From Candidatus Melainabacteria bacterium (lineage in GTDB: Bacteria; Cyanobacteriota; Vampirovibrionia; 2-02-FULL-35-15), in the NCBI GenBank assembly GCA_016201905.1, contig JACQBQ010000010.1, positions 1 to 64,000 on the forward strand: 64,000 nucleotides of DNA, in the 5' to 3' direction. The position numbers and the translations under genes were made by a program. This document shows, in pieces, positions 1 to 64,000 of this stretch; within the stretch, counting starts at the first letter, position 1, and every line of letters begins with the position of its first letter. Under the pieces are notes generated by a model. The model was not told where the DNA came from. It did not search any database and saw only the letters and a list, made by a program, of their open reading frames with translations.

Positions 1-1165
<1,165 letters not shown>

Positions 1166-1171
1166 AGACTC

Positions 1172-1196
1172 AAAAAACATGCACTGTATGTTTTTT
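1172..1196 (+). terminator. Rho-independent terminator after 16S
   Basis: A perfect 9-bp inverted repeat AAAAAACAT / ATGTTTTTT encloses a 7-base loop, and the right arm ends in a run of six T. It starts 10 bases after the 16S 3' end, where a 16S-23S spacer would normally continue. It suggests that the 16S transcript ends here. The A-rich left arm could also serve the other strand. Confidence 0.6.
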
Positions 1197-1413
1197 GTAG
1201 GTCGGATCATTTGAAGCTAGGGAGTTTAGCTTAAATACTTTCTAGTGGAATTTTAATATGATGGCAGGTTTACATTTCGGTAATGAGTAGTTTTAAAGTT
1301 AGCTCGATTATAGTAAATAAAAGCATTTCAATTTTTTTCACTTAGGAACTTTTTAAACTAATAACAGAACTATATGTTTTGATTAATTTATTGATTTTAA
1401 GGGGGTAAAGTTT

Positions 1414-1530
1414 ATGTGTTGTGGAAATTGTGTACCAATGGCATTAGGTTCTTTTGTTTTAGTAACAGCAGTTATTTGGTGGCTAAATACAAGGTTTGAT
1501 GAAATCTTAAAAGAGATCAAGAAGAAATAA
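1414..1530 (+). CDS. small membrane protein, 38 aa, Cys-rich N-terminus
   Basis: The frame starts with ATG after a strong ribosome binding site (AAGGGGG, 1399-1405, 8 bases upstream) and ends at TAA 1528-1530. The product begins MCCGNC (three cysteines in the first six residues), then has one hydrophobic segment (about residues 7-24, VPMALGSFVLVTAVIWWL) and a basic, charged tail ending KEIKKK. This looks like a single-pass membrane miniprotein. I do not recognise a family. It is alone between the 16S terminator and the convergent rhomboid gene. The clear binding site and sensible topology favour a real gene; the small size keeps this tentative. Confidence 0.5.
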   Translation: MCCGNCVPMALGSFVLVTAVIWWLNTRFDEILKEIKKK

Positions 1531-1552
1531 ATTTACACTTACCGGTTTTAAC

Positions 1553-2302
1553 TTAGATTATTTTTGCTATGTGTAAGCCTATAGAATACTTTGTAAGTAA
1601 ATAAAGCAGAGAAGCTACGATGGTTATAGAAGCTGCAATACTAAAAGGCTTGCTTTTTTCATTTACAGTAACTATTTGAGTTAATTCATTTTTTTCAGTG
1701 TAGTATGCAGGGCAAAGAAACCAGCCAATAATTATTCCTGTAATTAGTCCACCCAGATGAGCAAAATTATCAATTTTTGGTATGAGAAACCCGAAGACTA
1801 AATTAATTATTACTAAAGTGTACATTGATTTAAATCTCATAATTGCACCGGATACTTTTTTCCTTTGCTTAAAGTAGAAAACCACTAAGCACCCGATAAT
1901 CCCAAAGACTGTTCCTGAAGCACCAATTGCAATTCCACTTGAAAATGTATAGCTTGCTAATATTGCACCCCAGCTGGTAAGTAAGAACACCGCTGAAAAT
2001 CTTATTGAACCATAAATTGATTCTAATTCAGTTCCAAAAATGTGCACTGCAAACAAATTTAAAAACAAGTGAATTAGATTACCATGTAAAAATGTTGGTG
2101 TTATAAATCTCCAATACTGACCATTTGTAATACCTTCATTCCACTTTGCTCCAAGTAAGATTATTGCTTTATCGCTATATATGGCATTGAAATATAGCTC
2201 AGCTAAGTACATAAATAAAATTAAATAAATAATTATTTTAGTTAAATATGTTTTATATTTTGGTAACCTAGGATCATATGTAACATAATTTTCATTCTGC
2301 AT
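1553..2302 (-). CDS. rhomboid family intramembrane serine protease
   Basis: Protein of 249 residues with about six hydrophobic segments. It has the rhomboid signatures in order: HxxxN in the second membrane helix (H78, N82 in HLFLNLFAVHIFG), the catalytic serine in GASG (S129), and the catalytic histidine in NFAHLGG (H182). Ser and His form the dyad that cuts transmembrane substrates inside the cytoplasmic membrane. The substrate cannot be told from sequence. The gene starts 11 bases after the glyS stop codon on the same strand, so the two are probably cotranscribed. It converges on the miniprotein gene at 1414. Confidence 0.9.
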   Translation of the reverse strand: MQNENYVTYDPRLPKYKTYLTKIIIYLILFMYLAELYFNAIYSDKAIILLGAKWNEGITNGQYWRFITPTFLHGNLIHLFLNLFAVHIFGTELESIYGSIRFSAVFLLTSWGAILASYTFSSGIAIGASGTVFGIIGCLVVFYFKQRKKVSGAIMRFKSMYTLVIINLVFGFLIPKIDNFAHLGGLITGIIIGWFLCPAYYTEKNELTQIVTVNEKSKPFSIAASITIVASLLYLLTKYSIGLHIAKII

Positions 2303-2313
2303 TTTTATTGGTG

Positions 2314-4416
2314 TTAATTTCTTTCGATTATTTGATTAAAATCACAAGCTTTTTCAAATAAATCCTTCCCTTTTTTTAAAAGTGATTGCCTTGCATTTTT
2401 AATTTTTGGATCTGGGTCATTTACAAGGACTTTGTCAAAGAATGTATTTATAGCTTCTGTTAGACATTGCAGCTCCTCCAGCAAATCCTTAAATGTCTTG
2501 TACTGTTTATTTTGTAAGTGATTAATTTTGTTTAAAAGTTCCTTTTCGTACTCTGTTTTTAAATTGCTCGTATCAACATTACCATTTATGGTTTTCTCTA
2601 CTATCCTTACAAGTCTTTTTGCTGCAACTAAAAATGCTTTATTAGCTTCAGATGGCTTTATGAAACTTTTGTTAAGAATTTCTATTTTTTCTTTTGTTCT
2701 GATTATGTCACTGAGTGGATCTTCTACTGAGCAAACAGCTTTTATAATATCCTGTTCATATCCAAATGAAATATCCATTGAGCTTTCAAATCTTTCCAGC
2801 AAAAATTCTTTAATTAATTTTTCTGTTTCTGTCGTAAGTTTGCTTTTTAATTCATTACTTACAACGTTATTTTTATAGTATTTAAACAGTTCGGACAGAT
2901 TTACACTGAATGTGTTTCCATGGCTTGTGACATCTAAGATGCTATTTATTATTCCCTGTGCTTGTCTTCTTAAGGCAAATGGATCAGTCGAACCCGATGG
3001 AATTTTCCCAATAGCAAATAAACATATAATGTTATCAAGCTTATCAGCAAGCCCCACGATAAACCCTGTTACCCCTTTTGGGCATTGATTATAATGTTCT
3101 TTTATACCTTCACATACAGCTTCTTTGAATCCGTTTATTTTTGCATACTCTGAACCAATTGCTCCTTGTAATTCTGGCAACTCAAACACCATGTGTGTAC
3201 TTAAGTCAAGCTTGCAGAGTTTAGCAGTGCTTATGATGTCATCTTTTGAACATGTAAGCTTTGCCTTGATTTGCTCTTCGAGAATTTTGTAAGTGTATTC
3301 TGATAGTTTTGTGATTCTAATAACTTTTTCTTCCATTGAGCCAAGCCCTTTTTGAAAAGTAGTTTTTGATAGATCTTTAATTCTTTCTTCATATGTAAAC
3401 AATCTCTTTTGATCTTCAATAAAAAAGAAATTTGCGTCACTTAATCTGGCTCGTACTACTTTTTCATTTCCATTTGCAATTTTTATCGAATCATTTCCAT
3501 TTGTAATCACTATAAAATTATTTGAAAGTTCATTGCTGTCGGCAAGTTTTATGACAAAATATTTTTGATGCTTTTTTAAAACAGTTTGAATAACACAAGA
3601 AGGCAGTGATAAAAAATTAGGCTCGAATTCACAAAGAAGTGAATCCGGATATTCTGTTATATTTGCTACTTCTTCAATTAATGAGTCGTCAAGTATTGCA
3701 ATCCGACCTGCTCTTTTTGCTTCATTTGTTACTGATTCTTTGATAATGTTTTTTCTTTTTAAATAGCTTGCAATCACATAATTTTTTTCAAGAACGTCTT
3801 CGTATTGACTTGGCGAGATGATTTTAATACTGTCTTTTGATAAGAATCTGTGACCGTAAGTATAATTGTTGCTCTTTGTTCCTGCATAGGTAAAACTTAT
3901 AGTCTCATTGTCTAAAATTGCTAAAATCCATCTTATTGGCCTGGAAAATTTTTCGTCATAAATTCCCCAGCTAATAAATTTATCACCAGTTGTTTGCCTT
4001 AGTGAATCAGGTAAAATCTTTGCCAGTAAGTCTTTGGTCTCTTGACCACCAATTTTTGTAACCGCAAAAACATATTCTGCATTATTTATTTTTTTTACTG
4101 TTAGATCTTTTGGTTCCAAATTGTATTTTTTTGCAAAACCTATTGCTGCCTGTGTTGGGGTTCCGTTTTTATCAAATGCTTTTTCCTTGTCTGGCCCTTT
4201 AACTTCAAGTGTTTTTACTTCTTGTACTTTTGGAAGGTTTTTTATATATACTGCTATTCTTCGAGGGGTGTTGTAAGTTTTTATATCTTTTTCACTTACA
4301 CAGATATTATTTTCTTTTAAGCTTTTGACAATATTTCCCTTGACCTGATTTGTAAGGCTGTTAATAGAGCTTGGAGGCAATTCTTCAGTTCCAATTTCAA
4401 ATAACAATTCAGGCAT
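2314..4416 (-). CDS. glyS: glycyl-tRNA synthetase beta subunit
   Basis: The protein has the GlyS landmarks: N-terminal MPELLFEIGTEELPP, TPRRIAVYI, GPDKEKAFDKNGTPT, GHRFLS, DANFFFIEDQK, FQKGLGSM, and the FALRRQAQGI motif near the middle of the C-terminal half. With GlyQ it charges tRNA-Gly. I place the start at 4416 because family members begin at MPELLFEIGTEELP; the frame stays open to an ATG at 4515, which would add 33 unrelated residues. From 4416 the protein has 700 residues, close to the usual size. No glyQ lies in the window, so the alpha subunit must be encoded elsewhere. Likely operon with the rhomboid gene. Confidence 0.93.
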   Translation of the reverse strand: MPELLFEIGTEELPPSSINSLTNQVKGNIVKSLKENNICVSEKDIKTYNTPRRIAVYIKNLPKVQEVKTLEVKGPDKEKAFDKNGTPTQAAIGFAKKYNLEPKDLTVKKINNAEYVFAVTKIGGQETKDLLAKILPDSLRQTTGDKFISWGIYDEKFSRPIRWILAILDNETISFTYAGTKSNNYTYGHRFLSKDSIKIISPSQYEDVLEKNYVIASYLKRKNIIKESVTNEAKRAGRIAILDDSLIEEVANITEYPDSLLCEFEPNFLSLPSCVIQTVLKKHQKYFVIKLADSNELSNNFIVITNGNDSIKIANGNEKVVRARLSDANFFFIEDQKRLFTYEERIKDLSKTTFQKGLGSMEEKVIRITKLSEYTYKILEEQIKAKLTCSKDDIISTAKLCKLDLSTHMVFELPELQGAIGSEYAKINGFKEAVCEGIKEHYNQCPKGVTGFIVGLADKLDNIICLFAIGKIPSGSTDPFALRRQAQGIINSILDVTSHGNTFSVNLSELFKYYKNNVVSNELKSKLTTETEKLIKEFLLERFESSMDISFGYEQDIIKAVCSVEDPLSDIIRTKEKIEILNKSFIKPSEANKAFLVAAKRLVRIVEKTINGNVDTSNLKTEYEKELLNKINHLQNKQYKTFKDLLEELQCLTEAINTFFDKVLVNDPDPKIKNARQSLLKKGKDLFEKACDFNQIIERN

Positions 4417-4593
4417 GGTTAAATATTTGTATTTCAATTTAGAGCTAAGATCTTTAGAAGTGAAAGCTAAGTTAGATCTCAATTCTAAGCTCTTAATTCT
4501 TATTTTAACTTGCATTTTACGTAATTAAGCTGTTAAAATAACTGAGCTTAATAAAGAATCTATATTATAAGCATAAAATAAAGAGTGTAAATC

Positions 4594-4797
4594 ATGGCAT
4601 GTCCAAAAAAGAAAACGTCTCATAGAAAGCAGCATCAAAGAAGAGCAAAGTGGATTGCATTTTTGCCCAATCTAGCAAAGTGTTCTAATTGTGGTGAACC
4701 TTATATATCGCATAATGCATGTATTTCATGCGGGTATTATAATGGCAGAGAGTATGTAAAGGCCTTGCCAAGGAAGAAACAAAAAGCAACAGCCTAG
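4594..4797 (+). CDS. rpmF: 50S ribosomal protein L32
   Basis: Protein of 67 residues starting MACPKKKTSHRKQHQRRAKW, the basic L32 N-terminus, followed by two CxxC pairs (CSNC and CISC) that form the zinc site of the C+ form of L32. The C-terminal tail is basic. It is the first gene of a rightward run, and rpmF directly before plsX and fabH is an arrangement known from many bacteria that links ribosome and membrane lipid synthesis. It is divergent from glyS. Confidence 0.95.
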   Translation: MACPKKKTSHRKQHQRRAKWIAFLPNLAKCSNCGEPYISHNACISCGYYNGREYVKALPRKKQKATA

Positions 4798-4865
4798 CTT
4801 AAGATTAATAGAATAGCATTGTTAAAAGTTAAAACCCTTGAACAAATTATAAGGTAGGTATAGAA

Positions 4866-5891
4866 ATGACAACAATAGCAGTTGATGCTATGGGTGGAGA
4901 TCATGCTCCTGTAGAAATTGTTCATGGTGCTTATTTGGCAGCAAAAGAATTTGGAATCAATGTTCAGTTAATTGGAGTAAAAGATTTATTAGAAAAAGAA
5001 CTTAAGAAGTATGACGCCTTTAACCTACCGATTCAAATAATTCATGCTGATGACGTTATCGATATGGGTGAGTTACAGCCGGCTATATCGGTACGAAGAA
5101 AACCCAATTCATCTATTGTGGTTGCAATGAATCAAGTAGCAAATGGTCTAGCTGGTGGGGTTGTAGCTGCTGGCAGTACTGGGGCTGCAGCATCTGCGGC
5201 GTTGCTTTACTTAAAAAGAATTGAAGGTATTGAAAGACCATGTATCGCAGCTGTAGTCCCATCGCGCACTAAACCAGTGATTTTGGCTGATGCAGGTGCT
5301 AACGTAGAAGCTACAAGTCAACAGCTCTTTCAAAATGCATTAATGGGTGTTGCACTTTCAAAAGGTATATTTAAGCTTGGTAATCCAAAAGTAGGACTTT
5401 TAAATATTGGAGAGGAGCCCGGGAAAGGAAATACTTTAGTTAAAGAAACATATCAGTTGTTGGTAAATGATAAAACATTAAATTTTGTTGGAAATGTAGA
5501 AGGCAGGGATGTACCGGAAGGAGTATGTGATGTTTGTGTATGTGATGGGTTTGTTGGGAATGTATTTTTAAAAACAGCTGAAGGTTTTGCCAAGATGGTT
5601 ACAGCTCTTTTAAGAGAAGAATTAACTCGAGATGCAGTTAGTAAGATCGGTGCATATTTTGCAAAGGGTAGTTTCTATAGATTAAGGAAACGTGTTGATT
5701 ACTCTGAATATGGAGGTGCTCAACTTCTTGGCGTAAAAGGTGTTTGTATAATAGCGCATGGAAGTTCAAAACATATTGCAATTAAAAATGCTGTACGTGT
5801 AGCAAAGGAAGCAGTAGAAGCAAATATAATTACCATATTAGAATCTATGGTTAACAGTTATGCAAATAAAGAAGAAAAGAGTAAAAGGTAA
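4866..5891 (+). CDS. plsX: phosphate acyltransferase PlsX
   Basis: Protein of 341 residues starting TIAVDAMGGDHAPVEIVHGA, the PlsX signature, with GELQPAISVRRKPNSSI, VVAAGSTGAA and the C-terminal YGGAQLLGVKGVCIIAHGSS block. PlsX converts acyl-ACP and phosphate to acyl phosphate, the acyl donor for PlsY in phosphatidic acid synthesis; it is a peripheral membrane enzyme. It lies between rpmF and fabH, the usual order. Length is typical. Confidence 0.96.
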   Translation: MTTIAVDAMGGDHAPVEIVHGAYLAAKEFGINVQLIGVKDLLEKELKKYDAFNLPIQIIHADDVIDMGELQPAISVRRKPNSSIVVAMNQVANGLAGGVVAAGSTGAAASAALLYLKRIEGIERPCIAAVVPSRTKPVILADAGANVEATSQQLFQNALMGVALSKGIFKLGNPKVGLLNIGEEPGKGNTLVKETYQLLVNDKTLNFVGNVEGRDVPEGVCDVCVCDGFVGNVFLKTAEGFAKMVTALLREELTRDAVSKIGAYFAKGSFYRLRKRVDYSEYGGAQLLGVKGVCIIAHGSSKHIAIKNAVRVAKEAVEANIITILESMVNSYANKEEKSKR

Positions 5892-5943
5892 AATCTTATT
5901 TAAAATTTAAATTATTTTCTTAGATGGAGAATAATAAATAAAA

Positions 5944-6933
5944 ATGCAGAAAAATTATGGAGTTAAATTTCTTTCATTTGGGAGTGCTCTCCCTGAGCAG
6001 GTTGTAAAAAATACAGATCTTGAGAAGTTGTTTGATACGTCAGATGAATGGATTTATACGAGGACTGGAATAAAGCAAAGAAATATTATTAGTTCTGACG
6101 AAAGCGGATTGACCTTAAGTCTTAAAGCATCTAAAGAAGCATTGTCAAAGACTAAATTGGATCCCAAGGATATTGATCTTATAATTGTTGCAACATCTAC
6201 ACCGGATAAGTTGTATCCTTCAATGGGTTGCATGCTCCAAGGCAAGCTTGGTGCTGTTAATGCTTGTGCATTTGATATATCAGCTGCATGTTCTGGTTTT
6301 ATATTTGGCATTGTAAGTGCTGCCCAATTCATTTATTCGGGCGAATATAAAAATATATTAGTGGTTGGTGTTGATGTTCATTCTAGATTTATTGATTGGA
6401 GTGAACGATCTGTAGCTGTCTTGTTTGGTGATGGTGCTGGTGCAGTATTAATGAGTAGTTGCTTGGCAAGGGATGATCAGATTTTAGGCTATTCAATTCA
6501 TTCAGAAGCAGATAAAAATTTAGATTTGATATTAGAAAACTCAAATATTTCATATTCAAATTTTAAAAAACAAATCGAGCCAGATTTCGTACGAATGAAT
6601 GGAAAAGCAATTTATCAATTTGCAGTAAGAGTAGTTCCGGAAGTTGTAGCAAAACTGCTTGATAAAACTGGCTTAAAGCAAAGCCAGATAGATTATTTAG
6701 TTTTACATCAGGCAAATCAAAGGATCATTGATTATGTTGCCAATAAGCTTAGCTTTAATAATTCTCAAATCATTTCAAATATTGAAAAAGTTGGAAATAC
6801 ATCAGCTGCAAGTATACCCTTAGCAATTGTTAGTGGTTTATCGGAGAAAAAAATTAAAACGCCGTGTAAAATGATGCTGGTTGGATTTGGAGCAGGCTTA
6901 ACATGGGGTGCAATTGCTGTTGATTATTATTGA
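5944..6933 (+). CDS. fabH: 3-oxoacyl-[ACP] synthase III
   Basis: Protein of 329 residues with the complete FabH triad: Cys116 in AFDISAACSGF, His255 in VLHQANQRI and Asn285 in VGNTSAAS. The N-terminal DEWIYTRTGIKQR is also typical. The enzyme condenses acetyl-CoA with malonyl-ACP and so starts type II fatty acid synthesis in the cytoplasm. It follows plsX by about 50 bases in the same direction, so both lipid genes are probably cotranscribed. Confidence 0.96.
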   Translation: MQKNYGVKFLSFGSALPEQVVKNTDLEKLFDTSDEWIYTRTGIKQRNIISSDESGLTLSLKASKEALSKTKLDPKDIDLIIVATSTPDKLYPSMGCMLQGKLGAVNACAFDISAACSGFIFGIVSAAQFIYSGEYKNILVVGVDVHSRFIDWSERSVAVLFGDGAGAVLMSSCLARDDQILGYSIHSEADKNLDLILENSNISYSNFKKQIEPDFVRMNGKAIYQFAVRVVPEVVAKLLDKTGLKQSQIDYLVLHQANQRIIDYVANKLSFNNSQIISNIEKVGNTSAASIPLAIVSGLSEKKIKTPCKMMLVGFGAGLTWGAIAVDYY

Positions 6934-6967
6934 AGATTACAAGTATGACAGTTAGTAAGTAGCTATT

Positions 6968-7273
6968 ATGAAAACTGTAAAAACAAGAGACTGGAATATG
7001 ATTTATTGGTTTGTTGTTTTTGTGTTATTGTTTATTCCTCTTACCCATAGTTTTTTTATTGATTTAAAGAAATTGATTAAATCGGTAATAACCTACGGTG
7101 AATATAAATCATTATTTAATAATCTAGCATTAGAAAATAAACAGTTAAGTGGTAAGGTAAAATACTATAAAACTCACTCAGGCATAAAGAATCTAATTAA
7201 AGAACGCTTAAATAAAGTAGAAGATGGAGAATTGATAATTAAGTTTACTGATAAAGGTAAAAATAATTCTTAG
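6968..7273 (+). CDS. septum formation initiator (DivIC/FtsB-like) protein
   Basis: Protein of 101 residues with a short basic N-terminus, one membrane segment (about residues 11-28, MIYWFVVFVLLFIPLTHSFF), then a likely coiled coil (residues 45-75) and a C-terminal motif IKERLNKVEDGELIIKF that recalls the FtsB/DivIC ending (ARERLGYVKPGEvvy). FtsB-like proteins form a complex with FtsL and FtsQ at the division septum. An ftsQ-like gene is at 18038. Family assignment rests on topology and a short motif, so it is tentative. Positioned between fabH and tig. Confidence 0.6.
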   Translation: MKTVKTRDWNMIYWFVVFVLLFIPLTHSFFIDLKKLIKSVITYGEYKSLFNNLALENKQLSGKVKYYKTHSGIKNLIKERLNKVEDGELIIKFTDKGKNNS

Positions 7274-7296
7274 AATAAAATAAAAAAAGGATTGAT

Positions 7297-8613
7297 ATGA
7301 ATTTAAAAATCGAAAAATCTAAAAAACCAGAACAAAACAAGATTGAGCTTTCTGTGGAAGCACCTCTGGAAATTGCAGAAAAAACTTATCATACTGTTAT
7401 TAGGAATATTTCAGAAAACATTGATATCCCGGGATTTAGGAAAGGCAAAGCACCGAGGGAAATGGTTGAAAAGCAAGTTGGTGTTCCATACATAAGTCAG
7501 AAGGCATTTGAAAGTGTTTTTTATGAAATCTTGCATAATGTTTCAACTCAAGAAAAATTGGACATTGTTGATGTGATTGAAATTTCATCGTTTGAACTTT
7601 TACCTGGAAAACCTCTAACTTTTAAAGTTATTGTTGAATTGAAGCCTGAGGTAAAACTTGGGAAGTATGTTGACTTAAAAGTAAAGGCAAAAAAAATCAT
7701 ATATGACAAAGAATTGTTTATTCAAAAGACATTGGAGAAAATCGCCAATAATTTTATAACATTTAAGAAAATTACTGATGGAAATGTAAAAGAGGGGGAT
7801 CTTGTCACGCTTGATTTTGAAGGAAAATTTGAAGATGGAACTGAGGTTCCTGGCGGTAAGGCAGAGAATTTCCAGGCATTACTAGACAGAGATAAATTTT
7901 TGCCTGATTTTGTGGATAAACTAAAGGGTGTTAAAGTTGGAGACACAAAAGAAATTACAATTACTTTTCCTGAAAACTACTTAACAGGCTTTCCTTCTAA
8001 AAAAGCAAACTTTAAAGTAAAAATAAATAGTATAGAAGAAAAAATTCTTCCAGAGATAAATGATGAATTTGCAAAAAAAGTCGGCATTGATAATCTTAAA
8101 TTATTGAAAGAAAAAATTGTTGAGCAAATGCAACAATTACAAGAAATTGGCTCGCAGCGTGAATTTGAAAATAAAGTTGTGGATCAAATAGTTAAGGATT
8201 CAAAATATGAAATCCCCGAGACAATGATAGAAAAAGAAATTAATTATCTTTTGCAAGATGTAAAAATGCAGTGTGAAAAGAGTGGAATTAACTGGTCAGA
8301 TTTTAAGTCTGATCCTAAAAATAAAGAACTGTTTGATAAAGCTACTCAGGCTGCAAAAAACAGAATCTCTATTGATCTGATTTTAAATGCTATTGTGAAA
8401 AAGGAAAATATCATTGCTACTGGTGAAGAAGTAAGTAATGAGATGCAAAACAGAATTGGTCAGCTTGGTGAGAAATATAAACATCTACAAAATGATAAGG
8501 CGTTTATAAATTCAATACATCTTGTTGCTTTAAGAAATAAAGCAATTGATTTTTTGATTAAAAACAATAAACCTGTATGGGAGGAAGAGTTAACCAGTGT
8601 AGTTCCCGAATAA
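7297..8613 (+). CDS. tig: trigger factor
   Basis: Protein of 438 residues. The N-terminal ribosome-binding domain contains the L23-contacting signature GFRKGKAPREMVEKQVG (about residues 47-63). A FKBP-type prolyl isomerase domain follows (about 160-245; VTLDFEGKFEDGTEV), then the C-terminal chaperone arms. Trigger factor binds nascent chains at the ribosome exit tunnel. The order tig-clpP-clpX is conserved widely in bacteria and supports the call. Confidence 0.96.
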   Translation: MNLKIEKSKKPEQNKIELSVEAPLEIAEKTYHTVIRNISENIDIPGFRKGKAPREMVEKQVGVPYISQKAFESVFYEILHNVSTQEKLDIVDVIEISSFELLPGKPLTFKVIVELKPEVKLGKYVDLKVKAKKIIYDKELFIQKTLEKIANNFITFKKITDGNVKEGDLVTLDFEGKFEDGTEVPGGKAENFQALLDRDKFLPDFVDKLKGVKVGDTKEITITFPENYLTGFPSKKANFKVKINSIEEKILPEINDEFAKKVGIDNLKLLKEKIVEQMQQLQEIGSQREFENKVVDQIVKDSKYEIPETMIEKEINYLLQDVKMQCEKSGINWSDFKSDPKNKELFDKATQAAKNRISIDLILNAIVKKENIIATGEEVSNEMQNRIGQLGEKYKHLQNDKAFINSIHLVALRNKAIDFLIKNNKPVWEEELTSVVPE

Positions 8614-8663
8614 CCTGTCCTTTAAGTGGTTATTTCTGATAAGTGTATTAGTGTAATAAAATT

Positions 8664-8692
8664 TTGTAGAGCATGAATAAAAAAGCTATACT
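8664..8692 (+). promoter_or_regulatory. candidate sigma-70 promoter of clpP
   Basis: TTGTAG (8664-8669) and TATACT (8687-8692) are separated by 17 bases and lie 37 bases upstream of the clpP start codon, in the gap between tig and clpP. The match to the consensus is good at the -10 box. Read by eye only. Confidence 0.4.
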
Positions 8693-8728
8693 TAGGGTAA
8701 ATAAAAATTAAGATGTAAGGAGTATATT

Positions 8729-9409
8729 GTGGGTAATTTTGATAAAAATAAATATTTGATTGAGTCAAGAACAAAAATGCCAGAAGTTTATAATTACATG
8801 CCATATGTTATTGAACAAACACCACGTGGTGAAAGAGGATTTGATATTTTTTCAAGACTGCTTAGAGAAAGAATTATTTTTCTTGGTGTTCCTATTGATG
8901 ACAATGTTGCAAATATAATAGTTGCTCAGTTATTGTTGCTGGACTCTGAAGATCCTGAAAAGGACATAATGATATACATAAACTCACCAGGTGGTTCTGT
9001 TACTGCTGGGCTTGCAATTTATGACACTATTAAGCATGTCCGTTCACAGGTTTCTACAATATGCCTGGGTCAGGCAGCAAGCATGGGGGCTTTTTTACTT
9101 TCTGCTGGTGCTAAAGGAAAAAGACTAGCACTGCCACATTCAAGGATTTTAATTCATCAGCCTCTAGGTGGTGCTCAGGGCCAAGCTACAGATATTGAGA
9201 TTCAGGCCAAAGAAATTTTGCGTATAAAAAGACAATTAAACGAACTGATGTCTCAGCATACAGGTCAGCCTGTAAAGCAAATTGAAAAAGACACCGACAG
9301 AGACTTTATAATGACTCCGCCTGAAGCTAAGGAGTACGGCATTATAGACCAGGTAATTGTTAAGTTAAGTGATGCTAAGGAGAAAGCCCCATCCTTAACC
9401 TCTGTATAA
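8729..9409 (+). CDS. clpP: ATP-dependent Clp protease proteolytic subunit
   Basis: Protein of 226 residues with the catalytic triad Ser118 (GQAASMGAF), His143 ([12 protein letters not shown]) and Asp192 (TDRDFIM). It starts at GTG, chosen because a good ribosome binding site (AAGGAG, 8717-8722) lies 6 bases upstream. The N-terminus is some 25 residues longer than the mature ClpP core, as expected for a short propeptide. ClpP forms the barrel that degrades proteins fed by ClpX, encoded about 200 bases downstream. Confidence 0.97.
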
Positions 9410-9545
9410 ACTTTGTTTTAATTATAATGCTAGCAATTAGATATCGTAAATATATTAAATTAATATATTAATCGACTGTTTAGAAACACTATAAAAATAT
9501 ATTTTTAATCAAGCTTTTTAAAGCTAATTAAATAAATTATGAGGT

Positions 9546-9575
9546 TTGACAATTGATTTTTAATGGAACCATATT
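9546..9575 (+). promoter_or_regulatory. candidate promoter upstream of clpX
   Basis: A perfect -35 hexamer TTGACA (9546-9551) is followed after 18 bases by CATATT (9570-9575), 40 bases before the clpX start. The 206-base gap between clpP and clpX is AT-rich and otherwise featureless, which suggests clpX has its own promoter. By-eye call with a poor -10 box. Confidence 0.35.
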
Positions 9576-9615
9576 AAAGTATGGAGTAGTCTTATACACA
9601 AGAAAGCTTATATAA

Positions 9616-10920
9616 ATGGCAAAACATGAAGACACAAGACTAAAATGCTCATTTTGTGGCAAAACCCAGGATCAGGTAAAAAAGCTTATTGCCGGGCCGG
9701 GAGTATATGTTTGTGATGAGTGTGTTGACTTATGTAATGAAATATTGGATGAGGAGTTATTTGACTCTTCTTCACAAGTTCAAGGGCAAACAAAAGACCA
9801 AACTTTACCTCTAATTTCTAATATTCCTAAGCCAGTAGAGATAAAGTCATATTTAGATCAACATATTATTGGTCAAGAAACAGCAAAACGAATATTATCT
9901 GTTGCTGTATATAACCACTATAAACGTATTAATCATAATATTGAAAATAAAAATTCTGACTCTATTGAAATACAAAAATCAAATATTTTATTGGTTGGAC
10001 CGACTGGTTGTGGAAAAACTTACTTGGCTCAGACATTGGCAAAATTTTTAAATGTGCCTTTTGCTGTTGCTGATGCAACAACACTTACAGAAGCAGGCTA
10101 TGTAGGGGAAGACGTTGAAAATATTTTACTTCGCTTATATCAGGCGGCTGATTATGATGTGAAAAAAGCTGAAAGAGGAATTATATATATTGATGAAATT
10201 GATAAGATCTCACGTAAGTCAGAAAACCCATCTATTACAAGAGATGTTTCTGGAGAAGGTGTACAGCAAGCATTGTTAAAGATGATTGAAGGGACTACTG
10301 CAAATGTACCGCCTCAGGGTGGAAGAAAGCATCCACATCAAGAATTTATCCAGATTGATACTTCAAATATTTTATTTATTGTTGGTGGAGCGTTTGTAGG
10401 CTTGGAGAAAATTATTGAGCTTAGATTAAATAAAAATAGAGGTGTTGGTTTTGGATCAACGCCAATGACACAACTTGAAAGAGACATAAAAGCTTCACAA
10501 GAGTTTAAGTATTTAATTCCGGATGACTTACTGAAATTTGGTTTGATCCCAGAGTTTGTTGGACGAATTCCGGTAGTTGCAGCATTGGATGCTCTGGATG
10601 AGAGTGCACTAAAGAGAATTTTGGTGGAGCCTAAAAATGCAATAATCAAGCAATATCAGCTTCTTCTAAAATTAGATGAAGCTGATTTGCAATTTGAACA
10701 AGATGCAATAAATGCAATTGCTAAAGAAGCTATAAAGCGTAAAATGGGTGCCAGAGGTTTGAGAAGTATTGTTGAAGAAATAATGACTGATCTTATGTAT
10801 GAAGTTCCTTCAAGAAATGATATTAAAAAAATTAATATAACCAAACAAATGGTGGAAGATAGAACCAAGGCTGAGGTTGTACCACTCCCTTTAGATAAAA
10901 GAAAAGATGAAATAGCCTAA
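9616..10920 (+). CDS. clpX: ATP-dependent Clp protease ATP-binding subunit ClpX
   Basis: Protein of 434 residues. The N-terminal zinc-binding domain shows C11-x2-C14 and C33-x2-C36. The AAA+ core has Walker A GPTGCGKT (128-135), the [14 protein letters not shown] segment, Walker [11 protein letters not shown], and the pore-loop/sensor region through [12 protein letters not shown]. ClpX unfolds tagged substrates and passes them to ClpP. It lies downstream of tig and clpP in the usual order. Confidence 0.97.
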
Positions 10921-10952
10921 ATTATCCTTTTTTGGTTTATAATATTCATGTT

Positions 10953-12053
10953 GTGAAAATAGGTGTGCCAAAAGAAATATTGGATCAAGAGTATAGAGTA
11001 GCCCTTACTCCAGCTGGAGTATTTGCATTAACTGATCAAGGTCATAAGGTTTATATTGAGAACAATGCAGGACTAGGGAGCAGTATCTCAAATGATGATT
11101 ATGTGGCTGCAGGTGCTCAGATACTAAAAGATTTACAAGAAGTATTTTCATCAAGTGAGCTTATTTTAAAGGTAAAGCAACCACTGGAAAATGAGTGTAA
11201 ATTATTAAAACCAAATCATCTACTTTTTACTTATTTGCACCTGGCGGCTGACAAAAATTTAGCTTCAAATTTATGTAAGTCTGGAGCTACATGCATTGCA
11301 TACGAAACTATAGAGTTACCAAATGGAGCTTTACCACTACTTACCCCTATGAGTGAAATTGCAGGCAGAATGTCGGTTCAGATTGGTGCCCACCATTTGG
11401 AAAAATTCTTCGGTGGCAGGGGTATTCTTTTAGGCGGCGTACCCGGTGTTGAACCTGCAAGTGTTGTAATTATTGGTGGGGGAACCGTTGGTATAAATGC
11501 AGCTAAAATGGCAGTAGGCTTGGGTGCAAAAGTAGTAATCTTAGACAATAATTTAAATAGATTGCGTGAACTTGATGATTATTTTAATGGCAGACTTCAA
11601 ACCGTTTATTCTACTCAGCATAAGCTTGCTGAACTTGTTCAAAAAGCTGACCTGGTTGTTACGGCAGTATTAGTGGCTGGTGCTAAAGCTCCCAGGCTGA
11701 TTACAAAAGATGTTATTTTAAAAATGAAGGCTGGATCAGTTGTCGTTGATGTTGCTATAGATCAGGGTGGATGTGTAGAAGGTGTAAAGCCAACTAAACA
11801 TTCTTCACCAATCACAAAAATAAATGATGTCAGTATTTATGCTGTTCCAAATATACCAGGTGCAGTTCCTATAACCAGTACCAGTGCTCTTACCAATGCT
11901 ACTCTTCCATATGTGCTTAAGCTTGCAAATTATGGCTATAAAGCTGTTTATGATGATCTGCCTTTAGCTAAAGGTGTTAACGTTCATAATGGTACGCTGG
12001 TTCACGAAGTTGTAGCTCATGCTCTTGAGATGGAATGTTCCTCACTAAAATGA
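10953..12053 (+). CDS. ald: alanine dehydrogenase
   Basis: The protein begins KIGVPKEILDQEYRVALTPAGV, the family N-terminus with the substrate-binding Arg, and contains LFTYLHLAA, the NAD-binding glycine motif VIIGGGTVGINAAKMA and VDVAIDQGGCVE. It converts L-alanine to pyruvate and ammonia with NAD+, reversibly. I choose GTG at 10953 because it gives the standard N-terminus (366 residues); the frame is open from a TTG at 10932, adding seven residues. It follows clpX closely on the same strand. Confidence 0.94.
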   Translation: MKIGVPKEILDQEYRVALTPAGVFALTDQGHKVYIENNAGLGSSISNDDYVAAGAQILKDLQEVFSSSELILKVKQPLENECKLLKPNHLLFTYLHLAADKNLASNLCKSGATCIAYETIELPNGALPLLTPMSEIAGRMSVQIGAHHLEKFFGGRGILLGGVPGVEPASVVIIGGGTVGINAAKMAVGLGAKVVILDNNLNRLRELDDYFNGRLQTVYSTQHKLAELVQKADLVVTAVLVAGAKAPRLITKDVILKMKAGSVVVDVAIDQGGCVEGVKPTKHSSPITKINDVSIYAVPNIPGAVPITSTSALTNATLPYVLKLANYGYKAVYDDLPLAKGVNVHNGTLVHEVVAHALEMECSSLK

Positions 12054-12068
12054 TTTTTATTGTGATAT

Positions 12069-13052
12069 ATGAATAAGATTTATATTTTATACGGTAACAA
12101 TTCTCTGTGTATATCTGATCGTATTAAGGAAATTTTAAAAGAATTATCTTCTAATGACACTAGAAATGTTTTTGTTCAAAGGCATAAGCTAAGTGCTGCA
12201 GAAGATTTGGACTTTTTATTTAATTCATGTGCTAATTTGCTTTTGTTTACTGATGATTGTTTGCTTCAAATTGATACAAGTATTAAATTTCTTCAAACCG
12301 CGAATAAGAATTCCCCCCAACTTACAAATTTTATTAAGTCATTTGCAAACTATAAAACGATAGTTTTTGTTGTTAATGTAGAAAGGGTTGATAAAAATAC
12401 TAAAAAACAAATTTACGATCTTTCAGTATTGAAAGAGTTAAGTGGTAGTGCACAAATAGAAGAGTTCGTTAAATTAAAAGCTTGGCAAATAAATGATATA
12501 AAAGCTTATATATCTCAGTTGTTAAAAAATTATGATTTGAAATTTGAGAATAATGCCTTAAATTTATTTGCTGATTATGTTAAAGATGACATTGAAAATT
12601 TAAATTCTGAACTAGGCAAATTGCAAACTTATCTTTTGCCTGAAAATCTAGTTACTGTTAATACCGTTAAAGATTTATATTTTGTTAGCTTTAAAATTGA
12701 AGACTTATATAAATCAATCATACAGCGTGATTATTTATCATCTGTGTCTTTTATGAATCAAATATCTAAATCATTTAATTCACTCTATTTGATTGCTGTA
12801 TTGCAAAACAAGCTCAGGCAGGCGTTAAAAATTAAGTCTTTCTCTGATATTAGCTTAAACCCCTTTCAGATTTCAAAACTCACAGGAATTAATTCTTATT
12901 TTGTTGAAAAAGAAATTATTAGTTTAAAAAAGACATCATCCGATTGTTTAAAAAGAATTATTTTAAATATAAGCCAGATTGAACTGAAGATTAAGTCTGG
13001 TGTAATTAAAGAAAGTAACTCATTGGAAATGATATTGCTAGGTTCTTACTAG
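12069..13052 (+). CDS. holA: DNA polymerase III delta subunit
   Basis: Protein of 327 residues with the HolA layout: an N-terminal domain starting IYILYGNNSLCISDRIKEIL, an acidic strand near LLLFTDDCLLQID, a KLKAWQINDIKAYISQLLKNYDLKFENNAL region and a helical C-terminal collar domain. Delta is the wrench of the clamp loader that opens the beta clamp. The sequence is diverged and lacks a Walker motif, as expected for delta. Its last four bases overlap the end of convergent lpxK. Confidence 0.82.
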   Translation: MNKIYILYGNNSLCISDRIKEILKELSSNDTRNVFVQRHKLSAAEDLDFLFNSCANLLLFTDDCLLQIDTSIKFLQTANKNSPQLTNFIKSFANYKTIVFVVNVERVDKNTKKQIYDLSVLKELSGSAQIEEFVKLKAWQINDIKAYISQLLKNYDLKFENNALNLFADYVKDDIENLNSELGKLQTYLLPENLVTVNTVKDLYFVSFKIEDLYKSIIQRDYLSSVSFMNQISKSFNSLYLIAVLQNKLRQALKIKSFSDISLNPFQISKLTGINSYFVEKEIISLKKTSSDCLKRIILNISQIELKIKSGVIKESNSLEMILLGSY

Positions 13053-14185
13053 CTGTAGGCAGCATTTTTTTTGCCATCCAGAGGTTTATTTACAAACAAC
13101 TTTTCTATTGGACTAGAATCATCAAGTTTAACTTCCAGTTCGCTTGACCAGAATGTAACTGGAGAAGCCTGGCATAGCTCTTCGATTTTTAAAGCATCCT
13201 TTTCTGTGGTAATTATATTTTCAACATTATTTTTTTGTGCTTTTTGTATTACTGCTTTAATATCATCGTAATTATAAGGATGGTGATCTGGAAATTCAAT
13301 TTGATCAATAATTTTAATATTACTGCATTCTAGTAAATTAAAAAATGATTTTGGATTTCCAATGCCACAAAATGCAATTGCTGTTTCTTTAAATTCATTA
13401 CTAAGCATTGTTTTTTTTATGTTTAATGCTTTGAACTGCTTTATTTTATAGTGCATTGAAATAATTGGTTTGCCGTTTGTAAATGAACTAATTTTTTCTA
13501 AACAGAGGTTTTTTAACTCAGGCTTTTCTGCATTGGATAATACTATTGCTGTTGAACGATTTATAGCGCTTGGCGGTTCTCTCAGTAATCCGGCTGGGAT
13601 GAGTTGACCATTATCAAAAGGTTTATAGGAATCAATGAGCAAGATGTTCTCATTCCTGTTAAGTTTTAAGTGTTGGTATCCATCATCTAATATTAATATC
13701 TCTGCCCCAAGTCTAATTGCAGAAAGTCCTGCTTTTACTCTATCATTGCCTACAATTACAATTGCCTTTGGTGATTTTTTTGCAATTAAATATGGCTCGT
13801 CCCCGCTTGTTTCATGATCTACGAGGATATCCTGACCATCACTTACCAAGACCTGGTTTAAGATTTCGTTGTTATTTATTTTTCTTTTATAACCTCTGGA
13901 TAGAACAGCAACTTTATATCCTTTGTGAATAAGATGATTTGCTATTTCAATTGTTAAAGGTGTTTTTCCTGTTCCACCGGCTGTAATGTTTCCTATACTT
14001 ATTACATTTGCCTTAAGTGTGTATTTTTTTAATACATTTAGTTTGTATAGCAGTAACCAAAATTTGTAGATGAAAAAATATGAATACGAGAATATTTTTA
14101 ATAATGAGTTAAAAAAAATATTTTCTCTATATTTATTATAAATATGCAAGAATTTGATTTGTAGTATTTTTAAGAACTTCTGCAT
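13049..14185 (-). CDS. lpxK: tetraacyldisaccharide 4'-kinase
   Basis: Protein of 378 residues with an N-terminal membrane-anchor region and the LpxK P-loop VISIGNITAGGTGKTP. Further family motifs are VLSRGYKR, SGDEPYLIAKK, ILDDGYQHLKLNR and the C-terminal FPDHHPY. LpxK phosphorylates the lipid A precursor at the 4' position on the inner face of the cytoplasmic membrane. It is the last gene of folD-waaA-lpxK and overlaps the waaA end by 50 bases, so translation is probably coupled. It shows that this organism makes lipid A. Confidence 0.94.
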   Translation of the reverse strand: MQKFLKILQIKFLHIYNKYRENIFFNSLLKIFSYSYFFIYKFWLLLYKLNVLKKYTLKANVISIGNITAGGTGKTPLTIEIANHLIHKGYKVAVLSRGYKRKINNNEILNQVLVSDGQDILVDHETSGDEPYLIAKKSPKAIVIVGNDRVKAGLSAIRLGAEILILDDGYQHLKLNRNENILLIDSYKPFDNGQLIPAGLLREPPSAINRSTAIVLSNAEKPELKNLCLEKISSFTNGKPIISMHYKIKQFKALNIKKTMLSNEFKETAIAFCGIGNPKSFFNLLECSNIKIIDQIEFPDHHPYNYDDIKAVIQKAQKNNVENIITTEKDALKIEELCQASPVTFWSSELEVKLDDSSPIEKLFVNKPLDGKKNAAYS

Positions 14186-15335
14186 TTTGATTAATTATAT
14201 TAATTCCATTTTCTGTATGGTTAATTCTTTCTTTTTTATTTAATATAACCTCTTTTATTTTACTTATAAGTTCATCCTTATTATTAACCTGTGCAATTGC
14301 ATTAGTGGTTTTAAACGGCCTTGATAATTCTAATATCTTAAAATCGTAAGGTCCTATTATTGTATACGAGTTAGCTCTTATAGGCTCAAGAATATTGTGT
14401 CCACCTATTTTTGCAAAAGTACCACCAATTACACTTATGTCAGATATTTTGTAATAGCTTTGGAGTTCACCAATAGTATTTAAAACAAATATTTCGCTTG
14501 AAGATTTTATCAATTGTTTTTCTGATTTTAAGACAGGGATTAAATTGCTATTTTTAATTACATTTATCACCTCATTTATTCTATTTGTATGCCTTGGTGC
14601 AATTATTAGTCTGATATTAGAAAAGTCAGTAGATAATCGTTTTAATGTTTCAATTGCTATCTTTTCTTCACCTTTATGTGTACTGGCAAAAATCAAAGTG
14701 ATAACCTTCTCTTTATTCTCATATGGATTGAAAAAGTCATTGTTAGCTGATTTATTGTTTCCATTTGAATCAGATACAAATTTTAGATTTCCCAGTACTT
14801 TTACTTTATTTTTTGCTAGCCCAAGCTTTTCAAATTTATTTGCATCATTATCTGATTGTGCTAAAACTATTGAAAATAAGTTTATGATTTTCTTGAAATA
14901 AAATTTAAATAAAAAATAATTTCTGAATGATTTATCTGAAAGCCTTGCATTGACAAGGATTGTAGGAATATTTCTTTTATTGCAGATTGATAAAATATTA
15001 GGCCATATTTCTGTCTCTGTTATTATTAAAAGCTTTATTTTCGCAAAGTTTAACAGCTTGTTTATTATGACTGGGAAGTCAAATGGAAAATAAAATACTA
15101 AGATATCCTTGTTTTTTGTTATTTTATTTGCAAGATTATATGCAGCTTTAGTAGTACATGAGACCATAATTGGATACTGATTCTTACTTATATTGATTTT
15201 TTCTATTAGTGGCAATATTGCATTGAATTCGCCTACTGATACAGCGTGAAACCATATCCAGTCAGATTTATTTTGCCATGATTTAATTAAATCTTTCGGC
15301 CATGCACCGACCTTTTGCCAAAATCCACTAATCAT
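14136..15335 (-). CDS. waaA: 3-deoxy-D-manno-octulosonic acid transferase
   Basis: Protein of 399 residues with WaaA motifs: WFHAVSVGEF near the N-terminus, TETEIWPNIL, PTILVNARLSD, APRHTNR and GTFAKIGGHNILEPI. It adds Kdo to lipid A, a GT-B fold glycosyltransferase on the inner membrane. The N-terminus begins at ISGFWQKVGAWP and lacks the membrane anchor of about 20-25 residues found in E. coli WaaA. Its start overlaps the folD stop by 8 bases and it overlaps lpxK, so the three genes form a tight operon. Confidence 0.93.
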   Translation of the reverse strand: MISGFWQKVGAWPKDLIKSWQNKSDWIWFHAVSVGEFNAILPLIEKINISKNQYPIMVSCTTKAAYNLANKITKNKDILVFYFPFDFPVIINKLLNFAKIKLLIITETEIWPNILSICNKRNIPTILVNARLSDKSFRNYFLFKFYFKKIINLFSIVLAQSDNDANKFEKLGLAKNKVKVLGNLKFVSDSNGNNKSANNDFFNPYENKEKVITLIFASTHKGEEKIAIETLKRLSTDFSNIRLIIAPRHTNRINEVINVIKNSNLIPVLKSEKQLIKSSSEIFVLNTIGELQSYYKISDISVIGGTFAKIGGHNILEPIRANSYTIIGPYDFKILELSRPFKTTNAIAQVNNKDELISKIKEVILNKKERINHTENGINIINQNAEVLKNTTNQILAYL

Positions 15336-16203
15336 TTTTTTTATATGCCTTTAAGGTATTTGCCATTAGCATTGCAATTGTCATAGGTCCAACACCTCCT
15401 GGGACAGGTGTAATAGCTTTGCAAACAGATTTTACATTCTCAAAATCAACATCACCAACTGATTTTGATATACCGTTCTCATATACTTTGTTTATACCAA
15501 CATCAATTACAATAGCATCATTTTTAACCCAGCTGCTTTTTATAAGTTTTGCCTTCCCTACTGCAGAAATTAAAATGTCAGCAGTTCTTGATACAGACTC
15601 AATATTTTCTGTCTTACTATGAGCTATGGTAACCGTTGCATTTTTTCCAAGCAATAATGCTGCAAGCGGTTTACCAACAAGAGTTGATCTTCCTATTACT
15701 ACTGTATGTATGCCACTTAAGTTTATTGAATAGTGTTTTAATATCTCCATTATTCCAAGTGGTGTACATGGTACCAGGCAATCTTGACCTGAGAAAAGTT
15801 TACCTAGGTTATAGGGGTGTAAACCATCGACATCTTTGTTTGGATCTAACTGCTCAATTACTTTGTCAGATTTTATATGAGCTGGCAGTGGTAGTTGCAC
15901 AAGAATCCCATCAATGTTTTTATTGTTATTAAGAAGTTTGACTTGCTTTATTAGCTCTGTTTCAGAAACGTTAACCGCGAGCTTATGAACCTCAGAATAT
16001 ATACCAATCTTTTTTGATGTTTTTTCTTTATTATTTACATAAGTTAGGCTTGCCGGGTTATCACCAACAAGTACCACAGCTAATCCGGGTATCCTTTTAT
16101 TTTTTGATTTCAGTAAATTGATTTCATTAGAGATATTATTAAGAACTTCATCTGCAAGGTGACGTCCATTTAAAATTAGAGGTGTTGAATTTACTTTTGT
16201 CAT
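15328..16203 (-). CDS. folD: bifunctional methylenetetrahydrofolate dehydrogenase/cyclohydrolase
   Basis: Protein of 291 residues with FolD signatures: PGLAVVLVGDNPASLTYVNNK (catalytic Tyr and Lys in the YVNNK region), DGILVQLPLPAH, DVDGLHPYNLG, VIGRSTLVGKPLAALLL and the C-terminal PVPGGVGPMTIAMLM. It interconverts 5,10-methylene-THF and 10-formyl-THF using NADP. It is the first gene of folD-waaA-lpxK and is divergent from ldcA, with 27 bases between the start codons. Confidence 0.97.
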   Translation of the reverse strand: MTKVNSTPLILNGRHLADEVLNNISNEINLLKSKNKRIPGLAVVLVGDNPASLTYVNNKEKTSKKIGIYSEVHKLAVNVSETELIKQVKLLNNNKNIDGILVQLPLPAHIKSDKVIEQLDPNKDVDGLHPYNLGKLFSGQDCLVPCTPLGIMEILKHYSINLSGIHTVVIGRSTLVGKPLAALLLGKNATVTIAHSKTENIESVSRTADILISAVGKAKLIKSSWVKNDAIVIDVGINKVYENGISKSVGDVDFENVKSVCKAITPVPGGVGPMTIAMLMANTLKAYKKND

Positions 16204-16230
16204 GATCTTTAATTATAAGAAAATATCTAT

Positions 16231-17160
16231 ATGCCACTTAACTTACCAAAACCGATAAAAAATAACTCTACAATTGGCTTACTTTGTCCTGCAAGTGGCT
16301 TTGATGATTATAAACCAATTGAACTTGTAATCAAATATTTAAAAAGCAATGGCTTCAAGGTAAAAACAGGAAAGTATCTACTTTCTTTAAAAAAAGATTA
16401 TAAATACTTATCTGGAACAGATAAGCAAAGATTAACAGATTTTATGAGTCTTTGGACTGACAAAGATATTGATGCAATTTTTTGTTTGAGAGGTGGCTAT
16501 GGATGTTTGAGATTGTTAAATCAGATTGATTTTGCAAAAGTAAAAAAAACAAAAAAAATCTTACTTGGTTTTAGTGATATTACTGTGCTCCATATGGCTC
16601 TTTTTGCAAAATGTAATTTAGTTACATTTCATGGTCCGCTGCTTGGCTATAAATTTATAGACAAACATTTAAACCCAGTTAATAGAGAAACTCATAACAG
16701 TATGTGGAAAATATTACGGGATGAAAATTTTGATTTTAAATATTCATTTAAAAATTCAGGAACAGTTATTAAACCGGGCAAAGCAACAGGTGTTTTAATT
16801 GGCGGTAATCTGACAGATATTTGTTCTATGATAGGAAGCAGATATTTACCTAGCTTTAAAGACACGATTTTTTTTCTTGAAGATTGTTATGAAGAGCCTT
16901 ATAGAATAGATAGACTGCTAACGCAAATTGTTGATGCGCATTTGCTTGACAGAGTTAAAGGTTTTTTGTTTACCAGTTTCTATAAGTGTAAATTTAAAAA
17001 TAACAAGCAGGTTATAAATTTAATAAAGGATAAAGTCTTACAATATAACGTGCCAATTATTTACAATATACCAATAGGACATGATAGAAAAAATTTTACT
17101 GTGCCAATAGGCAAAAAAGTTGTTCTGGATGCTGATAATCTAATATTGAAATCATATTGA
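16231..17160 (+). CDS. ldcA: LD-carboxypeptidase (peptidase family S66)
   Basis: Protein of 309 residues. It has the nucleophile Ser115 in LLGFSDITVLH, the RGGYG motif, HGPLLG, the catalytic Glu in FLEDCYEEPYRIDR and the catalytic His in PIGHDRKN. The Ser-Glu-His set is complete. The family removes the terminal D-alanine from murein tetrapeptides during recycling; no signal peptide is visible, which fits the cytoplasmic form. The stop codon overlaps the reading frame of dapF. Confidence 0.92.
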   Translation: MPLNLPKPIKNNSTIGLLCPASGFDDYKPIELVIKYLKSNGFKVKTGKYLLSLKKDYKYLSGTDKQRLTDFMSLWTDKDIDAIFCLRGGYGCLRLLNQIDFAKVKKTKKILLGFSDITVLHMALFAKCNLVTFHGPLLGYKFIDKHLNPVNRETHNSMWKILRDENFDFKYSFKNSGTVIKPGKATGVLIGGNLTDICSMIGSRYLPSFKDTIFFLEDCYEEPYRIDRLLTQIVDAHLLDRVKGFLFTSFYKCKFKNNKQVINLIKDKVLQYNVPIIYNIPIGHDRKNFTVPIGKKVVLDADNLILKSY

Positions 17161-17186
17161 TGTTAGAATTCAATCTTGGTGTACGC

Positions 17187-18023
17187 ATGACAAGCTATTT
17201 ACTACCTTTTGAAAAAATGCATGGTGCTGGAAATGACTTTGTTCTTTTAGAGAGAAGGCATCTGCCAAATGGTGTTGACCATAAGGCTCTTGCTAAGCTT
17301 CTGTGTAATAGAAATTTTGGGATTGGTGCAGATGGTTTAATTATTATGGATCTTAGTTCAGATGCTAAAGTCGACTTTATATGGAATTTTTATAATTTAG
17401 ATGGTTCTGAAGCAGAAATGTGTGGTAATGGGATGAGGTGCTTTGCTAAATATGTTTATGAAAGAGGCTTTACAGATAAAAATACTTTTTCTGTGTTAAC
17501 CAAAGCTGGAATTATCAAGCCAACTTTAGAGCACGATGCTTCGGTTTCAGTTAACATGGGGACTCCTGTTTTACCGAAAAAAATAAAAGAAGAGTTGCTA
17601 ATTGGTGATAAGAAAATAAATTATTCGTATATTGAAATAGGTAACCCTCATTGTGTGATTTTTAATGATGAAGAAATCAGTGATTCTGTCTTTTATGATT
17701 TAGGTCCAATTATTGAAAAGCACAGCAGTTTTCCACATGGTGTTAATGTTGAATTTGCCAAGGTTTTAAATAAAAATGAAATAAGATGCAGGGTCTGGGA
17801 ACGAAGTGCTGGCCCAACTTTAGCCTGTGGCACTGGAGCATGTGCTACGTTAGTTGCTGCAAATATAAATAACTTATGTGGCACAAATGCAAGCATACAC
17901 CTTCCTGGTGGGTGCCTAAAAATAAACTGGAATACAGCTGAAAACAATATTTATTTAAATGGTCCAGCAACATCTGTTTTTACAGGTCAATTTAATTTAG
18001 ATCCGAAAGTTGTCTGCCATTAG
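17187..18023 (+). CDS. dapF: diaminopimelate epimerase
   Basis: The protein has both catalytic cysteines: EAEMCGNGMRCFAKY and ACGTGACATL, plus the N-terminal KMHGAGNDFVLLE. It converts LL- to meso-diaminopimelate for lysine and peptidoglycan. I choose ATG 17187 (MTSYLLPFEKMHGAGND), giving 278 residues. The frame is open further upstream through ATG 17160, which overlaps the ldcA stop (TGATG) and could also be used; no clear ribosome binding site decides. lysA for the next step is at 57967. Confidence 0.95.
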   Translation: MTSYLLPFEKMHGAGNDFVLLERRHLPNGVDHKALAKLLCNRNFGIGADGLIIMDLSSDAKVDFIWNFYNLDGSEAEMCGNGMRCFAKYVYERGFTDKNTFSVLTKAGIIKPTLEHDASVSVNMGTPVLPKKIKEELLIGDKKINYSYIEIGNPHCVIFNDEEISDSVFYDLGPIIEKHSSFPHGVNVEFAKVLNKNEIRCRVWERSAGPTLACGTGACATLVAANINNLCGTNASIHLPGGCLKINWNTAENNIYLNGPATSVFTGQFNLDPKVVCH

Positions 18024-18037
18024 CGTATTTGAATTAA

Positions 18038-18874
18038 ATGATTAATATTGAAAATAATATAAGCAAACGCAGGGAGTTATATAGAAGACGTAGAAATTTC
18101 ATTCGTAAAATCTTTTTTATTTTATTTGTACTCTGTTTCTTGGCATTTGTTAACTGTGGATATAAGTTAGTAAAAAATGCTGAAGTAAAAATAGAAGTAA
18201 TTCATAACAGGCTAATTAAAAGACAATATGTTAGTGATTTTGTACAGGGTGAAATTGGTAAGAGTAATTTTTTTCTGGTATCGCCCAGGAAAATCGCACA
18301 AACATTATTAACTGCAACCCCTATTCTTAGGGATGTAATTATAAGAAAATATTTATTTCCACAATATAAGTACCTAGTGGTTGTTAATGAAAAAAACATT
18401 TGGGGTACCTTTAGGACTCATAATGATGTAATAGGCAGCAGGATGTATGTTACGGATGATGGGAGTATAGTCTCGCATAGTTATTTAGAGCTAAGTGCAT
18501 TGCCGGATAATATAACTTCAATTATATTTGAAGGCTCGGCTTTTCCATCTCAGCGTCAGATGCAAATTTTAAAAGAAGTATGTAATCAAATTAAAGATTT
18601 TAATTTATTGATTGATAATTTTTCAATAGATAAAAATTATGACCTGGATATTTATACGACTGATCGATATCTTATACATGCAGGTAAAATTGATCAATCA
18701 TTAACAGAAAAAATAAAAAAAATAAAGTATTTGTTGAATGTAATAAAACAACATTCTTTTAAGGTACAATATTTAGATTTAAATCTGGAGGCAGGAGCTG
18801 TTTTAAAGACATACCCTGCTGAAGAGAAACCGAAAATGAAAAAAGGTTTGTTTGGTAAACTTATGCTAAACTAA
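18038..18874 (+). CDS. ftsQ: cell division protein FtsQ/DivIB-like
   Basis: Protein of 278 residues: basic cytoplasmic N-terminus (KRRELYRRRRNF), one membrane segment (about residues 24-42), then a POTRA-like region (VKIEVIHNRLIKRQYVSDFV, with ILRDVIIRKYLFPQYKYLVVV matching the end of POTRA) and an FtsQ beta domain (GSRMYVTDDGSIVSH). FtsQ links early and late divisome proteins at the septum. It follows dapF by 14 bases in the same direction. The sequence is diverged, as FtsQ usually is. Confidence 0.75.
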   Translation: MINIENNISKRRELYRRRRNFIRKIFFILFVLCFLAFVNCGYKLVKNAEVKIEVIHNRLIKRQYVSDFVQGEIGKSNFFLVSPRKIAQTLLTATPILRDVIIRKYLFPQYKYLVVVNEKNIWGTFRTHNDVIGSRMYVTDDGSIVSHSYLELSALPDNITSIIFEGSAFPSQRQMQILKEVCNQIKDFNLLIDNFSIDKNYDLDIYTTDRYLIHAGKIDQSLTEKIKKIKYLLNVIKQHSFKVQYLDLNLEAGAVLKTYPAEEKPKMKKGLFGKLMLN

Positions 18875-18996
18875 CTGTTTTAATTACTCTTTATTAAATA
18901 TAGGAATAAGTAATATCAACTTGTTATACATGAAATAAACATTTAAATTTGTGCTAATATATGAAACCTTGAATTAACCTATAGGAGCTAGTTGCA

Positions 18997-19596
18997 TTGA
19001 GATACATAAAACCAAAAGATAAAATATCTAGAAAATATGGTGAACTTCTTTCTGGCATGCCATTATTTGAGTTGAATAAAAGGCCTTATCCTCCTGGTCA
19101 ACATGGTTTAAAAAGAACAAAAAGTTCTGAGTATGGGAGCTTACTTCAAGAGAAGCAAAAATTAAAACACTGTTATGGAGTTGCTGAACGCCAATTTCAA
19201 AGATACTTTAATAAGGCTAATAAGATAAAGGGTCCAACAGGTGAAATTCTTATTCAGCTACTTGAAACAAGATTAGATAACCTTGTTTATCGAATGGGTT
19301 TTGCTCCGACATTGCCTATGGCAAGGCAACTGGTAACTCATGGTCATATACTTGTAAACAATAAAAAAATTGATATACCTTCATATGCAGTAAAACCTAA
19401 TACAGAGATTATCTTAAGAGAGAAAGCAAGAAAATTAGAAACTGTAAAAAATGCTATAAAGAATACGCCGCAAGTTTTGGATTATATTTCAGTCCAGAAA
19501 GAAGAATTTAAAGGTAAATTAAAAGAAGTCCCACAAAGGCAGCAAATACCTGTAAATGTAAATGATAGGTTGATTGTTGAGTTCTATTCACGTTAA
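18997..19596 (+). CDS. rpsD: 30S ribosomal protein S4
   Basis: Protein of 199 residues with S4 motifs: RPYPPGQHGLKRTKSSEYG, QLLETRLDNLVYRMGFAPT and MARQLVTHGHILVNNKKIDIPSY (S4 RNA-binding domain). The N-terminus lacks the usual cysteine zinc site, so it is a zinc-free form. It starts at TTG 18997, supported by AGGAG at 18983-18987; the start is early but matches the family. rpsD stands alone, away from the ribosomal protein clusters, as in cyanobacteria. Confidence 0.95.
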   Translation: MRYIKPKDKISRKYGELLSGMPLFELNKRPYPPGQHGLKRTKSSEYGSLLQEKQKLKHCYGVAERQFQRYFNKANKIKGPTGEILIQLLETRLDNLVYRMGFAPTLPMARQLVTHGHILVNNKKIDIPSYAVKPNTEIILREKARKLETVKNAIKNTPQVLDYISVQKEEFKGKLKEVPQRQQIPVNVNDRLIVEFYSR

Positions 19597-19741
19597 GAAT
19601 CAAAATAATAATATTAATATAGTAATAGCCCTATGAATCTCAGTGTTTTCTTATTGTAGTCTTTAACAATTTCTGTATAAATTATGGCTGTCTTAACCTA
19701 AGTATTAATTTCATAAAGTAAGCTAAGTAACTAATAAAGCC

Positions 19742-20575
19742 ATGAATGATTCAGAAAAAAATCAAGCTCTACTAGATTCCTCAATAGATTACCTCGACGA
19801 ACAAGTAAGTGTTTTAAGGTCAATGCTTTCTTATGGCTTAAATTTACCTTTAGAACAAATTAAAATCAGTTTTCCAACACTAAAGAATTTTTATATAGTT
19901 AATGGTATTCATAAATCTTCCTGGGCTATTTATATTAATCACGAAAAACTGCCGAAATTGCTTTACACTGGAAATTTTTTAATTCAGGGCGGGCAATTCG
20001 GAAAAAGATCACAACGCTCACCGTTTGGTGCTCAGGCCTTGTCACAGTTAACTTCTGTAGCAAATACTTTTTCATGTGAAGCTTCATTCTTCAAACAAAA
20101 TTGGACTCACGATTTGAATTTGTTTGGTGAAGATTCTGAAAAACTCAAATTTTCAGTTAAAGAATATCAAGAGTTCTTGAAAATATTAAATATAGTTAGA
20201 GCTAAATGGTTATTGCATTTAAGTGAAGAAGGAAATTTTGATTTTGTAATAATTGAATTCTCAGAGCCATCCGATCCTTTGTTTTTTGTTGACTTGGAAA
20301 ATCTTGATAGCTCAGCAACCAGAATAAGAATACATTTTAAACCTATTACACAAAATGCTTTAAATCTGTTTCAATCTTTATCTACTGGTACTGAATTTGA
20401 AGGTAAATTTGTAAGCTTACAACCAGGCACATGGTTGCGAGATGATGTTTTGATCGAGATGGAAAAGTTTTATGCTGATAGGTTTTTCAATGGAGAGCAA
20501 GTTAAAATTCAATTTGAAAATACAGAGTATAATTTTAGTAACCCTTTTAAAGTTCAAGCCTTAAAGCCAATATAA
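19742..20575 (+). CDS. protein of unknown function, 277 aa
   Basis: I do not recognise this protein. It has no signal peptide or membrane segment and looks soluble and cytoplasmic. The composition is that of a normal coding gene (mixed helices and strands, several Trp, Phe and Tyr). Notable segments are an N-terminal helix (DSSIDYLDEQVSVLRSML), IQGGQFGKRSQRSPFGAQAL in the middle and FEGKFVSLQPGTWLRDD near the end. It stands alone between rpsD and the convergent phoU-like gene, so the context gives no functional hint. Confidence 0.75.
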   Translation: MNDSEKNQALLDSSIDYLDEQVSVLRSMLSYGLNLPLEQIKISFPTLKNFYIVNGIHKSSWAIYINHEKLPKLLYTGNFLIQGGQFGKRSQRSPFGAQALSQLTSVANTFSCEASFFKQNWTHDLNLFGEDSEKLKFSVKEYQEFLKILNIVRAKWLLHLSEEGNFDFVIIEFSEPSDPLFFVDLENLDSSATRIRIHFKPITQNALNLFQSLSTGTEFEGKFVSLQPGTWLRDDVLIEMEKFYADRFFNGEQVKIQFENTEYNFSNPFKVQALKPI

Positions 20576-20592
20576 ATTAGACAATAAAATAT

Positions 20593-21255
20593 CTATTTCT
20601 GATTCTCAGGGCTTGTTTTACCAATGATTATATAACTTACTTGTTCTACGATATTAAGAGTAAGGTCAGATGTTTTTTCAATTGATCTTATCGTTGCTAG
20701 AAGTTGAGCTTCTATTTGGGCTTTTTGTCCGGCAACTTTTGCTACTTCATTTAAAATTTCCTTGTAGATTATATTATGAAGAAAAGTTATTTCTGAATAA
20801 GTTCTTGAAATGTCTGAACATTTATCTAGGCTAGTTGATAAATATAGTGTTAGAGCATCTCTCAGTAATTGTTGCACTTTGGTGGCCATATTAATTAAAT
20901 CTTCTTTGATCTTTGGCTTTAAAATGGCTACTTCTGAAATTTGAGATAAAGTACTGGAATATTGCTCTGTGATTTTTTCTAGGTTCAATACAATTTGTAT
21001 CGATCCAATAACAAATCTTAAATCTTTAATTAATGGCTGCTGAAGTGTTAGCACTAAAAAGCATTGATCATTCAGTAACTTACTCTCACTTTTTATCTCT
21101 TTTGTTATTTGGCTTAATGAATTTACAAGATTATCTGAATATGATTCTAAGAGTAAGTTATATAAATCAGAAACTTCAATACACTTTTCACCTAGTAGGT
21201 AAACTTTTTGTTTTAGATCAGCTAAGTCTCTTCTAAGTGGAGTACGTGTTGTCAT
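20593..21255 (-). CDS. PhoU-like phosphate regulator
   Basis: Protein of 220 residues, almost all helical, with two repeats of the PhoU three-helix unit; the first repeat carries LVLTLQQPLIKDLRFVIGSIQIVLNLEKI, close to the PhoU motif (QPxAxDLRxxxxxxkixxdLERI), and a second DLTLNIVEQVSYII ends the protein. PhoU proteins sense or damp phosphate uptake and the PhoR/PhoB response. No pst or pho genes are nearby, so the partner is unknown. Divergent from hppA, which also handles phosphate metabolism (pyrophosphate). Confidence 0.78.
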   Translation of the reverse strand: MTTRTPLRRDLADLKQKVYLLGEKCIEVSDLYNLLLESYSDNLVNSLSQITKEIKSESKLLNDQCFLVLTLQQPLIKDLRFVIGSIQIVLNLEKITEQYSSTLSQISEVAILKPKIKEDLINMATKVQQLLRDALTLYLSTSLDKCSDISRTYSEITFLHNIIYKEILNEVAKVAGQKAQIEAQLLATIRSIEKTSDLTLNIVEQVSYIIIGKTSPENQK

Positions 21256-21488
21256 ATTTTTAACCTTTAAGACCTGTTATCTGTGGTGGTTTTTATTTTT
21301 CTCCATTTTTACTAATCTACAATTTTTATTTGCCATAAATATGTCACTCGTTATAATTGCTTATTAATCCCTGTTACATTCTAGATTATTTACTTGTATG
21401 TTGATATCCTATCTAGCTATCATATCTCAGACAATAGTAGAATTCTATACCAATACTTTTTAGTCTAAAAAATTAACAGGAGTAAACA

Positions 21489-23570
21489 ATGGAAAAAACT
21501 CTAATGATTCTAATAATCGGTAGTTCTATACTGGCAATAATTTCAGGTCTTATGCTTAGCAGTTGGGTTATTGGATTAAGCCCGGGAAATAAGAAGATGC
21601 AGGAAATTGCAAAAGCTATACAGGATGGAGCAAGTGCATATTTAAATAGGCAGTATAAAACAATAGGTTTTGTTGGAATAGTTTTGTCAGTTGTCCTTTA
21701 TTTTACTTTAGGTTTACACACCACAGTGGGTTTTATTATTGGTGCACTCTTTAGTGGTTTAGCTGGATTTGTTGGTATGAATGTCTCTGTAAGAGCAAAT
21801 GTGAGATGTGCTCAGGCTGCTCATAATGGGCTTAAAAGTGCTCTGGATGTTGCATTTAAAGGTGGCTTGGTTACTGGTCTTTTGGTTGTAGGGTTAGGCT
21901 TATTGGGTGTTGCTGGCTATTTTTATTTTTTGCAACACATTCAGCCGTTAAAGATTAATGAAAATGTTAGGGCATTAATAGGGTTAGGATTTGGAGGAAG
22001 TTTAATTTCTGTTTTTGCTCGACTTGGGGGAGGTATATATACAAAGGCAGCTGATGTTGGTGCTGACCTGGTTGGCAAAGTTGAAGCAGGCATACCTGAG
22101 GATGATCCAAGAAATCCTGCGGTAATTGCTGATAATGTTGGTGATAATGTTGGTGATTGTGCAGGTATGGCAGCTGATTTATTTGAAACTTACGCTGTAA
22201 CTGCAATAGCTGCTATGCTTCTAGGCTGCATAGAATTTCAAAAGTATATTATTGCTGGAAATATTCATCCTGTAATTTACCCTTTAGCGCTAGGAGGTAT
22301 TTCAATTGTTTCTACAATTGTCGGATCATTTTTTGTAAGGTTAGGTAAATCTCAAAATATTATGAATGCTTTGTACAAAGGAGTAATCTTTAGTGGTCTC
22401 TTTTCAGCAGCTTTGTTTTATCCTGCAACAAATTATTTAATGAATGGGCTTGGTATGAGCACGACTAAATTGTACTTGGCTTCTTTAATTGGTTTATCTA
22501 TTACTGCCGCTATAATGGTTATCACTGAGTACTATACATCTACAAGTTTTAAACCTGTCCGGTCGATAGCTCAAGCATCAGTTACTGGTCATGCTACCAA
22601 TATAATTGCTGGACTTGCTGTTTCAATGAAGTCTACAGCATTACCTGTTTTGGTTATTGTCGTTGGAATTATATCTTCTTATTCTTTGGCAGGTGTTTAT
22701 GGAATTGCACTGGCTGTAATGTCAATGTTGTCTATGACCGGTATTATTGTTGCTATTGATTCTTATGGTCCTATAACTGACAATGCAGGCGGTATTGCTG
22801 AGATGGCTGGGCTTTCAAAGGATATTAGAAATATTACTGACCCATTAGATGCTGTTGGAAATACTACAAAAGCTGTTACAAAGGGATATGCAATTTGTTC
22901 AGCAGGCTTAGCTGCAATTGTTTTATTTTCATCTTATACACAAGATTTACAAGAGCATTTTCTATCTATGGGGAAAAAAGCAGTTAGTTTTGATTTAGGT
23001 GATCCATTTATTATTGTTGGCTTATTTCTTGGAGGGTTAATTCCGTTTTTATTTGGTGCTTTGGCGATGGAGTCCGTTGGGAAAGCAGCTTCCCAAGTAG
23101 TAGAAGAAGTACGAAGACAGTTTAATGAAATAAAAGGAATTATGGATAATAAAGCAAAACCAGATTATGCAGCATGTGTGGATATAGTAACAAAAAGTGC
23201 TTTAAAAGAGATGATATTACCTGCATTAATCCCAGTTTTGACCCCTGTTGTTGTTCTGCTAACTTGTAACTTATTTGTAAAATCATTTGATAGTTATGCA
23301 TCATCAAAGATTATTGGGGGTATATTAGTTGGTAGTATAGTAACCGGAATTTTTCTTGCAATTGCTATGACTAGTGGTGGTGGTGCCTGGGATAATGCGA
23401 AAAAATTCATTGAGGAAGGTAACTATGGAGGTAAAGGATCTAACGCACACAAAGCAGCAGTTACTGGAGATACAGTTGGGGATCCATATAAAGATACAGC
23501 TGGTCCAGCAATAAATCCAATGATAAAAGTTTTAAATATTGTTGCTCTATTGATAATAAGATTTATCTAA
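21489..23570 (+). CDS. hppA: membrane-bound proton-translocating pyrophosphatase (K+-independent type)
   Basis: Protein of 693 residues with about 16 membrane segments. The substrate-binding block is intact: [13 protein letters not shown], then [22 protein letters not shown], and near the end [19 protein letters not shown]. It hydrolyses pyrophosphate and pumps ions out across the membrane. In the segment [13 protein letters not shown] a Lys stands where K+-dependent enzymes have Ala, which marks the K+-independent, H+-pumping subfamily (known from mutational work on this family). The ribosome binding site AGGAG lies just before the ATG. Confidence 0.96.
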
Positions 23571-23614
23571 TATTTACATAGCATTACACATAATTAATTT
23601 AATTTATCAGTAAT

Positions 23615-24163
23615 ATGATAAACCATAAAATTAGAAAACTAAATATAAAAGATATAGATGAATTAGAAAAAATTGAACTTGAAACATATGGTAAATATGG
23701 CTGGTCAAAAGATATATTTAAAAGTGAACTTAATAATCCATTATCCTTATATCTAGCTTATGAAGGTTTGAACGAGGGCTCTAAAATTTTAGGATATATA
23801 GGGACCTGGCTTATAGTTGATGAAGGACATATAACAACATTAGTAGTTTGTTCAGATTTCAGAAGGAAACATATTGCTGATATATTACTATATAATTTAA
23901 TCGTTCAACTTAAATCAAATAAGATTAAATGGTTAACATTAGAGGTTAAAGCATCAAATACTCCAGCAATAAATTTATATAAAAAATTTGGTTTTAAAGA
24001 ATTTGGAATAAGAAAAAAATATTACCAAGACAATAATGAAGATGCATTATTGTTATGGACAGAAAATATACAAACAGAAGGATATACAGATAAGCTAAAA
24101 GGTATAATGTCCCAATTTTTATTAAAAGAAAATGATGCTGATAAATCAAATTATAAATTATAA
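23615..24163 (+). CDS. rimI: ribosomal protein alanine N-acetyltransferase, GNAT family
   Basis: Protein of 182 residues with the RimI layout: IRKLNIKDIDELEKIELETYGKYGWSKDIF at the start, the acetyl-CoA loop VVCSDFRRKHIADILL, the EVKASNTPAINLYKKFGFKE motif and IRKKYYQDNNEDALLLW. RimI acetylates the N-terminus of S18. The acetyl-CoA loop is unusual, with His and Ala in place of the two glycines of RRxGxG/A. It could be another GNAT acetylating proteins. A C-terminal tail of about 25 residues is extra. Confidence 0.82.
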   Translation: MINHKIRKLNIKDIDELEKIELETYGKYGWSKDIFKSELNNPLSLYLAYEGLNEGSKILGYIGTWLIVDEGHITTLVVCSDFRRKHIADILLYNLIVQLKSNKIKWLTLEVKASNTPAINLYKKFGFKEFGIRKKYYQDNNEDALLLWTENIQTEGYTDKLKGIMSQFLLKENDADKSNYKL

Positions 24164-24470
24164 CGAAATGACTTCTTTTTGATTTTCTTTAAATTTATTA
24201 TCTAAATTTATATAAGTGCCTGGTTTACCATTTAGTAATCATTGAAACATGAAACAATGGCTTAAAAGTAGTGTTTCCGAGGAGATCATCCTCTAGATAA
24301 CATTATATTATTTGAAATAGCAGACTTAATCTATATATTTTACTTATTTACTTCTAACAACAGTTCTAAACAAAAAATACCATCGTCACATAATAAGGTT
24401 TTAATTTGTTTAAGCACTGGGTATTACATAAAATATAAAATGGGTTCTTTATTCTTGTGATAGCAGTTAA
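24164..24470. other. intergenic region, no gene seen
   Basis: This 307-base AT-rich gap precedes the rpaA-like gene. The only structure seen is a short inverted repeat GAGGA / TCCTC around a 5-base loop (24279-24293). No frame with a ribosome binding site was found. It probably holds the regulator's promoter and leader. Confidence 0.4.
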
Positions 24471-25193
24471 ATGAGCAAAATTTTAATAATTGATGATGAC
24501 AAAGCAATCATTGAATTGGTTAAAGTTAATTTAGAAATTCAAGGACATAATGTATTGGTTGCAAATGATGCATTAACCGGCATTGCAATAGCACAACAAG
24601 AAGAACTGGATTTAGTTATCCTTGATCTTATGATGCCTGGGGTAGACGGCTTTACAACATGCCAAAGATTAAGGCAACAAGAAAACACAAAAAATACCCC
24701 TATATTAATGCTCACAGCATTATCAAGAACTGATGATAAAGTATCTGGTTTTAATGCTGGTGCCGATGACTATTTAACTAAACCCTTTGAATTACCAGAG
24801 CTTTATGTTCGAGTACGTGCTTTGCTAAGGCGTTCCGGAAAGGTTGCTTCAGCACTTACACTACCAGAGATATTACATGCTGGCGACATCACATTAATAC
24901 CAGAAAGTCGTGAAGTTAAAATAATAGATAAAGTTGTACGTTTAACACCTATTGAATTTGAAGTACTTCATTGCCTCTTGCAACATCATGGTCAAACAGT
25001 AACAACTAGCAAGTTATTAGAAGAAGTGTGGGGTTATTCACCTGATGACGATGTAGATACCATTAGAGTTCACATTAGGCATTTAAGAACAAGGGTTGAA
25101 GTTAATGGCAAAAAATATATAAAAACAGTTTATGGTGGCGGCTACCAGCTAATACCTGATGGCTTTATGGCTAAAAGTGAGCAATCAGCATAA
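24471..25193 (+). CDS. OmpR-family response regulator, RpaA-like
   Basis: Protein of 240 residues. The receiver domain has the acidic pair DDD near residue 9, the phospho-acceptor Asp in [15 protein letters not shown], the Thr in MLTALS and the Lys in DDYLTKPFE. The winged-helix domain follows ([47 protein letters not shown]). Segments such as [15 protein letters not shown] and [25 protein letters not shown] resemble cyanobacterial RpaA, the output regulator of the circadian clock, more than PhoB or OmpR. No kinase gene is next to it. Orthology is inferred from recalled sequence. Confidence 0.88.
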
Positions 25194-25223
25194 GAATAAC
25201 AATTTTTAGGTTGAGTAAATTCT

Positions 25224-25232
25224 TGCTATAGT
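25224..25232 (+). promoter_or_regulatory. extended -10 promoter left behind by the displaced tRNA-Val
   Basis: TGC-TATAGT is an extended -10 element 35 bases before the 5' tRNA half at 25268. It probably was the tRNA-Val promoter before the mobile element inserted; it now faces the truncated tRNA half and the left end of the element. No good -35 box is seen, as is common with extended -10 promoters. Confidence 0.35.
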
Positions 25233-25266
25233 AATTTACCGCACCCTTTAATCCTTTTATCTAAAG

Positions 25267-25305
25267 TGGGCGCTTAGCTCAGTTGGTAGAGCACTTGTTT
25301 GACGT
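25267..25305 (+). repeat. attL: attL: displaced 5' half of tRNA-Val
   Basis: A 39-base exact copy of 31249-31287. It covers the acceptor 5' strand, D arm and anticodon stem-loop up to the anticodon GAC plus GT, then diverges. This is the footprint expected when a tyrosine recombinase uses the anticodon half of a tRNA gene as attB: the original 5' half stays at one end and the element supplies a replacement at the other. The fragment has no matching 3' half and cannot fold as a tRNA. Confidence 0.93.
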
Positions 25306-25658
25306 GAGGCTCAGACCTGGCTCAAATACACTAGCAGAAAGACTTTCAGACAATTATCGAGTTTTAATTGTGCCTCAAATTGTCCCACTTAATTTCCTCA
25401 CTAAAATTATACCTAACTTTATTTACATTGTACATACCACGCATTAATAAAGGATTATAAGGGTTATAACTAAAAACATTTGGGGTATTCAATCATTGGC
25501 CGCTAGCTGGTCTTAAATTGAACTTATTTTGTTTAGCAAGTGATTTATATCTAAGCAAATAAAATCGCAGCTAAAAACTTATACACAAAATAAAACAATA
25601 AAACAATTCTTTAGCAGTAATTAATATTGAGTGAGGTATATCCACCGTACCTTGGGAA
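25306..25658. other. noncoding left arm of the element with likely attP arm sites
   Basis: No convincing gene in this stretch. AAGACTTTCAG (25339-25349) is the inverted copy of CTGAAAGTCTT (31237-31247) at the right end, and TGTCCCA (25381-25387) is the inverted copy of TGGGACA, present twice near the right end (31198-31204, 31208-31214). In the excised circle these would flank the core site, as arm-type integrase or excisionase sites do. A second partial likeness to a tRNA 3' half follows attL directly (TGGCTCAAATA, CTAGC) but does not fold. Confidence 0.45.
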
Positions 25659-25733
25659 TTAATATGGCAAAGGGGTTAATGGTACGACTGTATCTGTGAG
25701 ATGATATTCAGTGCTTTTTGTTTGCTTACTCAT
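25659..25733 (-). CDS. possible 24-aa peptide coupled to the upstream gene
   Basis: ATG at 25733-25731 overlaps the TAA stop of the upstream leftward gene by one base (TAATG), and an AAGGAG box lies about 9 bases before it. The frame ends at TAA 25661-25659 and encodes MSKQTKSTEYHLTDTVVPLTP plus three residues. The coupling and binding site are good, but the product is very short and unrecognised; it may be a truncated gene. Confidence 0.3.
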   Translation of the reverse strand: MSKQTKSTEYHLTDTVVPLTPLPY

Positions 25734-26080
25734 TATTTCATACTCCTTCTTTTCCATTTTTCCTTTAATTCTTCCATGAACTTTTTTACTTCTGGCGGTG
25801 GTGGGCAACTACTACCTGTAGTGCCTATCCTCATTTCTTGTGGAGTAACTTGTACTTGCTCTCTACTATCCTCAACAGCTTGTAATAATTGTGCTGGAAC
25901 AGGGAAAAATCCAGACTTATGAGTTTTAATAAGATGTTCGACTGCTCTTACAAATTGATTATCAGTTAATTCACTTATTGCTTTATAATAATCTTCCAAA
26001 AACATTGTAGGAATATCGTCTTTTTTAAAGAAGTTACTTAGCTTTACCATACCTTGACTAAACACTGTATCAGTCAACAT
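25733..26080 (-). CDS. phage-type helicase-loader-like protein
   Basis: Protein of 115 residues. The segment LEDYYKAISELTDNQFVRAVEHLIKTHKSGFFPVPAQLLQAVED resembles the small helical proteins encoded beside phage replication initiators (helicase loader/inhibitor type, such as G39P-like proteins): a tyrosine-rich helix, then a FFP-x-P-A-x-L motif. There is no Walker motif, so it is not a DnaC ATPase. Its start overlaps the end of the replisome-organiser-like gene by 11 bases, so the two are coupled. Role inferred from pattern and context. Confidence 0.6.
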   Translation of the reverse strand: MLTDTVFSQGMVKLSNFFKKDDIPTMFLEDYYKAISELTDNQFVRAVEHLIKTHKSGFFPVPAQLLQAVEDSREQVQVTPQEMRIGTTGSSCPPPPEVKKFMEELKEKWKRRSMK

Positions 26081-26813
26081 TTATTTTTTCCTCAATCAGC
26101 ATTAAATCATTCTTCTTTTTTCTATTTTCATGAAATTGTTTAAAGCTATCTATATTATTTATCGCTTGGATACCTACTCCATATTGGTTTGCAAGAAGTT
26201 TTTTCTTGTCTTTGGATACCCAAGTCCTAACCGCAGCTTTCCAGTCCTTCATGGGCTGATTACCCACTTTCCAGCCTTTACTTTCGTAAAAATTAAAAAA
26301 TGCGTCAGGGTCAACTGTATAATTTTGCTCCTTTATATATTGTTCAATCTCTTCAATACGAGGTTTTATAAATCCCCTTGCCTTATCCTTATCCTCTTCT
26401 TTATCTTTTTCTATATCCTTATCTTTATCCTTTTCTTTAAGGGTATGGATACCCTTTGCATACTCTTCAAGCAGGTTATGTTTTTTTAGTAAAGATAGAA
26501 CGTGGGCATGAGGTTTAGACTGTTCCTTAAGCTCACCATACTGAAAAGATATAAAACCAACGATATACCAGTTTCCATTTTCTAAGACTTTTATTCTCTC
26601 TTTATCTTGATTTAAAACTTTTAAAGCCTCTTCATATTCAAGATGTTCTCCTATGCAAAATGAGAGCAATTCGAAGTCTGGCTTCCAAACCCCTGAGTTA
26701 TCACAAGTGTCAGTGATATATTGCCAAAGGTTCTTATATTCAACTGGTAGCTTCCTAAACCAAGGGTCTTGCCACTTAGCTGTATCAGTAAACCGCTTCA
26801 TAACACACTCCAA
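26070..26813 (-). CDS. phage replisome organiser-like replication protein
   Basis: Protein of 247 residues. The N-terminus (KRFTDTAKWQDPWFRKLP, ITDTCDNSGVWKPDFELLSF) is typical of phage-encoded replication initiators with a winged-helix fold. A linker of alternating Lys, Asp and Glu (KEKDKDKDIEKDKEEDKDK, about residues 125-144) follows, then a C-terminal domain (DPDAFFNFYESKGWKVG, MKDWKAAVRTW) common in such proteins. It probably binds the element's origin and recruits helicase with the overlapping downstream gene. The origin could lie in the linker DNA or at 27478-27561. Confidence 0.72.
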   Translation of the reverse strand: MECVMKRFTDTAKWQDPWFRKLPVEYKNLWQYITDTCDNSGVWKPDFELLSFCIGEHLEYEEALKVLNQDKERIKVLENGNWYIVGFISFQYGELKEQSKPHAHVLSLLKKHNLLEEYAKGIHTLKEKDKDKDIEKDKEEDKDKARGFIKPRIEEIEQYIKEQNYTVDPDAFFNFYESKGWKVGNQPMKDWKAAVRTWVSKDKKKLLANQYGVGIQAINNIDSFKQFHENRKKKNDLMLIEEKINVD

Positions 26814-26965
26814 AATATTTTCTGACCATTTTTCTTTGAAGAATGTATTAGTTTTCTAATTGCACCTTTAATCTCAATTGCTGTTCCGCAAATGCAAGAC
26901 TTTACTATCCTTAAGTATTTATCATCTAATAGGCACAAAAAAGTCCTATCACGGTATTTATCCAT
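26798..26965 (-). CDS. small hypothetical protein of the element, 55 aa
   Basis: I choose the ATG at 26965 (MDKYRDRTFLCLLDDKYLRIV) because an AAAGGAG box lies just before it; the frame is open upstream to 27010. The product contains CICGTAIEIKGAIRKLI and is basic toward the end. I know no family. It overlaps the replisome-organiser-like gene by 16 bases and is read in the same direction, so it belongs to the leftward module. Confidence 0.5.
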   Translation of the reverse strand: MDKYRDRTFLCLLDDKYLRIVKSCICGTAIEIKGAIRKLIHSSKKNGQKIFWSVL

Positions 26966-27087
26966 GTTTTTATCTCCTTTTTTATTTGCAGGAGAAAACT
27001 TTTGGTACAATTTAAATGACTAGTAAAAACTTACCTTTAGTTTTCCCCTGACTTTTATCAAAATAGCAGGGGTTTTTATTAAGCTAC

Positions 27088-27285
27088 TTACTTTGTAGAT
27101 TTATAAAATAGAGTTGCATCATCTTTTATTTTTGAATATAAGTTTTTGATGGTTTCTCTAATTAGCCAAGAAACACTCCTATCTGTTAACCTAGACATCT
27201 CAATTGCTTGAGACCACGTTTCATCAGGTATGCAAATTGAACGCATTTCGGGTCTAATTCTCTCACTATTAGTATTTGCTGACAC
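27088..27285 (-). CDS. ribbon-helix-helix DNA-binding protein
   Basis: Protein of 65 residues. EMRSICIPDETWSQAIEMSRLTDRSVSWLIRETIKNLY fits the ribbon-helix-helix (CopG/Arc/MetJ) fold: a short strand, a helix, a turn with RSVS and a second helix. Such proteins bind DNA as dimers and act as repressors, antitoxins or plasmid copy-number regulators. It is the first gene of the leftward module and adjoins the palindrome-rich region at 27478-27561, its likely operator. Confidence 0.7.
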   Translation of the reverse strand: MSANTNSERIRPEMRSICIPDETWSQAIEMSRLTDRSVSWLIRETIKNLYSKIKDDATLFYKSTK

Positions 27286-27833
27286 TTACTTTTCCTTTCT
27301 GTGTTGAATATCTTTCTGAAGGTACTTTCACCACACATACTAACAAACAGTTCAGAAAAAATCTTAAGTGTTTTTTCATCTAATCTAAAAACATATTTTT
27401 TTCAACAAATACTACAAAAAATGAGACATAATTGTTAAGTTTCATAACTATCTAGAACCTCTGAAACCTAGTCTCCATGCGGTATAGCCGTGTACACATG
27501 TATACAGTTTTGTGTATCAATGTACACCGTGCGGTATAGCCATGTATACCATTTTGTACAATGTAGAGGAAAAAATTAGAAACATCTCTTACTACAATCT
27601 AGGTCTAGATGAAAACTTTTTATAAGATAATTCAAATGTTTTCTACTACTTACTTTGAAATGGAATGAAACTAGTAGGTTGTGTTATCCTGTTATTTAAT
27701 CTCAATTAATTTCGACGGTATATAAAAAGGCTTGCTAAGTAAAAATAGTGATCCTGTCTTGCGTAAATAAATCAGAAAAAATGTTTTTGGATAAGGGGCT
27801 AAGAGCCATAGGGTCAATGGGTCATAGGGCTAC
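27286..27833. other. noncoding control region between divergent modules
   Basis: A 548-base stretch without a convincing gene, between the leftward RHH gene and the rightward zinc-ribbon gene. Its centre (27478-27561) holds tandem repeats and palindromes listed separately. AT-rich tracts lie on both sides (27350-27425, 27560-27620). It probably contains the divergent promoters and perhaps the element's replication origin. Confidence 0.5.
27478..27561. repeat. tandem TGCGGTATAGCC repeats with clustered TGTAC palindromes
   Basis: The 12-mer TGCGGTATAGCC occurs at 27478-27489 and 27530-27541, 52 bases apart, each followed by a TGTA-rich block. Palindromes within: GTGTACAC (27490-27497), TGTATACA (27499-27506), GTGTA...TACAC (27512-27527) and TTGTACAA (27554-27561). 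A repeated direct motif plus regularly spaced palindromes fits an operator array or an iteron-type origin. Confidence 0.75.
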
Positions 27834-28418
27834 ATGAGTAAAACTACAGTAGAAGACTGTCTGGCACTATCAGTATTCTTTCTTAACAAGAATGGGTCGT
27901 TTAGAAACTCTGGTTCAGGTACTTTGTCATGGTCCGACAGCTTTGGAAATAACGATTGTGTTGCTTACTCAATTAATCTATCTCCTTTTACCTCAGATAT
28001 TGAATTACATTATTCAGTAACAGAAGATTTAAACATAAGCAATGATATAGACCAGTTATTTCTATTGACTACTACTTCTTGCTTCTTAGGTAAAAGATAT
28101 TGGTTTATTTGCTCTTGTGGAAAACGCATAGCTGTTCTCTATCAGCCACCAAATAGTAATTACTTTAGGTGTAGACACTGTCACAATTTAACCTATGAAA
28201 GTAGGAACCTAGTGGCCTATAAAAAGAGACTAGGTAAACCACCGACTTTACTAGAACTTGAGCAGTTAGAAAGTAATATCAAGAGAAGATACTACAATGG
28301 GAAAATAACAAAGAAATACAGAAGATTTAATAAGAAAGCTACTCAATTTTATCTTTTTGTATCAGCATGGCACAAAGATTTTAAGGAAACACTTTTAAAG
28401 AAAGAATTAATAAGTTAG
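27834..28418 (+). CDS. zinc-ribbon protein of mobile elements, function unknown
   Basis: Protein of 194 residues. The central part reads YWFICSCGKRIAVLYQPP then YFRCRHCHNLTYESR: two Cys pairs (CSC and CRHC) that can bind one zinc, and a pattern I know from small proteins scattered on plasmids and phages whose function is not established. The N-terminal part (TLSWSDSFGNNDCVAYSINL) looks beta-rich; the C-terminus is basic (IKRRYYNGKITKKYRRFNKK) and could bind nucleic acid. First gene to the right of the control region. Confidence 0.65.
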   Translation: MSKTTVEDCLALSVFFLNKNGSFRNSGSGTLSWSDSFGNNDCVAYSINLSPFTSDIELHYSVTEDLNISNDIDQLFLLTTTSCFLGKRYWFICSCGKRIAVLYQPPNSNYFRCRHCHNLTYESRNLVAYKKRLGKPPTLLELEQLESNIKRRYYNGKITKKYRRFNKKATQFYLFVSAWHKDFKETLLKKELIS

Positions 28419-28705
28419 CTCTTTTTATCGTCACCTGAAAAATAAAATACAGTTCCGCAAACCAAGGATAAAGCAAATAGTTCAAGAAGTATCCTTTTAA
28501 TATCGACTGATAGACCTACTTCCTCATCTACCACGCCGCCATTTGCTTTGGGTGGAAACCAAATAGGCGAATAACCATATGCTCTTTTAATGCTTACTCC
28601 ACCACAATTTCCCTCACTAATCCATGGAACGCATAACACACAGATAAAAAATACAGTTGCAACATATGCAATTAAAGTTGTCTTTTGTTTATTGGTGATT
28701 TTCAT
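28415..28705 (-). CDS. small membrane protein of the element, 96 aa
   Basis: Two membrane segments are visible (about residues 9-29, TLIAYVATVFFICVLCVPWI, and 71-90, ILLELFALSLVCGTVFYF) separated by an extracytoplasmic loop with the sequence GYSPIWFPPKANGG. I do not recognise a family. The gene overlaps the end of the zinc-ribbon gene by 4 bases on the opposite strand. A two-segment protein in a phage-like element could be a superinfection or defence factor, but nothing in the sequence shows it. Confidence 0.55.
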   Translation of the reverse strand: MKITNKQKTTLIAYVATVFFICVLCVPWISEGNCGGVSIKRAYGYSPIWFPPKANGGVVDEEVGLSVDIKRILLELFALSLVCGTVFYFSGDDKKS

Positions 28706-28861
28706 AATGCCCCTTTAATTCAAATATTTTTACAAAAACTTATAGGTGCCTTTTTACTTTAAAAATATCCTTCTTTGCTTCATGCTTTGCTTTATTGTGC
28801 CAATTATTGGCTCAAGTATATATTGCCTATTATATCTTTGCAACTGTAAGGAACATAAACA

Positions 28862-29083
28862 GTGGCAAAGTGGAATACAAAACTAAGAAAAGCTAGATTA
28901 GATATGGAATTATCACTTTCTCAGGCAGTTAAACTCCTAAATGAATGCCACAAAATTAAAATGAATAGAACACAACTCGGAAAAATTGAAAGAGGAGAAA
29001 TAGACTGTACTGTAGCAAAGTTTAAGGCCCTGTGTGATATTTATTGTGTTGAACCAAACTGGATTTTGGATTGGAAAGAATAA
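28862..29083 (+). CDS. XRE-family helix-turn-helix regulator
   Basis: Protein of 73 residues, a lone HTH domain: LRKARLDMELSLSQAVKLLNE, NRTQLGKIERGEIDCTVAKFKALCDIYCVEPNWIL. The pattern (R-x-x-R, S-Q-x, I-E-R-G, L-x-x-x-Y) fits the Cro/cI fold. It starts at GTG 28862 with AAGGA at 28848-28852. It could be the element's repressor controlling integration or replication. Confidence 0.8.
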   Translation: MAKWNTKLRKARLDMELSLSQAVKLLNECHKIKMNRTQLGKIERGEIDCTVAKFKALCDIYCVEPNWILDWKE

Positions 29084-29088
29084 ACCAT

Positions 29089-29157
29089 TTACCACTTCTG
29101 CATCTCTTTAATTACCTCATCTTGCGTAGTCATCAAATACCCTTGTGTGGTTTTTAA
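29089..29157 (-). pseudogene. remnant of an integrase 3' end
   Basis: On the minus strand this reads LKTTQGYLMTTQDEV-IKEMQKW-stop, nearly identical to the last 22 residues of the intact integrase at 30064-31215 (LKTTQGYLMTTQDEV-VKEMQGW-stop). It includes the catalytic tyrosine segment (TQGYL) but nothing upstream. The similarity starts abruptly at 29157. It is a scar of a second integrase gene or of a duplication, placed 5 bases after the XRE gene. Confidence 0.88.
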
Positions 29158-29163
29158 ACTTAC

Positions 29164-29175
29164 ACCTATATAGGT
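29164..29175. promoter_or_regulatory. 12-bp palindrome ACCTATATAGGT before the cargo gene
   Basis: A perfect 12-base palindrome 30 bases before the ATG of the gene at 29206, right at the edge of the integrase remnant. It could be an operator, for example for the neighbouring XRE protein, or part of a promoter (TATAGG, TATAAG). Function inferred only from position. Confidence 0.4.
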
Positions 29176-29205
29176 ATAAGAAAAAACAGCTACAATGTAT
29201 TCTAG

Positions 29206-30057
29206 ATGGCAAGACTAACAGAAATAGTTAAAGACCAAGACCTCGTATGGCAAGGTTTTTCTTCTTGTACTTCATTCCATGCTTTGATTGAAGACAAATT
29301 AAACCAATACAAGCAATCTCCAGTCGAAAAAAATAGTGATTTTAAAAGTGGTCTTCTTGCTTTAGAAATAAACAATCTAGTTTCTACATTCAATGAACAA
29401 ATTGTAAGTTGGATAATCGCAATAGACAAGTGGTATAAAGATAAGAGTAAGACCCTTCTTTACTACTTGTGTTCAGTTAGCACTGCTGAAGTAAATAGCT
29501 TTATTGACAAATACATTGCAAGATATAAAAAAGAGAAAAATGATTTTTTACAGTCTTATACTTATAACTTAAAAGATGAAATTAAAAATAAAACCTTGGG
29601 AGAAATTGACTATTGCTTTGAATTACTATTTACCACAACATTTTTTAAAGATGATGAGGCAAGTAAAAGACTAATAACTGAAGGGATAAAACAAATCCAT
29701 AATAAAACAAGGCATGCCTATGTTTTATTAAACTCAACAAAACTAGGGTCTTTATTTGTTCCTGAAGGCTATGGTACTAAAGGAGTAAAGGTCTTAGATA
29801 ATGATACAAGTGAGGTGCTTCCAGTAGTTGTAGTCAATAACATTAGCCTTTTACAAACATATCTTTATGTAATCCAGCACACTGCTAATCTTTTTCAACT
29901 CATAATTGGCATATATTCTTTTAACAGATTTGGAAATGATGGAACAATCAAAGAAACAATGTTGGAAGAGGTAAGGACAAAAACTAGTCAATCTGGGTTT
30001 CAATTTGTCACTAATATGTTTGAAGCCTTAAAAAAGTTTCTACTGAAAGCTAGTTGA
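29206..30057 (+). CDS. cargo protein of unknown function, 283 aa
   Basis: I do not recognise this protein. It is rich in helices and looks soluble: YKQSPVEKNSDFKSGLLALEI, FLQSYTYNLKDEIKNKTLG, an aromatic hydrophobic stretch LLQTYLYVIQHTANLFQLIIGIYSF, and a middle beta-like part GSLFVPEGYGTKGVKVLDN. No catalytic motif is clear. It is the only large gene of the element without an evident replication or integration role, and it lies between the integrase remnant and the intact integrase, the place where accessory (often defence) genes sit in satellites. Confidence 0.7.
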   Translation: MARLTEIVKDQDLVWQGFSSCTSFHALIEDKLNQYKQSPVEKNSDFKSGLLALEINNLVSTFNEQIVSWIIAIDKWYKDKSKTLLYYLCSVSTAEVNSFIDKYIARYKKEKNDFLQSYTYNLKDEIKNKTLGEIDYCFELLFTTTFFKDDEASKRLITEGIKQIHNKTRHAYVLLNSTKLGSLFVPEGYGTKGVKVLDNDTSEVLPVVVVNNISLLQTYLYVIQHTANLFQLIIGIYSFNRFGNDGTIKETMLEEVRTKTSQSGFQFVTNMFEALKKFLLKAS

Positions 30058-30063
30058 TTAGCT

Positions 30064-31215
30064 TCACCACCCCTGCATCTCTTTAACCACCTCATCTTGC
30101 GTAGTCATCAAATATCCCTGCGTAGTCTTTAAATCTGAGTGTCCAAGTGCTAATGAAATAATATTCAATGGCTTTCCTGCATTGGCATTTATAGTTGCAA
30201 AAGTTCTTCTAAGTCCATGAGGGGTTACATTTATTTCAACTCTTTTTGACAGTCTTTTTATTTTCTGTTGTAGAGTATATCTATCAAAAGGTCTAGCTTC
30301 AATAGTGGTTCTATGAACTGTAACAAAAAAGTTTTCCAAATTAGTTCTTGGCCTGACACTTAAATATTCAAGCAGATTGTCATATAAACTATTACAAATA
30401 CCAACATATCTATTTTTCTTACCCTTACCTAAATAAACAAATATCCTTTTATTTGTAAGATCAACATCTTGTAACCTTAAGTTAGTAACTTCACCATTTC
30501 TAAGGCCCGCATAGCCTAAAATAGCGACTAAGGTCTTATTTAATAAGACATCATAGTTAGATTGGCCTCTATGCCACTTAGAAGCCTCAAGAAGCAAAGA
30601 ATTAAACTGCTCAAGTGTACAATGTGTTCTTTTAGGTGGATAAACTCTTTTGGGCCTAAATTGCCTAACTTCATCTAATAAGTTTTTATTAACCAGATTT
30701 TTAGCAATCAAATATTTAAGAAACGACTTAACTGCTGAATGAATATTAAACTTTAGGCTATATCTTTCTGGGCTAATATTCCCAAATACGTACCTTATAA
30801 AATCAAGAGAAATAATTGGAGTTTTGCCATATCTTCTAGGTATATGGGCCAAATAATAATCTAAGCAATGGGTATAAATCTCCATTGTCCGTGGACTTAA
30901 TGGCTTGCCAGTTAAATTACCATTTTCACACCACTTAAGCCACTCTAATTTCAATTCATTTAAATCGTTTAAGTTTGATAAGTGGTTATTTACTATATTC
31001 TGATTTGCATTAAGTCTTTTCCAGTCAAAATATGTTTGCCAAGGTATTACATACTGAAACTTACTTTTCCTTGGGATAGTAATAGCCGGTAGAGAACCAC
31101 TCTTTACAAGCCTTATTACTGTTTTTTTAGACTTTCTTAAGTCTTTTGCAATATCTGCTATATTTAAAATGTTTTCCACTTTGCCCACTTTAAAAATTGG
31201 GACAAAATGGGACAC
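30064..31215 (-). CDS. int: tyrosine recombinase with fused excisionase-like HTH
   Basis: Protein of 383 residues. Residues 17-67 (NIADIAKDLRKSKKTVIRLVKSG...) form an excisionase-type winged HTH with the SG-LPA-I pattern. A core-binding domain follows (about 85-190) and the catalytic domain has Arg239 (GYAGLRNGE), Lys264 region (LGKGKKNR), His333/Arg336 (PHGLRRT), His359 (LGHSDL) and Tyr368 (TQGYL): the complete set. It drives integration at the tRNA 35 bases from its start. TGGGACA repeats overlap its first codons, so translation may start later, for example at the GTG codon 10. Confidence 0.93.
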   Translation of the reverse strand: MSHFVPIFKVGKVENILNIADIAKDLRKSKKTVIRLVKSGSLPAITIPRKSKFQYVIPWQTYFDWKRLNANQNIVNNHLSNLNDLNELKLEWLKWCENGNLTGKPLSPRTMEIYTHCLDYYLAHIPRRYGKTPIISLDFIRYVFGNISPERYSLKFNIHSAVKSFLKYLIAKNLVNKNLLDEVRQFRPKRVYPPKRTHCTLEQFNSLLLEASKWHRGQSNYDVLLNKTLVAILGYAGLRNGEVTNLRLQDVDLTNKRIFVYLGKGKKNRYVGICNSLYDNLLEYLSVRPRTNLENFFVTVHRTTIEARPFDRYTLQQKIKRLSKRVEINVTPHGLRRTFATINANAGKPLNIISLALGHSDLKTTQGYLMTTQDEVVKEMQGW

Positions 31216-31249
31216 GATTAACCAGTCATTACATTGCTGAAAGTCTTAT

Positions 31250-31325
31250 GGGCGCTTAGCTCAGTTGGTAGAGCACTTGTTTGACGTACAAGTGGTCAGA
31301 GGTTCAAGTCCTCTAGCGCCCACCA
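31250..31325 (+). tRNA. tRNA-Val (anticodon GAC)
   Basis: A 76-base tRNA with acceptor GGGCGCT/AGCGCCC, D stem GCTC/GAGC, anticodon stem CTTGT/ACAAG with loop TTGACGT (anticodon GAC, reading GUC/GUU), T stem AGAGG/CCTCT with TTCAAGT, and an encoded CCA. Bases 31249-31287 are the attR copy of the 39-base repeat, so the 5' half comes from the element and the gene has been rebuilt intact. Its promoter must now lie in element DNA, overlapping the integrase gene start. Confidence 0.98.
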
Positions 31326-31369
31326 TTTTAAGCGATTGGCATCTGTTCACCACTATCCTGATTTGTTAC

Positions 31370-31963
31370 TTATACTTTTTTTTGTAATAGTACTTTAAAT
31401 ATAATACTTAGCAATAAAATTAATACCAAGGATACAAGCCATGGCAAAATCATGTAACTTTTATTATTCACAGAAGCATTAACATTGTTACTATCATCAT
31501 TTTTATATCTTTTAACAATTTTATGCTTGTGAGGATTTGACATTTCAAGCAAGTCTTCTTTCTTAAGAATATCTGTCTCAGCATTTGAATTAAATTTAGT
31601 ATTATCATCTATCAATTCAAAAGACGGGTCATTACTTTTATATATGTTAGTTTTAATATTTGACTTATCTAATTCATTCAATTCATCACTCTCTTCAGTA
31701 GAATCTTCTTCTTGCTCACTATTTGTTAAGTTTGTACTTGAAGTTTTAGAAGAGTCTTCAACAATAACAAGGAATTTTTTGTAGTCTGAGAAAGACATCT
31801 CATTACTGCCAATAAACTTAGCCTCTTGAAATGTTGAGGCATTATTATTAATTTGAAAAGCATGGGTAGAGGTTAAAGAAATTAAAAATAGAGTAAAACA
31901 TGAGAATATAATAAATAGTTTCATATTACCGGTTGTTTCTATTAATTTTTTTACCAATTTCAT
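31370..31963 (-). CDS. secreted/anchored protein of unknown function, 197 aa
   Basis: It has an N-terminal signal sequence (about residues 15-36, LFIIFSCFTLFLISLTSTHAF with a THA-F cleavage-like site), a long polar, Ser/Asn/Glu-rich low-complexity middle (for example EQEEDSTEESDELNELD) and one C-terminal membrane segment (about 173-192) followed by a short basic tail. This layout fits a single-pass envelope protein with a disordered periplasmic part. No family recognised. It is divergent from sppA. Confidence 0.65.
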   Translation of the reverse strand: MKLVKKLIETTGNMKLFIIFSCFTLFLISLTSTHAFQINNNASTFQEAKFIGSNEMSFSDYKKFLVIVEDSSKTSSTNLTNSEQEEDSTEESDELNELDKSNIKTNIYKSNDPSFELIDDNTKFNSNAETDILKKEDLLEMSNPHKHKIVKRYKNDDSNNVNASVNNKSYMILPWLVSLVLILLLSIIFKVLLQKKV

Positions 31964-32093
31964 TTAAAGTTCCTTTAAAAATTATCGAAAACCCTAGATT
32001 TCATACTATTGAGAAGAAAGTTAATTACAACAGTTCCTTTATTAAAACAAAAAAGTATTATTTTTTCATATAAAATGTCATTAGGAAATAAAA

Positions 32094-33119
32094 ATGAACG
32101 CTTACAATAAAAATATTTCTACCATCATAATTTTAATCTGCATAATTTGTATAATTTGGGGAATCTTCTTACCAAAAAATAATATTCAGAGCAACCCTAT
32201 TGAAAATAGGTTAGAGAAGGACTCATATTTGAGTATAAACCCTAAAACATTACATAGTCCATTTAAAGGTGAAAAAATATCAGTAATAAAACTAGAGGGA
32301 GTGATCAGTGATTCAAATGGCACCTCAATATTTAAGGATATTACTTCAAGCAACTCTGTGTTAGATTTATTAATCAAAGCAACAAATGATCCTTCTGTTA
32401 AAGCTATAGTTATCAGAATAAATAGCCCAGGTGGAACCGTAGCAGCTAGTCAAGAACTTTATCAGGCAGTTCTAAAAGCAAGAAAGAAAAAACCCGTGGT
32501 AATTACAATGGGTGATATTGCTGCATCTGGTGGATATTATATTGCATCTGCAGCAGATGCAATATTTGCAAATCCTGGAACACTTACAGGAAGTATTGGT
32601 GTAATTTCTTCATATTTAAATTTTTATGATCTGCTTAATAAAATTGGAGTTAAAGGCATTGTAATTAAGTCAGGGGAATATAAAGATATTGGAAATCCAA
32701 CAAGACCCTTAACTGATAAAGAGAGAAAAATTCTACAAGCAATATTAGATGATTCTTATAAACAGTTTTTAAATGACGTAGCAAGAGGAAGAAACATACC
32801 AGTAGAAAAGATTGCTCTGCTTGCAGAAGGATTAATATACACTGGTGCACAAGCTAAGAAAGTAGGCCTTGTAGATTATTTAGGTGATTACAATAAAGCA
32901 ATAAGGTTTACACAAAAACTTGCCAAGAAACGTTTTCCAGAACTTGCCAGAAAATATAAAAAAAGCGGACTTCCAATTGAAGAGACTTGGAAAGAAACTT
33001 CAATTTTTGATATGTTGTTAGGCGTTACAAATAAGATGGTAAATTATAACGTACTTGATAACAAAATTTTAAAGACATACTCTTATTCAAAATTTCAACC
33101 TCTATGGCTTCTGGAATAG
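32094..33119 (+). CDS. sppA: signal peptide peptidase SppA (peptidase S49)
   Basis: Protein of 341 residues, the short form of SppA. N-terminal membrane anchor (about residues 9-25), then the S49 core: IRINSPGGTVAASQELY, the catalytic Ser in MGDIAASGGYYIASAAD, GSIGVISS, and the general-base Lys in KSGEYKDIGNPTRPLT. It degrades leftover signal peptides in the membrane. It converges on tmk, with 14 bases between the stops. Confidence 0.95.
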   Translation: MNAYNKNISTIIILICIICIIWGIFLPKNNIQSNPIENRLEKDSYLSINPKTLHSPFKGEKISVIKLEGVISDSNGTSIFKDITSSNSVLDLLIKATNDPSVKAIVIRINSPGGTVAASQELYQAVLKARKKKPVVITMGDIAASGGYYIASAADAIFANPGTLTGSIGVISSYLNFYDLLNKIGVKGIVIKSGEYKDIGNPTRPLTDKERKILQAILDDSYKQFLNDVARGRNIPVEKIALLAEGLIYTGAQAKKVGLVDYLGDYNKAIRFTQKLAKKRFPELARKYKKSGLPIEETWKETSIFDMLLGVTNKMVNYNVLDNKILKTYSYSKFQPLWLLE

Positions 33120-33133
33120 TTAATCTAACTCAG

Positions 33134-33847
33134 TTACTTTTTTGCTGCAAATTGTGAGAAGTAATTAAATGGTTTAGGAAACTTCTTAAGCTCTTTGATT
33201 TTCTTCACAACAATTTCCCTGACTTTTTTTTGTTGATCATTAATTGGCAAAGTTGCATCAACAACTGTAAGCCCATATTCATCAATCATTTTTTCATATT
33301 CAATTAATATTTTTTCCTGAAATAATTTAAAACTTTCCTTTATATCGCTCGAAAGCCCCAAATCCATACCAGCCTCATAATATTTAATTTGAGCACGACT
33401 ACTTAATATACGATCCAATGCAACATTTAAAGGTACTTTAAAATAAAAAGCTATTGTAGGCCTTACTGCAAACTCATAAAGTTTTCTAACCCAGCTAGGA
33501 TCAACACCACGAGCCACATCCCGAGCAAAAGCTGTATAAATATACCTGTCAGCTAAAACAATTGCACTTGCTTTCAATGGTGGTATGATTTCTCTTTCTA
33601 TACGATCCGCAAAATCAGTAGCATGAATTAAGCTAAAAGTAGTTGGTGTCAATATTTGTTTTGTTTTACCACGCCTTGTCGTAGTCTTAACCAATGGAGA
33701 AGAATTCCATTCACTAAAAAACACCCCATAGCCCTCGTTTTGTAACCACTGGTGTAACAATTTAAGCTGTGTACTCTTTCCCGAACCATCAATTCCTTCA
33801 ACTGTAAAAAGCTTTCCAGGAAATTCTTGATTAAAATATTTGTTCAT
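33134..33847 (-). CDS. tmk: thymidylate kinase
   Basis: Protein of 237 residues with P-loop VEGIDGSGKST near the N-terminus, the nucleotide-binding DRYIYTAFARDVARG motif and SRAQIKYYEAGMD, a lid-like segment. It phosphorylates dTMP to dTDP. It is slightly longer than the usual 205-215 residues and its sequence after the P-loop (EWNSSPLVKTTTRRGK) differs from E. coli Tmk, so it belongs to a side branch of the family. Confidence 0.85.
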   Translation of the reverse strand: MNKYFNQEFPGKLFTVEGIDGSGKSTQLKLLHQWLQNEGYGVFFSEWNSSPLVKTTTRRGKTKQILTPTTFSLIHATDFADRIEREIIPPLKASAIVLADRYIYTAFARDVARGVDPSWVRKLYEFAVRPTIAFYFKVPLNVALDRILSSRAQIKYYEAGMDLGLSSDIKESFKLFQEKILIEYEKMIDEYGLTVVDATLPINDQQKKVREIVVKKIKELKKFPKPFNYFSQFAAKK

Positions 33848-34241
33848 TTTTATTTGAAAACATTTAGGCTTAAATGTTTTTTCTTCCTTTCGGCGCTCAG
33901 AATATTGCTCACCGCAACATTCTTTGCTTATCTATTTATATAGTGCAAGGCAGCTTTGCATTTCTCGAAATCAACACCTTCCCTTTAATCAGATTTGTCC
34001 ACCTCAGGCAGAACAAATCCTACAGTTTATAAGAGTGATAAAAACTTTTATCATTTTCAAGATTATCACTGTTTTGCCGTTTTATATTCATTAAAAGAAA
34101 TTTCGAAATGTCTTTATGATTAATTCAGACAGAAATACACCAAATATCTATGTTTTGAATAAATTTTTATTAACAATACAAGGCAAATGTATTCAGTAAT
34201 AACTGTAAACTGTTTTAATTTAATAGTTTAAAAATATTGTT
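33848..34241. other. 394-base intergenic region with several hairpins
   Basis: No gene found. Structures seen: a perfect 10-bp hairpin AAAACATTTA/TAAATGTTTT with loop GGCT (33857-33880), just upstream of the leftward tmk start; GAATATTGC/GCAACATTC with one mismatch (about 33900-33922); GCAAGGC/GCTTTGC (about 33948-33962); and a perfect 8-bp TGATAAAA/TTTTATCA (34036-34053). The part 33888-33960 is richer in G+C than its surroundings. It could hold a small RNA or leader structures for the divergent tmk and gpsA. Confidence 0.45.
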
Positions 34242-35255
34242 ATGAAAAATAATAAAATAAAAATTTCTATACTTGGTGCTGGCAGTTGGGGTGGAACATT
34301 AGCATGGCTACTAAGCAAAAAATATCCAAATGTTAATTTATGGACATTTAGTAAAGAAGAGTATGAAAATATAAACAAAACACGCTTACTTATTAGACCA
34401 AAGAAACTCAAACTTAGCAAGAATGTTTATATCACAAGAGATTTAAATTATATTGGACAAAACAGTGACTTAATAATAATAGCTGTACCTACAAATGCAT
34501 TTAAAGACATCATAATTAAAATTAAAAAACTAAAAATTAAAAAAAACCTTATTTTCTTAAGTGCTACAAAAGGCATCACTACAAAGGATAATCTAAGACC
34601 ATCACTTATACTAAAAAAATATTTACCTGGAAATCCTGCTGCTGTTCTATCAGGTCCAAATATTGCACTTGACGTAGTTTCTAATGCACCAATTATTTCT
34701 GTAATTGCATGTAAAAACCCTAAAATAGCAACCTTATTACAAAAGATATTGTCTTCAAATCATTTTCGGGTTTATCTAAATAAAGATGTAAATGGAGTTG
34801 AGATTGGCGGAGCTTTAAAGAATGTCATTGCAATTGCTAGTGGCATGTCGGATGGTTTTGGGTTTAATATAAGTACTAAAGCTGCTTTAATAAGCAGAGG
34901 GTTAATTGAAATTACAAAAATAGCTATTAAAGAAGGTGCAAATCCAAAAACCTTATTAGGAGCAAGTGGAATTGGTGATCTAATAGCAACATGTTGTAGC
35001 GAAAATAGTCGTAACTATAAAGTGGGATATCAGTTTGCAAAAGGAAAAAATCTCAAAAAGATTTTATCTGATCTTGGACAAGTTGCTGAAGGTGTAGAAA
35101 CAGTAAGATCAATGATTAAACTAGCCAAAAAATATAAAGTAAAAGTGCCAATTGCAAGTGCTGTATACGACATTATTTTTAACAATAAAAAACCAAACAT
35201 AGCTTTAAAAACTTTGTTAAACAGACCTATGCCAAAATATGAAATTGAATTTTAG
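34242..35255 (+). CDS. gpsA: NAD(P)-dependent glycerol-3-phosphate dehydrogenase
   Basis: Protein of 337 residues with dinucleotide-binding SILGAGSWGGTLAWLL, SATKGIT, AAVLSGPNIALDV, the catalytic Lys in EIGGALKNVIAIASGM and the substrate motif GDLIATCCSENSRN. It reduces dihydroxyacetone phosphate to sn-glycerol-3-phosphate, the backbone used with PlsX/PlsY products for phospholipid. It is convergent with atpD. An FAD-dependent enzyme running the opposite reaction is at 59294. Confidence 0.96.
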   Translation: MKNNKIKISILGAGSWGGTLAWLLSKKYPNVNLWTFSKEEYENINKTRLLIRPKKLKLSKNVYITRDLNYIGQNSDLIIIAVPTNAFKDIIIKIKKLKIKKNLIFLSATKGITTKDNLRPSLILKKYLPGNPAAVLSGPNIALDVVSNAPIISVIACKNPKIATLLQKILSSNHFRVYLNKDVNGVEIGGALKNVIAIASGMSDGFGFNISTKAALISRGLIEITKIAIKEGANPKTLLGASGIGDLIATCCSENSRNYKVGYQFAKGKNLKKILSDLGQVAEGVETVRSMIKLAKKYKVKVPIASAVYDIIFNNKKPNIALKTLLNRPMPKYEIEF

Positions 35256-35265
35256 AACAAAGACA

Positions 35266-36723
<1,458 letters not shown>

Positions 36724-36762
36724 TCATTTAAGATAAAGTTAGTAAACAGTATTTTTAGTTAT

Positions 36763-37494
36763 TTACTTATATATCTCGGTAGCTGGAACTGCTATAACAT
36801 TATCTTTTAATTTATCTGTTTTCTCAGAATCCTTATTGCTTTCAATTGAATCTGCATTATTTTGTACACCAGCTTCTCTTAGCTTTAAGTGATTATTTAT
36901 AACAATCTGATTAACATTACTATCTTCATCATGACATACAAACCTAATAGTATTAGGGACTTGACTCAAAGCTTTATCGACAAATAAAAACAATGAAAGA
37001 GCATCACCCGGATAAAGTATATAAGTTTTATTGTGAGACAAAAAGCTATTGTCATCATCTAAATTATTATTTTTTTTGCGGAAATTAACAGTACGCATAG
37101 CACTATTAGCAGCAGTTTTAGCTATACCACCAAACACAATAGATGCTGCTCCTGCCGCAATATTTAAAGCAGTAAGCTTCTTTTGTAACTTTCCATTAAA
37201 AAGAGAATTTATTTCTGAAATACTAGAATAATTTACGCCCAGATCAATACTATAACCAGGCACAGAAAATGTTTTCTCAGATCTATTTTCAAAATATAAT
37301 TCGTACAAATCATACCTATTTGACACAACCTTATCCATGGGTGCATCATCAATTTTTCTTACATCATATTCAAGCCCGTCAATCTTTTCAAAAACAGCAC
37401 AAGAAAACAAAGGCTGAAAAAAAAGAAAAGCACATAAAATTAATGAGCATATCAATTTAAGCATATTTTTTTTTACTGCACATTTACAAATCAC
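36763..37494 (-). CDS. exported protein of unknown function, 243 aa
   Basis: It starts with a basic N-terminus and a hydrophobic segment (about residues 12-31, LKLICSLILCAFLFFQPLFSC) that ends in LFSC, a poor but possible lipobox. The body contains ENRSEKTFSVPGYSI and a C-terminal polar tail rich in Asn, Ser, Asp and Lys. A second hydrophobic stretch (LNIAAGAASIVFGGIAKTAAN, about 110-130) is moderately apolar. No family recognised. It lies between atpD and the degenerate phosphoesterase gene, all leftward. Confidence 0.65.
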   Translation of the reverse strand: MICKCAVKKNMLKLICSLILCAFLFFQPLFSCAVFEKIDGLEYDVRKIDDAPMDKVVSNRYDLYELYFENRSEKTFSVPGYSIDLGVNYSSISEINSLFNGKLQKKLTALNIAAGAASIVFGGIAKTAANSAMRTVNFRKKNNNLDDDNSFLSHNKTYILYPGDALSLFLFVDKALSQVPNTIRFVCHDEDSNVNQIVINNHLKLREAGVQNNADSIESNKDSEKTDKLKDNVIAVPATEIYK

Positions 37495-37543
37495 AGAAAA
37501 GCAACCCCACTCTTGCTTTTATCATATTCATACCCTGAGATTC

Positions 37544-38566
37544 TTAACGATTTCTTAAATCTGAATACGATATCTGAAAATTAGAATCAGAACTATCCCC
37601 TAAAACATATTTTTTAATTAATAGCGGCGACTCTGGAAATAAAGATCTGGCAGTATCGGACTCAATTAAATACTTTTCGGCTTTTTTAACAATGCCACCT
37701 AAAGGTATTCTTAACGTACTAATCTTAAGGCTTGTTGGTGTTAATTCTATAAACTTAAAGCTGCAGGGAAAAGCAATTGGACTAGGACTTATCAGATAAA
37801 TACTCTTATTTATTAGCTTAATTCTATTCAAATATTTATCACCAGAAACCGTTAAAACAACCTGAGGATATTCTTTTAATATTTTGAAATAATTCTCAAC
37901 ACTGTCACTTTTTATAATTTCTCCTTCAGGATCAATTAACGCTCTGTGCATAAATATCAAAGTCAAAGTTTTTTTATTTTCTTCCAATATTTTTTTCAAC
38001 CATTTAAGTTGATTAACAGAAGCGTGATTATTTTCAAACATTAAGTCACTGTCAAGTGAAAGCAATAAATATTTTTTTATTTTATAAGACCACCAGGTTT
38101 GTTCAACAGAAGGACCAAATGAGCTTAATACCCTTGTAAGCTCATCCTTCTTTTGAGTCTGTTTTTCATTTTTACCAGGCACCAGCAAAACATCTGACTT
38201 GATTTCACTTACCATATCAAGAAATAAATGCCAGACATTTTCAGAAGCACCATTAATAAGGCTCCCCGAAAAGCCAGAAATATTATTACCTCCAAACACC
38301 ACAAAGTCAGAATCAAATTTTTGATTAATATATCTGATGATTTCTTGGAATATTGCCTGACTTTCAAACAAAAGTAACCCATATTGCTTTTCAGCAATAT
38401 GTTTTTCTCTTTGGCTTACAGACGGAGTAGGAAATAGATTTAAATCAGATATATAAACCAGCTTAAGGTTTGCAGCATCAGTATATGAGTTAGCATAATT
38501 ATAACTTGCAAGTAGTATGCAAATTAAAACCACCAGAATAGATACTCTTTTTACTTTTATACACAT
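37544..38566 (-). CDS. exported metallophosphoesterase-fold protein with lost metal ligands
   Basis: Protein of 340 residues with a signal peptide (about residues 7-26). The order of segments matches calcineurin-like phosphoesterases: LKLVYISDLN (family DxH), FVVFGGNNI (GDxx), VLLVPGKNE (GNHE), LIFMHRAL (H) and VVLTVSGDKYL (GHxH). Several metal-binding residues are replaced: DxH reads DLN, GD reads GG, GNH reads GKN and GHxH reads GDKY. It is probably inactive as a two-metal phosphatase or uses another mechanism. The assignment rests on motif order and is moderate. Confidence 0.65.
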   Translation of the reverse strand: MCIKVKRVSILVVLICILLASYNYANSYTDAANLKLVYISDLNLFPTPSVSQREKHIAEKQYGLLLFESQAIFQEIIRYINQKFDSDFVVFGGNNISGFSGSLINGASENVWHLFLDMVSEIKSDVLLVPGKNEKQTQKKDELTRVLSSFGPSVEQTWWSYKIKKYLLLSLDSDLMFENNHASVNQLKWLKKILEENKKTLTLIFMHRALIDPEGEIIKSDSVENYFKILKEYPQVVLTVSGDKYLNRIKLINKSIYLISPSPIAFPCSFKFIELTPTSLKISTLRIPLGGIVKKAEKYLIESDTARSLFPESPLLIKKYVLGDSSDSNFQISYSDLRNR

Positions 38567-38628
38567 TTTCGTTATATTAAGGACAGGAATAACATTTACA
38601 AGATATTCAGATAGTATTATAAATCAGA

Positions 38629-41388
38629 ATGAGACCAATTAATAATTTTAAAATTATTCTACTCTCAATTTTTCTATTATTATTTTTTAATATTCAAGAG
38701 GTTAATTCAATCGAGCAAATTAACATGAAGTCAAGCGTTAAGTACATTACTGAAAGAGATGGAATACGCGAGTATTTTTTACCAAATGGACTAAAGGTCT
38801 TATTAAAACAAAATCATTCAATTCCACTTATATCATTTTCAATCTGGTATAAAGTAGGCTCACAAAATGAAACAAAAGGAATTTATGGACTTGCTCACTT
38901 TTTAGAACATATGATGTTTAAAGGTACAAATAAATACAAAAGAGGCGAAATATCAGCAATCATCCAAAAATATGGGGGGATTTTTAATGCTTTTACATCG
39001 TGTGACGGCACTGCTTATTATGAAACTATTTCACCAAAGTATTTAGAAAAAGTAATTGAAATTGAATCTGACAGAATGAAAGGATCACTTTTAAGTCAAG
39101 ATGAACTTAATTTAGAAAGAACTGTGGTTTTATCAGAACTTGAAGGTGATTTAAATAATCCTGTAACACTACTTGATCAAACTTTACGTTTCACAGCTTA
39201 TGAAAAAGGTCCATATAAAAATCCAACCATTGGTTATGAAAAAGATATAAGAAGCATTGATTCAAAAATAATGAGAGATTTTTACAACAGATTTTATAAT
39301 CCAAACAATGCAACTATTGTACTAGTTGGAGATTTTAATGAAAGCAATGCAACAAATCTCATTGAAAAGCATTTTGGAAGCATTAAAAACACAAACAGCA
39401 CAAATGACCATATCATCATAGAAAAAGATAGCCCTCAAAAAGAAGAAAAGAGAATAACAGTTAAAAGATCGGGTTCTTTTAAACTTTTAGAAATTGCTTA
39501 TCATACAACTGATGCAAAAAATAAAGATCTCTATCCTTTAAATGTAATTGAAGAAATTTTAATCAAAGGCAAAAAAAGCCCTCTAAATAAGGTACTAGTT
39601 GAAGCTGGGTTAGCAACTGAGGTCTCAGGTGGTGCTGAAATAAACAAGGAGCCAGGATTATTTTACTTTCTGGTCTCTTTAACACCAAAAGCTACCCACA
39701 AAAAAGTTGAGACAATTATTACAAATGAAATAAATAAATTAATTAAAAATCCCCCAAGTGAGGAAGAGATACTGGCAGCTAAAAATAGGATTAAAGCAGA
39801 TTATCTATTTAATTTAGATGGAACTTATAATCAAGCATTAAACATAGGATACTTTGAATCAGTTAATGACTGGAAGCAGTCAACAGAGTGGCTAGATGAA
39901 ATATCAAAAGTCACTAAAGAAGAAATTTCAACCGCGTTAAAAAATTATTTTCAAAAAGAAAATAGAACTGTTGGCTATTTTATTCCTAAGATGCAAAAAG
40001 GAACTAAATATGAAAATTTACCAATAAATTTAAGCAGAACACAGCATTACAAGAACACAAGCCTGGTAGAGTCAACTAAACAAAGCAGCTTAAGCAGTGA
40101 ATTTCAAAGACTCTTTAAATATAAAGAATTAAACTTAAAAGACGGTTCAGAATTATTGATTTACAAGAATATAGATCTTCCCATCACTTATTTAAGTGGC
40201 ATTATAAAAGGTGGTTCAAGCTTACTCCCAAAAGAAGATGAATTGAACTGTGAAATAATAGCAAGGACTCTTGAAAAGGGCAGTAAACACTATACAAAAG
40301 AGCAAATTGAAAGCATCTTAGACAAAACAGGTTCTCATATTGATTTTGGATGCGACGAAGAATCTTTTAAATTTAATGTGGCTTCAACAAATGATAATTT
40401 AATTCAAACAGTTGATTTATTTACAGATATCTTGATGAATCCAATATTTACAGAGAAAGAAACAAATAAAGAAAAGGATAAGCTAATTGCTGAAATAATC
40501 GAGTCAAAAGATAGTACGGAGGAGATAGGAAGAAGGCGATTTAATCAAATTATTTACACAAAAGGTCATCCTTATTATTCAAATGATTTTGAAGAAGATA
40601 TAAAAATAATAAAAAATATAAATAATAAAAATTTGTTCAGCTATCATGAGAGATTAATCAAGAATAACAAAGCTATTATTTCAATAACATCCAATCTAAA
40701 GGACAAAGATATAAAAAGTGTGTTAGATATACTTGAAAAAAACATATTCAATGGAACTCCAAAAACTGAAGGCAAGATAAACATTCCAGATACATTATTA
40801 AGAGATATTCCAAAGACAGAAAGCATTAACGTTGAAGATAAAATGCAATCAGATGTTTACTTAGGACATGCAGGTAATCTAAGAAGAACAGATCCAGACT
40901 TTTACAAGCTTCATATTGCAAATTACATCTTTGGTGGTAGTTCCCTGGCAAGCAGATTAAGCAAGAGAATAAGAGATGATTCAGGACTTGTTTACAGGAT
41001 TTACTCATATATCAATGCATCCCATGGCAAAGGAGAATTTGGAATTTATTTTGGAGCAAACAATAAAAATGTTGACAAAGCAATAGAATTAATCAAAGAA
41101 GAATTAAATAAGTTTGTTACAAAAGGTATAACAGAAGACGAACTAAAAAAAGCAAAAGCATCACTAATTGACTCCTTTATTTCAAGAAATCTTTCTACAA
41201 ACAGAAGCATTTCAAGTACAATAGCTGGAATAGAATTTTATGACTTAGGCAATAATTACATAAACAATTATCCAAAAATAATTGATTCATTAAAGCTCGA
41301 TGAAATAAATACAGCAATTAAAAATCACATTTTCCCGGATAAATTAAATATTGTTATTGCTGGCGAATACAAAAACATAAAAAAATGA
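38629..41388 (+). CDS. periplasmic M16-family zinc peptidase, two-domain
   Basis: Protein of 919 residues with a signal peptide (about residues 7-27). The first half has the inverted zinc motif HFLEH (H90, E93, H94) and the downstream glutamate region TVVLSELEGDL. The second half repeats the fold without the motif (IARTLEKGSKHYTKEQIESIL), as usual for a full-length clamshell M16 enzyme that degrades peptides. The substrate is unknown. Its stop codon's last base is the first base of the 157-bp structured repeat. Confidence 0.92.
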   Translation: MRPINNFKIILLSIFLLLFFNIQEVNSIEQINMKSSVKYITERDGIREYFLPNGLKVLLKQNHSIPLISFSIWYKVGSQNETKGIYGLAHFLEHMMFKGTNKYKRGEISAIIQKYGGIFNAFTSCDGTAYYETISPKYLEKVIEIESDRMKGSLLSQDELNLERTVVLSELEGDLNNPVTLLDQTLRFTAYEKGPYKNPTIGYEKDIRSIDSKIMRDFYNRFYNPNNATIVLVGDFNESNATNLIEKHFGSIKNTNSTNDHIIIEKDSPQKEEKRITVKRSGSFKLLEIAYHTTDAKNKDLYPLNVIEEILIKGKKSPLNKVLVEAGLATEVSGGAEINKEPGLFYFLVSLTPKATHKKVETIITNEINKLIKNPPSEEEILAAKNRIKADYLFNLDGTYNQALNIGYFESVNDWKQSTEWLDEISKVTKEEISTALKNYFQKENRTVGYFIPKMQKGTKYENLPINLSRTQHYKNTSLVESTKQSSLSSEFQRLFKYKELNLKDGSELLIYKNIDLPITYLSGIIKGGSSLLPKEDELNCEIIARTLEKGSKHYTKEQIESILDKTGSHIDFGCDEESFKFNVASTNDNLIQTVDLFTDILMNPIFTEKETNKEKDKLIAEIIESKDSTEEIGRRRFNQIIYTKGHPYYSNDFEEDIKIIKNINNKNLFSYHERLIKNNKAIISITSNLKDKDIKSVLDILEKNIFNGTPKTEGKINIPDTLLRDIPKTESINVEDKMQSDVYLGHAGNLRRTDPDFYKLHIANYIFGGSSLASRLSKRIRDDSGLVYRIYSYINASHGKGEFGIYFGANNKNVDKAIELIKEELNKFVTKGITEDELKKAKASLIDSFISRNLSTNRSISSTIAGIEFYDLGNNYINNYPKIIDSLKLDEINTAIKNHIFPDKLNIVIAGEYKNIKK

Positions 41389-41544
41389 ACCGACTTCTTT
41401 TTAACTTCGCTATCCCTGGGGCAAGCCCGCAGGGTATTTCGCGAAGTTAATGACTTTGTCACCAGTCGTCGGAGAAGTCGGTTTGTTATTCGTCGCTTAT
41501 ATCTCTCGTGGCAAGCCACGGAGTATTACGCTCCTTCATAATAA
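41388..41544 (+). repeat. 157-bp structured repeat, copy A
   Basis: Differs from copy B (49600-49756) at two positions only. The first 96 bases are bounded by perfect 11-bp inverted repeats AACCGACTTCT (41388-41398) and AGAAGTCGGTT (41473-41483). Nested inside are AACTTCGC/GCGAAGTT and CCCTG/CAGGG around GGGCAAGCCC. The remaining part has CGTGGC-AA-GCCACG. The repeat fills the whole gap between the stop codons of the M16 peptidase and convergent ileS, so it may end transcription in both directions. Confidence 0.95.
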
Positions 41545-41545
41545 A

Positions 41546-44419
41546 TTAATCCAAACCTTCAACAGCTTTAGCACATGGCAGACAAATAGTCTTATGTTTA
41601 TGATCCTTGCCTATATCAATAGAATACTTCCAACAGCGGGGACATTTTTCACCATCAGCCTTGGTTACTACTACAGTACAGTTCTCATCAGAGATGAGAG
41701 AATACTCATCATAATTACCTTTCTTATATACATCATTTAAATCATGAATAACAATTTGTGACACAATAAATATTGTTTCAAGCTCAGTTTTATTAAAGAG
41801 TTTCATTGTTTGATATTGCTGTATATCATTATTAAAATATAAATGTAATTTAGCTTCAAGTGATTTGCCAATTTTTTTATCCGTTCTTGCAATTTCTAAT
41901 GCTTTATTAGCTAAATCCCTTATATTAATAAAGTTCACTAAATGACTATCCTTACCAATGTTTTTAACTTCCCATCTAAGGGCCAAGACAGAAGTAGCAC
42001 TGTTAATTTTATATGGCATGTATCGCCAAATATCTTCTGCCAAATGAGGCAACACCGGAGTAAGTACTTCAAGTAAAAAGTTTAATATCTGACTTATTGT
42101 GGTTTGGACAGATCTCCTTGACTTAGATTTTTTACCGGCTGTATATAACCTATCTTTTACAACATCAAAATAAAACCCAGACAAATCTAAAGCACAAAAA
42201 TTTTGTAATATCTGATAGTACTTATAAAATTCATATTTATTAAAAGCATCACTTACAGCTAGTCTTTTTTCATCCAAACAAAACAGAGCATATTTATCTA
42301 TGTTCCATAAATCTTGATATTCAACAATATCCTTTTTTAAATCAAAATCAAAAAGATTACTTAAAGCAAATCTTGCAGTATTTCTAATGTTTCTATAGAC
42401 CTCTGAAAGCTGCTTAAACATTGTTTGACCAATTTTCATATCAGAAGAATAGTCAGTACTAGCTACCCAAAGTCTTAAAATGTCTGCTCCATATTCATTT
42501 ATTACTTTTTCAGGATCAACAACATTTCCAAGGGATTTTGACATCTTTCGCCCATTTTCATCTAAAACAAATCCATGTGTTAAAACCGATTTATAAGGTG
42601 CTTTACCTTTAAGTGCAACAGAAGTTAACAGCGACGACTGAAACCAGCCTCTGTGTTGATCACTTCCTTCCAGGTACATTTCACTTGGAGAGCCTTGATT
42701 ATTTTTATCAAATAAATCTTTGCTTTGATCTACTACTGAATAATGCGTAGACCCAGAGTCAAACCATACATCCATAATATCTGTCTCTTTTTGAAACGTT
42801 GTACTACCGCACTGACATTTATATCCAGCTGGCAATAAGGACTCTGTATCTTTTTCCCACCATATATCAGTACCACTTACTTCAACAAGTTTTGCTATGT
42901 GATCAACTATTTGTTTATTAAGATGATCTTTATTACAACCCTTACAATAAAATGCTGGTATTGGTACACCCCATACTCTCTGCCTGCTTATACACCAGTC
43001 AGTCCTGGATTCAACCATTGAATAAATTCTATTTCTGCCAATTTCAGGTATCCACTTAACGTTATCAATTTCTTTCAATGCTTTTTCTCTAAACTTTTCA
43101 ACACTGCAAAACCATTGCTCAGTTGCTCTAAATATAATTGGTGTCTTAGACCTCCAACAGTGCGGATAACTATGAAAATATTCTTCTTCTTTTATAAGTG
43201 CACCTTTTTTTTGCAAAAGTTCAATTACTTTTTGATTACCTGCTTTATGAACATAAAGTCCTGATAATTCAGCCCCAGCATCATCTGTAAGAATTCCTTT
43301 TGCAGTTACTGGAGACAAAACTTTTAATTTATATTTTTGACTAATACCAAAATCTTCCAAACCATGACCTGGCGCAGTGTGAACACAGCCTGTCCCGGTG
43401 TCTAAAGTTACATGCTCTCCAAGGATAATTGGACTTTCCCTGCCATAAAGAGGATGAAGACAAATACTATGCTCTAAATCTTTACCATTAATTTTTTCAG
43501 AGATAATACATTCTTCAGAAATCTTATTATTAAACTGAGACAATAATTTTTCAGCCACAAGTAAATAGCCAAAAGTTTTTGAATGTGCAACGACATAAGT
43601 AAAATCCTTATGCAAGCAAATTGCCATATTGCCAGGCAATGTCCATGGAGTTGTAGTCCAGATTACTACTTTTAAATCATTGAACTTTTCCAGTTTCTTT
43701 GCACTAGAAGACAATTTAGAAACAGGAAATGCAACATAAACACTTAAAGATTTATAGTTTTCTACATACTCTACTTCAGCTTCAGCTAAAGCAGTCTGAC
43801 ATGTAGCACACCAATAAACAGGCTTTAGTCCGCGATATATATAACCCTTATTAACCATTTCACCAAAAAGTTTTAACTGCTGGGCTTCAAACTTTGGGTA
43901 AATAGTCATATATGCACCAGTCCAATCACCTAATACACCTAGCCTTTTAAATTTTTCCTCTTGTAACCTTCTGTTCTTCATTACAAATTCTGTACATTGC
44001 TTCCGAATATCTAAAGGTGATAATTGTTCTGAATCATTTTTCTTCTTATCTTTTGATATTGCACTTTCTATAGGAAGTCCATGACAATCAAAACCAGGTA
44101 AATATGGAGAGTAATAACCTTGCAATGTTTTATACTTAACAACAATATCCTTTAATATTTTGTTTAAAGCTGTACCAATGTGAATATTGCCCGAGCTTAA
44201 GTAAGGTGGTCCATCGTGCAGTAAGAATCTTCCAATATTATTTTTTTTTCTGTCTTCTAATACTTTTTCATAAATTTTATTTTCAGACCAAAACTTTTGG
44301 ATTTCTGGTTCACGGCGAGGTCCATCCCCTTTCATAGGAAAATCTGTTCTGGGCAAATTAAGGGTATCCTTATAATCAATTGCTTCTTGTAATTCTTTAT
44401 TTTCCTGCATAGAGATCAC
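41546..44419 (-). CDS. ileS: isoleucyl-tRNA synthetase
   Basis: Protein of 957 residues. HIGH motif as SSGNIHIGTALNK, KMSKS as GRKMSKSLGN, the editing domain between (VIWTTTPWTLPGN, HTAPGHGLEDF) and a C-terminal zinc site CPRCWKY...CLPCAKAVEGL. It charges tRNA-Ile and edits valine. It is the last gene of the leftward operon rnc-argB-ileS (24 bases after argB). No T-box leader is seen. A polypeptide start at ATG 44419 or at the second Met (residue 4) is possible. Confidence 0.97.
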   Translation of the reverse strand: MISMQENKELQEAIDYKDTLNLPRTDFPMKGDGPRREPEIQKFWSENKIYEKVLEDRKKNNIGRFLLHDGPPYLSSGNIHIGTALNKILKDIVVKYKTLQGYYSPYLPGFDCHGLPIESAISKDKKKNDSEQLSPLDIRKQCTEFVMKNRRLQEEKFKRLGVLGDWTGAYMTIYPKFEAQQLKLFGEMVNKGYIYRGLKPVYWCATCQTALAEAEVEYVENYKSLSVYVAFPVSKLSSSAKKLEKFNDLKVVIWTTTPWTLPGNMAICLHKDFTYVVAHSKTFGYLLVAEKLLSQFNNKISEECIISEKINGKDLEHSICLHPLYGRESPIILGEHVTLDTGTGCVHTAPGHGLEDFGISQKYKLKVLSPVTAKGILTDDAGAELSGLYVHKAGNQKVIELLQKKGALIKEEEYFHSYPHCWRSKTPIIFRATEQWFCSVEKFREKALKEIDNVKWIPEIGRNRIYSMVESRTDWCISRQRVWGVPIPAFYCKGCNKDHLNKQIVDHIAKLVEVSGTDIWWEKDTESLLPAGYKCQCGSTTFQKETDIMDVWFDSGSTHYSVVDQSKDLFDKNNQGSPSEMYLEGSDQHRGWFQSSLLTSVALKGKAPYKSVLTHGFVLDENGRKMSKSLGNVVDPEKVINEYGADILRLWVASTDYSSDMKIGQTMFKQLSEVYRNIRNTARFALSNLFDFDLKKDIVEYQDLWNIDKYALFCLDEKRLAVSDAFNKYEFYKYYQILQNFCALDLSGFYFDVVKDRLYTAGKKSKSRRSVQTTISQILNFLLEVLTPVLPHLAEDIWRYMPYKINSATSVLALRWEVKNIGKDSHLVNFINIRDLANKALEIARTDKKIGKSLEAKLHLYFNNDIQQYQTMKLFNKTELETIFIVSQIVIHDLNDVYKKGNYDEYSLISDENCTVVVTKADGEKCPRCWKYSIDIGKDHKHKTICLPCAKAVEGLD

Positions 44420-44443
44420 TGATCTAAAAATATATCTATTTTT

Positions 44444-45325
44444 CTACTTTGTAATCATAGTACCAATACCAGTATTTGTTAAAACTTCAAGCAAAATAGA
44501 ATGTTTTAAGTTGCCATTAATTATATGAACTGCATCTACACCTGATTTTAAAGCACTAATTGCAGCTTTAGTTTTAGGAATCATTCCTCCGGAAATAATC
44601 TTTTTCTTAATTAGTCTTTCAGCTTCAATAATATTTATTTTTGAGATAAGTGAGTCAGGATTTTTAGAATTTTTTAATACACCCCGTGTATCTGTCATCA
44701 ATATCAATTTAGAAGATTTAAGTGCTGAAGCTATAGAACTTGCAACGCTATCAGCATTTATATTGTAGTTTTGACCCGAATGATCAGCCCCAACCGAGCT
44801 TATAACAGGAATAAAACCTTTTTCCACCAGAGTCATAAGAATTGAAGTATCAATTGATTTCACTTCGCCAATAAAACCATATTTTTTCATTTTTGAACTT
44901 GGTTTAGCTGAAAAAAGTTTTCCATCCTTACCACATAGACCAATAGCTTTAGCACCTGAAACATTAATTAAATTAACCAGGTCCTTTTGTACTTTTCCTA
45001 CAAGAACCATTTCAACTATTTCCATAGTTTTTTTATCCGTAACTCTTTGCCCATCAATAAATTTAACGGGTAGATTTAACCTCTTTGACATCATGCTAAT
45101 TTCTGGTCCACCACCATGAACAACAATTAGTTTTATTCCAACACAGCTGAGCAAGGCAAAATCATTTATTGTTTCTTTTTTTAATTCAGGATCGTTCATA
45201 GCTGAACCACCATACTTAACTACAAAAATTTTCTGATTAAACTTTTGAATATACGGCAAAGCCTGTGAAAGAACTTCTACTCTCTGCATTGACAACACAC
45301 TATTCTTTTTTATCTTGTTAGGCAT
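44444..45325 (-). CDS. argB: acetylglutamate kinase
   Basis: Protein of 293 residues with KIFVVKYGGSAM near the N-terminus, VVHGGGPEISMM, GLCGKDGKLF, NINADSVASSIASAL and KIISGGMIPKTKAAISAL. It phosphorylates N-acetylglutamate in arginine synthesis. In cyanobacteria this enzyme is controlled by PII; no PII gene is in the window. It overlaps rnc by one base, and ileS follows. Confidence 0.96.
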   Translation of the reverse strand: MPNKIKKNSVLSMQRVEVLSQALPYIQKFNQKIFVVKYGGSAMNDPELKKETINDFALLSCVGIKLIVVHGGGPEISMMSKRLNLPVKFIDGQRVTDKKTMEIVEMVLVGKVQKDLVNLINVSGAKAIGLCGKDGKLFSAKPSSKMKKYGFIGEVKSIDTSILMTLVEKGFIPVISSVGADHSGQNYNINADSVASSIASALKSSKLILMTDTRGVLKNSKNPDSLISKINIIEAERLIKKKIISGGMIPKTKAAISALKSGVDAVHIINGNLKHSILLEVLTNTGIGTMITK

Positions 45326-46065
45326 TATTTGATTTTAATACTTCCTGTCCTATATTTTAAAACCATTAAAGCATTTCTTGCAGCTTCCTGACTAGCATCT
45401 TTTTTGGTTTTACCAACACCTCTAGCTAATTCATTATTATTTAAAAATACACCAACTTCAAATCTTTTGTTATGATCAGGACCAGCCTCAGATAAGGTCC
45501 TATATACTGGCAAATCAAAACTGTTACCCTGCAGATATTCCTGCAATACAGCCTTAAAATTATCTTTCTCATTGTTTTTGTCAGCATATTCAACATGCTC
45601 TTTCCAGTAACTGATTATAAAATCCCTTGTTTTATCAGCTCCACACTCATAATAAATCACTGCAAGTACTGCTTCCATCGAGTCAGCAAGAATAGAAACC
45701 GGAAGTGATTTTTTTTCATTTTTCCCAAGTAAGAGATATCTTTTTAAATCTAGTTTTACAGCTACCTCAGCTAAGACTTTCTCGCTAACCACAAAAGCTC
45801 TTAGCTTACTCAATTGACCTTCTGAATAAACACTATATTTACTCATTAAGTATTCACTTACAACTAGCTTTAAAACCGCATCACCAAAAAATTCCAGACG
45901 TTCATTATCAATTAAACTCTTCGTAGATACTTCCTTAACATATGAAGTATGAGTCAAAGCTGTATCCAATAGTTGTAAATTTCTTACAGTCAATCCTAAT
46001 GATTTAGAAAAAGACACTAAATCTTTTTTTCTGTTTTCGCTAAGTTCAACAAGTTTTCTAATCAT
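45325..46065 (-). CDS. rnc: ribonuclease III
   Basis: Protein of 246 residues. The catalytic domain has the signature NERLEFFGDAVLKLVV and the second acidic site DSMEAVLAVIYYECG. The C-terminal double-stranded RNA-binding domain spans about residues 165-240 (FKAVLQEYLQGNSFDLPVY, GKTKKDASQEAARNALMVL). It processes rRNA precursors and structured RNAs; the structured repeats in this window could be substrates. First gene of rnc-argB-ileS, divergent from ybeY. Confidence 0.96.
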   Translation of the reverse strand: MIRKLVELSENRKKDLVSFSKSLGLTVRNLQLLDTALTHTSYVKEVSTKSLIDNERLEFFGDAVLKLVVSEYLMSKYSVYSEGQLSKLRAFVVSEKVLAEVAVKLDLKRYLLLGKNEKKSLPVSILADSMEAVLAVIYYECGADKTRDFIISYWKEHVEYADKNNEKDNFKAVLQEYLQGNSFDLPVYRTLSEAGPDHNKRFEVGVFLNNNELARGVGKTKKDASQEAARNALMVLKYRTGSIKIK

Positions 46066-46154
46066 TTCTAACTCTGTTCTATTAATATACTATTTATACC
46101 TAACTTAGTGGTTGTACTTAAAAAATATCTGCTCCTCGAGCAAATTAAAAAGCA

Positions 46155-46640
46155 TTGAACAAAAGAACTACAAATAAAACAATTGAGATTGTAATTAGGC
46201 CCAGTTCAAAAATTAGGTCTAGACAATGGTGGAGTAAACAGCTTAAAAAATCAAAAAAACTGATTTCAAAATATTTGAATAATAGTACAAAAAGAAATTT
46301 AATTAGAAATTCGTCATTAACACTACTTCTTACCAATAACAAGGAAATACAAAATTTGAATAAAAGATTTAGAAATATTAATAGATCAACTGATGTCTTA
46401 TCTTTCCACCTAAACAAAAAAGAGCAATTAAAGAAAAAATACTTAGGTGATATTGTAATAGCTACAGAGTTTGCAAAAAAACAAGCGATAAAAAAAAGGA
46501 TACCGCTAGAAACAGAGTTACAAATGCTATTAATTCATGGTTACTTACATCTACTCGGCTATGATCATAAATTAATAAAACAAGCAAAGACTATGTTTTC
46601 ACTACAAAATAAAATTTTATTAATGATGCTTACAAAATAA
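46155..46640 (+). CDS. ybeY: endoribonuclease YbeY (16S 3'-end maturation)
   Basis: Protein of 161 residues ending with the metal-binding motif HGYLHLLGYDH (three His that bind zinc) and the preceding RSTDVLSFHL and LGDIVIATEFA segments typical of the family. YbeY matures the 3' end of 16S rRNA and acts in ribosome quality control. The N-terminus is very basic (KIRSRQWWSKQLKKSKK). It begins the rightward group ybeY-cysS-unknown gene. Confidence 0.94.
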   Translation: MNKRTTNKTIEIVIRPSSKIRSRQWWSKQLKKSKKLISKYLNNSTKRNLIRNSSLTLLLTNNKEIQNLNKRFRNINRSTDVLSFHLNKKEQLKKKYLGDIVIATEFAKKQAIKKRIPLETELQMLLIHGYLHLLGYDHKLIKQAKTMFSLQNKILLMMLTK

Positions 46641-46655
46641 ACAATTAACAAACTA

Positions 46656-48062
46656 ATGAATAAGCTTACCGTATACAATAATCTGACAAGAAAAAAAGAA
46701 GTTTTTGAACCACTTCATCCCCCTACTGTTAATATTTATACTTGCGGACCTACCGTATATGATCACTCACATATTGGTCATGCAAGATCATCCATAACAT
46801 GGGATTTTATAGTTAGATTTTTAAAATTTATGGATTATAAAGTCACCTGGACAAGAAACATCACTGACATAGATGACAAAATAATCAATAAAGCAAAAGA
46901 GATTAATATACATCCAGATAAAGTTGCAAGAATTTACACTTATTCATTTCAGGAAGATATGCTTGCACTAGGTATTGAATGGCCTGATTTTGAGCCACGT
47001 GCAACACAACATCTATCACAAATGTTTAACTTTATAAATGGGTTAATTAAAAATGGTTCAGCCTATCACATTGACAATGATGTATATTTTTCTACTACCA
47101 CATTTAAAAACTACGGGAGACTAAAAGGACAATCAATATCAGAACTTGAAAAGGGTTTTGGAAGAATAGAACCAAATCCAAAGAAAAAACATCGGCTTGA
47201 TTTTGCATTATGGAAAGGTGTTAAAGAACCAAATGAATATGGATTTGAAAGCCCTTGGGGTAAAGGAAGACCCGGTTGGCATCTTGAATGCTCTACAATG
47301 AATTACTCATTATTTGGAGAGACCATTGACATTCATGGGGGCGGCGATGACTTAGTATTCCCACATCATGAAAATGAAATCGCACAGTCAGAATCTTTTA
47401 CTGGTAAACAATTTGCCAAATACTGGATGCACAACGGAATGATTATGGTAGATGGTAAAAAAATGGCAAAGTCAGAAGGAAATTTTATAACCATCAAAGA
47501 CGCTCTAAAAGATTCTACCAGCAATGCAATCAGATTCTTTGTCTTAAACAGTCACTATAGAATGCCTTTAAACTGCACCCGAGAAGCTATTATTGCTGCA
47601 CAAAATGGAATAAACAGACTTCAAGAAGCATTGACAGACTTTGAAGAGGATGAAAGCTCTAACAATTCAAATAAAAATAAATTTAATAATGAAATTTTAA
47701 ATGAGTTTAAGAATGTAATGTTAGATGACTTTAATAGCCCAAAAGCTTTGTCTGTTTTATTCAAATTGACAGACTTAATTAATATTGAAAAGGACAAAAA
47801 AACAAAGAATGAATTACAGGGGACATTGAACTACTTATCAAAAGTGCTAGGGCTAAATTTAATTACCACTAATACTGTTGATTCAACAACAAAAGACAAA
47901 ATTCTTAGTAAACTAATAGACGAACTTATATCCTGGAGAACAGAATCAAAGCTAAAAAAAGATTTTAGCAATGCAGATAAAGTCAGAGAAATACTAAACA
48001 AAAGCAAAATAGAAGTTAAAGACTTATCAGAAAACAAATACAGATGGCAAATAAAATTATAA
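46656..48062 (+). CDS. cysS: cysteinyl-tRNA synthetase
   Basis: Protein of 468 residues. HIGH motif in YDHSHIGHARSSI, zinc ligands beginning with the Cys in YTCGPTVYD and WHLECSTM, GGGDDLVFPHHENEIAQSE, and KMSKS as KKMAKSEGNF. It charges tRNA-Cys. The start follows ybeY by 15 bases. The last 19 bases overlap the start of the downstream secreted protein gene. Confidence 0.97.
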   Translation: MNKLTVYNNLTRKKEVFEPLHPPTVNIYTCGPTVYDHSHIGHARSSITWDFIVRFLKFMDYKVTWTRNITDIDDKIINKAKEINIHPDKVARIYTYSFQEDMLALGIEWPDFEPRATQHLSQMFNFINGLIKNGSAYHIDNDVYFSTTTFKNYGRLKGQSISELEKGFGRIEPNPKKKHRLDFALWKGVKEPNEYGFESPWGKGRPGWHLECSTMNYSLFGETIDIHGGGDDLVFPHHENEIAQSESFTGKQFAKYWMHNGMIMVDGKKMAKSEGNFITIKDALKDSTSNAIRFFVLNSHYRMPLNCTREAIIAAQNGINRLQEALTDFEEDESSNNSNKNKFNNEILNEFKNVMLDDFNSPKALSVLFKLTDLINIEKDKKTKNELQGTLNYLSKVLGLNLITTNTVDSTTKDKILSKLIDELISWRTESKLKKDFSNADKVREILNKSKIEVKDLSENKYRWQIKL

Positions 48063-48889
48063 AAAAATACAGAAAAATATTATTCGTTATTTTACTTCTT
48101 TCATTAATACTGTCTAATACAAATATCGTATATGCAATAAAGGTAAAGGAAATAGATAGGCAGGTATTATTAACTAATTTCAATCATATAAACATTACAC
48201 TGGAATCATCAAAGGATTTAAAGCAATTAAAAAAATTAATCAAATATAAAAGACCCAGAGCAATTTATATCGAACAGTGGGTTTTAGATACATCAGGTAA
48301 TAAAAGTTTATTAGAGAAATTACAAAAGATTTCTCAGAAATACAATACAAAACTTTATCTTATTATCGGAAGAAATAGCTGGTTTGGAAAAAGAGGTGTA
48401 CTACACACATTAGAAGCTCTAAACACATATGGAAAACACGTTGATGGTATTGTGTTAAGAGTTGAACCACATAAAGTTAATGTGTGGAAAGACGATCTAG
48501 GTATTCAAGCACAAATATTAAACCAAATGCTTGATGCATATTCAGCAATTTACATAGAATCAAAAAAAACGGATAAACACTTTCTGGCAGAATTTCCCTT
48601 CTGGTTAAGTGACTTTAAAGGACCAAAAAAAACTTTTTCACAAAATGCATGTGATTATACCGATAAAATAATATTTCTGTTGGATAACACAGATAAATTA
48701 AAAACTCTGGATATAAACTGGAATGATGTTTCTTGCAATTACATTATTGATTTAACCAAAAGAGCAAATAATCAAACCGAAGAACTAATTCATGAGACCT
48801 ATGAGATATTAAAATCAAAGCTTATTTTTTATTCAAATTTTAATGGCTTTTTAATTGATTCTGATTCAACGCTAAAAGAGTCTGAATAG
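48044..48889 (+). CDS. exported protein of unknown function, 281 aa
   Basis: It starts inside the end of cysS (19-base overlap, coupled) and has a signal peptide (about residues 10-31, ILFVILLLSLILSNTNIVYA). The body alternates strands and helices (AIYIEQWVL, TKLYLIIGRNSWFGKRG, VDGIVLRVEPHKVNVWKDD, HFLAEFPFWLSDF), which suggests a TIM-barrel-like fold as in some glycoside hydrolase-related proteins, but I cannot name a family. Its stop codon lies in a 10-base direct repeat bordering a small structured insertion. Confidence 0.65.
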   Translation: MANKIIKKYRKILFVILLLSLILSNTNIVYAIKVKEIDRQVLLTNFNHINITLESSKDLKQLKKLIKYKRPRAIYIEQWVLDTSGNKSLLEKLQKISQKYNTKLYLIIGRNSWFGKRGVLHTLEALNTYGKHVDGIVLRVEPHKVNVWKDDLGIQAQILNQMLDAYSAIYIESKKTDKHFLAEFPFWLSDFKGPKKTFSQNACDYTDKIIFLLDNTDKLKTLDINWNDVSCNYIIDLTKRANNQTEELIHETYEILKSKLIFYSNFNGFLIDSDSTLKESE

Positions 48890-49000
48890 GGTGAGGACTG
48901 TCCAACCATGGAAAGATGGCTCTGAGGAGCAACATCACCGCCCGCCAAAGGCAAGGCTCGTCAAGGCGGTAAGAGCCACCTGAATAATTACTGAATAGGG
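48882..49000 (+). repeat. 99-bp structured insert flanked by 10-bp direct repeats
   Basis: CTGAATAGGG occurs at 48882-48891 and 48991-49000, on both sides of a 99-base GC-richer segment. The segment folds on paper into CCAT/ATGG (48906-48919), GGCTCT (48918-48923) with AGAGCC (48972-48977), and CCGCC (48938-48942) with GGCGG (48965-48969) enclosing GCC-AAA-GGC. This fits a small inserted element with target-site duplication; a structured RNA gene is the alternative. The gene's stop codon is kept by the duplication. Confidence 0.65.
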
Positions 49001-49063
49001 ATATCTCTATAAATAGCATTGATTTATATGTATTAATGCCGATTTATTCATTTGAGAACTCAA

Positions 49064-49600
49064 ATGAATACAATAAAAAAAATTATAACCTTATTGTTAA
49101 TTGTCAACTTACTGAATTTTACTTTTACCAATAGCACAAAAGCACTGTCAATAGTGCTCCCTAAACAAAATCAAACCATCTTTAATAAAAATAAATTTTC
49201 AGGAAAATGGAACATGCAGACAATTGTTACAAAATCTACTTGCCCTTATGTATTTGTAGGAAGTACAACAAAATCTGATTTAGAGATAAAACCTTTACTG
49301 AATTTAAATTCAAAGAAAATCACGCTAAAAGCATTTTGGAAAGGTGGCAAATGGAGTAAAAGTAGAAGCACTATAAAACTACTAAACGAAAAAGAAGCAA
49401 TTACAGAAAGAGTAACAGAATTTATTACAAAGGATAAAAATAATTGGAAAGCAATCTTAATAGATCACTTAAAATTAGACGAAGATAACATAATGCGCTC
49501 AGAAAGCATTGTAATACAATACAAAAACGGTCTGGCTGTTGGTGAGTATAAAACATTTTCAATACTTACAAAATCAGAAGAATCAGAACTTACCGAATAA
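49064..49600 (+). CDS. exported protein of unknown function, about 178 aa
   Basis: I choose ATG 49064; the frame is open from a TTG at 49052, four residues earlier. The N-terminus (MNTIKKIITLLLIVNLLNFTFTNSTKALS) is a signal peptide with cleavage likely after KA. The rest looks like a small beta-barrel-like domain: FSGKWNMQTIVTKSTCPY, KKITLKAFWKGGKWSKS, ESIVIQYKNGLAVGEYKTF. No family recognised. Its stop codon's last base begins repeat copy B. Confidence 0.65.
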   Translation: MNTIKKIITLLLIVNLLNFTFTNSTKALSIVLPKQNQTIFNKNKFSGKWNMQTIVTKSTCPYVFVGSTTKSDLEIKPLLNLNSKKITLKAFWKGGKWSKSRSTIKLLNEKEAITERVTEFITKDKNNWKAILIDHLKLDEDNIMRSESIVIQYKNGLAVGEYKTFSILTKSEESELTE

Positions 49601-49756
49601 ACCGACTTCTTTTTAACTTCGCTATCCCTGGGGCAAGCCCGCAGGGTATTTCACGAAGTTAATGACTTTGTCACCAGTCGTTGGAGAAGTCGGTTTGTTA
49701 TTCGTCGCTTATATCTCTCGTGGCAAGCCACGGAGTATTACGCTCCTTCATAATAA
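49600..49756 (+). repeat. 157-bp structured repeat, copy B
   Basis: Same length and orientation as copy A (41388-41544), with two base differences (one turns GCGAAGTT into ACGAAGTT, the other is in the CAGTCGTCGG region). As with copy A, its first base is the last base of a stop codon of a rightward gene. It lies upstream of the kdp operon, 93 bases before kdpF, so it could also shield kdp from read-through. Confidence 0.95.
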
Positions 49757-49848
49757 GTCTAATTACATCAAGTAAAAGAATTGACATAACATAATAAAAG
49801 TCTAAAGAAATAAAGAGTAAAATTATTTACTATTATAATAATAAACTC

Positions 49849-49974
49849 ATGGAAAATCTTTTCTTAGTTGGAATATTTGAAATTACAACCCCGCAACTAG
49901 TTTTAATTATAATTGTTACTTTATTGTTTCTATATTTGTTCGCTGCATTATTTCTACCAGAAAGATTTATATAA
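49849..49974 (+). CDS. kdpF: potassium-transporting ATPase KdpF subunit
   Basis: A 41-residue single-pass membrane protein: a membrane segment (about residues 17-36, LVLIIIVTLLFLYLFAALF) followed by LPERFI at the C-terminus, the ending that marks KdpF (ALxRPERF). KdpF stabilises the Kdp complex. The stop codon is directly followed by the GTG start of kdpA with no gap. The N-terminus is about ten residues longer than the usual 29-residue KdpF. Confidence 0.85.
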   Translation: MENLFLVGIFEITTPQLVLIIIVTLLFLYLFAALFLPERFI

Positions 49975-51660
49975 GTGTTTGAATTAATAATTTTTATTAC
50001 TTTACTCTTGAGCATCTTAATTGCTTTAAGTTACTTGCTAGGAAAATTTATAGCAACCCATTTTACTTTTCCAGACAATGCCACAAAAACCAAATTAGAA
50101 GTATTCTTTGATAAAATCGAGCAGCCAATTTATAGATTTTGTGGTGTAGATCCAAAGAAAGAGGTAAGCGCTAAAGAATACTTTTTTTCATTGTTTTGGT
50201 CAAACATATTCTTAGTAATAGTTTGTTTTTTTGCTTTGTATTTTCAGAATATCCTTCCATACAAGGGAAATGTAAGATGGCAACTTGATATTCCATTAAT
50301 CCTGCATATTCTTTCATCTCTAATTACAAATACTTGTCAGACTCACCACATCCCCGAACAACATCTAACCCATCTGTCAAATTATTTCATAATGCCTCTT
50401 TTAATGTTTTACTCCAGCGCAAGCGGCATAGCAACAGGGATTATGCCCATGAGATCAATAACTCTTGGTAAAATCGGAAACCCATATACAGATGTAATTA
50501 AAGCAATGACTAGAATACTGTTCCCCATATGCTTTTTAGTAGCATTAATATTTGTTGCTTTAGGAATGCCAAATACATTTAATCCATCAGTAACATACCA
50601 TACCTTAGAAAACATAAAACAAACAATTATTACTGGACCAATTGCAGCATTTGAAGCCATAAAACTGATCGGCGAAAATGGACAATCATGTTTAAATGCA
50701 AATTCTGCACACCCATTTGAAAATCCAAGTTACCTATCTAACTTTCTTGAAGTTGTCTTTATTTTAATAGTACCTCTTGCTCTAATTATTACTCTTGGAT
50801 TCTGGTTAAAAAATCATAAACAATCAATTGTAATTTTATCAGTTTTGCTTTTTGTATTAATTTTCGAATTTACTTTAACAACTATTGTAGAACTAAAAGG
50901 AAATCACAGAATAAACAATTTCCTTGGTATGCATTATTCAAATTGGGTTGGCAAAGAAACCCGCTTTGGAATAGTTGGTTCATCAGTCTTTGAAGCTGCT
51001 ATATCAAATGTAAGTGGTTCAGCCAACTCATCTTTAGAAAGCTTTCATCCAATAGCGATTGCATTAGCATTATTTAACTTGTCAAATCAGTCAATCTTTG
51101 GTGTTCAAGGCTTTGGTCTGGTTTTTACAATAAACTTTATTTTATATACATCATTTTTTATTGGACTAATGCTGGGAAAAACACCTGAAATTTTTGGAAA
51201 AAGAATTAAAAAAAACGAAGTTATATTAAGTTCTGTTTTATTGCTTTTAAATCCATTACTGGTTTTATTTGGCGTTGCTTTAACATTAATCCTTTACCCT
51301 GACCACTCAACAAATTTTTATGACCATATACACTACTATACAAGAGTATTTTATGAGTTTGCTTCTGGAGCAGCATCAAACGGCTCCGGACTAGAAGGTT
51401 TAGTTGACAACAATACTTACTGGAATTTAAGCTTAGCCTTTGTAATGTTTGTCGCCAGATATGGTGCTATGGCTTCAATGATAATGCTTGGAGGATCACT
51501 TGCAAGAAAGCCAGTCCTACCAACGACCTCTGCAACTTTTAAAACAGATACGATATTATTTGGTTTTGTATTTCTTTTCATGTCAATTATTTCCACCATA
51601 TTAACCTATTTTCCTTTTATAATTTTAAGTCCAGTGAGTGAGCTATTAATTCAAAAATAA
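49975..51660 (+). CDS. kdpA: potassium-transporting ATPase KdpA subunit, divergent pore loops
   Basis: Protein of 561 residues with the KdpA fold (about ten membrane segments) and motifs YRFCGVDP, NANSAHPFENP, GKETRFGI and GLMLGKTPE. KdpA is the K+ channel-like subunit. The four filter loops are unusual: TNTCQT (118-123) where the family has TNTNWQ; GENGQSC (233-239) where it has GTNGGGF; VSGSAN (346-351) for SCGAVN; SNGSG (468-472) for NNGSA. The central glycines are kept. The start is GTG. Family sequences are recalled, not aligned here. Confidence 0.93.
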   Translation: MFELIIFITLLLSILIALSYLLGKFIATHFTFPDNATKTKLEVFFDKIEQPIYRFCGVDPKKEVSAKEYFFSLFWSNIFLVIVCFFALYFQNILPYKGNVRWQLDIPLILHILSSLITNTCQTHHIPEQHLTHLSNYFIMPLLMFYSSASGIATGIMPMRSITLGKIGNPYTDVIKAMTRILFPICFLVALIFVALGMPNTFNPSVTYHTLENIKQTIITGPIAAFEAIKLIGENGQSCLNANSAHPFENPSYLSNFLEVVFILIVPLALIITLGFWLKNHKQSIVILSVLLFVLIFEFTLTTIVELKGNHRINNFLGMHYSNWVGKETRFGIVGSSVFEAAISNVSGSANSSLESFHPIAIALALFNLSNQSIFGVQGFGLVFTINFILYTSFFIGLMLGKTPEIFGKRIKKNEVILSSVLLLLNPLLVLFGVALTLILYPDHSTNFYDHIHYYTRVFYEFASGAASNGSGLEGLVDNNTYWNLSLAFVMFVARYGAMASMIMLGGSLARKPVLPTTSATFKTDTILFGFVFLFMSIISTILTYFPFIILSPVSELLIQK

Positions 51661-51664
51661 AACT

Positions 51665-53713
51665 ATGGCAATAAAAAAAGATAAAAACAAATATACACTA
51701 AGCATAAATTATGCACATGTTGTTCAAAGCGCATTAATTGATTCAATTAAATATTTAAATCCTTTAATGATGCTCAGAAATCCGACAATGTTTATCGTGG
51801 AAATTTGCTTTTTCCTTATGATTACACTTACCATAAACCCTAGCCTATTCGGTCCAAGCTTATTAAGCAAGCAGAATAATTTATTCATTACAATAATTTT
51901 ATTATTAACTATATTATTTTCAAATTTTGCAGAGATGATTGCAAAGCATCTTGCCAGAGCTCAAGCCGAAAGCTTAACTATTATCCATGGAGACATTGAA
52001 GTAAAAAGGGTTCTTCCAAATGAAACAATAGAATATGTTTTTTCGTCACAGCTTGAAAAAGGAGACATAATAAGAGTAAAAGAAGGTGATCTGATCCCTG
52101 TAGATGGTGAGGTTGTGAAAGGAATAGCAAGTGTTGATGAATCTGCAATTACCGGTGAATCTTCCCCTGTACTAAAAGAGCCAGGAACCGATATATCAAG
52201 CTCTGTAACAAGCGGTACAAGAGTTCTCACTGATTGGCTTTTAGTAAAAGTTACTTCAGAAATTGGTCAAACATACTTAGATCAGATGGTTAACATTGCT
52301 GAGGATGCAGAAAGACATAAAACACCTAATGAAATTAGTTTAAATGCATTATTAACAGCTACAACTCTTTCCTTTCTTTTGGTTGCCGTTTCACTAGCTG
52401 TAATATTAAATTACTTATATGTAAAAGTAGAAATCTCATTTCTTATTGCATTATTAGTTTGTCTTTTGCCAACTACAATTAGTTCTTTAATAACACCAAT
52501 AAGAATTTCTGGACTTGATAGAGTAAATAAATTAAATGTTTTAGTAATGTCTGAAAAACTTCTGGAAAATGCTGGTGATATGGATCTACTTTTTTTAGAC
52601 AAAACCGGCACTATTACATTTGGAAACAGAATGGCAAGTGAAATCGTTCCATTCGGAACAAATTCAATTTTAGACGTAGCAAAGACAGCATACCTGGCTA
52701 GTTACTTTGATCAAACACCTGAAGGTAAATCAATATTATCCTTGGCTAGAAGATACGGTGCAGAAGTTGACATCAGTCAAACTAACGGCACACCTCATGA
52801 TTTTACAGCTCACACAAGAATGAGTGGAATCGATCTAAGTAATGGAGACATATTACGTAAAGGAGCATGTGATTCTATAAAGAAATTTGCTTTAAGCAGA
52901 GGAGGGAAGGTCTGGCCAAACACGGATCAAGTGATAGAAAATGTAGCCATTCAAGGAGGAACTCCCTTATTGATTTTAAAAAACAACGAAATAATAGGAT
53001 TAATTAGCTTAAAAGATATGATTAAAATTACAATTAAAGACAAATTTAAAGAAACAAATTTGCTTGGTATAAAAACAATAATGTGCACTGGCGACAATGC
53101 ACTGACAGCTAAAGTAATTGCAAAGGAAGCAGGTATTGATGAGTGCATGGCACAAGCAAAGCCTGAGGAAAAGATTCACTTAATAAGAGATTATCAATCA
53201 AAAGGTATGACTGTCGGCATGATTGGGGATGGTACAAATGATGCTCCAGCACTTGCACAAGCTAATATTGGGCTTTCAATGAATGCAGGTACGGTAGCTG
53301 CAAAAGAGGCATCAAACATGATTGATTTAGATTCAGATCCCACTAAAATAATTGAAATAATAAAAATCGGCAGACAATTACTTGCTACAAAAGGAGCACT
53401 TACAACATTTTCAATAACTAACGACATTTCTAAGTACTTTGCAATATTACCCAGTCTCTTCACTATCAGCGGACTTGAAGTATTAAACATCATGCACCTT
53501 CACTCTGAATTATCAGCAATAATTTCTGCACTGATTTTCAATACAATAATAATACCTCTCATGATTCCAATTGCACTAAGAGGTATACAAGTAAGAGCAG
53601 TTGAACCTCATAAAATGCTGCAGCATAATTTACTACTATTTGGTGTTGGTGGCTTAGTGATACCTTTTATAGGTATAAAAATAATTGATCTTTTAGTTGG
53701 GAGATTTATATAA
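51665..53713 (+). CDS. kdpB: potassium-transporting ATPase KdpB subunit
   Basis: Protein of 682 residues, a P-type ATPase: TGES at residues 163-166, phosphorylation site DKTGT with Asp312, GDNALTAKVIAKEAG and GDGTNDAPALAQA in the hinge. LRNPTMFIVEI near the N-terminus is typical for KdpB. It hydrolyses ATP to drive K+ through KdpA. The ATG lies 4 bases after the kdpA stop; the stop overlaps kdpC by one base. Confidence 0.97.
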   Translation: MAIKKDKNKYTLSINYAHVVQSALIDSIKYLNPLMMLRNPTMFIVEICFFLMITLTINPSLFGPSLLSKQNNLFITIILLLTILFSNFAEMIAKHLARAQAESLTIIHGDIEVKRVLPNETIEYVFSSQLEKGDIIRVKEGDLIPVDGEVVKGIASVDESAITGESSPVLKEPGTDISSSVTSGTRVLTDWLLVKVTSEIGQTYLDQMVNIAEDAERHKTPNEISLNALLTATTLSFLLVAVSLAVILNYLYVKVEISFLIALLVCLLPTTISSLITPIRISGLDRVNKLNVLVMSEKLLENAGDMDLLFLDKTGTITFGNRMASEIVPFGTNSILDVAKTAYLASYFDQTPEGKSILSLARRYGAEVDISQTNGTPHDFTAHTRMSGIDLSNGDILRKGACDSIKKFALSRGGKVWPNTDQVIENVAIQGGTPLLILKNNEIIGLISLKDMIKITIKDKFKETNLLGIKTIMCTGDNALTAKVIAKEAGIDECMAQAKPEEKIHLIRDYQSKGMTVGMIGDGTNDAPALAQANIGLSMNAGTVAAKEASNMIDLDSDPTKIIEIIKIGRQLLATKGALTTFSITNDISKYFAILPSLFTISGLEVLNIMHLHSELSAIISALIFNTIIIPLMIPIALRGIQVRAVEPHKMLQHNLLLFGVGGLVIPFIGIKIIDLLVGRFI

Positions 53714-54273
53714 TGACTGGTATAAGAGTTTGCTTAGTTTCAATTATTTTAACCATCATTTATGTGTTTACCACAGTGATGTTAAGTAATTTGCTCTTTC
53801 ATAGCAATTCAAATGGAAGCCTCATTAAGGCTAACGATAAAATAATTGGATCAAAACTATTAGGACAAAATTTTACAAATGCTAAATATTTCCACAACAG
53901 ACCATCTTTATATAAGTACAAGAATGACATTTCCGGGAATTCAAATTTTCCTTATTATTCAAAAGAACTAAAAGATTACATTGCAAACAATTACTCTGAA
54001 TTTTTAAAGCTAAACCACAATACAACTCCTGATTTAAACTTAATTACAGAATCTGCCTCAGGGCTAGATCCTCACATTACTTTTAAAGGTGCAATAAGCC
54101 AAGTTAATAGAATTGTAAATTCATCACAACTCAACAAAGAAAAAATCATTAAGTTAATCCAAAAAAAATCAAGTCCAAGAATACTAGGGCTATTTGGCGA
54201 AAAAATAGTAAATGTACTAGAATTAAACCTGGAATTAAAAAAACTCTATGCCAAAACGACTAGATCCGGATGA
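53713..54273 (+). CDS. kdpC: potassium-transporting ATPase KdpC subunit
   Basis: Protein of 186 residues with an N-terminal membrane helix (about residues 7-28) and KdpC motifs GSKLLGQNFTNAKYFHNRPS and SGLDPHITFKGAISQVNRI. KdpC assists nucleotide binding in the complex. The usual GGSNL motif reads SGNSNFPYY here. It overlaps kdpD by 26 bases, so translation is likely coupled. Confidence 0.94.
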   Translation: MTGIRVCLVSIILTIIYVFTTVMLSNLLFHSNSNGSLIKANDKIIGSKLLGQNFTNAKYFHNRPSLYKYKNDISGNSNFPYYSKELKDYIANNYSEFLKLNHNTTPDLNLITESASGLDPHITFKGAISQVNRIVNSSQLNKEKIIKLIQKKSSPRILGLFGEKIVNVLELNLELKKLYAKTTRSG

Positions 54274-56470
54274 AATTTTAAAACAAATTGTCAAGCTGTC
54301 TACCGGCAGACATAAGATTTACCTTGGAATGGCACCAGGCGTTGGCAAAACATATAGACTGCTGGAAAATGCTATTGAATTAAAGAAAAAAGGAGTAGAT
54401 ATAGTAATTGGTTATGTAGAAATGCAAAATCGTCCTGGAAATCAACAACTGATTGATTCACTAGAATCCATACAAAGAAAAATATACAAAGTAAATAATA
54501 AAGATTTTTACGACTTAGATCTTGAAGCTATTATTGAACGACAGCCTGCTACAGTAGTGATAGATGAGCTAGCACATAATAATATTCCAGGTGCAGTTAA
54601 TCAAAAACGATATCAAGATGTACAAGAACTCTTGAAACATGGCATAAGTGTTCTAACTACGTTAAACATCCATCAACTTGAAAGTATTGCCCCAATTGTT
54701 GAAAAAAGCTTAGAAATAAAAGTAAATGAAACAGTTCCTGACTGGGTATTAAATCAAGCGGAAGAAGTTGTTTTAATAGATATTTCAATAGACGAACTAT
54801 ACAATCGGTTAAACAAAAAACAAATCTACAATCAAGACCAACTCAAGCATGCATTAAATAATTTTTTTAAACGAAACAATTTAAACTTATTACGAGATCT
54901 GGCATTAAATATTCTTGCTGAAAGAGTTGACATAGAGGTAATAAGCGAAAAACTAAAAGCAAAAATAAAGGATAGAGTTCTCGTTGCTGCAAGTCCAAAA
55001 GAAAGTTCACTAAATCTGATTAGTCATGCTTCAAAACTAGCAAAAATATTTCATGCTGATTTAGACATTGTATGTTTACTAAAACAAAACTACAAAGAAA
55101 GCCTTATAGGAAAAATAAGAGAAGTTAGCAAATCTCATAACGGTAACTTTTTATTGGTAAAAGATACCAAGAGAGACACTGCCGATGAATTAATTCACTT
55201 TATTAAGTTAAACAGAATCACTCAGGTAGTTTTAGGACATAGAAAAACATCAACGTGGTGGGATATTTTTAAGAACTTAATTGTTTTCAAAATACTTGAA
55301 AACACAAGCAACATTGACTTACTAATTATCAACAATAAAAGAGAGGATCTTAATGAAAGCATACAAGCAGACAGTGAAAAGATCATACTTACAACCAAAC
55401 AGAGTAATTCAAATTTTGGAAAATTAAAAATTTATATTGGAATGGCTCCTGGTGTAGGAAAGACATATAAAATGTTGCAAGATGGCATAGAGCTATATAA
55501 ACAAGGTACAAATATTCTGATGGGTGTCATTGACACACATGGAAGAGTTGAAACAGCAAAGCTAGTTGAAGAACTACCTGCACTACCTTCCAAACTAATA
55601 GAACATAAAGGGAAGTTTATACCTGAATTTGATCTTGAAGCAGCTATATTAGCAAAACCAGAAACTATTTTAGTAGATGAACTTGCTCATACTAATACAC
55701 CAAGATCAATTAACAACAAACGTTATCAAGATGTTCAGTACTTACTTAGAGCAGGCATAAATGTAATGTCTACCGTAAACATACAGCACATTGAAAGCTT
55801 AAATGATACAGTAGAACAAGTAACAGGAATAAAGGTTAGGGAAACAGTTCCTGATTGGATTATTTCCCATGCTAGCGAAATAGTACTAATTGACTTAAGC
55901 CCTGAAGCATTACAGGAAAGGCTTACAGCAGGAAAAATATACTCAGTCGACAAAATCGAACAAGCCCTAACTCATTTTTTCCAAAAGAAAAATTTAATTG
56001 CGTTGAGAGAGCTTTCATTAAGAGAAGTAGCTGAAAGTGTTGAGCATGAAATACATCCTCAAAAAAGTAAGATTAAAGTTCTAAGCTTCGTTGACATAAA
56101 TGATTACACATTAAGATTGGTTAGAAAATCAGCAAGGATTGCAAACAGATTGCAAGCTGAACTTATTGTTATGCACATATTAAAAAATACAATCAAATAT
56201 TCAGAAGCAAAAAAAATTGCAATTATAGAACTTGAGCAGTTAATAGTAGAACTAGGGGGGGATTTTAGACTGGTAGAGGGAAAAAATATTACCGATGAAA
56301 TTGTTAATGCTGAAAAGAAAATTAAACCGCATTATATTATTTTAGGTGAACCCAGGAATAATCATTATTTCCCTTTCTTTAGGGACTCAACACTAAGAAA
56401 TGTTTTAAGCATAGTGCCTGATACACATATTTGGATAGTGGGGGACTTTACAAAAGAATCAGCAGAATAA
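54248..56470 (+). CDS. kdpD: duplicated KdpD N-terminal sensor protein without kinase domain
   Basis: Protein of 740 residues with two full copies of the KdpD cytoplasmic input module. Copy 1: Walker A GMAPGVGKTY (27-36), Walker B VIDELAH (104-110), then a USP-like domain (about 241-365). Copy 2: GMAPGVGKTY (398-407), VDELAH (476-481), then a second USP-like domain (about 610-735). Copy 2 is closer to canonical KdpD (HGRVETAKLVEELP, DELAHTNTP). The four membrane helices, GAF and histidine kinase domains of standard KdpD are absent, and no kdpE follows. The convergent permease ends 3 bases later. Confidence 0.93.
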   Translation: MPKRLDPDEILKQIVKLSTGRHKIYLGMAPGVGKTYRLLENAIELKKKGVDIVIGYVEMQNRPGNQQLIDSLESIQRKIYKVNNKDFYDLDLEAIIERQPATVVIDELAHNNIPGAVNQKRYQDVQELLKHGISVLTTLNIHQLESIAPIVEKSLEIKVNETVPDWVLNQAEEVVLIDISIDELYNRLNKKQIYNQDQLKHALNNFFKRNNLNLLRDLALNILAERVDIEVISEKLKAKIKDRVLVAASPKESSLNLISHASKLAKIFHADLDIVCLLKQNYKESLIGKIREVSKSHNGNFLLVKDTKRDTADELIHFIKLNRITQVVLGHRKTSTWWDIFKNLIVFKILENTSNIDLLIINNKREDLNESIQADSEKIILTTKQSNSNFGKLKIYIGMAPGVGKTYKMLQDGIELYKQGTNILMGVIDTHGRVETAKLVEELPALPSKLIEHKGKFIPEFDLEAAILAKPETILVDELAHTNTPRSINNKRYQDVQYLLRAGINVMSTVNIQHIESLNDTVEQVTGIKVRETVPDWIISHASEIVLIDLSPEALQERLTAGKIYSVDKIEQALTHFFQKKNLIALRELSLREVAESVEHEIHPQKSKIKVLSFVDINDYTLRLVRKSARIANRLQAELIVMHILKNTIKYSEAKKIAIIELEQLIVELGGDFRLVEGKNITDEIVNAEKKIKPHYIILGEPRNNHYFPFFRDSTLRNVLSIVPDTHIWIVGDFTKESAE

Positions 56471-56473
56471 AAA

Positions 56474-57811
56474 TCATTTATCATTCAATGATTTATTTGG
56501 ATTAGTATTCAAAAGTTTTTCATACCATAAGTAAACAGGTATACCACTTAAAATAAGAAAAATATTAAAAAAGGAACTTAACAATGTTACCTTTAAGGTA
56601 AAAACATTAATTAACATTACAAGGAAAACTATTAAGCTAACAACAGTTACAACAAAATACATCCCAACTTTCCCAAATGGAATTCTAAAATTTGTTTTAA
56701 TAGCTGGATGCATTTTTCTTAAAGCTATAAGTGCTATAGCTTCTAATAATATTGCAATTAAGTAAAGAAGGACATCATATACAATAAGGTTTTTAAATCC
56801 AAACAAAACCAAAAAACTATACACTAAAGCAGTAAATATTATTGCTATATATGGGGTGTGAAACTTTTTATGAATCAATGCAAACTTACCAGGAAGCAAT
56901 TTATCTTCTGCCATAGTTAAAATAACTCTTGTTGACGATAAGAGCATCGAATTAAACAAACCTAGAGCAGTAATGATGCCACCAATAGATAAAAAAACAG
57001 CAAGCAAGGGTTGATTCATTGAGTTTGCTATAAATGAAAACTCACCAAATTTCCAATTGTGCCAATCAGTGTGAATAGAGAGTCCAACTAAGATTGGGAA
57101 GAAATAAAAGATTACAATAATCGGAATACTAATAAATAAAGCCTTGTGATAATTAACTTCTGGGTTATCAATTTCATGCAAAACAGTAGATCCATTATCC
57201 CACCCAATAAAATTCCAAAACGCAATAGACAAGCCAAGAAGTAAATTATCTGCAGTGTAACTCTCAGATGATTTTAAAATAGGTGTAAAGTCCAAAGAAA
57301 TATGCCTCATGCCTAAGATAACAAATAAAGCAAATGACACTAAAATAAAAATTTGAAATAATGACAAGAAATTTCCAACAACTCGAATTCCTAAAATATT
57401 AATGAAAGCACAAGACCAAATCACAATTAACTGAATAAGGTAAACTGTAAAAAAATCTAAACCGGGGATTAACAATTTTAAATATGTAGTAAACAAAATA
57501 GGATACAAAGAAAGATCAACCAGCGTATATAATACGCTCCACCAGCCCTCCATAAATCCCCAAAACCTTCCTAAGCCCATCTGCACCCAACGATAATATC
57601 CACCTTGTACAGGATAAGTACTTGATAATTCTGCAATTATCATAGTTTCAGGAATTGTCCAAATAATTGGTAAAATCACAATTAATAATAATGTATTAAT
57701 TGGTCCAACAGAAGAAACTATTTCTTCTAATCCATACGGCCCACCGCTGACTGAAAAGAAAATAATTGAAACCAGTGCAAATAATTTAACAGGATTTTTA
57801 TTATTTAACAT
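56474..57811 (-). CDS. APC-family amino acid/polyamine permease
   Basis: Protein of 445 residues with about 12 membrane segments. The N-terminal FFSVSGGPYGLEEIVSSVGP and ELSSTYPVQGGYYRWVQMGLGRFWGFMEGWW motifs are typical of the APC superfamily branch that includes the plant PUT/LAT polyamine transporters and bacterial relatives. The substrate is not determined; amino acids or polyamines are likely. It is divergent from lysA. Confidence 0.85.
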   Translation of the reverse strand: MLNNKNPVKLFALVSIIFFSVSGGPYGLEEIVSSVGPINTLLLIVILPIIWTIPETMIIAELSSTYPVQGGYYRWVQMGLGRFWGFMEGWWSVLYTLVDLSLYPILFTTYLKLLIPGLDFFTVYLIQLIVIWSCAFINILGIRVVGNFLSLFQIFILVSFALFVILGMRHISLDFTPILKSSESYTADNLLLGLSIAFWNFIGWDNGSTVLHEIDNPEVNYHKALFISIPIIVIFYFFPILVGLSIHTDWHNWKFGEFSFIANSMNQPLLAVFLSIGGIITALGLFNSMLLSSTRVILTMAEDKLLPGKFALIHKKFHTPYIAIIFTALVYSFLVLFGFKNLIVYDVLLYLIAILLEAIALIALRKMHPAIKTNFRIPFGKVGMYFVVTVVSLIVFLVMLINVFTLKVTLLSSFFNIFLILSGIPVYLWYEKLLNTNPNKSLNDK

Positions 57812-57966
57812 GTTGTAGATTTGAAAAATAAACAGAATAAATCAAGTATTCTCATTACAGAAAATCAAGTATAATATGCAAAGTCTGTGGGTTTATATCA
57901 AATCAACCATTCTTCATTTTAATATTTAAATACAGATCACAAGAACAATTTCAAAGACTTAAAGGA

Positions 57967-59301
57967 ATGATAAAAATTAAAGACATGAAATTATTTCCAA
58001 TGACAGCAGATATCAATTCTGAAGGACATTTAACGATTGGAGACTGTGACACCATTGAGCTTGTAAATAAATATGGAACTCCTCTCTATGTAATCGATGA
58101 AAAAGCCTTTAAATATAAGTCAAATGAATACATAAATAGCCTTAAAAAGCGCTATCAAGATTTTTTAGTGCTCTATGCAGCTAAAGCATTTGCATGTACA
58201 TCAGTATTTAAAATTGCTGATCAAATAGGTCTTGGACTTGACGTAGTATCTGGAGGTGAACTCTATTTTGCCCTTAAAACAAATGTTAACAAGAAAAATA
58301 TTTATTTTCACGGAAATAATAAATCACTTGAAGAAATCGATCTGGCTATTAGTAGTGATATTGGAAAGATAATATGTGATAACTTTTACGAATTAGAATT
58401 AGTTCAGAATATTGCTGAAAAAAGAAATAAAAATATCGATATTTTAATCAGACTAACACCAGGCATTGAGTGTCACACACATGAATACATTAAAACTGGA
58501 CATTTAGATAGCAAGTTTGGGTTTGACTTAGAGGACTATGATGATGTTTTAAACTTTATTAAAACAAAAGGAAAGAACCTCTTGCTCAAAGGAATTCATG
58601 CACATATTGGCTCCCAGATATTTGAATTAAAACCATTTGCAGATACTATTGATATTTTACTTGAACAATTTAAATACACAAAAGAAAAACATAAAATAGA
58701 ACTAACAGAAATTAATATTGGCGGAGGTATTGGAATCTCTTACACTAAAGAAGACGATCCAATTACCATTGACAAGTGGGCAGAAATTACAACAAGTACA
58801 ATAAAAGAGAAATGTAAAACTTTAAATTTAAAGCTACCAAAATTAATTTGTGAACCAGGAAGGAGCCTGATTGGACCCAGTGGAATTACACTTTATAAAG
58901 CAGGTAGCACAAAACAAGTCCCAAACGGTAGAAAGTTTATAGCCGTTGATGGAGGAATGGCAGATAATCCAAGACCAATTACATACCAAGCAAAATACAC
59001 AGCTGTTCTTGCAAATAAAATGAATAGCTCAGAAAATATGGAACTGGTTACAATTGCAGGCAGGTACTGTGAAACCGGAGATCTGCTAATTAAAGATATT
59101 TTATTACCAGAAATTAAAGCAGGTGATATCATTGCAGTTTTAAATACCGGTGCATATAATTACAGCATGTCTTCAAACTATAATATGGTGCCAAGACCAG
59201 CATGTGTATTGGTAAATGAAGGCACATCAGAAATAATTATTGAACGAGAAACTTATAGTGATTTAATAAAAAGTCACAAGACACCAAAAAGATTTATGTA
59301 A
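57967..59301 (+). CDS. lysA: diaminopimelate decarboxylase
   Basis: Protein of 444 residues with the PLP-lysine in LYAAKAFACTS, LDVVSGGELYFAL, the HAHIGSQIFEL motif, INIGGGIGI, CEPGRSLIGPSG and the active-site Cys in AGRYCETGDLL. It makes lysine from meso-diaminopimelate, the product of DapF encoded at 17187. About 12 extra residues precede the usual start; the Met at residue 7 or 12 could be used instead. It overlaps the end of the convergent gene by 8 bases. Confidence 0.95.
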   Translation: MIKIKDMKLFPMTADINSEGHLTIGDCDTIELVNKYGTPLYVIDEKAFKYKSNEYINSLKKRYQDFLVLYAAKAFACTSVFKIADQIGLGLDVVSGGELYFALKTNVNKKNIYFHGNNKSLEEIDLAISSDIGKIICDNFYELELVQNIAEKRNKNIDILIRLTPGIECHTHEYIKTGHLDSKFGFDLEDYDDVLNFIKTKGKNLLLKGIHAHIGSQIFELKPFADTIDILLEQFKYTKEKHKIELTEINIGGGIGISYTKEDDPITIDKWAEITTSTIKEKCKTLNLKLPKLICEPGRSLIGPSGITLYKAGSTKQVPNGRKFIAVDGGMADNPRPITYQAKYTAVLANKMNSSENMELVTIAGRYCETGDLLIKDILLPEIKAGDIIAVLNTGAYNYSMSSNYNMVPRPACVLVNEGTSEIIIERETYSDLIKSHKTPKRFM

Positions 59302-61093
59302 CTTTTCTTAGTTTAATTATATTATTATAGTAATCATCTTTTTGCGCTTGAATTTGAACGTCAGTATAACCATAAAAAGATTTTAATTCACTAGCCACAT
59401 AATCAATGGCATCTTCACCTAAACCTTCAGTTAGACCAAGAGACAAGCGTCTAAGCAAAACATCACTAATAGTATAAGCAGACTCTTTTTTCAGTGCATG
59501 TCCAACCTGAGCTCTTATATCTAATCCATGAGAACTTAAGAGATAGCCTAGTTGATTGTTTTTTAAAGTCAATTCTATAACTTCTTTATAATTCTTACCA
59601 TACAAATCAATTAAGTGTGAAACCACCTCAGGCTCTAAAGGATACTTTTTACTACATTTTTTAATTTCACGCTTTTTAAAAGCTCCTATATCACCATCAA
59701 CTGCTCCCATTAAAGGTACTGTCTTAGTAGTTGTCGGAATAAATTTATAACCAAGTTTATCAAAAACAAAATCTACAACTTGTTCTGATAAATGGCGATA
59801 AGTAGTTAATTTTCCACTTGCTGATAAAAGATTTTCTATACCATCATCTGTATGATCTCTAAATATAGCCTTTCTTGATACCTTGCCTGGATCAGCTTGT
59901 GAAACATAAGGCAAAGGACGCACACCAGAGTAAGAATATAAAATATCTTTTTTAGAAAGTTGCTTGTTTTTCAATACACGATTACTTTCTTTTAATAAAT
60001 AATTTATTTCATCTTCAGTTATTTTGACATTATCTAAGTCGCCTTCATATGGAATATCAGTGGTACCAATTAAATAATAGTCTTGCCAAGGAATTATAAA
60101 AAATGGCCTTCCATCAGATTTTGCTGCAATAATCAATGCTCTCTTTGGTCCACCATCAAATTGCCTAACTACTATGTGACTCCCTTTTGTAGCACCAATA
60201 ATTCTTTTTAAATTTTTGCCAGTTAAACCACATAGTTTATCAATCCAAGCTCCAGAAGCATTAACAAACATCTTGGCATTAATCTTATGTCTTTTATTTG
60301 AAAGGTGATCAACAAATTCTATAGATGATATTTTATTCCCTTCAAGATTTATACCAACTACCTCTGCATGGTTTAAAATAACTGCTCCATGCTGTTTTGC
60401 CATCAATGCATTTTCAACACATACTCTTTCCGTAAAGGCTACTTGGGCATCATAAAATATAGCAGCTCCTACCAACCTGTCCTGATTTAATGAAGGCTCA
60501 TAGTCAATAACATCAGCCCTTGAAAGCATCCTATGACATGGCAATGATTTATCATAAGATAAGAGATCGTATCCAATCATCCCGATTTTAATTAAAAGAT
60601 ATCCCCTCTTATCGCCCCTATAAATTGGCAAACAGAATTCTAAAGGCTTCACCAAGTGGTTTTCATTTTTTAATGACAATTCTCTTTCAGTTAAAGATTC
60701 TCTTACAAGACCAAATTCAAAATGTTCAGTATATCTTAAGCCTCCATGCCTTAGTCTTGAATTTGCAAAAGAAGCCCCATAAGCAAAATCAACTTTTTCA
60801 AGCAGGAATACTTTTAAACCACGTTCACTAGCATCACGTGCCATACCACATGCATTAGTACCACCACCAAGAATACCAAGATCAAATTCTTTATTTAATT
60901 GATTTTCAGTAAATCTTTCAATCATTGGAAAATTTAAAGTTGGTGTTTTATTAAAAGCTTGAACATTTGAAACTTTTGATTCAAATGGCTGAAGCTCGCT
61001 TTGCTCCCCTTGATTTAGAGCACTAACACCTTGAACCTTTCTAGATACTAGAAGGGAAGGCTTTACAGGTGTTCCAAAAAGAGAGACTTTCAT
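59294..61093 (-). CDS. glpD: FAD-dependent glycerol-3-phosphate dehydrogenase
   Basis: Protein of 599 residues with FAD-binding LGILGGGTNACGMARDASERG, SRLRHGGLRYTEHFEFGLV, and GTTDIPYEGDLDNVKIT; a helical C-terminal domain follows. It oxidises glycerol-3-phosphate to dihydroxyacetone phosphate and passes electrons to the quinone pool. The family core starts at MIERFTENQL (residue 57, coordinate 60925); the first 56 residues are a polar extension without a signal peptide, so a later start is possible. No glpK or glpF is near. Confidence 0.9.
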   Translation of the reverse strand: MKVSLFGTPVKPSLLVSRKVQGVSALNQGEQSELQPFESKVSNVQAFNKTPTLNFPMIERFTENQLNKEFDLGILGGGTNACGMARDASERGLKVFLLEKVDFAYGASFANSRLRHGGLRYTEHFEFGLVRESLTERELSLKNENHLVKPLEFCLPIYRGDKRGYLLIKIGMIGYDLLSYDKSLPCHRMLSRADVIDYEPSLNQDRLVGAAIFYDAQVAFTERVCVENALMAKQHGAVILNHAEVVGINLEGNKISSIEFVDHLSNKRHKINAKMFVNASGAWIDKLCGLTGKNLKRIIGATKGSHIVVRQFDGGPKRALIIAAKSDGRPFFIIPWQDYYLIGTTDIPYEGDLDNVKITEDEINYLLKESNRVLKNKQLSKKDILYSYSGVRPLPYVSQADPGKVSRKAIFRDHTDDGIENLLSASGKLTTYRHLSEQVVDFVFDKLGYKFIPTTTKTVPLMGAVDGDIGAFKKREIKKCSKKYPLEPEVVSHLIDLYGKNYKEVIELTLKNNQLGYLLSSHGLDIRAQVGHALKKESAYTISDVLLRRLSLGLTEGLGEDAIDYVASELKSFYGYTDVQIQAQKDDYYNNIIKLRKVT

Positions 61094-61165
61094 AGTTTTT
61101 TACCAAATCAATTTAGATCTATCCTATCAAAGAAAGGTTAAAATAATAGCTTGAGGATTAAATAA

Positions 61166-62401
61166 TTGATTTTTGAAAAGTATATCGGGCTTCTTGGAAT
61201 ATTTTTTATCATTTTTATTGCATATCTCTTTTCAAATAATAAAAGAATTATTAACTATAAGCTTGTATTAGTTGGAATATCACTTCAAGCTCTAACTGGT
61301 ATTTTCATTTTAAAAATACCTCTTGGAAAAAAAATATTTGAACTTTTAGCAAAAGGAATTACACAGATTCTAGAACTGTCAAGAGAAGGCGGTCACTTTG
61401 TCTTTGGAGCTTTGGCAAAACAAGATTTGCTTTCAGAAAAGTTTGGTAACCAAAATGGATTTATTTTTGCAATTCAAATAATTCCAACTATTATTTTCAT
61501 TTGTGCGCTAGTTTCAATACTATATTATTTTGGGATTTTACAAAAGATAATTCAAATCTTTGCTTGGTTTTTCAATAAAGCCTTAGGTGTAAGCGGTGCT
61601 GAAGCACTTGCAAATAGTGCTGTTGCAGTTCTTGGCCAAGTAGAGTCCGCCATTGTTATTCAGCCATATTTGTCAGAAATGACAAGATCAGAACTATTAA
61701 CCATTATGACTGGCGGCATGGCATGCATATCTGGCTCACTCATGGCTATTTACAGTAGCTTAGGTGTTAAAACAGAATACTTACTTGCGGCAAGTTTTAT
61801 GGCTATACCAGGCAGCTTTGTAATGTCAAAAATATTTTATCCTGAAGATAGCAAACCGCTTACCAAGGATACCGTTAAAGTTGATTATAAGACAAAGGAA
61901 AAAAGCTTGGTTGAAGCAATTCTAGATGGTGCATTCAGTGGGGCAAAAATAAGCATTGGTGTCATTGCTATGCTTCTTGCATTTATAAGTTTAGTGGCTA
62001 TGGTTGATAAACTCCTCTTTGCATTTAATAATGCTTTAAGTTTAAAGATTATACTTGGGTGGATTTTTACACCACTAGTTTATTTACTTGGCATACCTAA
62101 ACAAGACATAACAACAGTAGCTCAGCTTCTTGGTACAAAAATTTCTTTAAACGAATTTATTGCATATTTAGATCTTTCAAAATTAATTTCCCAGTCAGTA
62201 ATTAGCCCGAAAAGCATTGCAATTTCGACGTTTATCCTATGTGGCTTTGCAAACTTTAGCAGTATTGCCATTCAGGTTGGAGGACTCTCTCAAATGGCAC
62301 CAGATAGAAAAAGTGATCTGGCAGAGTTAGGTTTTAAAGCAATGATATGTGGTGCATTAACTTCATGCATTTCAGGGTGTATAGTTGGAATATTGCTTTG
62401 A
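61166..62401 (+). CDS. concentrative nucleoside transporter (NupC/CNT family)
   Basis: Protein of 411 residues with about ten membrane segments and CNT motifs: GGHFVFGAL, GVSGAEALANSAVAVLGQVESAIVIQPYL, MTGGMACISGSLMAIYSSLG, and C-terminal STFILCGFANFSSIAIQVGGL. It brings nucleosides into the cell with H+ or Na+. The start is TTG 61166, supported by GAGGA (61153-61157) 8 bases before it. Confidence 0.93.
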   Translation: MIFEKYIGLLGIFFIIFIAYLFSNNKRIINYKLVLVGISLQALTGIFILKIPLGKKIFELLAKGITQILELSREGGHFVFGALAKQDLLSEKFGNQNGFIFAIQIIPTIIFICALVSILYYFGILQKIIQIFAWFFNKALGVSGAEALANSAVAVLGQVESAIVIQPYLSEMTRSELLTIMTGGMACISGSLMAIYSSLGVKTEYLLAASFMAIPGSFVMSKIFYPEDSKPLTKDTVKVDYKTKEKSLVEAILDGAFSGAKISIGVIAMLLAFISLVAMVDKLLFAFNNALSLKIILGWIFTPLVYLLGIPKQDITTVAQLLGTKISLNEFIAYLDLSKLISQSVISPKSIAISTFILCGFANFSSIAIQVGGLSQMAPDRKSDLAELGFKAMICGALTSCISGCIVGILL

Positions 62402-62406
62402 TTAAA

Positions 62407-64000
62407 TTAATTACTCTTTACATTAATTATTAAGTCAATTTCTTTTGGAGTAGTTAGTCCATATATACGGGGTTCAAGTTCTTTATAAAGTTTTCCATCT
62501 CTTGGCTTTATAAATTTTTCAACATAGTCAAGAAATTCCATTGGTTCTTTATCTTCACCCATATAAACTAATATTTTTTTATCAGGATCATATTTCGAAT
62601 AACCACAATAAGCATTTTCCCCACCAGTTATATATCTTTGCCTAAATTGGAAATTAGAATTTTTAAGTTTCTTAAGTCCATTTCGTGCTGCATTATCAAC
62701 ATCTTTTTCACTCATACGCTTAATTTCTTTTTCTGAAACATCTGCAGCATCTAAACCTAAAAGATATGGTTGCTCATCTGCACACGTAATCGGGAAATAA
62801 TTAAAAGCATCATTAAATACTTTTCTGTCAAAAAGAATCATAAATGTAAGTATGGCACCAGCCTCTGTAAAACACGTTTTCACATCTTTCATATCACCAT
62901 TTGTACCCTTATATAACCGTACCGTATTAGCATACTCTTTCACATCATCAATAGTCCATTTAGGAAAACCATCTACACTGATAAAATCTCCAAACCTCGA
63001 ATACTCTACATAATCACAAATTTTATATGCTTTAAACAGAGGACTATAAACACCAATAATATCTCGTACTTGTTTTAGAATTTTTTCACCCTTTTCTTTT
63101 CCATAAAAAGAGCAAATAGTTTCATAAATATCTTTAGGAACATCTTCTTTAGTACCTTCCAAAATATCTAATGTATATTCATCATTGTTATGACCTTTCA
63201 CAGCCTGCTCAGCCAGATGACTTCTTGCTATATGACCAACGTCATGAAGTAACCCAGTAATTTGAAAAGCATCTTTGTTTTCAAGCAAAAGACTTCTGAG
63301 ACTTTCATCAGCTGTATTTTTTAGAAGTGCATTATAAATTAGGCGAGTATTCGCACATACTCTTTTACTGTGGGTAAATCTTTCTAGGTACGTTCTTCCA
63401 TTTATAGATGGATTTCCTGGAATAGGTAAACCTATGTGAATAGGTAAGCCTACCTGAGTTTTATGCCTTGCAGATTGGAAAGTTGGCGTATTAATTAAGG
63501 CATCCAAAATATCTCTTTGTTCATTTGCATTATCATAAATAATGGCATCAAACTTATCACTGACATGAGATTCAGGTCTCCTTTTTTCAAGATGTTCAAG
63601 ATGTTTGAAAACTACATTTGCTTCTTTCTGTACATCCAAGTTAAGTTCTATTTTCTCTTTATACGTTGGACCAAATAAATCAGGTTTAAAAAATTTCAAA
63701 AGAGATTGTGATTTAAAAGCTAAAAATGCAAGCCCTGCACCCCATGAACGTACAGCCATTGCAATGTTATACAAAGCACCACCTTCTGAATCTATACCCA
63801 AGCCTTTCAAACCTAATAAAAGATTATTTACAGCTAAAAACGGAGTAGAAAGCTTTTTCAAATACCCTTCAGCACGTATTGAATAAGCCTCAGTTGGTTT
63901 TTTCGCAATTTTTTTCAACCTTTCCAGCTGAACTTCTCCATCCCTATAAAATGCAAGCAAGTTTAATGAAGCAAACAAGCTATAAGGTAGGTAAAAAAAC
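62407..64000 (-). CDS. HD-domain phosphohydrolase-like protein, 5' end outside window
   Basis: At least 523 residues are in view. The HD metal site is THSKRVCANT ... TGLLHDVGHIARSHLAEQ, followed by DIYETICSFYGKEKGEKILKQV and YSRFGDF. Such proteins hydrolyse phosphate bonds in nucleotides; the arrangement recalls dGTPase-type HD proteins, but the substrate is uncertain. The N-terminal 150 residues are unlike known HD proteins and contain two apolar stretches. The frame is open to the right edge with only a TTG at 63978, so the true start probably lies beyond the window. Confidence 0.8.
   Translation of the reverse strand, partial: FFYLPYSLFASLNLLAFYRDGEVQLERLKKIAKKPTEAYSIRAEGYLKKLSTPFLAVNNLLLGLKGLGIDSEGGALYNIAMAVRSWGAGLAFLAFKSQSLLKFFKPDLFGPTYKEKIELNLDVQKEANVVFKHLEHLEKRRPESHVSDKFDAIIYDNANEQRDILDALINTPTFQSARHKTQVGLPIHIGLPIPGNPSINGRTYLERFTHSKRVCANTRLIYNALLKNTADESLRSLLLENKDAFQITGLLHDVGHIARSHLAEQAVKGHNNDEYTLDILEGTKEDVPKDIYETICSFYGKEKGEKILKQVRDIIGVYSPLFKAYKICDYVEYSRFGDFISVDGFPKWTIDDVKEYANTVRLYKGTNGDMKDVKTCFTEAGAILTFMILFDRKVFNDAFNYFPITCADEQPYLLGLDAADVSEKEIKRMSEKDVDNAARNGLKKLKNSNFQFRQRYITGGENAYCGYSKYDPDKKILVYMGEDKEPMEFLDYVEKFIKPRDGKLYKELEPRIYGLTTPKEIDLIINVKSN

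Follow-up and report, generated by a model that had tools for sequence, protein, structure and literature searches.

A recently active family of small, structured mobile repeats bounded by ATAA in Candidatus Melainabacteria

Introduction

Insertion sequences of the IS200/IS605 type have a fixed tetra- or pentanucleotide as their target, integrate 3′ of it and require hairpins at both ends (PMC7290912, PMC6006769), and the layout of these elements and of their non-autonomous derivatives (PMC7290912, PMC6006769, PMC8266576) is as seen in the repeats described here. Other small repeats with which ours can be compared are the REP/BIME/REPIN repeats with their RAYT proteins, the miniature inverted-repeat elements (MITEs) and the palindromic elements of Rickettsia.

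An earlier note, made from the letters of a 64,000-nt stretch of a Candidatus Melainabacteria genome (the window; contig JACQBQ010000010.1), had described a pair of 157-bp repeats set exactly at stop codons. It took them for an intergenic mobile palindrome (ERIC/RUP-like) or a terminator-type RNA, of a kind that it did not recognise. We find that the repeats belong to an interspersed family, and that this family is real, structured, mobile and recently active, and of a kind already known, the small non-autonomous hairpin elements. Below, G numbers denote genomes and L numbers denote loci.

Results

Direct comparison of the sequences confirmed that the two window copies lie at 41388–41544 (copy A) and 49600–49756 (copy B), 8.2 kb apart in the same orientation, and are identical at 155 of 157 positions (98–99% identity in alignments). 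Both the 11-bp inverted arms (AACCGACTTCT and AGAAGTCGGTT) and the hairpin CGTGGC-AA-GCCACG pointed out by the earlier note were found in the repeat, and the first base of each copy is indeed the final one of a stop codon. Copy A occupies the whole gap between the convergent stop codons of an M16-family peptidase gene (38629–41388, plus strand; Pfam PF00675/PF05193), which lies upstream of it, and ileS, encoding isoleucyl-tRNA synthetase (41546–44419, minus strand; PF00133/PF06827). Copy B begins on the last A of the TAA that ends a 182-codon ORF (49052–49600, plus strand) with no assigned function and no Pfam match. Elsewhere in the window (25267–31325), 39 nt from the 5′ part of tRNA-Val(GAC) are perfectly repeated, at 25267–25305 and 31249–31287, on either side of about 6 kb in which a tyrosine integrase gene (30064–31215, minus strand; PF00589) lies beside the intact tRNA-Val(GAC); this region looks like a small integrated element.

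BLAST of the host genome (2.28 Mb in 59 contigs) revealed about 20 copies, mostly 97–99% identical. There were 24 matches, of which 12 cover the whole query and others are truncated or at contig ends; one had 76% identity, and the weakest match is probably due to chance. Diverged copies were also present in related genomes of the same bacterial family (Candidatus Melainabacteria from groundwater). When 11 genomes of the family were searched with a covariance model built from six diverged copies of these relatives, 8 of them gave matches, 79 in all, with G007 alone contributing 34; G005 and G006 were without the element. A pattern scan of one genome per species (84,980 species) matched only metagenome assemblies of Candidatus Melainabacteria; one of these, RIFCSPHIGHO2_02_FULL_34_12, has the same copies as G007. 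A class-wide search of 382 genomes added only weaker matches, in three genomes that belong to a second family, and those that were read have the same anatomy. In one relative from another bacterial family (L212, G037:C13), the loop of the second main hairpin (H3, below) contains an insertion of about 40 nt.

The repeat matched nothing among plasmids (PLSDB), phages (INPHARED) and viral contigs. An Rfam search of the window returned only rRNA and tRNA above the gathering threshold, leaving the repeat without an Rfam family, and a literature search found no such repeats described in Melainabacteria. The family is, so far, unnamed in the databases and literature searched.

The repeat consists of an outer stem with a hairpin, H1, nested inside it, a small variable hairpin, and a further hairpin, H3, outside the stem. 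In copy A (plus strand), fold and covariation place the 5′ arm of the outer stem at 41389–41398, paired with the 3′ arm at 41473–41482, and H1, with tip GGCAAGCC and a bulged T in GGG-T-AT, at 41403–41448; H3, at 41496–41531, has the same tip. The repeat is strongly structured: the folding energy of copy A is −60.2 kcal/mol (z = −6.5), and none of 200 shuffles was as stable. Across 68 distinct sequences and a structure of 46 pairs, aligned by fitting to the covariance model, which favours the structure, 89.5% of cells form standard pairs and 35 of the 46 pairs show two-sided changes. The structure had a covariation score of 0.337, whereas slid versions and shuffles reached no more than 0.069 and 0.128, respectively. 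In the outer stem (helix 1), 94% of cells are paired and 10 of 13 pairs have two-sided changes; compensatory changes can be seen there by eye, as the stem reads ACCGACTTC, ACTGACTTC, ACGACTTCC, AGCGCCTTC or AACGCCTCC, each with a partner that pairs with it. In a plain MAFFT alignment, differences of one base in length put the stem out of register, so that RNAalifold overlooked most of the structure; alignment to the covariance model cured this. Judging from these patterns of substitution, selection acts on the folded structure, as a single strand. The refuting condition set by the earlier note, just these two copies in the genome and no conserved structure, did not hold.

H1 and H3 are homologous and in direct orientation, both approximating ATC-stem-GCAAGC-stem-GGGTATTNCGC; the shared hairpin tips noticed earlier are of one GCAAGC type. 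Within one element the two hairpins often match in tip and feet (GGCAAGCC/GGCAAGCC, AGCAAGCT/AGCAAGCT, AGCAAGACT/AGCAAGACT), and their tips change together in several subfamilies. The feet are of [GA]CTATC and TATATC/CACATC types. H1 is preceded by CTAT in most copies and H3 by TTATAT, CACAT or AAAT; taken as candidate guides at the 5′ foot of a hairpin, as in IS200/IS605 derivatives, these are partly complementary to the ATAA target.

Shorter forms also occur. Derivatives of about 70 nt, in which a deletion has fused H1 to H3 and both ATAA ends are kept, number at least two in the host and four in G007, and forms of about 85 nt retain the outer stem and H3. Some copies (L014 and L016; also L138, G000:C32, and L139, G000:C55) lack the first 19 nt and share a start at position 20; a helicase-like gene has one of L138 and L139 fused to its 3′ end and gains codons from it. 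This shared start could be a biological deletion or an effect of misassembly.

The tetranucleotide ATAA stands on the left of 62 of 68 copies and on the right of 62 of 68, the bases outside being variable, although in the window just 1.2% of the positions on each strand begin an ATAA. Everything between the two ATAA, about 155–165 nt, makes up the mobile unit, and not the 96-base part that the earlier note had singled out. In copy A the left target is ATGA (41385–41388), which contains the TGA stop of the peptidase gene, and the inserted unit (41389–41544) ends in its own ATAA (41541–41544). In copy B the left ATAA (49597–49600) is both the target and the TAA stop of the ORF, and the unit (49601–49756) ends in ATAA at 49753–49756; all are on the plus strand. 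The 11-bp inverted repeat is internal to the unit, whose true ends are not inverted repeats (ATAAACCGAC... as against ...CTCAAATAA or ...TTCATAATAA). The left ATAA belongs to the target DNA, and the right ATAA forms the end of the unit.

We joined the flanks of copies from G003, G008, G009 and G010 and searched for them in congeners and near relatives. Four empty orthologous sites were found, each with a single ATAA/TAA at the junction: those of L041 and L029 of G003 (empty in G005), of L031 of G010 (empty in G005 and G009) and of L046 of G003 (empty in G010). A fifth orthologous site is empty too, though not base-exact. Four relatives (G005, G006, G010 and G002) lack the element at the site of copy A, and their M16 and ileS neighbours are separated by 3, 12 or 27 nt or overlap. 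Since orthologous sites without the element keep a single ATAA/TAA, the element moves; together with copy number, near-identity within a genome and covariation, this upholds the idea of an intergenic mobile palindrome.

The flanks of two copies contain other repeats. In the downstream flank of L010 (G000:C12:125706–125760) lies a degraded element of another subfamily (AATAAAGCGCCTTC...), and a host copy has inserted exactly at its initial ATAA, yielding a tandem of two subfamilies. The right flank of L094 (G008 and G003) holds another dispersed repeat of about 48 nt, in a stretch with the palindrome CTTTTTGTGTGATTTATTCACCAAAAAG, of which G008 has dozens of copies.

Single-strand transposition of the HUH/Y1 type is favoured because the left target is fixed and asymmetric, the same four bases stand on the right, terminal inverted repeats are lacking and similar hairpins lie near both ends in direct orientation. 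We consider it fairly probable that the repeat is a non-autonomous element that inserts one way just 3′ of ATAA, itself ends in ATAA and is moved in trans by an IS200/IS605-like (HUH/Y1) transposase, the enzyme and the single-strand route being proposed by analogy. The element would be carried as folded single-stranded DNA by a transposase that recognises it on the left by the outer stem/H1 and on the right by H3, binding there and cutting after the left (target) ATAA and the right (element) ATAA. Insertion at stop codons or in intergenic DNA would be tolerated, as it would do little harm.

The ATAA on both sides of the element and the single ATAA/TAA at empty sites fit equally well a miniature element for which a DDE transposase, acting on double-stranded DNA, would be responsible, with ATAA as a 4-bp target-site duplication. 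A fixed, asymmetric target and non-inverted ends, as found here, are unusual for DDE elements, and none of the ORFs in the stretches examined was recognised as a repeated transposase. We regard this explanation as unlikely, though with an appreciable chance of being right because the empty sites fit both mechanisms. Alternatively, a site-specific recombinase (IS110-type, serine or tyrosine) might insert the unit, ATAA being the shared core: insertion is directional and without terminal inverted repeats, and donor and target have the same tetranucleotide. We think this improbable, judging by the IS110 and tyrosine types: neither the host nor G007 has an IS110 transposase, and the tyrosine integrase of the window belongs to the separate, tRNA-flanked 6-kb region.

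As to the HUH/Y1 enzyme that we favour, no Y1_Tnp match at E ≤ 0.001 and no TnpB were found in the host genome. The draft assemblies searched yielded no autonomous element with the same ends and a TnpA; looking for a longer version turned up deletion derivatives only. Strong Y1 genes are present in G005 and G006, both of which are without the element. Copy orientation was compared with the GC skew of the surroundings to look for a lagging-strand bias of the IS200/IS605 kind: a bias is seen in the host (16/22) and G003 (5/5) but not in G007 (18/37), which has the most copies, and so is inconsistent between genomes. We know of no counterpart to the long outer stem in IS200/IS605 ends. Tentatively, the family might form a lineage-specific class of mobile single-strand-DNA elements, with ends recognised by an HUH enzyme outside the Y1/TnpB models. 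Such a class would be marked by an outer stem, a pair of direct hairpins that co-evolve, and the use of ATAA at the right end as well as for the target; we give this a small but real chance.

A special case of the HUH/Y1 explanation names the enzyme: the repeats would be a REP family, and the RAYT-like (Y1) proteins encoded in these genomes, which belong to the same superfamily, would mobilise it. RAYT-like genes occur in five of the eight element-bearing genomes, with a remnant in G003, and the host has two. However, G001 and G008 have the element without a RAYT match, G005 and G006 have RAYTs without the element, and no copy lies next to a RAYT-like gene. In addition, GTAG or CGTC is absent at the hairpin foot, and the host RAYT-like genes carry a different palindrome of their own, TGTAACC-GGTTACA. 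Mobilisation by these proteins is thus doubtful, and we rate it as a slim prospect. The RAYT-like Y1 genes (L169 and L176 in the host; L168–L186 in relatives) usually have a 17-nt palindrome, TGTAACCnnnGGTTACA, near their start. It is dispersed, with 6 occurrences in 346 kb of host DNA and 2 in 630 kb of G007, and may be the REP of these genes.

Exact placement at stop codons, true of copies A and B, does not hold as a rule: 9 of 64 copies lie exactly at a stop codon, and in 6 more an ORF runs a few codons into the left end, giving 15 at or running into a gene 3′ end. ATAA sites in the window number 15 at stop codons, 203 in intergenic DNA and 1300 inside genes; about 4 stop-codon copies would be expected if intergenic and stop sites were equally used, so that the excess is small. 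No full-length copy was called within a long gene. As the M16 and ileS neighbours occur without the element in relatives, the stop codon is the gene's own and adjoins the insertion. A TAA with an A in front of it is a target, and insertion there does little harm, which is why stop codons are used; their use is a by-product of the ATAA target. Repeats exactly at stop codons can, in general, reflect a target preference and not a role in translation or termination.

The very stable fold, the strong covariation and the copies at gene ends would also suit a functional RNA (a terminator, an RNase III site or an mRNA 3′-end stabiliser) placed there by selection. Yet orthologous sites are empty, the excess at stop codons is small, and the ATAA at both ends would be left unexplained. 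The genes around the 64 copies are divergent in 19 cases, convergent in 16 and co-directional in 28, with no orientation bias, and on neither strand does the region of copy A contain a terminator-like site (GC-rich stem, then T-run). This mixed orientation and the lack of such a site at copy A make a terminator role, as suggested in the earlier note, unlikely, and we hold a functional RNA of any of these kinds to be very improbable.

Discussion

A structured non-autonomous element with many subfamilies, empty sites and an orphan enzyme makes the search for the mobilising transposase a testable one. Several known systems resemble it in part. RUP, ERIC, NEMIS, Nezha and other MITEs are likewise small, dispersed, intergenic and non-autonomous, and to this extent the label ERIC/RUP-like was apt. 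Those are, however, miniature inverted-repeat elements, whereas our element has an internal inverted repeat, true ends that are not inverted repeats, and ATAA as its target (TA for RUP).

Rickettsia palindromic elements (RPEs) are also dispersed palindromes, of about 100–150 nt. What RPEs are known for is insertion within genes in the reading frame, whereas copies of our element avoid gene interiors. In R. conorii, RPE-4 and RPE-6 are CGTC-tagged (PMC3733652). The REP/BIME/REPIN repeats, with RAYT, share with our family an intergenic location, hairpins, many copies and possible HUH mobilisation. Our element differs from them in being larger, in having two direct hairpins and an outer stem, in lacking a GTAG/CGTC tag and in being unlinked to RAYT.

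PATEs, which are non-autonomous IS200/IS605 derivatives, differ from the present element in that it has a long outer stem, identical left and right tetranucleotides and no TnpA/TnpB partner found. Because the draft assemblies gave no autonomous TnpA partner, we say that it works like a PATE and not that it is one. Like PATEs, the element is short and protein-free, with a fixed tetranucleotide 5′ of its left end and one at its right end, and has the target once at empty sites; its subterminal hairpins are similar, point the same way, share a tip and have an unpaired T in their stems.
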